A stretch of 64,000 bases of DNA, from assembly GCA_008933995.1 (NCBI GenBank), contig WARS01000981.1, positions 2,046,001 to 2,110,000 on the forward strand, read 5' to 3'. Source of the stretch: Datnioides undecimradiatus (taxonomy: Eukaryota; Chordata; Actinopteri; Lobotiformes; Datnioididae). Under the pieces are notes generated by a model. The model was not told the origin of the DNA, did not search any database, and worked only from the letters and a program-made list of their open reading frames with translations. Of this stretch, positions 1-64,000 are shown in pieces. The first letter of the stretch is position 1. Every line of letters begins with the position of its first letter. The translations under genes and the position numbers were made by a program.

Positions 1-706
1 AGTGCTCTGTAGTGTCTTTTACTCAGGTGTCTTTCCTGTCCACCCATGTTGCTGTTTCTTCTTCCTTCTGCTGTTTAGTTGTTTTGTCTTCCTTTAGTTC
101 TGCAATTCCGTGGCTGTTGGAGTTAGGTGCTGCGACCAGTTAGCTTGTTTAAACAGTAGAACACAGACTGACTTGAAACCTCCACACCTTAACTTACATT
201 CATAGAAAACGTAACAGCTGCCACTTACTGCACAGTTGAACCTGACTCTGCTGACTCACACTGCTGTTTACAGTGTTTCACATCTAGGTGCAAAGAGAGG
301 CAGGAATGACTTAACTATGACTGTGATGTGTTATTTTACTGATAGCAGACTAAAATCAATGTACAGGCTGCTTGGGTCCAGTTTATGACATAGCAGATGC
401 TGTGTACTTCCTGACAACACATGCACAACTTTTGCATGTTTTGTACTCAACATAGCTGAGAGGGGTATGACACAATGGATGACTGTGACTGCAAGAAGCA
501 TAAGCTATTTAGAAAATATAGTGACTTCAACAGGAAACAACAGATGTTCCCTACATACTGAATCAAGATATCAAATTGTGCTGAGTTTTCCATAAATTGC
601 AAATGCAGAGTAGTGACTGGAATGAACCAGAGAGGGGAACAACAGCCTAAAGAGGGGATAAGTGAGAATCGCTGTTCTGTGCCTTGGTGGTAGCATACCC
701 TCCAGT

Positions 707-752
707 CTGTGTGTGTGTGTGTGTGTGTGATGTGTGTGTGTGCAATGTGTGT
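707..752. repeat. GT microsatellite (imperfect)
   Basis: A run of GT dinucleotides, interrupted by GA and CAA, lies inside the cblb intron. The His/Thr-rich antisense open frame across it is a by-product of the repeat. Confidence 0.9.
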
Positions 753-3700
753 GCACGCACTGACAAAGCCAAGCCCGTCTCAGTAATTTCATGCTCATGC
801 TTTCATGCTCTCCAGTCACCATTAGGCTTCTAATCAACCACGGACCAGCCAAAAAACCCTCCATTGGGATGCAGAGGGAAAGGCTGCAGATTGCTTATTG
901 CTTGTGATTTGAACTCAACTTCCAGCCTTGCTGTGGAGGAGAAACACCCCCAAACAAACAGAAATAGGACACATTTTGAGCTGTATGCATTTGCAGTTAT
1001 TTTAGTGTACAGTATGCCCCATTGCTTACTGCATAATAAGCCTGCACTGCACACTGGCAATAAGCTATATTTCTAGAATCTCATTTGACTCAAAGTGCAG
1101 GGCAGCCTGTGTGTTCAAGTCCCCTGAAATAACATCGTACATGGTTTGCTGGTCTTCCTCATGTGTCCTTGCCATGCCCTGTGTCATTAGACCGGTTGCG
1201 TAATCTGCCTCGTTTGACAAGCACCCCAGGAAAGCCAGCACATTCATTAGTGCTGATGTACTCAGAGTGTGTGTGGCAGGGTGGCCAGAAACTGTTGGAA
1301 CACCGCAACATCGTTGTTACAGACATCCTGAAATGGCTCCAAATGAAACCATACCAAACAGGTTTTCACTAAAGTGTGACACCGGCCTACACAGTGTCAC
1401 ACTGTTGTGGTGACACCTGCACTAGTGCAGTTCAACCACCCACTATCTTTATTCTTACTGGTTTCCTGGCACCTGAACAATATCGCTATCTTCTGTGACA
1501 AACTCATGTTCTTCTAGCTCCCCGTGACACTGGATATTTAGCCCTGAAACATGCGGGCTACTGCCTCAAAATAAGTCTCAAAGTGATGATCCGACAGTGA
1601 ATTCATAGTGATAAACATGCAGCATGAAAAGGCGCGGGAATGTTTTCTCTCTTTAAGCTCCGTTTCATTTACTACAGTTTTTTTCCATTGTGATAAGCAG
1701 TAAGGTCAAACTCTCAGACCCCCTGAAGTCTCACTGTCACCATAAGGTGTGTGGCGTGGAGTTTTGCACAAATCAATACTCAATCATACACTGCAAAATT
1801 TCTTTCACATGGAGGGCAAAACGATGTTAAAGGGGTTGAAAATGACAGTGTGTCAGGGGGTGGGTAGTTGCAACAGCATAGGGGATTAAAACCACACACA
1901 CCTACTTGAAATTCAGGGGTTGTCTGGGATTAGAGATAGCTATGGTTATGAGGCCTGAAGGTTAAAGGTCAAAGCTGGGCCAGCAGGTGGGCAGGAGTGG
2001 CTTTAATATATGGTTTGGACCAGAATAAAAGCTTACAGGCAGGAGTGGCAAGTCTTGTTTTTCTATGTGTATGTTTGTGGTTGGGTGTGTTCTTGCAGCT
2101 GACAGCAGAGATACAGAGCAGAGTGGCCATGAGGGACTCTAATGGCTTCACAAAGGGACTATCAGACAGATGAGATGTCTATCAGATCACCGCCATGCTG
2201 CTAGAACACACACTGAATAAGCTAAAGGGTAGGATGGGAGCCGGTGGTGGACAACCAGCTGCTGCAATGACAGAGAAGATATGACTACGGGGTGAGGAGA
2301 ATTGGGTGGTTTGGGTGAAAACACACTGCACGTTAAAGCAAAAAGAGGAAACATGGATGGAGACGGGCACTCAGTCAGTGCTAGTGATTGAATTGTTTCT
2401 TAGGATTGTTATTAGCATCAATTATTTAGGCAAATCCATTTGCTGCAGAAAAGAGCTGCAGAACACATCCATTAAGATGGAGAGACAGACAGAAGTGGCG
2501 AAAAGAGCTCTTAAAAGCAATTAATTTGAAACAAAGAGACAAACAGCCGGGGCCATCAATCAAGAGTAATAAAAAGCAAGAAAGGTGAATAACTAGGGCT
2601 AATGCGAAACTGTGCAGGTTTGTGTTCATGACTTTTTCTTGTCGAAGTCCAACGATCCTGACTCAGAGGCTCTGATTGTATAATGGATGGGTGAGGAGGA
2701 GGAAACAACAGATTTCTGCTTGGTCTCTCCAGAAATAGAGACACACAGCAGAGCAGCAGTTCTCAACCTTTTGGAGTTGCAGCCGGCCCAAAATAACCAT
2801 GTTGGTGCCCCACCACCACTGCCCACCAGCAGGACCGGGACATAACTCATAACACATCAGAAACCATCTGCCCGACACCGTCTTGGTTTACACATATCTG
2901 TGCATCAAGGCTTCCACACAGAAACTGAAAAGGTAAGCAGGCTTTGACTTTAATTAGTGTATTTAGATTTTAATGAAACAGCCTCCACAGCCAGCACAGT
3001 GGTTTAGACCTAAGAGATAAATTACAGACTGTGGATGGGATGTTTAACATGTAAAAGACACAGTGTAAAGCCTGATGATCTTACAAGCTATAGTTTAAGA
3101 ACTGTTTCCATATCTGTTTGTACTAATTCTGTTTGTATCAGATCATTTGTACCTTCCTGTAATAATGGGGATTTTGTCTCCACACCAGCAGGTAGCAGGA
3201 GTCAGGAGGTATTCAATATTCAGAAAGGGACGACCTGAAACTACAGATATGCAAACAAAAAACAAAGTAAGTTACTATTTTCACACCTTTCTCAGTTAAA
3301 CCTCCGCTGCTGATTCAACATGCTCAATCAGCCAAAAAGCAGCTGACAGTCTGATTAGTGCCAAACGTGTTGGACACTCTGCTAAAACTAGGACCACAGG
3401 CGCTCACCGACAACCAAGACGTTGGCTGACAGCAGACCGTCATTAGTCAGAGCACAGTGAGTAAGCCTAACAACGACCCTTACCACACACAGACGCAGAG
3501 ACACACCTCCCCTGTGCTGTGAGCCTCTTGGTTCCAGATTGAAGCGCTCTGGCTTCCTCCTCTGGTGCTCCACTTCCTCCCCAGATGGTTCTACTTTGTG
3601 GAAGCTTACTCATCTCAGCCAGGCTCAGGCCTCAAATGCTTTCCATGAGAGCTTGTGACATCATCACTTCAAATCATGACTGCTCACTGCACGTCCTCAC

Positions 3701-6700
3701 TGCAAGTACGTGAGAGGACATGCGCGAGATCATTTTACACAACTAGTAGTACGAATAAATTCCACATTAAAGATTAAACATGTTGCTCCTCCTCTATGGC
3801 TCACTTCAAAGAACTGCCCATTTTGTCTAATAAGCATTAAGTAAGTAACATAAACAAATCCAATTATAGGCAACGGGCAGCTGGGAAAACAACATTTTTC
3901 ATTCATACAGCGAGTGTTAAATGTAGGAGAGAACACACTGTCTCATTTTACACCATTAGCGATTCTGCAAACCGATCCTGATTTAGGACGGTGTGAAATG
4001 TGGTGAGATTACTCACCAGGAAACACTTCCTGTCCTTTCAGCTTGGTAGTTTAACTACATCAGCTTCCTCCTTTCACCTACAGCCTTAAAACATGTATCA
4101 GCTATTTAAAAAAAATTTACAAAATGTAAAAATGCATTACTGTTATCATTATTTTTGGTCAGTGCAAAAAGTTATTAGATACAGAACATGCTCCTCCAAC
4201 ATGTCTCTGCACCATGAGTCAGGGGTTATTCACAATCAGATGGGAGTGGGAGAGGAGATGGATTGAGGAGGGAGAGAGCTCATATTGTCTTTTATCTGCA
4301 ACACTCTGCTTCCTGGCAAAAGAAGTGCGTTTTTAATCCAGCTGATTTAGAGACAATCACTTTAGGAAGCTGCTGAAGCCACGGTCATCAGGCGGGCTAT
4401 AAAACGCTCCGCTGTGCAAATCACCTCAGATGTGCTGTGTCTATCACGGAAGGGCACGAGAGAGACTGCAGTGCAGCTGCACATGCACATGATGTATTCC
4501 GTCAGACTGCTACACAAGTGTCCAGCAAACAGGATATAATATAAATATATTTAATATTGTCACCCTCTTAAAATAATGGCCCATGTCGTATTTTCAAGTT
4601 TTTTCAAAAAACTGAAAAAAAAGAAAACCAAATATAGAGTCTGATATTTATTAATCAAAAAACATTGTTGTCAAAAAATGACTTAGGCCATTAATGTAAG
4701 ACATATCAAAAATTAGGAACAGAATTAGATTAGATTAGAAATAGATTATGTATGTAAATAGGTGTTTAGGCCACCATCTCTATGAACAGCTTTCTGAAGC
4801 AGGCATCTCATTTAAAGACCACCTTTATGTTTTACAGCTCAGTTTCTGCAACTGACATCTCGTGCACTGAATTGATCCTCTGCAGCAGTGCATTATGAAG
4901 GCCACAGCTCTCATGTTTGTCACTGTCATTTTATGCTAGGGTTGCAGGTCTGTCTCCCAGTGTTGGAAAAAATTAATTGCACTGAATAAAGAATTAGATC
5001 CACAGTTTGGACCGTGAGCGCCAACATGCATGACTAGAGTGGACCTCATCCCAAGTAAGGATGTTGAGTTTTCCAACACTCAACAAAAAAAAAAATCATC
5101 CTTAACACAGAGCCCTCTTTGTAGGACTTCAGACATTTCAGTGGTGTTTTAGTGCCAAAGTTTGTTTTTGAAAAGACTTAATTAAAAAAGGATTTTGAAA
5201 AAAAAATGCTAAGGATTGCAATTTGTGTAATTTAATATAACATCCTGCAGACTCACATGAGGGGCTCTCTGGCAATTTGATTCAGAAGAGGCAACAAAGG
5301 CGAAGAGTTTTTCAGGCTTGAATGGCAAATATACTCGCAGAGTCAAACACAATTGACTCAAGGACACGTGAACATTTAAAGTAAGAGCAGGAAGTTACCG
5401 TGTAAGAACTCTTTTGCAAGAACAGCTGTTGGCAATTTCTTCCGTCCTTTAATTTCCTAATTAATATTCCTATCACATCCATGTCTTGCTCAGCATGTGG
5501 AAACAGAAGACACAGTGGGACGGGGGATCAGATGGTCAAATGTGGAGACTGGGACAATGGAGTCAGGGTAAAAAAGGCTGGGGGTGTGATGCATGAACAT
5601 CAGATGGCTTAAAACAGGGTGTAGCTCAGAAGGAAGGTTTGGGGTGACTGCAGCAGTTAATCAAGTGTATGAAACAGACTTGTGCCAGACAAGCTGCCAC
5701 AAAGTCACACATGGGTACCCGTGTCCCTGAGGACAGATATGATACCAGATGTGAGATCGCATTGCTATTCACTCAGAGAGAATTTGCTCCTTTCATGCAT
5801 CTTCGTCAGATGATATTGTGTGTTGTGTTGAACATTATTTATACATTTGACTGCTGATAAGTATCTTTATATCCTCCCACTCCACTACAAGACTTTGCCC
5901 GCTGACTACTGACGTTTGTCACAAGCACAAGCAGTTACATCCAGCACAATGTAATGTAAATTTCATACATTTGCAATTATGTGTTGTGTATTTTCGTCTG
6001 AGGGACAGACTTTTGTATTTTTAATGGGCCTACATCAAGTAAGGGGCACTGTAATGACATGTTTCCACGCTGACGAAGCGACACAGACACTGTCGTCTAT
6101 AAATAAGGTGTTCGGTGTTCAGTGTAAATTGTAGAATCAAAAAAAAACCAAACCCGCACGTCGACATAGCAGGCAGAAGGACGCGTGAGCAAACTGCAAC
6201 TATATTTCTGTTCAAGTACAAGCCCGGACAAGGTTGTGAGACTTTGTGTTAACGTCTGAATCGACAAGGTCACTTAAAAAAAACAAACAAACTGTGTTTC
6301 ATATGGGCTTTTGGTTGCCTAGAGAAAAGAATTCTTTAAAAGGTATCAGAGAGAAATAAAGGTTATTGTGGTGACAGTCACTGTTGCATTGTCAGTAAGA
6401 CACAAGTGGACTAACGGGGTGAAACAGCCTTCTTCATTCTTCCTTTTTCTGTTTTTAGATTTGACTCGACCTTATTAAGTTTTGTAGTCAGGGTTACTGC
6501 TGCTGTGAGAGTAAATCATCCTGTGGCCCAACTCACATCAAAAGTTTGCTAATATCAATGTTCAAATAAGTAAAATGCCACTGTGGGAGCAGATTAGTTC
6601 CTCTATATTTCATAAAAAATGAAAAATAGAATAGGTTTTCTTAAATATCAAACACAACAGTGTCGGCGAGTACATATCAAAGCAGCAGGGGAGACAAGAG

Positions 6701-6996
6701 ATGCCGCTAAATCACTTCCCTTCAGTCTCATTCAGTAGACGGTGCTTGTGGCATCCAGCAACACCTGCCCACAATGTAACAGCTCACACTAATGTAATGC
6801 AATAAAGCCAATAACAGGAGTCCATAGTGAAATCAAATCCTGAAATAGTTGTACAATATTGTTTTGTGCCCGTAATGTGGCAGAAAGTCAGAGGGTGTTT
6901 GATTTGAGGGATTTAACTAAGGAGATTGATTTGACGTCCAACCTGAGTCAAAGCACACCTCTGGGTTCATGTTTATTCTGAATCACACAAACATGG

Positions 6997-7017
6997 ACAC
7001 GCACACACACGCACACA

Positions 7018-7052
<35 letters not shown>
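6997..7052. repeat. CA microsatellite
   Basis: An almost uninterrupted CA run, perfect from about 7021 to 7052, lies inside the cblb intron. It is probably length-polymorphic. Confidence 0.95.
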
Positions 7053-7055
<3 letters not shown>

Positions 7056-10000
7056 CCTCTTCCTCTGCTACTCTATCAGCGTATCTTACACGCTCTTCAC
7101 TTCAGACTATGGGTTTCAAAGTCTCAGGCCCACTGTTACACACTGCGCTTCAGATTAACAAACTGTTTCAGATTAATTCTAATTCCTGCTAATTGAACCA
7201 GTTATTACCTCTTACAGTGACACTAAAATTATATCACAGGTCGATCTCAGAGGTGGCTAAATCACAATAACATTTAGTGGGAGGTCTCCCTAAACCCGGC
7301 TAAGTTTTAATGACGTAAAAATGCAATAACTCGTGCTCGTAATGCAGCATTGACTGGATACTTTTCTGTATTAAAGTCAATATTCAGTCACATTTTACAG
7401 AGTGAACAACACATGGCACCAAGTATCCTCATTTGGTTCTAGATTTCATTAGCAGCAGTGGCAGTGTGACACGGCTGGGCATAGCAACCTATGCTTTGAA
7501 TTTAGGCAGTGTTATAGCTGACACATCCAGCATGAATCTTAACATCTAAAACAGTAAATATGAAAGGCGCTATGTTAAAGGTATGGGAAGTGACATGTAT
7601 GCCCAGTTGTAATAAGGCCTGTTTAAACCTGCCTGAAATGTGAGGCAGAGGGTAGAGATGTGTTTCCTAGAAGAGATGAAGTGAGCCAGTTTCAGGTTAA
7701 ATTCTGAAATCTACAGCCAATACACCATTTTATTAGTAACGCCTTTAATAGTAATTACATGATTGAATATCTAGTGAAGTGAGTCAACTCTGACATTTAG
7801 TTAGGAATAGCACCAAATTCTAAACAGCTCAGATCTTTCATTTGAAGTTCAGCAGCAGCAACACTGTACACACCGTTAAAGAGATTAAGACAACGATAGA
7901 GCTTTTAAAGTTGACAAAGAGAGAGAATTAAGAGAGAAGTTCTCACAGTTCAAACCTGTGCTGAGTGACTATTTCAGAGCGCAACCAGAGAGGAAATATA
8001 CGAACAGGATGTCAAGTGCATGGGGATTTTCCCTCTGCTCTGCACATGGCAATCAGAGAGCTCCTGAGAATCACTGGAGCCTCAATACCCCAAGTCATCT
8101 TTAGCTCTATTGTCGCACAAACTGTTTAATAAGTGATAGAAACTGGGAAAAAACTTACTTCATTGCTTCTATCTCTTTTTTTTAAAGGCACAGTATCAAA
8201 ATAAGATGTACTGCTGCATCCACAACGGGCCGATGTGTGGTGACGCACTCACATGTTCTTTGCTATTTTTATTACTTAGTAGTTTCTTCTCATCTGGTCT
8301 CATTCTCCATCCATCCCCTGCCCGTCAGTACTAAGTCATCATCGTATTTTTATTGTTGCTATCCTCGAAGGAGGAAATTAAAGAAGGCCAAAGCTGATGT
8401 TGTTGTGAAAATCTAAAATAAATGGCTTTAAAAAGCTAGTCCATATTTTGGTTTTGGTTGACTGGTGTTGGCAAACCTCCTGTCAGCGATGACAGCAACT
8501 TGACTACCCTCGCACTACGCACTATGTGTGCATGAACTTGTTTTCTAGCTGCTACAGACAGATAACCAAAAACAACTGAAACACTGATTTTCTGCTGAAT
8601 ATGCCCCTGCTTTCTCCTCTCCCACCATCTCTCCTATCTTTCACTTCTCCATCTTCACCTCCCACTCTCTGCAATCTGAGTCAGCCGGGCTCATGTCTAA
8701 CACATCACGATCACAGTGGGCTGATTTGAGTAAAGATGAAATGCCAGACAGTTACAGGCCGCAAACCAAAATCTGAGTTTGATACATTGCCGCTCTCAAA
8801 CTGAACCAGAGAGTGGATAGAGCTGCCGGGTGTCCTTCTTGTAACCCTGGAGGGCCAGGCTCTCATTTAGGATCAACATCCTCATCATCATCCCTGTCAC
8901 CAGAGTACCTCTGCTGTGAACCCATATTGAGTTATTAATATCAAGAGGTGACAGGGTTGAGAACAACCATCACCAATCACCAAGCTGAAATAAAGTCCCA
9001 CACAAAACTGATTAGATGGCTTTTGAGATTAGTTAGTTTCAGCTTAATTAAGATGCAGAACTCTATAATGAGGAGTTTTTAAAAACACAGTCGTGTTTCT
9101 GATGTCACCCCGCAGTTTTACTTCTCAAATTAAGTGCGGCAGAGCGAATTGTGTTTAACTGATGCTGTGGGAGGCTGGTTCACGCCATCTGTGCGACGAA
9201 ATGTAACTTTTAGTTTTGATGAAATGAGGCATTCGCACGGACACAAACTCATCAGCTATGTTTTCAAATACAAGTGAAAACTCCAGGTTCAAGTTGAAAT
9301 ACTGTGGCGTGCTTGTCAGTGAGCGAGAAAAATTAGCACAGTGACGCTAGACACATCCTGTGCTATAAGAGCAGTGACAGCTCAATGGAGGGCATCCTGC
9401 TATGTGTGGCGTATACTTCACCCAAAGACACGCACACAGACTGAACGGAGTGTTTAGAAGTGCCACCACCACAACTTTGAATGTGTAAACCATCATCAGA
9501 AGTGTAATATATTAAACTACTGTCAGACTGCCCATTTAACTCTCATTTGCCCATTGTGCCTGTGAGGCAACACATCATCATCATTGCTTTGAAGGTGATT
9601 TTCCAGGTCAAGGCAGGTCAAGACAATTATCCTCTGTACACCGTGAGCTCAGCCACCCTCCAGTGTCGTCTCAAAAGCCTCCATTACGAAACCCCGGAGT
9701 GGAGTGGAAAGAAGCACTATGAATGACTGGTTTGATCGGAGCACAGAGGCTGTATTATGTGTAGCTCGGGTTGTGTCTGTGTTTTTCTTGTGGTTGATTT
9801 ATAAAACAAATAGCCAGCAGTTGTGCTGATACAGCGGATTGTGAGCTGTAGTTCCCCCGCTTAAAACATTGACACATCACATCTTTGCTGGTGCAGCCCC
9901 TCCTGGCCTGCGTCAGAATAAACAGTTGTCCATTACTCAACGCTCTGATAAATCGTTCTGTTGTGCTGACGTATCCTGTGCCCACTGATTAATCAAAACA

Positions 10001-10125
10001 TGGGAGCAAATTGCGTGCATGCAACAGCCTTGTGATGTAGCAAAACGTGGCTTTAATAAATTTCTTCCCTGACCATGCCTGAAAACTCCATACAGTCAAA
10101 ACAAATCTAAAAAAAGGCATCCTAC

Positions 10126-10959
10126 CTGTCCTGTGACTGCTCCTCGTACATCCTCTCCTTCCCCTCTTTGAAGAGCCGGATGGCCCGTTTGGATTTCTTC
10201 ATAAGGCTGTCGATGTAGATTTTAAAGTATTCGTTTTCACTGAGCTGTGTGAGTCTCTGGTTTTCTTCATATTTGCCCAGTATAAGCCGCAGGTGCTGGT
10301 AGGCATCAGGTAAGATATCCAGGATGTATGGTGGACTGTTTTTCAGATGGAGCCTGGGATTTTGGCAGAGGCGGACCTGCGGCAAAGAAATACTGAATGC
10401 TAGTTTGATGCTCCAACATGTACACAACAACCGAGCAGGATCAGATGGAAATTAGATGGAATCTTGGCCTGCTGTTATTATTTTTATGTGACCTCTTGAA
10501 AACGGAGCTCTCATGCAGCTCTGGTTGAAACAAACAAATCAGCCATCTGCTGTTCTTGGACACATCCTTAATGAGTTATCATCAAGTTTGACGATTGTTG
10601 GCCAGCAAAGATGGGAAGTATTAGATAGTATTAAACAAATGTCTGAATCTATCAGGCCACCATCAGTAAAAAGTGAACAGTGAACACATGCAGGCCATTA
10701 GCATTAGCTCCACCTCTCCATGTGCAACGACAAAAATGTTCCTACTACCATCTGGCTGACAGGCTTGACGGGTTAATCACTCCAAACTTACAACTTTATC
10801 CATGAGCTTCCAGGTTTTCTCCACAGTCCGCCGGTCAGCAGCTGCTTGCTTCGGTGGCCCCACTGCATCCTGGATGGCATCGATTAAGCCTAAAATACGA
10901 CCCTTACTTCGGTTTTGTCCACGTCCGCCAGGGTTTCGCCCACTAAGAGCAGTTGCCAT
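10126..10959 (-). CDS. cblb: CBL-B E3 ubiquitin-protein ligase, N-terminal two coding exons (partial)
   Basis: Coding exons are 10959..10792 (56 codons, phase 0) and 10376..10126 (251 nt, ending inside an Arg codon). The first reads [20 protein letters not shown], then a stretch containing [20 protein letters not shown] and ending WKLMDKV. The second starts [20 protein letters not shown] and ends with [20 protein letters not shown] then DR. This matches the four-helix start of the tyrosine-kinase-binding domain of CBL-B; the GRNPGGRG opening and [12 protein letters not shown] separate it from CBL. CBL-B ubiquitinates activated receptor and non-receptor tyrosine kinases and dampens lymphocyte signalling. 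Splice sites are canonical: donors GTT|GTAAGT and CAG|GTAGG, acceptor GCAG|GTCC. The first coding exon extends as leader to 10969, where an acceptor (CTCAG|TG) implies an untranslated exon upstream. The SH2-like part, RING finger and proline-rich tail lie beyond the left edge. Confidence 0.95.
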
Positions 10960-10969
10960 TTCCTATACA

Positions 10970-12460
10970 CTGAGACAAACAGTGATCTCTGTCAATTACT
11001 GAACCCCTCAACTTTAAAATGACACAACACAGAGCTGGATCTTTTTTATTTAGGAATACACTCCAGTGAACTGCTACAACAGCACAGATGCTGCTGTTAT
11101 TACAGCTTCCTCTCCTTTCTGTGGCCTACTGCTCAGCAGAGACCTGGAGGAGGTTTCAGGGTTTGACTGATGCCTAACAGGCCTGTCTGTGAAGGGGTTC
11201 CAGCATCACCGGACGTCTTTGAGAGTGTTCAGAGGTTCCTCTGTTCGGTGCAGAACTTTCCTCTCATTAGCTTATCATTATGAGAGAATGCGCCAGTATG
11301 ACAATTGTCAGCATAAGAGTCATTCACTTCACCTACGGTGAAGTCACAATCTTTCCAAATCATGACTTGTTTCAGTCAGTGCTCTGTACACACTGCATGT
11401 CCCGTCAGTCCTTGACATGTCAGTGTCAGTGATATGACAGTGTCCTCCCTCAGGACTGTTGCTGTCCACTATTGATCACATCATTTTCACACAGTAATAC
11501 ACCTTGGCTTGGTTTTAAAATGAAACTAACCAAATTACACGAAACAAACTGCTCACTGCTTACACTGAGCCATTTTAGTTTTAAAGATCAGTTCACACCT
11601 ATCACTGGTTGTGCTGTGGTCTATGCCTGTGTGGACTCGGTGTGCTTCTATTGTTATTGTTTACAAGGTGATCCAGTGTTGTTTGGAGTTGTGTAGTTGT
11701 TTAAGTGCCATCCCATAACCATCCTGTGTTGTTTCCTGTGGGCTGATTTCATGAGTGACTCTGACTGAGCGGCCAGAGCAGTTCTCACAGTCCTTTAAAG
11801 CCCGTAACAGGAGGTCTCTTTCCAGTCACTGGAGCTTTGTCGACTCTGGTGAATCGATGAAAAAACACAAAGTCCTAACTTACCAAACCACCAGGGAATG
11901 TCTGCTGGGATCCCTGCTGAACTCGGTACAGATCCAGCGCTCAAAAATCAAGGAGTGTCCAGAGGAGAAGAGTGGCAGAAAAAGTATTCAGCGCGTTAAA
12001 TCCCGTCAGTTCACTAACAATCCTCCATGTCTGACGGTGCTCTTATTAAAGCTGTTCCCCACTTGCTAACGGAGGAGTTGGATAAAGGCGAAGCTGGGCG
12101 CTCTACGCCGTGTGTTTTGTACAGCGACATCAGTGTGAAGTTAGCCGCTGGGACAAACTTCACATCCTGTTTCACGTTTCAAAATAAAGCCTCTATTTAC
12201 GGACAAACTCATTTCCATTCAGTTTGCAATTCGCAGCTGTATACTCGGCTTTTATTGAACTGTATCCTTCAATAAAGTTAACCAAGCTGTTTAAACCTAC
12301 ACGGTACTTGTCCTTTCTACAAACCACTGGGACGTCTCCGTCCTTTAATTTGAAGAAAGTCTCTTCATTTCCTGTGCTGTCCGTCTGTGTCGTGGCCGGT
12401 TTGATGCAGTTGTTCCAGCGGTAGGAGGGTCAATGGGAGTATGAAGCAATATTTTCCAGG
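10970..12460 (-). promoter_or_regulatory. cblb: cblb 5' region: leader intron, probable untranslated first exon and promoter
   Basis: The acceptor just upstream of the cblb start codon needs a donor further upstream. The best minus-strand donor I see is at 11884/11883, reading GGTTTG|GTAAGT, a full consensus. That makes a sequence ending at 11884 and beginning somewhere near 12100-12450 a likely untranslated exon. The interval 11,750-12,560 has more CpG than the surrounding DNA, as expected for a promoter. The transcription start cannot be fixed from sequence. Short open frames on the plus strand (11755..12069 and others) lack family features and I take them as chance. Confidence 0.5.
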
Positions 12461-15400
12461 AACCTACCAACGCAATGACAGAAGCGACCAGACAACCATT
12501 GGTGCTCTGTGACGATGTCACTAACGTCAGGTTTGACGGAGTCGTAAAGAGCAGCGACCTCCGGTTTCACCGCTGAAGATAAAAGCCTCTCTGACAGCAG
12601 GACCCTGAGGGTTTGCTCCTGTATCACGATCGCCGGAAGACCACGTCTGGACACTATTGTATCGGATAAAACAATGAACGAAAAGGAATTTGTAATTACC
12701 AATATGTCAGCTGACAATATGGACACTATCTTTAAAACATATAAACATGTTTCTGAAGCCATATTAACGTGTACTGTTTACAGAAACAAACTTGTATTTA
12801 AGGGTGGTTTGCATGTGGTTGTCTTTTCAACAGAATTGTGCAACCCTGCATTGTAAATGCATTTTACATTTAGGCTACAGCTGTGACTTAGACGTCAGTT
12901 CTTCCAAGTGGCACTGCGCGTTTGCTTCCTATAATAGGAGACATTTCATGCTTTTATTTTGGAGGTACATCGGTCTGTTTTCCGGCGCCGTTCCTGCTTC
13001 ATGCTGCTGTCTTGGTGCAGCCGCAGGGAAGAGGGAATGGAGAAGGGCCGCTCCCAAATAAATTCACGCAACTCCTCTCACTCCGAACAATAAAGCAGTG
13101 TTGTACCGGAAATGACACACGAAGCAGTGTGGGTGTTTGAAAAATGTCATTCTTACTACTACTACAGTTATTTAGCTGTAACTGAAGCTAAATGATCATA
13201 ATTCTAACGAGTAATAAAGTAAAGCACATCGCTACAGACGAATAATCAAAAACAATCATATAAATAAACTCACCACAACTGTAATCGATGTAAAATAATA
13301 TTTGAATTAATCAAATTAATTAAAAAGAATACAAGCAAAAACATTAAATGTTTCTCGATCTTTCACTGACAGAAACTGATCAGTTGGGTTTGATGAAACA
13401 TGAATGTGGTTCATCTTTACCTTCTTTCCTGGCTTCGCTTTCATCCTTTATTTTGATTCATACCACATCTCATGTAAACATGCAGAAATGCACATACAAT
13501 AAGGTATGGTCTATTGTGTGAGTGTATCATTGATCATACTATGAGTCTGTCATTTAGTCAGTGATGCTCTGAAGCCTGTTACATGCTGCTTGCTTGTGTC
13601 TGTCTGCCATATTTCATATGATGGTTGCTTTTGTAGTTCAAATCACCTGGAGAGATAAACAAACAACTCTGAAACCTTTTTTAAGGTGCAGATGAGATCA
13701 CTGATTGAGATGTGTGTCCCAGTCAGCACAGCTGGTGTGACACTGGTGGAGGATCCACTGATGTAGGAAGTACTCTATAGAATCAGATGTGTGTCAATAT
13801 AAAACTTCTAAATACAAACTTAATCTACGAGTTAGACCTGAGGTTGATGTGGAAAGTAGCAAACATAAGCAAAAGCTGGATGTGCAGGAAGTTACATTTT
13901 TGAAGATATTAATCAAAAAACACATCACACGCAATATTTTGTTACAATGCAGTTTCCTATTTTCATAAAGCCACTCACCAATCCTGTGTGGGCATAACTA
14001 ACACATAGCAATAATATCCTTTTACAGGCAATGAGGCAAACATCTAAGTGTGGTTTCAACATTGGGACAGTGCAACCAGAGGTGGACACAGTACATATTC
14101 CCATTACTTTAGGCGAAGTTTAGGTGATCATTTACAGAATGTGACTTTCAAAACAACCTGGCGAGTGCAGCAGGATGTAGTAGGATGGAGTATTTTTAAT
14201 TTAAATCCCCACCCCACCTCAACAGAAAAGCATGATGGCAGATTTCTCACACAGCTCTGCCAGCCCTGTGTGCGACCATATGTGCATCAGAACACCAGTG
14301 AAATAGCTGCATCATTAAAAAAAATAAATAAAAGAATCAACCTACGTTCGAACCCCAGTTACACACCATTATCTCATAAAATGAAGTTCTGATTAATTTG
14401 ATAAACTATTAGTTGTGACATACATGCATTTTCTTTTGTGATGAACACATCATATATCATGTTTCAGAAAAGAAAAGTTATCTTTTGAGTGAAATTATGT
14501 TTTCAGGTTAAGAGTAATGGCACCTTCATATAAATACAGTGGAGTCAAAGCTAAAACATAAGTCTTTAAAATGCAGTGGAGTCACCAAGTCTTGAAAAAC
14601 TACTATAGTTAAGTGCAGATGCACAAACAATGCACATCAGTTATATTTACCTCTCTAGTTCAAACTATGTTGGTTTGGATAAAATGATCACGTGTATTTT
14701 GCACTGCAGGTAACACAGGAAATGAAGACAGTCAAATGAAAGACAACATTTATGTCCATTTTGGTTTGGCGACAGGCGTGACATCTCACTGTTGCCAGCA
14801 CACTGATCAGCACCCGTCTCCTCTTCTTCTGACTCTTTGTATCAAACCTGCACAGGAAATGGGCCTGCAGGCAAAGTCCCTTTCAGCCAATCAAATGTTT
14901 GTATAGCAGGTCTAAATAGTGTGTTTTATAAAAATACAACAGCCTCTGGGATGACACATCATAATGAAAATATTAGACAAATTAGCTTAGAGTCCAGATG
15001 GAGATGTACAGTATCGATTTAACCTTTGACTTTCTGTGTTTCTTCAGTGTATGTCTCGTTAGCCCACTGAGATACAGTGTATTCACAGCTCTGAATGGTT
15101 GTTGTTAATGCAGACAGCTATTTTCAACACAGAGAGCCTACACATAGTCGACATGTGAAATGTTGATACTTGGTTATTATTTTGGTACTCCCTACTGTTA
15201 ATAGTTTTAGATTTTTATAAGGGGCCTTATAGTATCATTTTTTCTAGTGCAACTAGTATTGAAGTCATTTCAGCCACCAGGTCAAATTGAAACTGCATGC
15301 TTATTGCTATTGTGAAGCCTATGTTTATATTGCAAATGCGCTGGCATAATATGATCTTCTAGGAAGCAGTATTGATAATTTAGTATTTTTTTCTGTTGAT

Positions 15401-16807
15401 GTTTTCAAATATGATGCACAGCTTCCCCCACTGGATGGTGCTTTTGAGTAAGTCCAGCCAGATTTGAAGTAGAAGTAGTAGGAGAGCAGTTCCGCTGATC
15501 ATTCCAGTGTGTTTTGATGTTTTTTAGCAGCAGGTGGAAAAGTGTGTAACTTGCTTTGGCTGTAAAATGTGGAAATAAAACTAGTGAGTATAAGCATGTT
15601 CATCTCTGGCTGAAATATGAGATGTCTGTATCAAAGTTTGAAATATGTAGAACATCACTGAATGAATGTTGAAACAAAAGGTGTTACGTCTGGTATGTGC
15701 ATGCATTTATTATTCTGTTCAACATCAACCTCAGATGAACCAAAACAGAACTATGAAAGAAACTGCAGTGTGCCGCTTTGGGTGGTGCTCAGTGTGGGTG
15801 GAGTCAAGTCAGATATTTGTGCCATGCCCCAAACTGCACACTGCACTACTGCACTTTTCTAGTCTTCTGACAGCTCAAAGTGCTTTTATACTACATATCA
15901 GTATTCACCAGTTCACACCCATCCATACAGCCGTGGCATACAGGAAAGGATTCATATACATTCACATACCAAAGGCACAGTCAACTGGAGCAATTTGGGG
16001 TTCAGTAACTTGCCCAAGGACACTTCAATATGCAGCCTAAAGTAGCTGGGGATCAACCCACCAATCCTCTGATTAGAGGACCAACCACTCTACCTCTGAG
16101 CCACTATTGTACAATTGTAGCCTGGCAAATGAAACTGGCACAGAATATAGATATTTATTTTTAAAGTCAGAACAAAAATATTTAAGTTCGGTTGAGAAGA
16201 AAACAAGAACCGTTCTTGTCCATAAACAAAAACAACATGCATGCTGATGCGTCTCCTCCACGCATTAAGAGACCTATCTAGTCTGTTTCTGTTTCAACAC
16301 CCATAGGCCTTTCAGTGTATTCGTTTCAGTGGTAACATCAATGACCATAAATTACTGGTGCTACAAATCCCACTACAACACACTGGAGAAATGAGTATGC
16401 TTAATACAAACGAGTATAGGAATACAATACTAATTATATTGAGTTTAACACTGCCAACATCCATTTGCATTCAACAAATACAGACACATTACCGCACAAC
16501 ATTTTACAGTCTGTCACTTAAAGTCAAAGTTTAAAAAAGAGAAATGTCCAAGTCTAATAAAAAAAAAAAATAAACACCTTCATGAATGAAAGGGGCAGAT
16601 TAAACTACAGTAGAATCACTGGTCAAATGTAGAATTAAGTTGGCACATCATTAAACAGGCTGGAGGTAGGACTGGAACACAACCAACTACATCATCCCGC
16701 TGGTCAGGAAGCAGAGCTGAGACAAAAACTCAGAATTGAACTGATGACCTAGTGAGCACCATCAAACTATCATCAGTTAAAGTTTCAACACAAACCAAGG
16801 GGCTTAC
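12461..16807. other. Intergenic interval upstream of cblb
   Basis: About 4.3 kb, mostly AT-rich, with no recognised gene. The region 12,430-13,100 has several overlapping open frames of 70-110 codons on both strands, none with recognisable composition or motifs. A SINE-like repeat at 15.85-16.1 kb is listed separately. It borders a possible minus-strand exon on its right. Confidence 0.5.
15846..16115 (+). repeat. Teleost SINE-like interspersed repeat, copy 1
   Basis: The segment resembles an abundant teleost repeat: a stretch like 'cactacatatcagtattcac', then a phrase like 'ttggggttcagta', then 'cccaaggacac', ending in 'ctctacctctgagccac'. A second, diverged copy lies in the same orientation at 58.74-59.0 kb in this window and shares all four blocks in the same order. 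The family assignment is from memory; the two-copy similarity is seen directly. Confidence 0.75.
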
Positions 16808-16915
16808 CCTGAACAGCTTCTCTGGAATGACAGGACTGTCAATGTTTTCCTTGGTCCAAGGTCTGTGGTCAATCAAATCTGTGTTGGACACCTTGGTTGA
16901 CCATCCAGGTTTTGC
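16808..16915 (-). CDS. Orphan coding exon of an unidentified gene
   Basis: On the minus strand a 108-nt segment is open in one frame only: the other two hit stops. It is bounded by an acceptor (catgtag|GCAAAACC) and a good donor (TTCAGG|GTAAGC), both phase 0. The 36 residues begin AKPGWSTKVSNTDLIDHRPW and end TKENIDSPVIPEKLFR. The composition (Trp, Pro, charged, no low complexity) looks like real protein, somewhat like the short Pro/Trp-rich inserts of ciliary microtubule-associated proteins, but I cannot name a family. I found no partner exons with confidence between 12.5 and 17.4 kb. It could belong to a small-exon gene I failed to assemble, be a relic, or be chance. The frame-specific openness plus both splice sites argue against chance. 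Confidence 0.45.
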
Positions 16916-17429
16916 CTACATGCAGTGAGATTCAGCCTAATTCTACACTTCACACATTCTCTCTCTTCACATGGGACATGCAGTCACCTGTTTCTGTAAC
17001 TCTGATGTATGATTACATTAAAAACAAAGACAGTGAAATATTAAAATTAACCAAATGTTTGATGGAATATGTTTCAATAATTTTACCATGTATAGCTATT
17101 TACTAATTTCAATAAATTATCAGTTCTTCTTATATTACTGGAAAAATAGTATAAGATGTATAAGAATGCACACCCACTGCCTGTTCATATGTGATTATTC
17201 AGTGTTTACGTCCGTCAGGAGAGCTGAGGGAAACCCTGGACACCAAAGCCACATCGACCCCACCCTTATCAGCTGAGAACAGACTCACAGAGCAGGCTGT
17301 CTCACAACCCAACACAACTTTCCATCCAATCATACACACACATGCTGGGTGTTATATCTTTCTGACATCACGACCTGGTGGTCAACCAATATCTGGAGGG
17401 AGGAGATACATAACATTTTGAAGACAATA

Positions 17430-17562
17430 GTGTCAACCTGCCTCATTCCTACAGATCTCCAGAGAGTTTACCACCTCAGCAGACCAGCACAGCACTCTCT
17501 CAGATGACTTCCTAAAACGTGTGTTGTCTTCTAGGTCTTTACAACTTTAACAAGAGCACACG
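17430..17562 (+). other. Probable untranslated first exon of the giant coiled-coil gene
   Basis: A strong donor (GCACACG|GTAAGTTT) ends at 17562. The coding exon downstream begins with an acceptor at 18033/18034 (pyrimidine-rich tract then ACCAACAG|AGCAAAG), 22 nt before its ATG, so a spliced leader is expected. The upstream boundary is a guess. A CCAAT-like sequence lies at about 17,384-17,388. The intron would be 471 bp with nothing else visible in it. Confidence 0.5.
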
Positions 17563-18055
17563 GTAAGTTTATTTTATCCTTCAACATGATTTTGTTGTGT
17601 TGTCATGGGTACTGATATGGATTATAGCAAGCAGGAGATTGATTTTGTCCTCATAATATGTACATGTATTTATTATGTCTACAAATTGCAAGTAAACATT
17701 TCTGCCAGTGATGTGCAGCTCCTAAAGAAAACAAAAACATCTTTTTCAGTTGTACGCTTAAAAGATTAGGTCTTAGCAGTCTGTGCAGATGACTCTGAGA
17801 AAACATAACTGCACACATGGAGAAACTTAAAGAAAACAAATCAAGCATATGAAATAAAAACAAGAATGGAATAACATAAAATTGAAACTATACAAGAGCA
17901 ATATCCACTCATACACACATAAATGCCTACTGTTTTAAATCAGGCCAGAAAAAAACCCACCACATCATATTGTAGATTATGATCTGCAACATAGATCATC
18001 AAGTGATATTCTGTCTGTTTTCTTGACCAACAGAGCAAAGACAACAGACAACAGG

Positions 18056-19882
18056 ATGACCAAAAGAGAAAACGAATGGACAATGGAAAACACCATGCAG
18101 TTAGGAGACAAAGAAACACAAATATTAAAAACCACAAGGGAGTGTATCAAAAGACAGAGACAATTGACATGTCAAGTATTGGAGGAGATTGAACAACTTT
18201 TGGAAGAGACACAAAGAGAGAGGAATGAAACTGACTACCTTAAGAGAAAGACGGAACAGCAACAGGAGGACATTCACAAACTGGAAGCTGAAAAACTTGA
18301 GCAGTGCTTGTTAATAAAAAGACTGAAATTACAGATAGAAAATGTTACTCAGAAACTTGTGAAGAATAAAAATGAAGCAACTCAAGAAAAAATCCAACTG
18401 CAGAACTTGTGGGCTGAGATAGACCGAGAGAGGGAAACTTTGGACAGAAAACGTAATGAGATTATGAATGAGCGGCGCAATTTGGAAATGATAAAGTACG
18501 ATGAAACAAAATCACTTAAAAGTGAGGAAGCCAAAGAAGTGATGGATCAGTCACAGCACTGGCAGGATACGAAGGAGAGGCTGATGGCTGACAGTCTGCT
18601 CACTCTAATGGACAAAAATAAGAAAATAATGCTTGAAATGAAGCAGGTAAAGGAACAAATGGAGAAATATATGGCAGACATAAGGCAAGAGCTAGAGAGA
18701 AATAAAAAGAATATAGAATATAGAATATATAGAAATCAAATTGAAAACATCAAACATGACATGAATGTAAATATTAACAAGGTGAAGCAATGGTGGACAA
18801 AAATTCAAAGAGATTTTCAAATGCAGAAAGACACAGTCCCAGAAGTGGAAAGACAGAGGCAAGGACATGACACCTTCAATACTGTGAAGCTAAAACTCTA
18901 CAGAATCCAGGAAGAGATGGAGAAGCTTTGGGATGAGTTGGAAGACAGTGAACAACAACTGGACTCTCAGATGGAAACACAAGACAGAGAGATGAAGCTG
19001 GCACAGGTCAATATGGAAAGAGATGAGATTGAAAGAATGAAAGCTGAAATTCAGACAGAGAGAGAAAACACTGAGAGGGACAGACAGTTAGTGAAAGCAG
19101 AAATGGATGCATTGAACAATATGAGGGAGAGCACTGAAAGGCAAAAACAGGAGCTGGATGACAAGTTACAAAGAACCAAAAAGGAGATTAGAGAGATGGA
19201 AGTGATGAACACTGAGATTGGAATTAAGAAAAATGAACTGCTAAAAATGATGAGAATGAGCAGAAGACAAAAGGAAGAGATCAGCATGATGAGGGCTGAG
19301 ATGGAACATGCTCAACAAGACATCGAGGAAAGACAGGATAAGAGTCAGGGGCAAGGGGTGAACACTGAGGGCAGGTTTGATGAGCAGAAGATTATGATCA
19401 AACAAGATGACAGAACCAGAGAAATGATACAACATCGAGAGCGTCAGTTTGAGGAAGACAACAAGGAAACAAGCACCGAATATGAAATGAACACTGGCAT
19501 GCAGGGAGTGATTCTTCAAATAGAAGATATCAGAACGATGCTGCGTAGGGTCAGAGAAAACACTGAGGAAAACAGGAGAGATGTTACAGAAGAAAAGAGT
19601 CAAAACAAATGGATGAATTTTCAAGCCAAGAGAAAGGGACGGGTGCTTGACCAAAAGCTGGAGAAGACCATGAGAGAGAGGGACGAGGTGGAAATTGCAA
19701 AGATAAAGATACAAAGACAGAAGGAGGAGTTTAAACAAAATCTGTCAAATACAATTCTGACAATGGGTGAGATGAAAGCTAACTTAGAAAGAGTGGCTGC
19801 AGAGATAAACAGTGCCCGGGAGGAGATGCTCAAAGCACAAAGGAAGATGGAGGAGAACAAGGAGAAAGTAAAGAAACACAAG
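18056..19882 (+). CDS. Giant coiled-coil protein, coding exon 1 (609 codons)
   Basis: Translation most likely starts at the ATG at 18056 (MTKRENEWTMENTMQLGDKE). The open frame extends upstream only to a TTG lying in the intron side of the acceptor. The exon ends at a consensus donor (CACAAG|GTAAGT) after exactly 609 codons, phase 0, and joins 21689. The residues are almost wholly charged or polar (E, K, Q, R, N) with Leu/Ile/Met at heptad spacing: one long coiled coil without signal peptide or folded domain. Near its end (about 19,633-19,733) is a module reading VLDQKLEKTMRERDEVEIAK, which recurs three times in the next exon. An intron-retained reading would add only 27 residues before a stop at 19,966. 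The gene runs opposite to cblb, ska2, tiprl and riox2. I do not recognise the family. Automated labels such as 'trichohyalin-like' would reflect composition, not homology. Confidence 0.85.
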
Positions 19883-21688
19883 GTAAGTGAATCTGTGGTT
19901 TCTTTTTTCAGTCTGGTCTACTTTTTATTCTTGAGTCAAAGTCAACAAGAAGATGTTTCCAGGTGAAATGCACAGGTGTATTTAATTAAATGAACAATGG
20001 TTTGTTTCCTTTTAACAGTAACAGGATCCAGGTATTATCTTGGGATGATTGAATGGACCCGCGCTGTCAGTAATGTTGTTAGCTGAGCCTGTGCTTTTGT
20101 TAGCATAACATGTCAAAACGTCTGCTGCGACAAAAGATCTTCATTATGTTCCTTGCAATCATTTCATGTTATAGTGTTTGGCTGTTAAAGATGATGAGGC
20201 AACATACATCAAAGTGCTGACTGTCAGTTATCACCAGTTCTCAGCAGAATTTGTGATACCAACAGAATCATTTGAACTATGCTACAATCGCACAGAATTT
20301 CTATATGTGCTGGCTTGTTGGATTTTTTACTTTGTTGTCCTGCCCTAGTTACATTCTGCTCACAAAATGACATTAAAAACTGACTATATGCAGATGTGCA
20401 ATTGTTTTCTATTTCCAAAGTTTATTAACTGGACCCTGATTTCCTCTTTTTAACTGAGAAGTTCATTCTCTGTGTATACATGCTGGAAATTTCAAGTTTC
20501 CACATCACTATTGAGCTTTTAGCTTGAATTGCTGAAGGAATGCAGCACTTGTACTAAGACTATACTTAAAGTAACTTGGCCCACAGTCAGTCAGGACTAT
20601 TATGAGTCAACATGGGCTTAGCTCATAGACTGGAGATATTCTCTATGTTCAGTTACTGACAGTTATTGTCAATAATTCCGTGAGAAGACCCAAACCAGCA
20701 ATGTGTTTGTCAGTCTCCTATACTTTTTGAGTTTCCCTCCCTGTCCTTCAGCTCTCATGTGCTAAGGATATTGGTTCTACTAAAGACAATTATGGGAGAT
20801 TTTGCCACAGGGCTTTCTGCCAGACAGGTCATTTCAACAGAGACCATGCAAGGAAGGAGGAAACAGAGGAGCTCTGTGGCATCAGGTTTTGAATGCACAA
20901 ATAATACCTGTAAGGAAGGTAATCAATGTTGGTTTAGGGCTGCACATGAAATAGGGTTATAGCGAGAAATCACTTTGGTGATTGATGAGGCCTCACTTTC
21001 AAAAACAAAGTAGAAAGTCCTTACAACAGAGTTCTAGAGCCGATAATGTAGAGATCCCAGAGTAGCTGGAACTGTTTTACTGTAATGTCAGCACTTACAG
21101 ATGATGATAAGTATAATGTTTTAATTACCTAAAATACAATGTAATGGTTTACTCTGGTACTTCAACAGAATTTGTGTGTGCAAACTACTATCATACATGT
21201 TTTACTTTGTAATGTTTTCACTATGCTTATTCTTACTTAAAACAGAGTATTTAACAGTCTGGTTATATAATGTGGGGCATGTTTGTGTAGATGCTCTAGA
21301 AGACTCACAAAAAACTGTTAACTCACTCCAGTGATGTGTCTATGAACCATTTTAAGCCTTACAGACATATAAGGCTTTTTTAGGAGCTAACCATGGCATG
21401 ACACCCTGTCTCACTCTCTCACTCAGGCAGCATGTTTCAGGTAATGTGGGGCAGGTTGGAAAAATGGGATGGCCCTTCTTAGATAGAAAAGCAGGCTTCC
21501 TTGCTACTTAGCAAATGTAAACCTTTTATTAAACAGGAAGCAGTTGCCATGTAATACAATGTATACGCATATTATTGGGCCTGTTAATTTTAAATATTTT
21601 GGCACTATTAGCCATTTTAGTTTGAACAATGTAACACATCACCCAACCTTTACTAGCACTTACTTAGTCCTTTTTTTTTTTTGCAAAG
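19883..21688 (+). other. Intron between the two large coiled-coil exons
   Basis: A 1.8-kb intron with donor AAG|GTAAGT and acceptor GCAAAG|GATGTG, preceded by an uninterrupted T tract (about 21,671-21,682). Both ends are phase 0, so the joined protein reads ...KVKKHK then DVLSSMKARVSK. I see no further exon, repeat family or RNA gene inside. Confidence 0.75.
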
Positions 21689-24600
21689 GATGTGCTGAGT
21701 TCCATGAAAGCTCGTGTCAGCAAATGGCTTACAGCAGAATCTGCAATCAAAAAGACTTTTTCAGTGAGTATATCTGAACTTCAAGAATTACAGAGAGAAC
21801 CACACAGAGACTCCTTCAAAGATCAAACAACTGAAATTACAACAGACCAAGAGGGGGCAGAAGATGAAATGACAAAAGATGCCATGTCTTTGCAGCTATT
21901 TCTAACATTAGAGGATGAGCATCAAAGTGAAGACATAAAAACACAGGAGGATATGCATTCAGAGGTCACCCAGAGACAAGAACTAGATTTTTTTGCAGTG
22001 GATACAGGGGAAGAGCAGAATGTTTTCCTACAGATGCTGACAGAAATTCATGAGGAAACATCAGTGGATGATGATCAGACAGAATTAGCAAGTGTGAGCA
22101 AAAACATAAAAGTGGAAAATCAGATATCCAAACTCAAGGAGAGGGAGAGGAAAATAAGGGAGGAAATAACGAATGCAATGAAGAACATGGAGGAAAAAAA
22201 TCAAGAGATTAAAAGACTCATCATGGAAATAAATTTCCTGCAGAGACAGAGACCAGAAACTGAAACTGACACCAGTGTTTTCAAACATAGAATAATTAAA
22301 TATGAAGAGAAAGCGAAAAAAGAGGAGGGTGAGGATACGATAAAACAAGAAGCAACTGATGAGAATGGCTTGATGACACTGGATGTTAGGAAGCAAAAAC
22401 AAAGTCAGGAGTCAAGAGAAGATCTACAAATACATGTTGAGGAGATGGATGAAGGATCTTTTAAAACAGACACATGGAGTGCTGATATACAAAGACTTAG
22501 GGCAGAGATTTATAAAACACAAGAAATCATAAGACTACTGAAACCAGAACTTGAAAGCCAGGGTGAAGGAAGCAACATCAATAAGGACAATAAAAATGAA
22601 GACAGTGAAATTGAGGCACTGCTAAAAGACATGGTGCAATTTCAAGAGCATTTGAAAATGGTAAATACTGCAATGAGGCAAAGTGAACTGCGACTGAAAG
22701 AACAAATGACCAACATGAAATTCACAAAATTTGTAGCCAAAAAACAGAGAAGAGAACTGAATCAGAGGTTAGAGAAAACTTTGAGAGAGAGAGATGAATT
22801 AAATATTTTGAAAATAAAAATGCAGAGACAAACTGAAGAGACTCAGCAGAAGTTAGAGAAAATGTCAAATCTTAAGCGCACCATGGAGAAAATAGCTGCT
22901 AACATTAAAAAGAAAAGAGAAGACATTGAGATCAATATGGAGGACAGCAAAGTTAAACTGACACAGTTCAAAGATTTGTACTCTACAATTGAGGCTACAA
23001 AACAAGAACTGGAAAACAGCTATCTTTTAATATCCCAGGAAAGAGCTGCCTTTGTCAGATTAAAAACTGAAATCAGGCAGCAAAAGGATACTACTGAGAA
23101 TGAGAACAGAGGCATAAAGAAACATGTCACATCTGCAACAAAGGTAGAATGGGACAAAATGATAAAAAACAGAATGGGCAAAGACATGGAGGAAATGGAA
23201 AATGAAATTGTCAAACTCAAATTGGAAAACGAAAAACTGGAGAAGTCCATAAAAATAATCATGGACAGTTTGGATCAAAAAAATGGTGAAGTTGAACAAC
23301 TGAAAAAGGCAGAAAGAGAAGAGATTGAGATGCTGAAACAACAGATTCAAGCAGAGAGGGAGAATGCAAGAATTGCAAGCCTACACAATGGGACAGAAAC
23401 ACAGGACATCCACTGTTTAATGGAGAATATTGAAAGGCAGAAATCAGAGCTTGAGGCCAGAGAGTGCACAATCAAAAGAGAAATGAGCAAAATGGAGGTG
23501 CTGAAGTCAGAGCTTGAAACAAAGAAAAAAGACAGTGAAGAACTAATTAGAATTAGCATAAGGAAAAAAGAGGAAAGTGAAATAATGTGGAATGAAATAC
23601 AAAGAGAAAAGGAATTACTGAAAAGAGACACAAAAAAGAGAAGGAGGGAATTAGACCAAAGACTGGAGAGAACCATGAGAGAGAGGGATGGGTTAGAATT
23701 GCTGAGGATAAAACTACACCGACAGGCTGCAGAGCTGGCTGAGGAGAGGCAGAGTATCAAAGACAAGACTCTAAAATCTGAAATGGTACGCTGCAGCTCA
23801 AAAGTCACCAATTCCATTAGTGACCTTCAAAACACAAGAAAAAAGATTCATGAACATTTGGATACAATTAGAAGGGAATTGGGAATTCTGAAAAATGTAA
23901 ATGTGCATTTAGAAAAACAGATAGAAGACGTCAAAACATTAAAAGCTGAAAATGGGACTTTAAAAGACAACATGAGCAGAATAAAGTTACAGATAATGAG
24001 GGACTTTAAGGAAAAAGGTATACAAGCAACAGCTGATAAGGATAAAATGTGTCACATGTGGGATGACATTCAGCAACAAAAGCAGCAGCTTGAAATCAAA
24101 CTAGAGAGCATTAAAAGAGAAATAAGAGAAATGGAAGTGTTGAAGTCTGCCTTGGAAATTGAAAAAAGAGAAAACCAACATTTAATCCGAAAAGGCATTC
24201 GAAAAGAGCAGAAAGTCAAGAATATGTGGGCTGAGGTCAAAGAAGAAAAAGTTGCCCTGAAGAGGGAGAAGAAGAAGAGGAATAAAGAGCTTGACCTGCG
24301 ACTGGAAAGGATTGTCAGAGAGAGGGATGAACTAGAGATCACAAAACTAAAGCTGCAAAAACAAATTGAAGTTGAAATGACAGTTGGGGGGAGGTCAGGA
24401 GTCACAGAAGTTCTAAGTCAAATTCAAAAGCCTTGGGGACAAAGTGACATATATATGGAAAAAGATAAACATGACATGGACAGTGCTGAAAAGGATAGAC
24501 AGGGGCTTGAAAGTGAAAAAGATAAACTAGAAGGAGCTCTGTCTGTGTGGAAAACAAGGAAAGATCAAGTGCTCAGTAACATACAGACTCTAAGAGGCAA

Positions 24601-24952
24601 GCTCAAACATCTGAAGGAAAAGACATGTGGAGAGATTCAAAACAAAATAGACAAATTAGACTGCAAGAATCAAGATGTGCAAAGACTGAGTCTTGAATTG
24701 GAGCAAAAGCTTAAAGGCTTTGATCAAGATAGAGACCAACTGCTGGGCTACAAGACGCTGATACAGAGAGAAAAGGACGTTCTGAGTAGTATATTATCAG
24801 ACATGGTCACGCAGAGACAAGACATGGAAAATCAAAGGAAGCAAAATCTTCTGTTGGAAAAACAACATCTTGACAAACTGAAGACAGAACTGATGCAGGA
24901 GGGAGCAGATGGGGATAAAGTGAAGGAAAAGATGAACAAAGACAGTGGCTGA
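21689..24952 (+). CDS. Giant coiled-coil protein, terminal exon, frame-intact first part
   Basis: The frame entered at 21689 stays open for 1,087 codons to a stop at 24950-24952. The product is again a near-continuous coiled coil. It holds three diverged copies of a module of roughly 100 residues. Each copy has a core like RRELDQRLERTMRERDGLEL, at about 22,744-22,850, 23,641-23,740 and 24,277-24,370; two of them are preceded by REMSKMEVLKSELE / REIREMEVLKSALE and a 'MW-E' segment. The core also occurs once at the end of the previous exon. A short region before the coiled coil (21.8-22.1 kb) is acidic and less regular. The terminal stop (reading MNKDSG then stop) falls where the 126-bp array begins and is caused by an indel relative to other array copies, so it is probably not the true end. 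Confidence 0.8.
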   Translation, partial: DVLSSMKARVSKWLTAESAIKKTFSVSISELQELQREPHRDSFKDQTTEITTDQEGAEDEMTKDAMSLQLFLTLEDEHQSEDIKTQEDMHSEVTQRQELDFFAVDTGEEQNVFLQMLTEIHEETSVDDDQTELASVSKNIKVENQISKLKERERKIREEITNAMKNMEEKNQEIKRLIMEINFLQRQRPETETDTSVFKHRIIKYEEKAKKEEGEDTIKQEATDENGLMTLDVRKQKQSQESREDLQIHVEEMDEGSFKTDTWSADIQRLRAEIYKTQEIIRLLKPELESQGEGSNINKDNKNEDSEIEALLKDMVQFQEHLKMVNTAMRQSELRLKEQMTNMKFTKFVAKKQRRELNQRLEKTLRERDELNILKIKMQRQTEETQQKLEKMSNLKRTMEKIAANIKKKREDIEINMEDSKVKLTQFKDLYSTIEATKQELENSYLLISQERAAFVRLKTEIRQQKDTTENENRGIKKHVTSATKVEWDKMIKNRMGKDMEEMENEIVKLKLENEKLEKSIKIIMDSLDQKNGEVEQLKKAEREEIEMLKQQIQAERENARIASLHNGTETQDIHCLMENIERQKSELEARECTIKREMSKMEVLKSELETKKKDSEELIRISIRKKEESEIMWNEIQREKELLKRDTKKRRRELDQRLERTMRERDGLELLRIKLHRQAAELAEERQSIKDKTLKSEMVRCSSKVTNSISDLQNTRKKIHEHLDTIRRELGILKNVNVHLEKQIEDVKTLKAENGTLKDNMSRIKLQIMRDFKEKGIQATADKDKMCHMWDDIQQQKQQLEIKLESIKREIREMEVLKSALEIEKRENQHLIRKGIRKEQKVKNMWAEVKEEKVALKREKKKRNKELDLRLERIVRERDELEITKLKLQKQIEVEMTVGGRSGVTEVLSQIQKPWGQSDIYMEKDKHDMDSAEKDRQGLESEKDKLEGALSVWKTRKDQVLSNIQTLRGKLKHLKEKTCGEIQNKIDKLDCKNQDVQRLSLELEQKLKGFDQDRDQLLGYKTLIQREKDVLSSILSDMVTQRQDMENQRKQNLLLEKQHLDKLKTELMQEGADGDKVKEKMNKDSG

Positions 24953-26660
24953 TCTGGGAAAATGATGAGGATGACATCCAAAGACAAACTGGAAATATTA
25001 GAACAAGATAAAGAAGTTCCTACATGATGAAAAGACAAGCTGGAAAATGACAAAAGTGGAGCTCCAGAAGAAGAAGGAACATGCAGACAATCTACTTGAT
25101 GAGATAAACAGAGGTTCGGACTGCAAGATGGCTCTTCAGCTCAGTCAGATAGAGAGATAGACTTGGATAACGCCAAGAACACCATTACATACAACAAAAA
25201 GAACAAGAACTCAAGAAGAAAAGTTCAAAAGCCAAACAGAAATACTGAAGGCAGAACTGACAAAAGAGAGAGAAGATCTACAGAGGAAGGAGAAGATAAA
25301 CCAAGACAGACTAAACTTGGAGTTGATAAGGTCTGACATCCAGAGACAAACCTAAAATATTAGAACAAGATAAAAAAGTTCTAAATGATGAAAGACAAGA
25401 TTCGATAGGGGTGAAAGAGAAAATGAACAAAGATAGCCTTGGATCTGGAGCTGTTTAGACTGACATTCAGAGACAAACTGAAATATTAGAACAAGATAAA
25501 AAAGTTCTAAAATGACGAAAACACAAGATCTGATAGAGGAAAGAGAAATGAACAAAGACAGGCTGGATCTGGAACTGATGAGGATGACATCCACAGACAA
25601 ATTTGAAATATTAGAACAAGATAAAAAGTTCTACATGACGAAAGACAAGATCTGATAGCGTGAAGGAGAAGATGAACAAAGACAGGCTGGATCTGGAACT
25701 GATGAGGATGACATCCAAAGACAAATCCGAAATATTAGAACAAGATAAAGAAGTTCTACATGATGAAAAAGACAAGCTGGAAATGACAAAAGTGGAGCTT
25801 CAGAAGAAGAAAGAACATGCAGACAATCTGTTTGATGAGATAAACAGAGAGAAAACCATCATCAAAGACGGCTCTTCAGCTTCAGTCAGAAAGAGAGAGA
25901 ATTGACAATGTCATGAACACCATTGTCCTACAACAAAAAGAAAAAGAACTCCAAGAAGAAAAGTTCAAAAGCCAAACAGAAATACTGAAGGCAGAACTGA
26001 CAAAAGAGAGAGAAGATCTAGACAGAGTGAAGGAGAAGATAAACCAAGACAGACTGGACTTGGAGTTGATGAAGTCTGATATCCAGAGACAAACTGAGAT
26101 ATTAGAACAAGATAAACAAGTTCTAAATGACAAAAGACAAGATCTGGATAGCGTGAAGGAGAAGATGAACAAAGACAGCCTGGATCTGGAACTGATGAGG
26201 GATGACATCCAAAGACAAACTGAAATATTAGAACAAGATAAAAAGTTCTAAAACGACAAAGACAAGATCTGGATAGCGTGAAGAAAGAAGATGAACAAAG
26301 ACAGTCTTGATCTGGAGCTGTCGAGGACTGACATTCAGAGACAACCGAAATATTAGAACAAGATAAAAAGTTCTAAATGACGAAAGACAAGATCTGGATA
26401 GAGTGAAAGAGAAAATGAACAAAGACAGGCTGGATCTGGAACTGATGAGGGATGACATCCACAGACAAATTGAAATATTAGAACAAGATAAAAAAGTTCT
26501 AAATGACGAAAGACAAGATCTTGGATAGCGTGAAGGAGAAGATGAACAAAGACAGGCTGGATCTGGAACTGATGAGGGATGACATCCAAAGACAAACTGA
26601 AATATTAGAACAAGATAAAGAAGTTCTACATGATGAAAAAGACAAGCTGGAAATGACAAA
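24919..26660 (+). repeat. Coding tandem array of 126-bp units (42 residues, six heptads) with higher-order structure
   Basis: The anchor ATGAACAAAGAC (or ATAAACCAAGAC) recurs at 24932, 25296, 25423, 25548, 25672, 26039, 26165, 26291, 26415 and 26542, with an isolated copy at 27307. Short spacings are 127, 125, 124, 126, 126, 124 and 127 bp; long ones are 364 and 367 bp. A cycle is one long unit followed by three or four short units, giving higher-order periods of 740 and 870 bp. The consensus short unit encodes 42 residues, starting like VKEKMNKDSLDLELMRDDIQ and continuing RQTEILEQDKQVLNDKRQDL. Because 42 is six heptads, units can be added or lost without breaking coiled-coil register. Confidence 0.93.
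24953..26502 (+). pseudogene. Frame-disrupted part of the giant coiled-coil exon
   Basis: The sequence clearly encodes more array units but no single frame stays open. Open pieces include 25660..25905 and 25913..26251 in different frames. The breaks are almost all single-base gains or losses, many in homopolymers: GGATGAC against GGGATGAC, GATCTGATAG against GATCTGGATAG, CTTGGATAG against CTGGATAG. Substitutions between units are few and the frame is clean for 2 kb afterwards and 5 kb before. This pattern favours consensus errors in a repeat that short reads could not polish over genuine decay, but sequence alone cannot settle it. From 21689 to 28557 is 6,869 nt, two more than a multiple of three, so the net error is a frameshift. 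Confidence 0.65.
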
Positions 26661-28557
26661 AGTGGAGCTGGAAAAGAGGAGAGAACGTGCAGACAACCTG
26701 TTTGATGACATAAACAGAGAGAAAACCATTATCAACGATCTGACTCTTCAGCTTCAGACAGAAAAAGATCATGCTGACAATGTCATGAGCATGATTATTT
26801 TGAAACAAAAACAAGAACTCCAGGCAGAAGAGCCTGAACGAATAAAACACAAACTGGAAAACACTAAAGACAATTTGCTCACAGAAAGAAAAGGACTGGA
26901 AGTTTGGAGGAAGGATCTCAGCAAGCAGGACGAAGAGCTTGAAGATGCCATTAACAGCATCAGTGTAGAAAGAGAACAAGTTACTCAAATGAAAAGTGAC
27001 ACTGAGAAGCAGAGAGAAATGCTTTTGAAAGACAAGGACAGAATAGAGGACAAAATGTCTGAGCTTCAGATGAGAGAACATCAGTTCATGAATAAAATAA
27101 AATCAGTAGAAACTCTGAGGGTAAAACTTAAACAGCTGAATGAGTGCATGAGTCAAGACGTGAAAAGCAAAATGGACAGTCTGCAACAAAACACTGAAGC
27201 TCTGCACATGACAAACACTGTCATGGAACAAAGGTTTGCAGAACTTGACAAACTGAAGGCAGAACTGATGCAGGAGAGAGAAGATCTGGACAGAATTAAA
27301 ACAAAGATGAACAAAGACAGCCTGGACCTGGAGTTGATGCGGTCTGACATCCTGAGACAAACTGAAATATTAGAATTAGATATAAAAGAACAAAAAGACA
27401 TTTTGAAAATCCTATATACAAAGCTCCAAAGTAAAAAAGAAGACACCAATGTTGACAATATGAACCAAGAATACGAAGAACTTTATCAAATGGTGAGAAC
27501 TTTTCAAATGAGGAGGATGGAGCTGACAGTCAAAATCGACCGGCTAACCTATATAATGAACCGCATGGGAAGTCTAAGAGCTCATTTCCAGGAACTGAAC
27601 CAAAAGACACATGACTATCTTCAAAAGACTATAGATAGATTAGAGCAGAATAAACAAGATGTACACCAATTGACATCATTATTGAGAATCAAGCATGAGG
27701 AACTTAACAAGAAAAATAGGATTACCGGTTATATTAGGCTGATTTCCACAGAGAAAAAACAAGCAATGACTGTGAAGTTTGACAGTGCAGTTCAAACAGA
27801 AGTTGCAGCAAAAGAATGGCTGCAAGAGCAACTTGCCAAGAAGCATGATTTGAATAAACTCAAAATGTTTAAATTTGACAAAGATGTTACATGGACAGAT
27901 GCAGTCACCCAGACTGAATATGAACATCAGCAGAAGTTAGAGGAAGACAAAAGCGCAAAACTGTCAGAGTCACTGGCAGTGCCAGACACCAGAATGTCCA
28001 AAAAAGATTGTTTGAGAAACATCTGGAAAGACACTAAAAGGGATCAGAGCGAGATTGATCACATGAAGAGCAGGGGTCATGAGTTGAGAAACAATCTGGA
28101 GAAAAGACTAAAGGTGGTCAATCAGTTTGTTAAGAGAACATGGTTACAGAAAGAAAAGGAACTAATTGAGAGAACAACCCTGGAACAAAGATTAAATATG
28201 GATAGGATATCTCAAACTACAGTCAAGAGTGACCACAAAACACTCAGTGAAAAATATGCAGAGCTACAACAACTGAAGATTCAGATGCTCAGTGAAATTG
28301 AGAAACTCTGTGTCAAAACACAAGTGTCCGGCACACTGTCGACTAGTGATGAAGCAAATCAAACGTTCCAGGTGGGTAAAACCACAAGGGATGCAACAGT
28401 GCAGGTAACGGAGCATGCTTCTACTGAAACATATCAAGAAACCAAAGCTGCACCAGAGACATCCAGTGGACTCCTCTGTCAGCTTCGGCATTACTGCTAT
28501 CGTTGCTGCTGCCCTTGCTGTGACTGCTGTAAGCAAGTATGCCCAGAAGAGAAATAA
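26503..28557 (+). CDS. Giant coiled-coil protein, C-terminal part with cysteine-rich end
   Basis: This frame is open for 684 codons and, from about 26,530, continues the array reading (MNKDRLDLELMRDDIQRQTE) into unique coiled coil. The nominal start at 26503 is only where the frame opens, not a real initiation site. One more diverged array unit lies at 27,283-27,390. Heptad spacing weakens after about 27,750. There the protein carries three related short motifs: DSAVQTE, TDAVTQTE and RDATVQVTE; the middle one contains TQT, the core of dynein light chain LC8 binding sites. It ends QLRHYCYRCCCPCCDCCKQV then CPEEK, with eleven cysteines in the last 27 residues, which suggests palmitoylation or metal binding. 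No zinc-finger spacing is recognised. If joined with the preceding segments the protein is about 2,900 residues from two coding exons. Confidence 0.8.
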   Translation: MTKDKILDSVKEKMNKDRLDLELMRDDIQRQTEILEQDKEVLHDEKDKLEMTKVELEKRRERADNLFDDINREKTIINDLTLQLQTEKDHADNVMSMIILKQKQELQAEEPERIKHKLENTKDNLLTERKGLEVWRKDLSKQDEELEDAINSISVEREQVTQMKSDTEKQREMLLKDKDRIEDKMSELQMREHQFMNKIKSVETLRVKLKQLNECMSQDVKSKMDSLQQNTEALHMTNTVMEQRFAELDKLKAELMQEREDLDRIKTKMNKDSLDLELMRSDILRQTEILELDIKEQKDILKILYTKLQSKKEDTNVDNMNQEYEELYQMVRTFQMRRMELTVKIDRLTYIMNRMGSLRAHFQELNQKTHDYLQKTIDRLEQNKQDVHQLTSLLRIKHEELNKKNRITGYIRLISTEKKQAMTVKFDSAVQTEVAAKEWLQEQLAKKHDLNKLKMFKFDKDVTWTDAVTQTEYEHQQKLEEDKSAKLSESLAVPDTRMSKKDCLRNIWKDTKRDQSEIDHMKSRGHELRNNLEKRLKVVNQFVKRTWLQKEKELIERTTLEQRLNMDRISQTTVKSDHKTLSEKYAELQQLKIQMLSEIEKLCVKTQVSGTLSTSDEANQTFQVGKTTRDATVQVTEHASTETYQETKAAPETSSGLLCQLRHYCYRCCCPCCDCCKQVCPEEK

Positions 28558-28625
28558 GAAACATGTTTTTAGCATCAATATTAAATATAGTTTTCTACTT
28601 AAAACTATCATGCAGGACATTCATA

Positions 28626-28631
28626 AATAAA
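28626..28631 (+). terminator. Polyadenylation signal of the giant coiled-coil gene
   Basis: AATAAA lies 69 nt after the stop codon ending at 28557. Further AATAAA sequences lie near 29,270 and 29,410, so a longer 3' end is possible. Confidence 0.55.
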
Positions 28632-31504
28632 TGAACATCTGTTACATTCCGGAGCACAAGTAGTAATGCTTCTGTGTAGTGGTGGCTAGAGTGGACACAG
28701 CTGAAGGGGGAAGTAACTGCAGCAACAAAGTGGGTTGGCCTCTAGAAGCATAGTGGAGCCTGTTGCATCATTAGCATGTCAATGATGTTCATGTCATTAC
28801 TCTTACTGCCAGACAGGTAGAGACAAAAGTCATGCACAACAGTTTGACTTGTATTTGGCTTGTAATACAAAATAGCATAGCATGCTTAGAAATTTGGAAT
28901 TTATAAGAATTGTATTGGTGAAAACACATTATATTTTGGTAAACCATAATGAGAGCTAACCAATGAGAAATTAATATAATCATTTGAAATGTCAAGGTAT
29001 TTCTGTTGATCAGAGATCATGTGTGTGGCTTGTGTAAGTCTTCACTGGCTATTGCAAAATGCATAATTATATTTAATAGTTTACCAGACTATTGTGAGTG
29101 CTATATTTTCAGTCTGCAATTTCCGATTTAAACCTCAGCCAATCATATTGCAATATTAATCATAGTGCATTAAGTATTTATCAGGAGACCTTTTTTGCTG
29201 TTGTTGCTGTGTTTGCCTGCTCATCTTCTCATTTCATTCAGCTTTTTCTGTTGCCATGTAAGAAAGTTAAATAAAATATTTAGAAATGGACAAAATGGAA
29301 CATCTATGAATTCCATAAATTACTTTAACCTGTGAAAGTTCTGCACAAGACAACTCTTTCCAAATGTATGTGTTTATTGCATTTACTTATTTAACACACT
29401 TTTCTTTTTCAAATAAAATTATCTGCATTTTTACATTATCGAGTCAGCATATTTATTTCCTTGTATTCCAGAGGATGTGGTGGCCCCACAGCACAGGAAG
29501 TTGTTTTGATGACTAATTTATTAACTCAGATCTCTCTATGCTGGCATGCGGTTACAATTTCTGTTAATTGAATTTCTTGTCTGTTATCAAATCAATGAGT
29601 ACATTGAACTGTATTGAGTGCCCCTATGCCTTGTCCAACAAATTACATTCATCTTCAAATTGTCTCTGCTATTTGGAGATTTGCCAGGACCTGAGGCCTG
29701 AGTCTCAAAGCTGCGCGTGACCAGAGTTGTGTTATTGTTATTTGACTGTGCAGTGCAGCACACAGAGGGGGTCAAGGTGTCACCAGAGTTCAGTTATTGC
29801 ACACCACTGCCACCTGATGGACAGATATAGTTACATCTCATTAAACTGTGTTTTGATTAAAGCTTGTCAAGGCTAACACAAAACACGTAGTCCTGTGTTC
29901 TTACTTCTTAGCTTCTTTTTTGCTGACTAGCGAGATTATGTTGTTGCCAGTTATCTTGGTGCGTACCACACATAACACTGCTTACAGTAAAGCACTCTAT
30001 ATCAATATTCAGGGATATTTTTCATGACAAAGGGCATCAAAATAACATTACGATTTGTCCCAAAATAATTAACTTATTTAACTTGTAACATGTAAATTGA
30101 CAGTTGAGTGAATGTGCATTTAAAATTCTATAGAAAGACTGGATATAAGTGAGAAGTGACGATTTTGGGATCCCCATGTGTTCCAACCTGTCATAAAAGC
30201 ATGCATATCAACAAGCCAGGATTGGCATTTTTAAGGTGTCAAAGCAGTATGATTTGAAGGTGGCACTGGGAGATTCCATGGGGTCCAGCTGCAATGCATT
30301 CTAGCCTGACACAAGAAACATGCTTCTGGTAAAACTGTCATGAACATGTCATGACTGTCAGCATGTAAACTTAGTGCGAGGTAATGCAGTTTGAAAAGTA
30401 ACTGAAAATAAACCATATAAACATTCATATTGATCAGTACTGACTGTAATAGTGTAACGCCACTATATCTGAGTGTATTAAAGGTACATGCAGATGAACC
30501 TTAACAGCATGTAATGCATTTGAAGAAGCAACCCAACAGATTGAGGAAGGGGGAAGATCGGGGATAAAATCTATTTTGTGTTGCTGCTAATTTTCTGTGT
30601 CTTGACATGATAAACATTGCACATTATCCAGTCATTACTGCTTGACATTTGAAAGGAATGAACCCCAAACGACAATTGGTCTAAGTCTACGTTTGCTTTT
30701 TGGAAGGATAAACACCGCCCCTGTATTACTTTTAGACAACTGAGCTCACAGAGGTCCCGTGTTTTGTTTTTTTTTTTGCATAGTTTAGAGTTACAAATTG
30801 CACCATGGTATTCTGATGTCAAAATGTCTACAGGTTGGCAGGTCCAGTTAGTTTGCCTAAATAAAAAAAAAAATTCTTACTTTTCACTGCATTTGTTGTT
30901 TTTGTCCAGGTTTTAAGACATCTGACTGATACTTTTTTTGAAATTGTGGATTTGATCAAAGATCATTCTTCTTGTAAAGTACTGACAGAACAAATCAAAT
31001 GTACTTTTGAAGAAAAGAAATGCAAAATAGTAGGCAAATATTTGAGCTTTGTAGCAGGTCCTGGAGGGAAACTCAAGACGCAATGGATTGGATTTTGGAC
31101 ACATGGGATAAAAAAATTCAAGTTCTCCAAAAAATATTTTCCGTCGGTTCCACAGTCTGTAAGTAAAGGACACAAACAGCCTGAGCAGTTTTACATTCTC
31201 TCGTAACAATTATGATTACCTTCAATAACTGCCTCAGAACTATGTTATTATTTCCATTATAATACCTATGCACAGATCCTTCTAGAAAACTTTCAGGAGG
31301 TAATTATGGACCAGTAAAAAGTTTGTTCATAAATTATAAAATACTAATTAAATCATGTTTTTAATACAAACTGAAAAAAATGAGGCCTACACATGGAGTA
31401 CTAGCTGCAAACAGTGTGTTTATTCTTCTATGGGAACAGGACACAAGGACTAAAGAGCATATGCAAAGATACTTAGAAATAATTGATGTGTTAACCAGTT
31501 TGAG

Positions 31505-31865
31505 ATGCTGATATTAAACAGGAAGATCGTTATCATTACCATCTTAGCTCAGCATGTTAGCAGATTAACATCCGACTGTTAGTACATGTACAAGTACAGC
31601 TGAGGCTGACGGGATCAATTATGAAGGTATTTGGTCACAAAAGAAAGGACTGGTCACACTGTACAACTGTTGACCTGATAATGGTGCGCAATACAAAGTC
31701 AGGGGGTCACCACAAATATCACAATTCATCCTGAGGAGAAGAACATTTGTACAAAATCTTATTTGAAGATTTATATTTACTGAAATATTTCTGTCTGAAC
31801 TAAAGTGGCAGACAAACCAACATACGGACCAGCCGACAGACTGACACTGCCATCTGTAGAACATT
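31505..31865 (+). repeat. Common teleost interspersed repeat
   Basis: The segment has, in order, blocks of a repeat I remember as abundant in percomorph genomes: 'ccatcttagctcagcatgtt', 'aagtacagctgaggctgac', 'ggtatttggtcac', 'gttgacctgataatggtgcg', 'agtcagggggtcaccacaaa', 'acaattcatcctgaggag', 'gaaatatttctgtctgaac', 'gacagactgacactgccatc'. The order and spacing fit a near full-length, diverged copy. The family name is not known to me with certainty. Confidence 0.65.
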
Positions 31866-32371
31866 CAGAGCAGTGCAGAAGACTTGAAGGTGACACACTC
31901 ACTCATCAGCTACTGCTGGCCAGAAGCTGGCACAGCAGGAGCCACCTGAAACAGAACATGGACAGAGATCAGCTTCACCGGCCTGAAATCATTAACATGA
32001 TACTTGACTGTGACAAGTAACCACACTACTGGAGCAACAAGGTGGGGTAAAAAGACAGCCTGGAGTTGATATTAAAAAGAAATGACTGGAACTAAAGCTA
32101 AAAGGGAAAAGGAGAATATATGTGACTGCAGCATTAAGGCAATAGGACACTCCCAACTAATAATTCCAATCATGCCGTGATAAAACTCAAGCAATGTTTT
32201 CCAGGCTGGGACACAAGCATCTCTTAACAACATTACCCAGCATAAACGGCAGGAAATAGTGATAAGATCACTGCCATACCAAAGTACCACATCAAAGTAA
32301 AGTTTTCTTAATAACTTCTCTGATGTGGTATCCTGCTTAAATCACGAGGTAATCTTCAAATCCAAATTGCT

Positions 32372-32414
32372 GCAATCATAATGTTGACAACACTGGCATT
32401 ATAACTGTAGTGAA
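32372..32414 (+). repeat. 43-bp dispersed duplicate, copy A
   Basis: This 43-bp segment, starting gcaatcataatgttgacaac, matches 33549-33591 with three mismatches. This copy is just downstream of the ska2 coding region. Confidence 0.7.
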
Positions 32415-32584
32415 TTCATTCAGGGCATTATGTGGATGTGAAACAAAATCTGAGGTGTCAATGTTTCTGAAATGTATTTTGCCATGCTATCAGACCTGTT
32501 GTCCTGTTGCATACCAAAGACACAGTGTAAATAAATGACATTATGAGCTTGATACGGTGTCACTTTGTAAAGGTAAGCAATAGT

Positions 32585-35311
32585 TTAAGGTTCCTGGCAG
32601 CTGACTGGTCTTACCTCTGTTGCGGTTTCAGTGAAAGCTGTACCCAGGAGCTCTGTTGATTGCTGAACCGACTGCGTTAGTGGCTGAACCTGCAGGGTGT
32701 AAACAAACAGTTAACACTTTGAAAGCAGGAATTCAAAATATATTTCTGTATTAAGAAATGCCACTGCATGTTTGAATTAAAGTGCAGAGGTTGAACATTT
32801 GACACTTAAATGCCACATTTCCCAAATCCAAGCAAACAGCATACATGCAGCCTATGCATGAAGGCCTATTGGACTTCTGAAACCTTAATAAATGACCATT
32901 GTTAGATCTGACCAGACCAATCTGGTATCACATGATCCATTTTTTATCTTAGTTGCTATTTGCTCACACGCTGTAGCCTCTGTCAAGTTTTGCTGAATAT
33001 TCACATGTGACATGAATCAAAGTTTAGATGTTAAGGTAAACTGATTACCTGATGATGTTATGAATCCCATGTCATAAAAGGCTCTAAATTTGACGCTGTC
33101 ACAACATAAAAGTAACTCAGGTGCTCATTAAAATATGATCCAGACATGTATAATTACTAAAACATTATCAAATGAAGTGCAGGTCTGTGTAACTACTGGA
33201 AACAACAGTTTGGACCAGTACTGCACAAGATGTCTGTCAGGTACAAGCTACAATGAGAATAAAGCAATTGCACCCCTGTTGCAGACAGACAGCTGTGGAA
33301 AAGTGAGTGAGAGCTGATGAGAGGAGCGCTGTGAGAAGTTTGTTGTTTTGGGGGCGAGTAACTGTAGTTTAGTGTTCTCTAACAGATCAGTAACATTGGT
33401 TCACATTCAATTCAATGAACTGTGGCAACAAAGTGTGACAAAAAACTTCAGTTAGATAAAGACATGCTGCACAACTTCAGCAACTTCAGTTGTTCAAAAG
33501 AGAAGAGAAAAAAGCTTAAGCACAACTTTCTGAACAAAAATGCAACATGCAATCATAATGTTAACAACCCTGGCATTATAACTATAGTGAAAGACCATTA
33601 AACAATAGTCTGACATGCTCTCCTTGTATAAAGTATTAGAACATAAGCTGGTGTTTAAACAGCAAGCGTACCTCCACATCAGTAGTCTGTTGAAAGTGTT
33701 GGATCAGCTCCATCACATTGCTGAGGTTGTTTCTGATGGAGTCCATGGACTCTTTCTGTGCAGCTGCGATTTCCTTCACTTGAGAGCACAGCTCTGTGTG
33801 TTTGGCCCTGATGGCCCTCAAGTTCTCCAGCATCACCGCCGGGTTCTCCTGCAGGCACAGTGTCAATCATTAGCCTGTAAAGACACAATGTTTAAGCATT
33901 CAGCCTCATTTTTTTGTCACTTGACCTTGTATACTGATACCTGTGATGTCTTGTATGATATTATATTTTATGTATTAAAAAACAAGAACTGAAATTTTAT
34001 AAGTGTGTTTCAAAACATATGTCACAAAACCTACCTCAACGAAACTGGGTTTGTTATTTAGGCTCTTATTCATCAGTAGCAGTCAGTAAAGGACAATAAA
34101 TATTGTCCATCCAATACCTGATACAATACAACTCAACTATAGTAGCTACTTCATGCTCAGTGCAGAAGGTGTTCAGCTGCTCCTGTCTTTAGTTGTGTAA
34201 TATATTAGGAGAAATAACAGCAGTGGTAGTTCAGCTACAACCTCCGGAGAACATCCATTCTCTGCAGTGTTGTTGATGAAGTCCAGCTTCAGCCGCTTCT
34301 CTATGTATTCCAGGTCTGCCTCCGACTTCAGGAACTGCAAAGACAATCAGCTTTACGCTTTGCTAATGCATTGGGAAATTTGCCCTGCTTTAGCAGTAGT
34401 AGTTTCAAACTGTTTTGATGAGTCTTATCATGTTACCATCTGGAGTGAAGAACAAGTGCAAACAGTAAGTTAGCAGCCAGCAGTGACTGAAACACATTAT
34501 GTATTGTTAATAACTGGATTAAACTGTTGAAATTGTGCCCCTCATTCTCCATCAGGTCCTGCCATGCTCCATCTATGGACAAAATCAAATATAACTATAT
34601 TTTTGACCAAATATGTCAACATCAGCATTATGACAATATTGTAGGGACAACATTGACTACTGGTGCGTTCACAAAATATTTACATGATGGGATTTGTGAT
34701 ACATATTCATCAGTAATGTGGATATAATGGCTACAGAGATAAAGGCAATAATGAAACAGCTACAACAGTTTGGTAAAATCATACCACTTTACTGTTATGA
34801 AACCTTTAAAGGTCAAGACAAGACAACACCCCCTAGAATCTAAGATGATATATCACACTATGAACACACACTCTAGAGCTGTAAAGGTAGTCAACGCAGC
34901 TGGTATCTGCAGTTTTCAGATGCTTTGACAATACTATTGCACTGCTAGCTGTCTGATACAGTAGTGCAATGAAGTCAGAGCACCTGCCAACAGCTGGAGC
35001 ATTTACTTCACTTGTCACTATTTCTGACCAATGCCCTTTTAACATTGCACTGCTTTTCTAGCAGGGTCACCAGTAGTACAATATAAAAGGGGCACTGGAC
35101 AGACAGTGGACTATCTTAGCTGGTCTTTTCTGTGGCTCAGTAAGGTGTCAATGTGTAGTACGTCATATCAACTATATCCTATTTGTGATGACAAATGGCT
35201 GTATCAAGTGTGCAAAGATTTCTTATTTCTAATTAGACATGATAGCAACACATCCTTATGAAAGGCAATGTTGGCCGCTTGGTTTACCACTTTGGTAATC
35301 ATTAACATTTC

Positions 35312-35346
<35 letters not shown>

Positions 35347-36508
35347 AGTTCAAAATTGCTAATGTTACTATTTTGCCAAAAGCACTGCTTTGTTAAGTAC
35401 AGCTTCACAGAGCTGCAAGTGGCTAGTGTCCTTCACTTTCTGGAATCTAGGTTGATTACACAAAAAGTCATTTCAACATTCTTCAACAGCTTTGATGACA
35501 GGGTGCAGCTGGAAAAAGGAGACATTAATAATTTATCTATGAGGCAGCAAAACACTTCCTCTGAGGTGTAAAATTGGACATACCCAAACTCTCTTGTTCA
35601 ATGTTGAGTGAGGATCATTTTATACTACTAGGCAATGATGCAATAAGTGTGGCATTCACTGTCAATCAAACAGTAACAATACAAAATCACTACCAGTTAA
35701 ACACCCCAAAGAGTCATCAAATCCAGTTATTCAGTTTTCCAAGATTTTTGTGTACATACACACACACTGAAAAACTGATCACAGAAGGCTCTGGAGCCTC
35801 GAGTTCCAGGATACTTGGTCAAACATTTCTGTTTTACTTTGCCTTTAACCACTCTTAAATCTCATCTCATTTTAGCATTTAACTTCATTTTACCATAAAA
35901 TAATAAAGAGTATCCCGAGCCTGAGTGTAGATTTGTGTAGAAGGGGTAGGATAAAGTGCACTGTATGGACAAGGCTTACATTACGCTCAAACACCTGAGA
36001 GATGATTAAGCTGGACTGACAGTGAATATGTATCTGACCGTGCTGACTGCGGCCAGCTGCGTTGACGGACTGCTGGCGTCTTGTGATGCTATTTCACGGA
36101 ACCACTTTATGAAACGGAACAACAGCTCTGTATGCAGACGACGGCAGGCGGGCAGGGGGGAGCCGCTGGCCTTCGGCCGGACGCAGCCGCTGTTCTAATG
36201 GTAAAGGTCATAGTAACTAGTTGGTCGGATAAAAACAGTGTGGTGATGTTTGGTGAGCTGACCGCACGCAGAGAGGCTCTCTGAATGGCGCAAAGGAATT
36301 TGAATTGTGTATAATACAAAGAGAAAACCAGACTTCTCTTAGTGTCATGGGTGTCCGAATAAATAAGTCATCGATAATTAATAAGCCACTAAATGTCTCT
36401 GTAATCTTTCAAGGACAAACGCTATTCCAGAATACGAACATAAGAGAGAATAAAATAGTTTTACACTGTGCTTACCATAGCTTCAAGCTTTTCAACTGTT
36501 GTCTCCAT
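32585..36508 (-). CDS. ska2: SKA2, spindle and kinetochore-associated protein 2
   Basis: Four coding exons: 36508..36476 (METTVEKLEAM), 34334..34242 (FLKSEADLEYIEKRLKLDFI...CSPE), 33848..33672 (ENPAVMLENLRAIRAKHTEL...TTDVE) and 32689..32585 (VQPLTQSVQQSTELLGTAFT...CQEP, stop). All joins are phase 0 with canonical sites. The product is 135 residues against 121 in human SKA2 and follows it throughout: 'VEKLEAMF', 'SEADLEYIEKRL', 'QKESMDSIR', 'QTTDVE'. SKA2 is a short helical-bundle subunit of the Ska complex (with SKA1 and SKA3) that holds kinetochores on spindle microtubules in mitosis. The last exon could instead be left at GAG|GTAAGA (32,613) for a further exon I cannot see; the reading through to TAA gives a slightly longer tail than human. 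The intron between the first two exons exceeds 2 kb and contains a TCTA microsatellite. Confidence 0.93.
33549..33591 (+). repeat. 43-bp dispersed duplicate, copy B
   Basis: Second copy of the 43-bp segment at 32372-32414 (three mismatches), here in the ska2 intron between coding exons 3 and 2's side, downstream of 33,672 on the minus strand, i.e. in the last intron. The similarity stops abruptly on both sides. Confidence 0.7.
35312..35346. repeat. TCTA tetranucleotide microsatellite
   Basis: About eight tandem TCTA units in the first ska2 coding-sequence intron. Confidence 0.95.
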
Positions 36509-36660
36509 GTTGAATAGTTTTCAGCCCGATGCGAGCTCTGTGATTGGCCAGCTGTCAGCAGTGGGGAGAGCTGATTGGACAACTGTATGAGAAGGGAGCC
36601 CCTGTGTGTGCGCCATATTGCCGTCCGTCTCTTTTTGCGGAATCGCTGCATTGAAAAAAA
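36509..36660 (-). promoter_or_regulatory. ska2: ska2 promoter region
   Basis: The interval upstream of the ska2 ATG contains 'tgattggcc' and 'tgattgg' on the plus strand, both CCAAT-box (NF-Y) motifs of the type found in mitotic gene promoters; inverted they read GGCCAATCA and CCAATCA towards ska2. The possible distal tiprl polyadenylation signal lies immediately beyond, so the two minus-strand genes would be closely packed. Confidence 0.45.
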
Positions 36661-36664
36661 AAAC

Positions 36665-36670
36665 TTTATT
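36665..36670 (-). terminator. tiprl: Possible distal polyadenylation signal of tiprl
   Basis: AATAAA on the minus strand, about 1.24 kb past the tiprl stop. It would end tiprl just before the ska2 promoter. The nearer signal at 37,406 is an alternative. Confidence 0.3.
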
Positions 36671-37405
36671 GACAAAACATTATCCCTCACAAATGCGTTT
36701 TACACTGTGTACAGCACAGAAAACTTACTATTCCTAAATGATTTCAGCCATGACATTATCCAATGTCTGAAAAAGAACATTTGTATTAGTGTAAATGAAA
36801 AAAAAAAACGCTTGTGTAGAGGTGTTCAAGAAATCAAAGACAAAAGTGTCATTTTGCAGGGTTGCACAATGAAGTGTTGTCCCTCTGTGGTACACATACA
36901 TAAATGTATACAAATCTTTCAATAAGATATTTCAGAAAATAAAAGAAAAGAGCAGGCACGTTTATAGGTCTACCTACAGGTAGGAAATAAAATATAGCAG
37001 GAAAATAGTAATTCAGTTGTACATTTTTAATTTGTAGTTTTGGGAAAGTAAAGAACAGCAATGACATAATCCCTGTGTTGACAATATGATCAGCATGTTA
37101 ACATTAAAAATTGCAACACTGTCCTTTCAGCACCAAGTATCATTTACATACATGGCAATTAGGAATAATAATTCTGCCTCAAACTATCCTACCACTACCA
37201 CATACACTGAGTCCCAATTTCTACTGAGACAGTAAATCACCAGACATGCTCTAAGGTCACTGCTGACCTATGACATGAGTCAAAGGGTGATTAACATTTA
37301 TGATGTGTGTTGATTTACATGAACATTTGATAACCATCATGATCATACTTAAAAGAAACGACTCCAGCACAATCAAAGGAAGCTGTCCCTCTTTGCACAA
37401 ACAGG

Positions 37406-37411
37406 TTTATT
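37406..37411 (-). terminator. tiprl: Probable polyadenylation signal of tiprl
   Basis: AATAAA on the minus strand, 500 nt past the tiprl stop codon. Confidence 0.5.
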
Positions 37412-37910
37412 TGGCCATATGGTAGACATAGTCACTTAGATTCTGAAATGGTTTGTCTTGCAGATGGAATCCATAAGTCACTGTCGAAAATACAGTTGAC
37501 ATATTTACAGAATTTCTGGATGACCATGACTTCAGAAAATACAGTGCTGTTTTCCTTTTTACAAATACATTTTCAATACAAGCATGGAACAACTACCCTA
37601 CCGAGGTCAATCAGCCTGACAGTGAAAAATGTATCAGCAGTTCACATATGAACAGAACCAGATGCTAGACCAATGTTTTATCTGGGGTTTAACTTTCTAT
37701 GATATTACACTGGAACTGTCTCTAGGCAGGTTGCAGTATTAGCATCACACCATCAGAGTGGTCACATATAAAAACTAATCCTGTACATATATTTGAAGGG
37801 GAGATCTGTGGTAATGTTGCTGTACGATTAAGAATTTAGTTTAAGACTGTTATCCCAAGTGTTCTTCATGCAACACATCAATGTAGACCTGTACTGTGGC
37901 GGTATACTGG

Positions 37911-40900
37911 TCACTGAGGGACGTCATTAACAGCTGTCTGAGGCTGCATCACAGGAAGCTCCAGCTTCTCACACTCTGTCAGCTTCAGGGTTAAGTGCTG
38001 GGCGATCTCATTAGGATCAGTGTACAGTGCAGCGGGAACATTCTGAAGGAGACAAGCATCTCTGTTAACAATAATTTAAAAACATTATAAGATGTAACAT
38101 ATTTAAGATATTTATCAAGGGTGTAAATGTATATTCTGTAAATAAAGACACTGCATAAAATCTGGATATGAACAAGTTTAGATATAAAATTTAAAAAAAT
38201 GTTATGTGCCTGTTTGTATAACAAACAAATCCATCTCTGATTTGAGGTTGGCACCCATCACCTTCAAAACTATCACTTCAGGCATCGGACAGTCTAAACC
38301 TGGAGGACAAATTCATTGTGTAGAAATGCTGCTGCAGCTCTTCCACCGCTTAGACTTAATGTCTGAATCGTAGCCGGTGATGAGCCTCCACATGAAGACT
38401 GGGTTTGACACAAATTTTGATGTTTGCTCTCTGCTGAAGTTTAAAGTCCATGGTGACAATGAACAAATGCACACAAAGGAGGCTATTTACAGTAGCATTC
38501 TGTAAAAAAGAATCCAGGTTGGAACCACTTTCATGAACACAGTCATTCATACCAGGTGTAAATGAAAGGAATCATTTGGTTTGTGGAGCTTGCAGGCAGC
38601 ACAGCATGGCATGACAGAAAGCACTGGTTACAGTCAACACTCAGGGCAAAAAAATAAAGTTTCATTTTTGATTTGCTAGTTAATCCTGCTAATTTGCTTT
38701 ATTTTAAGATTGCTATATTCTAACCCCTGCCTAACTGTGTTCCCTCTTGTCTCTTCAGCAGCTCAAACAAATCATCCATTTTTGTCTTTTCATTTCTTGA
38801 CGTGTTTAATTGTTAAAGATATAAAACTGTAGCATATCTACATTTAGCTAGAAACTCTGCAGTACAATCACTAACAGGGCACGCAGTCTGCAGTCAGTCA
38901 CTTTCTGACCACACCATTTCAATTTGCTTTTTTCTATGTGTTAAGCTAAGTGAAAAAGTGTGGTTTCATTAACCAGCGTGATGAGCCACTCAGGAGACTG
39001 GGGCTCCTCAAGGTTGACCCATGTGGAGACTCCAAAAATAAACACAGTATGGTTCTCTCATTACTGAAAATCCTAAAAAAAAAAATACAAACATTCTCCA
39101 CAACTGCAAAACTTTTGCTCCAAAATGAATAAATGTGCAAATTCAGTGATTCTTTTTGCCCTTAATCCTTAATTAGCCAAAAACACATAACTACACAACT
39201 CACCTTCAGCTCTGCTATTTTGCTTTCCCTCGTGCTGAACTCTCTTAGCATGTAATTCTCTCCAGCCTGGAATCAAAACAGCAATTCATTACTCATTAAA
39301 GTCTCCAGCCAGTGTGGATTTACATGTGATTCGTTTATTATGAAAACCTGTAAAAATCAACTTGCCTCATGATACAGTCGTGTGTCGTTTATTCTAATCA
39401 GGACCCCGTCCACTCGTAGGAAGAAACGCATTAACAAGAAAAAACTGGTGGGCATCACCCTCTGCATCATCAACAGACATACAGCAGCATGTGTTCAGAC
39501 TGTTGCATGTCACATTATATTTTGTCAGTATAACAGAAATACAAAGAGCAGAGTCAGTTAGGATGCACTGCATGATCATTTCTGAGCTTGGAGTTTCCAA
39601 TCAAATACCACCACTGAAGATTGCCTGTTGATCTGTTATTTCCAGATTGCACCTGTGGGACAGTTTCAAGAGCTCACTGCAGTATGACTGCCTAATCTCT
39701 ATGCAGTAACGTAACTATGTGGGTGTAGTTGCTGCAAAAGAGGGCTGGGTTCCCTGGAAAAATGAAGGTTTAAAATAAATGTGCTGATGCCTCAGACTGT
39801 GGACAACAAACTGAATTTAAAGCTCATTTAAATAACAACAGCAGTTTTTTTAAAAACAAAACCAGCACTCACAATTTTCACACTGATCATTGAGACTCCG
39901 TGGTCATGCAGCTCATCCTCGAACAGCAGCACCTCATCGAAGAACATGATGTGTTCTCGAGCCTTCAGCTTCTCCATGTCGATACGTTCTGTCGTCTTAG
40001 TCACCTTCAGATGAACAACAGGTTGAAATGAAACACAGAAGACAAGCTGACACGAAATTGTTCTCCATTTTCCACAGACATTTTGACAACACTGAATACG
40101 AATGTGTTGATGATCCTCTGTTCCTTGCCAAAACTGAAAATGACCCACCTCTATCTGCATACCATCTCCTATCAGAGAGCCTCGGTAGTCTGTTGTGTAT
40201 GTCCAGTCGTAGGGTTTCACAACCTCTTTTGAATGTTCAGAATCGGCTCTGGAAGGAGATCACGAGGAGATTCATGTTAACTCCTTATCGGGCAAGTGAC
40301 CATATTTGAGCACTTGCACGCATGTTGAAAAATAATTTTTTTTTCAAAATGTTACAAAAGTAAAATGGTCATGTTATGTGCTCCAACAACACTCTGGGGT
40401 TGAAATTTTGAATTTACAAGTGTTTCAAAAGGGTTAACAGTGGAAATGAGTTTCTTTTTATTTCTACAAATTAACTATATTTACTTTATTTTTTACAAAA
40501 TGAAAATGTGATTTTTTTAAGACTGGTATAACAACAACAACAACAACAGATATTAGGAGGAAAGGTTTAGTTACACTTAAAGTAAGACAGTTAGTTGTGG
40601 TTGTTTTGTCTCTGCTGGCAGCCCCATGAGTGTGTATGTGTGTGAGGAGCTGAGCCCTGCCCCTGGTGAAAGAGAGCCAGTGAGAGCAGAGGACAGAGAG
40701 ACAGTGTGACCATGAACAAACACTGGATGGACCCTCCGTGCAAAAACTATAAACATTAATGCAGTGATTCACATTAAGTCAGGACCAGTGGAGTCTGTGC
40801 AGCCATCAGCAACTATCGGAACAAGGTGCTGATCCTCTGTTTTCCATTTTATAACACATGAAATCAAAGCATTGATCGGTTTTCACATGTACAGTATGGG

Positions 40901-41811
40901 TGAGTTGAAACTGTGTAGACTTCCTGTGTAGTCATTTTGAGCATCCAAATGGAACATGAGTTTGTGTGTGTCAATCAGGGTCAATCAGCAGGCTGTGATT
41001 TCTATTGCTGTCACTGTCTGATTGGTTAGCCGCAGCTGTCTTTTGACATATGACATGTAACAAAGTGATGGTCCAGCTGTGGCCAACAGTGTCATGCTAA
41101 TCTTGCCTGCTCTCCTGCCATTCCTGAGCGCAAGCCACCTTGACAGTGTCCTCCATGTTGTTGACTCTCTTGAGGGCATCGATGGCGTTGAATTCGATAC
41201 CGTAGCCATCTGTGTGTTGGATGCGCAGGACATTGTCCCCAAACAGCATCTCGGGAAGGGACGGCATGTTCATCTCCTCTGCTAACCTGGAAAAGGTAAA
41301 CGGCAAACAGCTGGATGACTTTTATCTTAAATCAACTCTGAGTGTATAATGATTGCTCCGAGCATATGCAGGGTTTTCCACATTTATCTTGGCTCATGGG
41401 CTGCTTTGTTTCGTACTTATATATGTCATTCGGTTCAGTTTCCTAGTTTCTGTCATGCACTAAAGAGCATCCCGTCTGTCCATAAACACTGTGAAGGCTT
41501 CACTGCCCTTCTCAATCACACAGTTTGTGTTTTATTGGACGTCAAATGTGATTTGTTGTTGGGCTTCAAGTCAAAAAACTTGTGACTCCTCTTACTTTCT
41601 CTTGGAACCTGTCATCTTAAACAATGTTGAATGTCAACCTATGTGGGGAACCGGAATTCAACCCCAGAGCAGTACTGAGCTGTGCACGCTGAACGAGAAC
41701 ATCTCACCGTTCGATGTCTTTGGATTTCATGATGTGGTTTTTGGCAGCAGTCACTTTCCATGGTCCAAAGGTGAAGTCCTGCTTACTGCTCTTGAAACCA
41801 TGTGACATCAT
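37911..41811 (-). CDS. tiprl: TIP41-like protein (PP2A-family phosphatase regulator)
   Basis: Seven coding exons: 41811..41708, 41286..41107, 40248..40149, 40004..39873, 39461..39366, 39266..39204 and 38042..37911, together 268 codons plus stop (human TIPRL is 272). The protein reads [20 protein letters not shown] at the start, then [71 protein letters not shown] and [18 protein letters not shown], matching TIPRL end to end. TIPRL binds catalytic subunits of PP2A, PP4 and PP6 and regulates their assembly and activity, downstream of TOR signalling in yeast Tip41. Two introns use GC donors: CAG|GCAAGA at 41107 and GAG|GCAAGT at 39366. No other reading keeps the conserved sequence. The ATG chosen matches human MM; an in-frame ATG seven codons upstream (MFASLST) is possible, as the exon starts near 41,836 at an acceptor. 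Confidence 0.96.
40531..40549. repeat. Short ACA trinucleotide run
   Basis: About six ACA units immediately upstream (genomic left) of tiprl coding exon 40248..40149's flank, in an intron; minor. Confidence 0.7.
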
Positions 41812-42560
41812 CGTGGACAGAGAGGCAAACATCAACTGCAAAGAGATCATCAGTAGACCTTTCAAACAGACTGGATGAACAGACCCTGATGTAATCACAT
41901 CTGAATGCCAAGGAAGATGCTTTTTGTTGGTGATACTTTGTTGATGCTACTCCTCATTTAAAAATAATGTGTTTCAGAGATTTTTCACAGTCAAACAGGA
42001 TTAAGATTTGTGACTTTGGATTGTCATGGTTTTTGATATCATTACAGGAATGTTATGCTGTTCTGGTTATTTCTAAATTTCTTCATAAAAAGATATGTTG
42101 GAATTTGGGAAGAGTAGGGGCCATCTGCCATCACTGTTTGCACTGAGCAGACCAAGTGGAATGTGGCTGAGAGCAGGAGCCACTCAATTCTACACTAAAT
42201 TGGGGAAACCATGTGTCTATGAAGCCTGTTTAGTGTTCAGGAGCAGTGTCATGTTGAAAGAGAAAAAGGCCTTGCCTAGTGACTTTGTATTAGCTGGTAT
42301 GTTTAAGGTTGGTGAACTTTGGGCTTACAAAATAGAAAGTCTACAGTTCTTGGTTTGCAGTGGATCATCGCCCTTCCAGGAGTTAAGGGGTGGTCTAGAT
42401 GCAGGTCAACAACTAAAACACTCAAAACACTGTTGCTGCTTGTGAATCAAAACAGATACGCTGAGGACAGGAAGTCACTGGCTGTACTTCACTTTAAATA
42501 ATAATTAAAGTGATCACCCCAGTTGTTTGGGAGGTGCTTGAGTTGCTGCAAACTGCTGTA

Positions 42561-42563
<3 letters not shown>

Positions 42564-42603
<40 letters not shown>
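42564..42603. repeat. CA microsatellite
   Basis: A perfect CA run in the presumed 5' intron of tiprl. Confidence 0.95.
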
Positions 42604-42605
<2 letters not shown>

Positions 42606-43191
42606 AACATACTAACACACTTTCGCGTGATATATTTATCCCCTGCAGACACTGATAATTGGAGCTGATACGGAACATTAACTAAAAAAATACTTGGACC
42701 TGCTTGGTGTAAATTTCCTTAGTCCCGTCACTTCATCAAGTCGCAGCACAGTTTATTCCTCAGTAATATTACCATTAGCTGCTCAGCCTTGTCCAGCCCA
42801 GCATACATTAATATTAACCCCACTAACTTCTTCCATCGTCCGGCTGATTGTTGTTTACCCGAGTCCCATAATTCAAGTGCATCCATTACAGTGTTGGATA
42901 TGGACACTTGCTGTGTTGTGCTGATACACGCACTTCACCCTGAGTACCACATGTAAATGGAAAGCCCTTCCAATCGTCTTCCCTGTTGTGTGCAGCAGTG
43001 ACATGTCTACAGGCTGGCAGTTCCAGCAGCCTGCTCTCGCGCCACTTTGTTCCCCGTGAGACCCAGACACAGCAGCGAACCGAGCAGCTCGGTCTCACTC
43101 GGTGCGTCTGGCTTCCAGCTGCTGGGTGAACACTAGAGACAGCTGTCCGCGACCACACACACTGTAAGAGCAAAGAGAAACATCTGTTTAC

Positions 43192-43350
43192 CTTGGTATT
43201 GTTGTCAACTGCTAACTGTCATGGAGGCTACATGAGTGCGCTGGTAAAAACAGTCCGGCTGAGCTTGCTGCATCCACGCTATGGTGCCGCTGTGTGGCTG
43301 GTGTTCCAGTGTGTCAGCGGCAGAGCTGTACGGTCTGTTCACTGACAATC
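43192..43350 (-). other. tiprl: Candidate untranslated first exon and promoter of tiprl
   Basis: The first tiprl coding exon has an acceptor (tctttgcag|TTGATG) about 25 nt before its start codon, so an upstream exon is required. The best minus-strand donor in a CpG-containing context is ACCAAG|GTAAAC, ending the exon at 43192. The upper limit is arbitrary. Other donors between 41.9 and 43.2 kb are not excluded. Confidence 0.35.
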
Positions 43351-43899
43351 ACGAGGGATCTCCTGATAAAATGAAGCTCCACTTCCCATCCTCACACTTC
43401 CCATTACGGTGTAGTTTTATCCCATCCACCTATTAGTCACAGTGTACTCTTTTTAACTCTGTTTCTGCTTGCAAGCGTTATGAGCTTTTTACTGCTGCTT
43501 CATCTTTAACCGCCTTAAATTCACATTTGATCAAAAAGGAGCTGGCCCTGTCTGCTGCACCTTGAAAGACAAAAAGTGTCACTGAAGATCACAGCACAGC
43601 AGTATCTGTAGGAGAAAGGAGTAAAATGGAAAAGTAAAATGTAACAAACAGGTCACACGTATTTTTAGTCATTGCCATTCAGACAAGACATAGATGTATC
43701 TTAACAATGAGACCTGGTGACAAAAAAAGTCCTGGTGCTGATTTGGAGTTTCTTAGTGATGTTACTTGTTGCATTGCAGAATAATTCAGTAAACCCTGAC
43801 TTAAAATCAGAAGTCTGTAAAGCTGTATCAGTCCAACAGAGACTGGTGTTAATCCCATGTTAGTTCTAAGGCACACTGCCAGAAATTTTGAAGTCTTTA

Positions 43900-44060
43900 A
43901 TTCAAATTAATTCAGTTTTATTTGTGTAGCACCATATCATAACAGAAGGGCACATGTCAAGCAAGCACTCGGGGGAAATGACAAGAAAAACAGGCACAAA
44001 TGCTGGGCAGAAGCTGACTCTAGGTGGGCACCCATCTGCCTTGACTGGGAGCACACACTA
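43900..44060 (+). repeat. Teleost interspersed repeat fragment (internally deleted)
   Basis: It begins 'aattcagttttatttgtgta' with 'gcaccatatcataac', and later reads 'caagcactcgg' and 'gactctaggtgggcacccat' followed by 'ctgccttgactggga'. This is the start and end of an abundant teleost element that I recall as opening with 'ttcaattttatttatatagc' and containing 'aggtgggc-gccatctgcctcgac'; the middle is missing here. Confidence 0.65.
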
Positions 44061-44439
44061 GCAACATCACCTTCTGACCTCTTAAGGTGATTTTCCATTA
44101 CATGTGATTTCAGGATTTATGAAACAAAGACACAATGAAGCACAGTGGCAGGAAGTCTGACCCGCTTTTCTTGTCTGGCAAGCAGAGACTTGTGGTGTGC
44201 CTGGTCTGGTGAGCTGTGTCCAAAGCAGCGAAGAACTCTGCCAAAACCAAAACTTCTGGTATGTCACCGCTCAGACAGATAAAGTATAAGACTTTAACAT
44301 ACGCAGTCCCAGTGCTGTGCTGTGCCTGAAGTCCAGACTAAAAAACATAAAAGATTGGGTCAGCCATAGTTAGTGTTACTCTCTGCCTTTCCTCCATGAT
44401 TGGTTATTGAGGCCCCAGGCAGAATGGTGTGTGGCTTAC

Positions 44440-44545
44440 AGTGGATTTAAAAAGTCTCCAAGCCCTTATGGAACTGCATGTTTTCGAGTGCGAAGGCATA
44501 AATGACAGCATTGTTGATGTCATCATTATTCCATCTTTATTGTTA
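44440..44545 (+). repeat. Possible decayed transposon-derived fragment
   Basis: The phrase 'cagtggatttaaaaagtct' followed by 'ccaagcccttatggaactgc' resembles an end of a widespread fish element ('acagtggatataaaaagtct'). It is too decayed to assign. Confidence 0.35.
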
Positions 44546-44689
44546 ATGTCTGTTATAACAAACAGTGATCCAGAGGAAAAGGATATTAACTGTTAGGAAT
44601 ACAAGCTGAAGTCAGCCCTGATTGTCCTGCCCCATTAAATAAATTAAATATATTGTCTTTATATTTTATTCAGTTGAATATAAACTGGT

Positions 44690-44818
44690 TTCCAAAAGTC
44701 TTTTTGTCACAACTGTAGGTTAAAAAGAATCATTGTAGATGTAGATCATTGCATTCACCATTTTTCATTTACATCCTATACAGCATCTCCACTTCTTTTG
44801 GAATCGTGGTTGTATAAT
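44690..44818 (+). repeat. Interspersed repeat end fragment
   Basis: The segment ends 'ccacttcttttggaatcgtg' then 'gttgta', a diverged form of the 'cccaactttttttggaatcggggttgta' end known from many fish repeats. Only the terminal part is present. Confidence 0.5.
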
Positions 44819-44865
44819 TGACATTGTGTTGGAACAAAAATCTGCACTGCTGGCGCTTTGGCTGC

Positions 44866-44871
44866 TTTATT
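44866..44871 (-). terminator. riox2: Polyadenylation signal of riox2
   Basis: AATAAA on the minus strand, 86 nt past the riox2 stop codon. Confidence 0.6.
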
Positions 44872-44956
44872 CAGGAGGAGCAATAAAAAAAACCCAATAA
44901 AGCAAAGAGAAATATGATTTTAATACTTCACTTCAGTGATAGTAGATAGAGCCGTG

Positions 44957-49620
<4,664 letters not shown>

Positions 49621-52600
49621 TCTTCGCCTCGGGGGGGTGGTCACAGACGCCTGATGGTGTAGATCTGTGGATATATAGACTAACTCCCTGTAACAGGCTG
49701 GTTCACACACACTATGTGTTGTTAAAGCTGAGATGGGCCACTCCACTCAGTGAGACAGTTCCGGCACGTGAATCTGGCTGTGTTTGCCTCAATGTGTCCG
49801 GCTGGCAACTACTCCTATTAACGTGGTACCAGCATGGACAAGGGCGGGCAGTAGGGGGCGCTGGTGAATGGACTTACTTTGTGTAAGTCGCTGTTGTTTG
49901 AAACGTTGTTCAGTAAAACCAAGTACAGATTATATAAATACTCTATATATACAAATCTATATAAATAAAGTATTTTATTCATTAAGCATGTAACACTGAG
50001 CTTTCTGTATAATGGGAGATTTTACTTCTATATAGAATTTTCAGTTTCAATATATATCTTGTCTCCAACTTGGCCATTAGAGCACAATTTGCACAATTGT
50101 AGGCTGCAATAGAAATATCAACATGGAATTAGTTTAAAATAAATGTATTTAGGCACCAAATGTGTACATAGCACATTTTAGAATTAAACACACAAAATAA
50201 AAAAGCTTAAAATGGCAAATGCACAACATTTAGGAACACAAAGTCATAAAAACCTGGATAATTTTTTCATTTTTGCTTCATCAGACCTGCAGTAACACAG
50301 AAGCTCATCCCTCTCCCACAGTCACTGGTTAAAAACCTGTTTGGGGCTTTTTCAGTGTGACCCCTCTTTGCCACTGTCCTTTGTTCAGTGTGTTATTGTC
50401 ATGCTACCACTTTTCCCGTGGTTTGTACTTGTATGTGCAGAGGGTCAGCACACGTCACACAGTCTGAGAGTGCTAAGAGCAGCAATGTCATATGGCTGCT
50501 CTTTTTATTTGGGGCCACTGAGAGACTCCATGCAACTGGTTCAACAAGCTGGTATGACACATTTCACATCCCTTAAGTCTTCATTAAATTGCACAACTGA
50601 CCAGTGTGTGTGTGTTTGGTGCCATTATCTGACTGTAGAGAGCACAAACAGCATGGACATCATTTTCTGTTCTCTAAAGACTAATGAAAATGATGTGTCG
50701 TCTACTTACAGTTCATCTTATCGGATGTAAAGCATGCCATCACACTGCATATTTACAAATTCTGGTTGCGAGAAGCAGACAAGCAGGTTGGACCCCAGTG
50801 CATTAATTCCCAAAAGTAAAAAGTAAGTTGAGTTGAAGATCAACAGATTAGGAAGCATCAGGAGCAGGGAACATAAACTGGCCAGCTAGATGTTCCAGTA
50901 GGTGCATCATATCTCCTGTAATGATATCTCCTGGAGCCATCTACATCTTTTCCCCTTAAGGTTAATACCTGAAAATATCCATTGTAAGCATATAAACATT
51001 TTTATTTTGAATAAATACTAATAAACTTAACTTGTGAAAAATCAGAACAGAAGCATTCACTGTTGTTGGAGTTAATATTAAAGGCACTTCACAATACTGT
51101 GTAAAAACACTGTTTAGTGGAGGGTGAACTTGATGACACAGAAAAGCCCCGCAGGAGAAATGACAGCCCTGCAGAGACTTACAGTAAGTCTTAGTGGCAG
51201 TGAGGGAGAATTCCTCTTCTGTAAACCAGAAGGCTTCTCCTTTGGTGTGTCTTCATGTGGTCATGGATGCCACAGCTGAGGCTCAGCACAGGCAGAGTTA
51301 GTGTTTTCTTTCTTTCTTTTTTTTTTAGCTAAGAGAGAAGAAAGTTCACATTTGCAACCCACTGTAGCTCAACAGATGAGGCCCAGTATCAAAGACTTTC
51401 AGAACAGGAGTTTAACCGAGGTATTTTCTTCTTTGTGTTCTTGTGTTAATAGCAACCTGTTGCTTCCATCTAACTGGCGTCCTATTTGCATTGTGAATTG
51501 GAAACTGTAAAAGAAGTAAGCTAGAATTGCCATAAACAAAAAGCAGTGGCCTTTGGCTAAGAAAGCTTAAACAAACTTCTACAGTGAACAATCATGTCAT
51601 ATGATTAATGGAATGATACACTTAACTGCAGTGATCCCTGATCCAACCTGCATCATGTTGATGCAGCTCCCACCTCACCAGGCAGGTGGTGCCAGATCAT
51701 CATAAAATCCCAGACAGGCCCCAAGTTCAACTCAAACCGAGAAACAAACCGTCAGAAACAAAACTATATTAAATATAAAACCTTAGCTAGAGAGTAACAT
51801 CTAGCTACAGTATCATACATACATTATTTCTCACACTTAGTGTTTGAATAATGCATTTACAACATTTGCAGGCACCACGCTACCTCACACCCTGCATGCA
51901 ATAGCAGCAAATAAGTAGGAGTAGACATATGAAACTAGTCTAACATCTTTAAAATATATTTAATATTGGCTGGTTCGATCAGAAGACGGGATACAAACTC
52001 CTACGAAGAGGCCATGACAACTATTAGATCTAACAACTAGAAAACAAAAATATTGATATATCCCAACATCACAGCAAAACATTACAAACATTTATTATTA
52101 ATACCTATATTAGTGTTGAAACAAGCAACACTACAGTTTTGAATAATCCCTGCATATATTTTGGTGTCAAGAATGAAGGTATCTCACATTGTCTGGGGAT
52201 GGCTTGGTGGCTTTCACACCCACTGATTTCAACATGAAATACCAGCGAGGCAGAATTAAGATTAACAAATTATTCTAACCTAATCTGTAATCCACAACAG
52301 TTAGTCGGTAGTATTACCTGACCCAAACTTCCCTCTGGGTACACTCTTTACAGCCATCTGACAGCAGCAGCTATTAAAGTAGTGTCGTGCCACAGCCACC
52401 ACAGATCCACTGTTGAATTTGTGCACAGGGCATTAGGTTTTTCAAAACAATTTTAGTTTTTGAAAATAATCAAATAATTACAAACATGTAATAATAATGA
52501 ATTATTCCACAGTTTGGGCTGCAGCTTAAATCAAAAGGCATGCAAGAACACAACAAAATCAGGAGCGCTGTCCCTGATCAGTGCAAAAAAGACGCATATC

Positions 52601-54797
52601 TTTACACTTGCAACTAACAAGACTTTCACATGCTTATCTATATTTATTACATTTAAAGATTCCATCTACACACTAATGTTACAAAGTAATATATCACATC
52701 TTTCATTGTTCATATCTCTGTAGTTGTGCTGAAGGAGCATATCACAAGACGTGACGGTTACATTTGAGTAAAAAATATAATAAACACAGCTGTGAGAACA
52801 AAACCTTCTGCTCATGAGATGTTTGACTCGAACAAGAAATGATTCAAATTCTCTGTGTCCTGATTAATTTGTTTCTGTGTGATGTCTCAGTTCTCAATGA
52901 CTCCATCTGTTTGGGCAGAGTGAATGTTATTTAGGTGCTTCTCTGTTACTGTGCACTATCCCTCATGCCTCTAGGAGAGCGTTCTCTGCTGCTGGGCTCT
53001 GTGCGGTGGTGTGTGGTTTTATGTTATTTTCCAGTTTCACTCTTTCATGCTGAATGTCAGGTATAATACGAATATCTCTGTGTCATCTGTGCGCATGTGA
53101 TGTATGGTGATATGCTCTTGCCCTGGGACACACTGGCTATCTATAAATTGTTTACTGATTTCTTGTGGATTAGGTGAGTGTAACAAACATTTTAATGTGA
53201 ATGCAGCATCTGTTTCATTTATGTGCATTGGTCAGATGTTATGATGCAGATTCTGTAAGTTCTGTTAGCTTTCTGACCTTTTTAGTGTAAGTGTAAGTTC
53301 ATGTAAGTTTAAGTTCTGGGGATCAACTTGAGAATTTTGATTTAAATTTAAGCAAAAAAAAAAGTGTGTATATATATTCATTGTTGGAGCTTCTTTTCCT
53401 CTTGAGAGACTCAAAACTGATATGAGTCAATGTTAAATGCATGTATTTCCTTTAAGGATAGGAATCCCCCCCACTCTAGTTTTACATGGGGCTGCAAATA
53501 GACTCCCAAAAAACATTCAGTGAGAAATTCCCTTGGTAAAGATTTTTTTTCTTTAGTGGCTTGAGGCACAATAGTGGTAGTGGTGTTTACGTCAGTCACA
53601 CAGGAGCTTTGGAGCTCCAAGTTCCCAGTTCAGCTGGGACAGCTGACTGGACCACTGGTTTCATGGCTAGCTGGGCTAACTCAGCTAACTGCCTAACTGC
53701 AGCCACAATCAGCAGCAGTTAGCAGCTACTCCAGCATCAGGTAAAGCTATCTGAATTTCTGAAAACTCCACAAATCACAGAGAGCTGAAGCAAAGCAGCT
53801 GGTGGAGCACAGAGGGAAAACCAAAAAACACTGTCTTCATAAAATATGATTCCAACCAATGTCCACTTCAGACCGCTTTGGTGTAAACACGGATTGCACT
53901 CCAAAATTGTGAAGCTGCCATGTTCAAACAAATACTAATTTTTACATAATGTTACCATAAGGAATTATTTGTTGACTCATTCATTGTTAACTCATGGTAA
54001 AGCCATGGATATAATGGCAAACACCATGTTTGGTTTACAGGTCTCCACCACCACCTGATCCACCTCACCATCATCAGTTCACAGTTCTGCTCAGCTCTTC
54101 ATGATGTTCTGACCCCAAAGTTGATCATCAAGGTTTGAACTAAGGGTTAGGGTGCACTTTTTATGTTTATGACCAACAAAAGAGAGAATCCATCAAATCA
54201 GAGACTTCAGATACGAGAAACAATTGTTCAACAATTGCATGTACACGCTTCTCAAACAGTCAGAGCCCTCCTCTCAGCGACACACAGTCCCTTACAGGTG
54301 GTCCCTTCATTCTACTGGGGGAACTCTTACTAGCTGGGGGCTAATGACTGAACCTCCACACACACTCGACTCCAGAAAAGAAGAGTCCGACTCCTCCTCA
54401 GGAATTTAGTTTCATATCCAATTTTGTGTGGAGTGGTGAAACCAACTATTCCCCACTGCCCATCCCTGCAGGTGGTGGGCCTACAAGGTGGCCACCCCAG
54501 GGTTCAGGACCATAACTGTGTAATCACAACATTCCCAGTACCAGGGCTTTTACTGCATGTTGTCCTCTACCTCTCTGCTTGTTCCTATTGGTTCTCTCCT
54601 GCGACAATAAGCTACACTTCAAAATATACAGTGCAAAAAGTAAGAACAATGTAAAATTCATTTAATCAAAGGATAATTTACCTGAATCATATCAATCAAT
54701 GGATATAGTTTCATTTGTCCAGTGTAGGTGAGAAAGTTGTGGTAGTTGTAACACACAGTCAAAGAGACACAAACACGCACAGGCACACAGAGGGTGA
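49621..54797. other. Gene-free interval between riox2 and sim2
   Basis: About 5 kb between divergently transcribed riox2 and sim2. AT-rich, no recognised coding region; the short open frames look random. An exon-like segment at 51,330-51,420 was considered and rejected. A probable repeat lies at 53.4-53.9 kb. Given the developmental gene on its right, part of it may be regulatory, but I see no specific motif to support that. Confidence 0.5.
53400..53940. repeat. Possible teleost interspersed repeat
   Basis: The segment has the iterated 'ggctaactcagctaactgcc' / 'agcagcagttagcagctact' style and the phrase 'aatgtccacttcagaccgct' with 'ttggtgtaaacacggattgc', which I associate with a fish repeat. 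There is only one copy in the window, so this rests on memory. Confidence 0.35.
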
Positions 54798-54831
54798 GCG
54801 AGAGAGAGAGGGAGAGAGAGAGAGAGAGAGG
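54798..54831. repeat. GA microsatellite
   Basis: An interrupted GA run about 550 bp upstream of the sim2 start codon. Confidence 0.92.
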
Positions 54832-55376
54832 GGTCTGGTCAGAGAAGGTTTCACACCCGTTCAGTCTTCTGCTGCCCTGCTCTCCTCACTGGCTAACAAC
54901 ACTATTCATCTCTGTTAGTGTCCTCCTGATTTTGCCCTCTTCGCACGGGACTGTCGATGTGCAGGGAACCTGGATGTCTGGATGGGAGGGAAAGTGACAG
55001 CACCGTGAAAGCGCCTGAAAGCGGACGTGGCGATCCGCAGCGGGGTTTCTGCAACTTTGTCGGCTGTTGAACAGGTGAAGCTGGAGAGTTGAGCAGATCG
55101 TCAACGCGGACGGTTCGGACATGTGTATGATCCTGTTGTCGGAGTGCGTTTGGCGGCTGATGGGATAAACCAAACGCAAGTCGTCTGATCTGCTCTTTAG
55201 ATTCACACATTAGATTGATTTTACTTCTCAAACAGCGATCTGGACTGTAGTGATGTTACAGGGGGATCTCTCATCTGTCGGTGATCTATCCTGCCTGTAG
55301 CTGTTTGTTACATATGGGAAAAGGCTCAGCGGGGACCTGCTTTTACACAAGAATCATTTATGTGAAACTTGCAGAC
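54832..55376 (+). promoter_or_regulatory. sim2: sim2 promoter and 5' leader
   Basis: The sequence before the sim2 ATG is richer in CpG than the flanks (for example 'gtcaacgcggacggttcgga'). An ATG at 55314 lies in frame 63 nt upstream of the conserved start with no stop between. Transcription start not determined. Confidence 0.5.
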
Positions 55377-58300
55377 ATGAAGGAAAAATGCAAAAACGCG
55401 GCCAAGACGCGGAGAGAGAAAGAGAACGGAGAGTTTTACGAGCTGGCCAAGCTGCTGCCTCTGCCGGCCGCCATCACCTCCCAGCTGGACAAGGCCTCCA
55501 TCATCCGACTGACCAGCAGCTACCTCAAGATGAGAGCGGTCTTCCCCGACGGTAGGCACCGTGAGGCAGCAGCCAGGGAGGCACGGACAGGGACTGAGAC
55601 TGTTAACATCCACATTTCAAACATCACATTTGAGACTAGGAGGACAGGGGGCACCGAGAACACGCTATTCACTGACAATGACTGTTGAAATGCAGTGCAA
55701 TGCACTCACACGCACATTCGTCAAAAACATATTACATATTTTATTTACTGCATAAACCATATTTTAGGCTTTAATTTAGTCTACAGACAGGAGTCACTTC
55801 ATAGTTAGGTCTTTAATAAACTAGGCCTATTCTCAAATCAAAGACCATCGCTATTGTTATTAGTCAGATTTGTATGAAAATAGATCACAACTGAAATACT
55901 AGATAATTTAATTTTATAAATAACGTATGAAAAGTAGAAAAAAAACGTTTATTGAATTTTGTTATTTGATATATGCCGCAATACAATGTTAAAATACAAG
56001 AAAAGCTTTTGGTCTGAGATGTGTAGAACCCTAACCGCTCAGCCGCCGAGGAGAGGAGTTCATTGAGAACGGACGGGCGGGAGTCTGAGCGCCGTTCACC
56101 GACACCGGTACGTTTTCACCTAAAACTGTGTGTGGAGACGAGTCAGAGTCAAAATGTGGACCGTGAGGAAATAGATCCAAACAGCTTCCGTACATTCTTA
56201 TAACGCTTAATTTGAATGGGGGTAAGTGACTGGAATTACTCTAAATATCCAATAAACCATTTTCTAATAGACCCGCTGTCCACGGGAATAATAAGTGAGG
56301 CGCTTATATTAATAACTGAAATAATATAATTAATAATAAACAACCCAGTAACCTCTGTGTTGTTCTTATTAATAGATTTTAAATGAGGCCAAATGATTTA
56401 TTAGCCATTTATAAAGCCATGAACTCTGGGTAATGTACCTGTTTTTACAGTACAGCGTTAAACAGCATAGATTAAATTAATAAGGTTTAAAATAAAGTTT
56501 TAAAAAGCTGAAGTTAAAACATTAAAATGTAATTGGTAATTATAATCTTTCCTCAAAGAGCTAGTTGATACAAATGCTCCTAAATAGACCTATTCAAATA
56601 ATAATAATTATTGTAATTATAATAAAAAATGCAATAATAAAGCTTTCTTTCATTTATTTTAATTTGTTTAAGAAGGTTATTCTGGTTTTATCCATGCCAG
56701 TTAATTCTCCCCGCAGTAGCTGAGACAGGGTCTTGAAGTTTGCGCTTTCATTCGGTCATGATGTGCCAGCTGCTCCGCTAATTTTGCAAATTGGGGTCTC
56801 ATCGAAGTTCTGAGGTTGTTTTCCCACTCTGATTAAAAGCCGATGTCTCATTTAAACACCTCACTCATTCATCAAGGTGAATTATTTCATTAGGCCGCGT
56901 ACAGCCCAGTCGGGGCAGGTTAGAGGGCATGAAAACAGAGCCTTTCCTCTCTGTCATCACTCATAAAGTCAGACTCGACTCGCGGCCTTTCATGGCCCGG
57001 CCACCCGTGGCAGCGAAGCCGTCAATGCCACCTCTTTGTCGCCTCAGCTACACCAGGCCTGTGCATGTCTCCACTTCATTAGCCAGTGATTTCTCGGTGC
57101 TCAACGGGAAACATCTGATCCGATCGCGTGTTTTAAAAATCCAGAACGTCTTGGAGTCATTTTGTGATTTTGTAGCGCTCCAGGACGCAGAGCCACAGGG
57201 TGCGAGACAGGCGGATCAGTGAGACAGGCTTTGGGCCTGTGTAGAGTTATCATCCTCGTCCTCATTTACCAACACAAACTGATGGAGGACTGAACACCAC
57301 CCATGTAGATTACAGTGCAGGCCAATGGACTTAGAGTTATAGAGGCGCGTAAGACCACTTAATATAATGCTTTTATGACCGCGCCATCTGTTTCAATGCA
57401 CTGTAGACCTATGTGTTACTGTGTCACTGTAAATATAGACATGAATATCAGACAGGATCAGACGCAAGTCACACATTTCCGTTATCCTCCTGCTGCGCAT
57501 GGCAGCATTAAAGTGGATCAAGCTTCAAGACGCCTCGAATCAATTTACCGACAATCTGTTTCCGGTGTTGATCCAGGACTTTCCTCAGGTTGGACAGTGA
57601 CACGTTAACTGGGCAGCAGCAGGCTGCAGGTGAACACATTCCCATGCTTGAAAAGTAGGTGATAAACATGAAAAGTAGCTGTTATCAGGGGCGCGGAGGC
57701 CAGTGAGAGGCGGACAGGCCTGATTCACAGTGGCGGGACTGTTGTCTTCTGCAGCTTTACCTCGGCTGCTCAAACATCTAATTGCTGCTTGATTGCTCAC
57801 GCGCTCTCTAAATAAAATAATAAACAAACACAAAATACAGACCAAACAAACATTTATTAAGCTCAGAAATGTGGACTACACTACCTAACCGAATGGACGG
57901 CCCGCAGCATGTTTTACTGCTGATTTCCTATTTATTTTGATGCCGGTGTTACAGTTGAGACTTTTGCTATTTTGGGTTTTGGGTTATTGTGGGAAAAAGG
58001 AAAGGAAATACATTTTAACTCTCATCTTTATTCAACTGTAAAGGAGAAACATTCAAGTTAGTTTAATATTAAAAACAGTCTAAATAATAATTCCTCTATT
58101 GGGGGAAATTTGCAGAAACTGATTGTTTGAGTTCAGTCTCCCAACAAGCAAAACATAAACACAGCAAAAACCAATATGCAATATATAATATAAATATCTA
58201 AATAAAACAGCATGTGTATGATATTATTGGATGATACTGACTTAAACAGTGTATTAGTACATTCAGAGACGGTACTGGTGCTTTAGCTCAGTGTTTTTAC

Positions 58301-61300
58301 CCAGCTATTTGTTACTTTCACAGTCAAAGGTTTTGCATTAGAACACATTGGGCCCGCTGAAAATATGTATTGTTGCAATGAAAATTATCCATCACTCTGA
58401 TGAATAGTTAGACCTGAACTTGCTCCACCGCTCCTCCTGCTCCATCACCCTGAACATGATACAAAATTACAATTGATGTGAGAAGCAGAGTTGATTCTTC
58501 AGACCGACCTGCTGAGTGGAACCATTGTTCCGCAGTCCTGACAGGCTGTTAGCATCAGTGTCTGAATGACGTACTTTAGACGCAAGCTTCCCAGAATTCA
58601 GATTCTGCCTTTCTTAAAGCTCAGAGCACTTTTTAATTTCATGGATGCAAACGTGTGTTTATTTTCAACTGAAAGGTTTTGTAAGTAGTTGACAAGCTCA
58701 GCCATTTGTCAAGGATAATCTGATAATAATGCATCGTGTGATATGTCACGCAGACTGTATTTATATAGCACTGTTCAAGCCTTCTGACCACTCAAAGCTC
58801 TTTTCACTACATATCAGTATTCACCCTTTTAACACAGCAATGGCAGGCTGCTGCATGTCAGAGGGGGACTTAGCATTCATACACATTCATACAGTGATAG
58901 GGCTGCTTGGGGTTCAGTGCCTTTCCCAAGGACACTGTGACAGGCAGTGCAGAAGCCAATCCACTGATGAGACAGCCCACTCTACCTCTGAGCCACAGTA
59001 TATTAACTAACTAAGCGTATATTAATTTTTGATCATTGTGACCGTGTTCAATGTGTTTCATCATTCCTTTCTTGGAAAATGATTACGTGAGACTCACACA
59101 TCCAGTCCGGAGCAGCTGATTGTATTCCGTGATATTAAGGGAAGACTTCAATTCCAGTGATGATAGAACAGAAACAAAATGTTTTTGACACTATGAAGTC
59201 AAGGACAGCAAATTGTACTAATTTTAAAAACACTGCTGACAATCTCATAATCAAAACTAATCGCTGAGAACAAGCTGTGCCCTGCTAGCTTGACAGCTGG
59301 GTATTTGATTTATGTAGAGCAGCACAGCACACACAGGGGTCTCTGAAAGTCAGCATGTATCATGGAAAAATATATATTAACTGTGTAAAGCACTAACATA
59401 GTAGCTTCCTGGTTGGGTGGTGACAGAGCGCTGTGTTTCCTCTGTTACCCATACGTTCATATAAATATTTATTTTTACCGTTGCAATTAACATACATTAG
59501 ATAATTTATTTTACAGATCTGTTGGTCTCTGATTTATGGAATAATAATGTCCTTGTCCTGTTGCACTTTTGGCCATATGTGTCCACTCTCATGCAAGGGC
59601 AGCACATGTAAAAAAGTAGCACAGACTGATTCCTAATGAGGAAACGGGCCAGAGCCTAGTTCATCTAGCAATTACACATACACTGGATGATTCACACAAC
59701 AGTAAATTAAGTTTTGAATCAAATGTCAGAGCAATCCATCCAGAATTTTTTGAGACATATTCAAAGCCACAAATGAACCACATAACCCATAGAGTCACAA
59801 TGGCTTCATTATGGAAAGTATGGCAGGTTGAAATATAGCAGAGTTTTCCCATCTGAACCAGTTACTGCTTTAAGTTTCCATGCCGGGTCTGCAGGTAGAC
59901 TCTACTGATCACTCATTAAAACATCTGGCTGTTCTGTTTGTGACCCACACTCATGGCAATGTTTAATAAGAGAGTCACAGCTAGAGACAGGAGATATAAC
60001 TAGATTAGCGAGTTACATGCAAATATTCATGTACACACATCGGATTGTAGTCAGGATACAGAGCATGTTCGTGTGCAGTTGCACACTCACCCTCAGAGTG
60101 ATAATAAAGGAAAAATGATAACATTTGTGATGATCTATGCCCTAAAATGACCGTAAAACTAATGATGTGAGGAGTGTTTAATTAGTACTGGCTAAAGCTG
60201 TGAAAGCAAATGTGTGCTCTACGATAACTGCTGTCAAAACAGACAAAATGACAGGATGAAAGGTGGAGTCAACAAGACTTTACAGATGAAGGAAATCAGG
60301 TTTCTTCTGTTGTTGATCATGTCCTAATAGGTGTCGGTCCTTGGGCACTAAAATAGACAGAATGGCGCTACTATGACAACACATGAGGTGGTCCTGACTG
60401 CCTCTGTGGCCCTCTCACCATGAGGCTGCACTGGCATTTCATCTATTTTCAAAACTGGAGTCAGATAGTGGAATTTAAAGAAGCACGAAAACATTTAAAT
60501 GTTTGATTTCTTTGTCTCTACAGTAACACTGGTGCCATTCTAACTTCTTGTTGCATTAAATTTGTTAGTTGCCACAAAATTAACCTGCACATTCGATGTA
60601 AAAGCTAATGATTCTATCACCTGCAGTGATAGAGACACTGACCATCTCACTGTATCTGTTTCTCTCTGTAGGTCTGGGTGATGGCTGGGGTCAGTCAACT
60701 CGGTTCAGTCCTCTGGACAGCATGGCTAAAGAAGTGGGTTCCCACCTTTTACAAGTCAGTACAGGAAACAGCAAACACTGGCACTGTAGTATCCTCTTCC
60801 ATACTCTGCTGTTGTAGTTTTGCTATTCTGTGGGGCGACCATGCTATGATCTGCTGCATGATAGTGCTGCACAGTACCAAAGATGGTACTGTATGCTCTG
60901 CTGTTTCATATTTTGGTTTGCTTTGTTTCATTCCAACAACTTCCAAACGCTGCACTTAAATTTGAATTTTTCTTTTACCATACATCAGTATGCTTTGTCA
61001 TTATTCTATCCTGAATAGAACTGCTATATTTACTATTAACTAATATTAGTAATACAGTACAGACAGCAAGTGATGAGCAATTGATGTTTTTAAGATGATC
61101 TTTTGCTGTGTGTTTCAAGACGTTACAGCTTTAATTGTAGCTGATTTTAACAGGAGGACCGATGAATCAGCAGTACCATCTCTTAAAATTACAGGGACCT
61201 AACAACCTGCAATATGGGTCTGTCCAGAACCTGGACTTGTATGAACTTTATGAAGTTTGTTACCAGGTTCGTCGTTGCTTTCCCCGCTGTATTTTAATTG

Positions 61301-62989
61301 AAAAGGCAGTAGAAGAGCAGCTGATATTGTTACCAACTATATTTCCAATTTATCTACCACAGTCACCCGTACTACTCTGACATGACCAGCTCAGTTACAG
61401 CTGCTGTGGTAAATGTGTGTCTCATCAGTTTTAAAAAGCTACAGGAGTCTGCTTTGTTTCTATCATTCTCTGGCTCTTGATACTCCTGCCCCTCCTTTGA
61501 CACAGCTTCATATAAATTTGCGTATGTTAATGCAAACTTCTATATGCACCTAATTATTATTAAATACTGATAGCACCAACAAGGAGCGTGGCTAGTTAGA
61601 TCCGTGGCATGCTCAAACCAGCCATGAGAGGACATAAGAATGTGCAGCTATGAGGTACAATATGTGGTCTAGTTAAGACTTTCCATCTTGCCTGGTTTAG
61701 AGCTCTGCTTGTCTTTCAGATTCCTCTGTTTATAAATGGTCCGTATGGAACGCAGGCATATATTCGTCCCAACTTTGAATCATTTGCTCACATGAAATAA
61801 CATTAAAAGTTTGTTTTACACATTAATCAGCTGTACCCTCAGATTAAAAAATATTCTTGCACACATGTTTAATTCTTAAATGAGATGTGCTGCCATACAA
61901 GCTGCTGGTTTAGGTTACTGACACTTTACTCCAGCATATGTTTTACCATGTCTTTGACAGATGATCTTCATATGCAGCTAATTTCCTTTGAATATGTAGC
62001 AAAACATGTTTTGTGGTGATGAAAAGGCACTTGAATTATACATCAGGCACATTAGAATTATGTACAGATGCAAATGTTCACTCACTGTATTTTTCAGTTT
62101 AAGAAATCTGCTCAAGACTTGTCACCATTACAATTCACCAAAATCTGGAATTTAAAAAAACAAAACATTTGTAGATCAAATTGAAAAAGTTTCTTATGCT
62201 GCCATGCTTCAGAAAGAAAGGCGAGTGTGTTCACTGCAGTTAAAAGTAAACAAGTTCCTCTTGCTGCAATTACCTCTCACGGCATGCACTGGTGAAAAGT
62301 GAGGAGCGTAAGTGGGAGGAAATTGAAATGAACTGACGATTATGCACCAAATGTCCGTCACATTAATCTGTTATTTCCTAAATATTTTATTTTGCAATGG
62401 CAACTAAATAATAAGATCTTACTTTTATTAGGATTTTTGTAATATTCACTTTTAACCAGTTCTTTTACAGTTGAAAATAAAAAAACATTTACGCCTACAT
62501 GTTTATCCTGGCTGCAGAAATACAGTGTTATAGGAGGCAGAGCTGAGAACGCTCAAAGAAATGAAACCATCCATTCTTACATCATATGAACAAAAGTATC
62601 AGTAACATTACTAACGTGTGTTTAACAGTAAGTGCTATGTTACTGCTCCCTCAGACTCTGGATGGCTTTGTGTTTGTTGTGGCCTCCGATGGCAAAATCA
62701 TGTACATCTCTGAAACAGCATCAGTCCACCTCGGCCTGTCCCAGGTAAGATGCCCCCTCACCCGAGCATATCACACAGAATGCATGCATGCAGCTTGGGT
62801 TGCTAGTTAGTTGTTGTGTGACTCATCACTACACAACCCAGCACATTCAGAAGCGCATGCTGGAAATGTGTGTGCTGCAGGTGGAGCTAACAGGGAACAG
62901 CATATTCGAGTACATTCACCCATCGGACCATGATGAGATGACAGCGGTGCTGGGTCTTTGCCAGTCCCCCCACCATCACTTCTCCCCAG
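55377..62989 (+). CDS. sim2: Single-minded homolog 2, bHLH-PAS transcription factor (5' part)
   Basis: Four coding exons: 55377..55551, 60672..60754, 62655..62744 and 62881..62989, with in-frame canonical junctions. They encode the bHLH ([55 protein letters not shown]), a linker ([20 protein letters not shown]) and the start of PAS-A ([53 protein letters not shown]). NAAK, NGEF, MRAVFP and VVASDGK match SIM2 rather than SIM1 (NAAR, NSEF, MRVVFP, VVAPDGK). SIM2 dimerises with ARNT and acts in midline, forebrain and muscle development, often as a repressor. The fourth exon ends [13 protein letters not shown], diverging from mammalian HHHLLQ. The next exon (EYEIERSFFLRM) is not present before the right edge. 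The first intron is 5.1 kb. Confidence 0.96.
56700..57235 (+). promoter_or_regulatory. sim2: Candidate conserved non-coding element in sim2 intron 1
   Basis: This stretch differs from the AT-rich intron around it: higher GC, more CpG, no microsatellites or repeat similarity, and homeodomain/POU-like words such as 'gctaattttgcaaattgg' and 'cttcattagccag'. A 97-codon open frame (56,929-57,222) shows no protein features. An enhancer is an inference from position in a developmental regulator. Confidence 0.35.
58738..59005 (+). repeat. Teleost SINE-like interspersed repeat, copy 2
   Basis: Same element as 15,846-16,115, same orientation: 'tatttatatagcactgttca' at the start, 'cactacatatcagtattcac', 'cttggggttcagtgc', 'cccaaggacac' and 'ctctacctctgagccac' at the end. 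It lies in sim2 intron 1. Confidence 0.75.
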
Positions 62990-64000
62990 GTACTCTAACA
63001 CCTTCACCTTCCAGGCTCTCGCACATGTCAGGATATATCCCACACACTTTCAATGATCAAGTAGTATATTTATTTCATTCAAATGATTTATTTTTGTCTA
63101 TTTTATTGAAATAGTTTATTTATCTCAGCAGAATAGATTACCCATATTTAATCCAGCTTATCATAAAGACATGCTTTGTTCCCTGGTTAATGCAAAACAA
63201 ACTATGATGTGTGTACCTCACTAGAATTGTACATAATGTACTTCATACTCACTATTCTGCTGCTCCCTGAAGACTGTAAAGTGTTGTCAAAACGCTCTAA
63301 ATAAGCATGCAGCCTATTTGGCAAAAAGTGTAATTATCATTATGCGGTATTATTGTTATGTAGAGAAGCACAGAGCAGCTGATGATGAACATACCTCTGC
63401 TGTATGCTGACAGAGATAATGTTGTTTTGATCCGGGCTTTACTCGCAGCAGAATTACACATTCCATATTGTTTTTGTTTATTAGTTTGATTTTGTACTGC
63501 AGTGTAGCAAATTGCTTTGTTATTGTTCTTGCTATTTCCACAGCTAGCTACTGCTAATGAAAACAAACAGCTTCATTGGAGAGAAGTCCCCACTATGTCT
63601 GATTGACCTTTTTGGTCAGTGAAGTGCTGAACACGCAGGCTCTGTTGGTCGGCTCCTCTCCATAAAACAATGCCAAACATTACCGTGCCAGTTAATTACA
63701 GCTGAAGTGTTTCTCCTTACTGGGATGAATAACAGCTTTTAGGGCTTTTTAGATGACGGGTCTGTCAAGTTTAAGGGGATTGCATCATAGTGAAAATCAC
63801 TGGTGTATAATGAATGAGTGAAAAAACAATGTTATTGGATTATTAATCAGAGCGGGTGTGTGTCCGCGGGGTATGTTTGACATATTTTGAAATTTTTTGG
63901 GACTGTTTTTTGCCACGAACCTGAAAAAATTACAAAAGGACATGAGTTTCTGCTCCCTGATTATCCAACCTCAGAAGATGGAACCCAGACTCCATGCTTG
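62990..64000 (+). other. sim2: sim2 intron 4, cut by the right edge
   Basis: Begins at the donor CCCCAG|GTACTC. I found no sequence encoding the next expected SIM2 residues, so the intron extends past the window. No repeat or RNA gene seen. Confidence 0.7.

Follow-up and report, generated by a model that had tools for sequence, protein, structure and literature searches.

The forward strand of the window (the whole stretch of DNA analysed, 64,000 nucleotides) carries a real coiled-coil gene at 18056-28557, which we leave unnamed. It is a genuine protein-coding gene whose probable layout is a non-coding exon, then one of 609 codons and finally a giant one, with a product of roughly 2,900 residues. 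Near its C-terminus we observed three LC8-like motifs and a cysteine-rich tail containing CCCPCC, neither of them part of the initial annotation. We tentatively read the product as a C-terminally lipid-anchored dimeric rod acting like a golgin tether, a reading to which we give somewhat less than even weight.

The gene is evidenced by three very long stop-free blocks at 18056-19882 (609 codons), 21689-24949 (1,087) and 26503-28554 (684). Over 300 Markov-1 simulations for each block, no open run exceeded 136, 179 and 146 codons, respectively, and a chance origin of the three blocks is excluded. The coding part is laid out as follows.

18056..19882, forward strand: coding part of exon 2, 609 codons in an open frame, ending in phase 0 at the donor AAG/GTAAGT (19883)
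19883..21688, forward strand: candidate intron of 1,806 nt, if the acceptor T12-GCAAAG/GAT at 21689 is used
21689..24928, forward strand: first open block of exon 3, in frame 2, with 1,080 codons before the parse first changes frame; stop-free as far as 24949
24929..26523, forward strand: frame-broken repeat stretch of 126-nt units and a longer interspersed unit, with 15 frame changes in the parse
26524..28554, forward strand: last open block of exon 3, in frame 1; open from 26503, with the stop TAA at 28555-28557

The 609-codon exon described in the initial annotation was confirmed as open, and its donor scores 9/9; splice-site scores here count agreement with a simple consensus and were devised for the present analysis. 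The phase-0 join to exon 3 claimed with the exon stands insofar as the acceptor at 21689 keeps phase 0, but it is not unique, as same-frame phase-0 AG dinucleotides also occur at 21668, 21896 and 22034. Upstream of the exon 2 start codon there is an in-frame stop (TAA at 17936), and candidate untranslated parts flank the coding sequence.

17480..17562, forward strand: candidate non-coding first exon, its 5' end set by eye; donor ACG/GTAAGT at 17563, scoring 8/9
18034..18055, forward strand: 5' untranslated start of exon 2, acceptor CCAACAG/AGC (acceptor scan)
28580..28631, forward strand: two poly(A)-signal hexamers, at 28580 and 28626 (pattern scan of 28501-29200)

The candidate donor at 17563 would pair with the acceptor TTGACCAACAG/AGC at 18034. 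As had been claimed, the gene lies on the opposite strand to its neighbours: the Cbl_N, SKA2, TIP41 (two stretches) and JmjC_2 matches are all on the reverse strand.

The single exon of about 6.9 kb originally proposed is not one frame. Frame 2 closes at TGA 24950-24952, the last block lies in frame 1 and the best parse puts 15 frame changes between them; this stop and the frame-broken stretch rule out a single open 6.9-kb exon, which is absent as such because the mid-gene repeat stretch is garbled in the present genome copy. The proposed length of about 2,900 residues is kept conditionally, as 609 codons and 6,869 nt give it only if the array reads through.

The array unit is 126 nt in tandem, that is 42 residues or six heptads, and Tandem Repeats Finder (TRF) places 10.9 copies at 25282-26638. 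The best frame-aware parse, based on codon composition, contains 17 frame changes, 15 of them within the repeat stretch and the other 2 within the C-terminal tail. Among the six short copies, all 22 gap runs are 1 nt long; the longer copies are not purely of this kind (11/14, 3/5 and 13/16 runs of 1 nt). Substitutions among the copies, which are not independent of one another, fall 13/6/29 on the three codon positions, so that the third holds 29 of the 48, and 19 of the 48 (40%) are synonymous compared with 18% of all possible single changes. Because of the 1-nt gaps in the short copies and the third-position substitutions, the frame breaks are most likely assembly consensus errors, most likely from sequencing, rather than marks of a dead gene. 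If the frame changes were instead real, the locus would be a pseudogene of recent origin or a polymorphic null, as 15 of them within 1.6 kb of the given sequence might suggest; however, no stop interrupts exon 2 or the blocks of exon 3 on either side of the stretch, the six short copies differ in length by 1-nt gaps only and the substitutions keep codon structure, and we regard this as very unlikely.

Coiled coil covers 66%, 65% and 47% of residues in the three blocks (the last just under half), against shuffle means of 17, 11 and 9% (30 shuffles each), in a COILS-type score whose table and Gaussian parameters were entered by hand. The profile is extensive yet interrupted, with 18 listed gaps of at least 14 residues, six of them of at least 50 (53, 104, 135, 69, 168 and 77), and the initial 135 residues of exon 3 are acidic and not coiled. 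The description of the protein as nearly uninterrupted coiled coil was thus not confirmed, and the continuous 400-nm rod suggested for it is an upper bound to which such a profile lends no support. Within the coiled-coil blocks, a module with an LDQ-LE-RERD motif occurs four times.

19604..19882, forward strand: LDQ-LE-RERD module, copy 1
22715..22975, forward strand: LDQ-LE-RERD module, copy 2
23474..23842, forward strand: LDQ-LE-RERD module, copy 3
24119..24379, forward strand: LDQ-LE-RERD module, copy 4

Residues 518-609 of exon 2 share 43% identity with the region of copy 2 over 92 columns (E 7e-13). Further, a single-sequence AlphaFold model of 26527-28554 predicts long helices at low confidence (mean pLDDT 61.6, pTM 0.26), at residues 2-99, 103-206, 211-303, 309-438, 464-475 and 492-597, while most of residues 439-491 and 598-676 are modelled as non-helical.

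No convincing relative was found within Pfam, PDB sequences, one IMG/VR scan and one GTDB scan, and within that range the unknown family of the initial annotation holds. With the three open blocks, Pfam returned 0 families at E 0.1, including no GRIP, EF-hand or scramblase family. With single modules, 15 families came up at an E of 1 or less, none reaching its own cut-off (best pAdhesive_8, E 0.009), and these were set aside as too weak. Among PDB sequences, exon 2 and the first block of exon 3 had no match; a designed four-helix bundle matched by the last block (E 0.051) was dismissed as too weak, and so was an AI-designed TIM barrel found with the module profile (E 1.5e-4), for which 0 stretches pass alone. 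Six short peptides served as seeds for each contig scan; 16 stretches matched in IMG/VR (last block) and 7 in GTDB (first exon 3 block), none of them confirmed. In titles and the beginnings of abstracts, nothing on this kind of gene or its synteny was judged relevant. A zebrafish locus name first taken for that of a coiled-coil gene was dropped, as it is listed under sarcoplasmic reticulum in PMC9748118.

Many fish coiled-coil loci bear golgin-6-like or trichohyalin-like labels. A known tetrapod coiled-coil gene could have its ortholog here, or the locus could belong to an expanded teleost family annotated in databases as 'golgin subfamily A member 6-like' or 'trichohyalin-like'; we consider this about evenly balanced, and it is compatible with the other readings. 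A zebrafish transcript named 'Golgin subfamily A member 6-like protein 22' in PMC6047052 favours such an origin, whereas the few exons found here speak against it when set beside the many of giantin. In Pfam, nothing matched this protein in either direction. Trichohyalin and other S100-fused genes have a non-coding exon 1, a coding exon 2 and a giant repeat-bearing exon 3. The exon plan here is similar, but exon 2 has 609 codons, and an S100-fused identity is rejected because this exon lacks an EF-hand match in Pfam (0 families).

A cysteine-rich tail lies at the extreme C-terminus.

28471..28554, forward strand: C-terminal 28 residues with 10 Cys, including CCCPCC

Ten cysteines fall within 25 residues here, compared with at most 6 in 2,000 shuffles, for a motif selected after the sequence was seen; exon 2 and the first exon 3 block, 1,689 residues together, have only 9 others. 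CCCPCC is identical in all six residues to the cysteine-rich motif required for palmitoylation of PLSCR1 (PMC11854935), a likeness of motif only, with no scramblase family match. Metal binding or disulfides are an alternative role for such a tail. In a competing reading that we find possible but rather doubtful, the protein is a long coiled-coil scaffold of the cytoskeleton, kinetochore or centrosome that plays no part at membranes, and its tail binds metal or forms disulfides. The composition and the interrupted coiled coil match many such proteins, and the sub-cut-off Pfam module matches include CENP-F_leu_zip (E 0.032), CENPU (0.049) and HAUS6_N (0.077). Against it, a 10-Cys tail bearing the exact CCCPCC occupies the position of a golgin anchor, and cysteines are few in exon 2 and the first exon 3 block.

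Alternatively, the protein may be tail-anchored, its true C-terminus being an overlapping frame-2 hydrophobic tail, FGITAIVAAALAVTAVSKYAQKRNKK, reached via a short intron or one further sequence error. The codon-composition parse favours this frame for the last 47 codons (frame changes at 28414 and 28556), where a hydrophobic tail would replace the cysteine-rich one. The best 16-residue hydropathy is 0.5 in the continuous frame, which has no C-terminal transmembrane segment, compared with 2.3 for the frame-2 tail and 2.0 for the other overlapping frame. Also, a candidate donor CAG/GTGGGT at 28372 with an AG ending at 28447 or 28456 would remove an intron of 76 or 85 nt and lead into frame 2, and giantin, golgin-84 and CASP bear C-terminal transmembrane domains (PMC4707255). 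However, of 5,000 synonymous recodings that keep the frame-2 tail, 0 yielded a frame-1 tail free of stops and with 10 or more Cys, whereas 12% of 3,000 recodings that keep the Cys tail reached a frame-2 hydropathy at least as high. The pyrimidine tracts of the candidate acceptors are weak (6/16 and 5/16), and we judge a hydrophobic anchor unlikely.

Three LC8-like motifs precede the cysteine tail.

27790..27798, forward strand: VQT core of LC8-like DSAVQTE, within a predicted helix, in its low-confidence end part
27907..27915, forward strand: TQT core of LC8-like DAVTQTE, in a predicted disordered linker
28399..28407, forward strand: VQV core of LC8-like DATVQVT, in a predicted disordered tail

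For motifs chosen post hoc, [DS]..[TVI]Q[TV] occurs 3 times against 0.42 in block shuffles (P 0.01), and the pattern with [DE] at +2 occurs 2 times against 0.09 (P 0.003), DSAVQTE and DAVTQTE being the two that fit. The bare core [TVI]Q[TV][DE] occurs only 3 times against 0.67 (P 0.03), and one of these lies in the exon 2 coiled coil. The full consensus [DS]K.[TVI]Q[TV][DE] has 0 matches, and K at -3 is absent from all three sites. LC8 sites are described as being in disordered segments, often with coiled coil on their flanks (PMC3078936). The present protein may resemble multivalent LC8/DYNLL clients of the ASCIZ and GKAP kind in having several putative TQT-type cores near the C-terminus beside coiled coil; 2 of the 3 putative cores here fall in predicted disorder, and the K at -3 is missing.

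Giantin belongs to a size class of about 3,000 residues and has a many-exon gene. The present protein resembles golgins such as giantin (GOLGB1) in this class, in being very long and mostly coiled coil with breaks, with long predicted helices, and in a C-terminus that is possibly membrane-directed. In comparison with giantin, which has a transmembrane anchor, it would have a putative acyl-Cys anchor and few exons. It also lacks the GRIP domain in Pfam, a feature of only part of the golgin family (PMC4707255). The tether or scaffold proposed initially remains a reasonable working idea, narrowed by the cysteine tail, the LC8-like motifs and the predicted disordered linker to a putative golgin-like function. 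In the lipid-anchored rod that we tentatively prefer, the chains would pair as coiled-coil dimers with flexible joints, LC8 (DYNLL) dimers may clamp both chains close to the C-terminus, at two or three sites of the TQT type, and S-acylation of the cysteine tail would hold the C-terminus on a membrane. The rod would then project into the cytoplasm and, like golgins, could capture or space a second membrane or the cytoskeleton, while the array may serve as a length-variable spacer that grows or shrinks by whole six-heptad steps.

The frame breaks in the repeat stretch may lead automatic annotation of GCA_008933995.1 to split or omit this gene. Provided that the gene is intact and its tail acylated, it would encode a very long membrane tether whose anchor is lipid, neither transmembrane nor GTPase-bound. 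Under the same condition its spacer array, with a unit of exactly six heptads, would offer a natural way to test whether the length of a coiled-coil tether is tuned through whole-heptad tandem duplication. A bolder version, which we hold very unlikely as a whole, is a fish-only giant lipid-anchored rod, clamped by LC8 near its root, with a reach that evolves by exact six-heptad units and an anchor switchable between cysteine-rich and hydrophobic forms via an optional intron of 76-111 nt at 28372.

The gene at 18056-28557 (+ strand) is real and its three blocks are coding, because their stop-free runs of 609, 1,087 and 684 codons far exceed the maxima of 136, 179 and 146 codons in first-order Markov simulations (n=300 per block). 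As initially annotated, exon 2 (18056-19882) stays open for 609 codons and terminates at the donor AAG|GTAAGT. Downstream of it, frame 2 runs on from 21668 until a stop interrupts it at 24950-24952; 26503-28557 is then open in frame 1. The proposed phase-0 junction 19882-21689 holds as to phase, which the acceptor at 21689 preserves, but AG sites at 21668, 21896 and 22034 enter the same frame and are equally phase-0 candidates. The giant terminal exon, earlier described as a single exon of ~6.9 kb, does not stay in one open frame: a frame-aware parse using the gene's own codon usage placed 17 frame changes across 21689-28557, 15 of them within 24929-26523 and two within the last 150 nt.

The 24929-26523 group coincides in part with a tandem array at 25282-26638 (TRF; period 126, 10.9 copies, 73% matches, 8% indels), the 126-nt unit of which corresponds to 42 residues, or six heptads; a longer repeat unit recurs at 24988, 25724 and 26594. 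Six short copies aligned with the in-frame copy 26102-26227 carry 48 substitutions (13, 6 and 29 at codon positions 1, 2 and 3), and 19 of these (40%) are synonymous, whereas 18% would be among every single change that the in-frame copy could undergo. Gap runs in the short copies are all of 1 nt (22/22), as are 11/14, 3/5 and 13/16 of those in three longer-copy comparisons. Because the substitutions respect codons while the gaps do not, we infer that the frame breaks in the array are unpolished long-read consensus errors. A pseudogene with real frame changes would be unlikely to retain 684 open codons past the repeat stretch in addition to 609 and 1,087 before it. The dense 1-nt gaps at 24929-26523 probably indicate that the long-read consensus was left unpolished there, and other repeat-rich coding exons in the Datnioides undecimradiatus assembly may be affected likewise.

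Pfam domains were sought in ten translated stretches around the gene, and microRNA precursors were also found:

10125-10451, - strand: Cbl_N
33639-33866, - strand: SKA2
34909-34992 and 35023-35103, - strand: mir-301 and mir-130 family precursors, adjoining the SKA2 exon
39831-40259 and 41100-41321, - strand: TIP41
47531-47905, - strand: JmjC_2
55254-55685 and 62565-62807, + strand (as the coiled-coil gene): bHLH and PAS domains of a SIM-like gene

The gene is thus opposite in strand to its left and central neighbours (Cbl_N, SKA2, TIP41, JmjC_2), as had been claimed. Stretches 10780-10962 and 30865-31203 matched no Pfam family at E 0.01, and 48525-49037 (RIOX2 by eye) gave a sole, sub-cut-off match, PEPcase; the neighbours probably include CBLB, RIOX2 and a SIM gene. 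An intron of human SKA2 hosts miR-301a and miR-454, and the precursors beside the SKA2 exon agree with a vertebrate SKA2 locus; at 35022-35105, the + strand likewise passes the mir-130 model.

Coiled coil at P 0.5 covers 66%, 65% and 47% of residues in the three blocks (COILS-type score), whereas 30 residue shuffles per block averaged 17%, 11% and 9%. Though strong, the signal for the coiled coil earlier called nearly uninterrupted is broken, notably over the first 135 residues of exon 3, which are acidic, and at last-block residues 398-565 and 601-677. AlphaFold, run on the last block alone as one sequence (mean pLDDT 61.6, pTM 0.26), predicted five helices of ~90-130 residues each and one short helix, with low-confidence, largely non-helical regions around 439-491 and 598-676.

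The three blocks matched no Pfam family at E 0.1. Among PDB sequences, the last block matched only a designed helical bundle (E 0.051), and exon 2 and the first exon-3 block had no match; the last block, scanned against IMG/VR, and the first exon-3 block, scanned against GTDB genomes, yielded no confirmed relative. To judge from its sequence, the protein was assembled through internal duplication: the module LDQ(R/K)LE(R/K)TMRERDE occurs once in exon 2 and three times in exon 3, with RERD unchanged in 4/4 copies, and tblastn matches of the blocks to the window (E 1e-3) are confined to the gene itself. Single modules gave 15 Pfam families over the four, all sub-cut-off and none common to two modules.

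Three LC8-like sites (DSAVQTE, DAVTQTE and DATVQVT) are predicted near the C-terminus by motif match, using the loose motif of PMC3078936 (3 observed, where block shuffles gave 0.42; P 0.01). When an acidic residue is required at +2, two sites match (vs 0.09, P 0.003); when K is required at -3, no site does. [TVI]Q[TV] occurs four times in the last 270 residues (vs 0.63, P 0.001), and [TVI]Q[TV][DE] three times across the three blocks, once in exon 2 (vs 0.67, P 0.03).

Ten Cys, including those of CCCPCC, fall within the last 28 residues; a span of 25 residues contains all 10, compared with <=6 in 2,000 shuffles. The tail shares CCCPCC with the palmitoylation motif of PLSCR1, which a review places at 184-189 and in which Cys-to-Ala changes abolished palmitoylation and relocated PLSCR1 to the nucleus (PMC11854935). 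Frames 2 and 3, which overlap the Cys frame, would encode hydrophobic tails: hydropathy over 16 residues reaches 2.3 and 2.0 in them, vs 0.5 in the Cys frame. Synonymous recodings of the Cys tail (n=3,000) yielded an equally hydrophobic frame 2 in 12% and frame 3 in 4%, whereas no stop-free tail with 10 Cys arose when the frame-2 tail was recoded (0/5,000); on this simulation, selection more probably acted on the Cys frame. Against this, the hydrophobic frame-2 tail is kept as a rival C-terminus because a candidate short intron from 28372 could switch frames to reach it and because frame 2 is the choice of the codon-composition parse in the tail. At 28372-28482, a strong donor (28372) is followed by several AG sites, making an optional 76-111-nt intron possible, which could give the C-terminus any of three forms: the Cys tail, a hydrophobic one resembling a tail anchor, or a short one rich in leucine.

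The evidence best supports a protein that would form a C-terminally anchored, dimeric, jointed rod, although we infer every functional step. Golgins are described as anchored at the carboxy terminus, predominantly coiled coil and predicted to be extended (PMC4707255). The gene resembles a golgin in its predicted anatomy, but its protein has no GRIP domain by Pfam, hydropathy suggests a transmembrane anchor in the overlapping frames and not in the continuous Cys frame, and golgin membership is a candidate assignment. The gene may plausibly encode a tether with a testable C-terminal anatomy.
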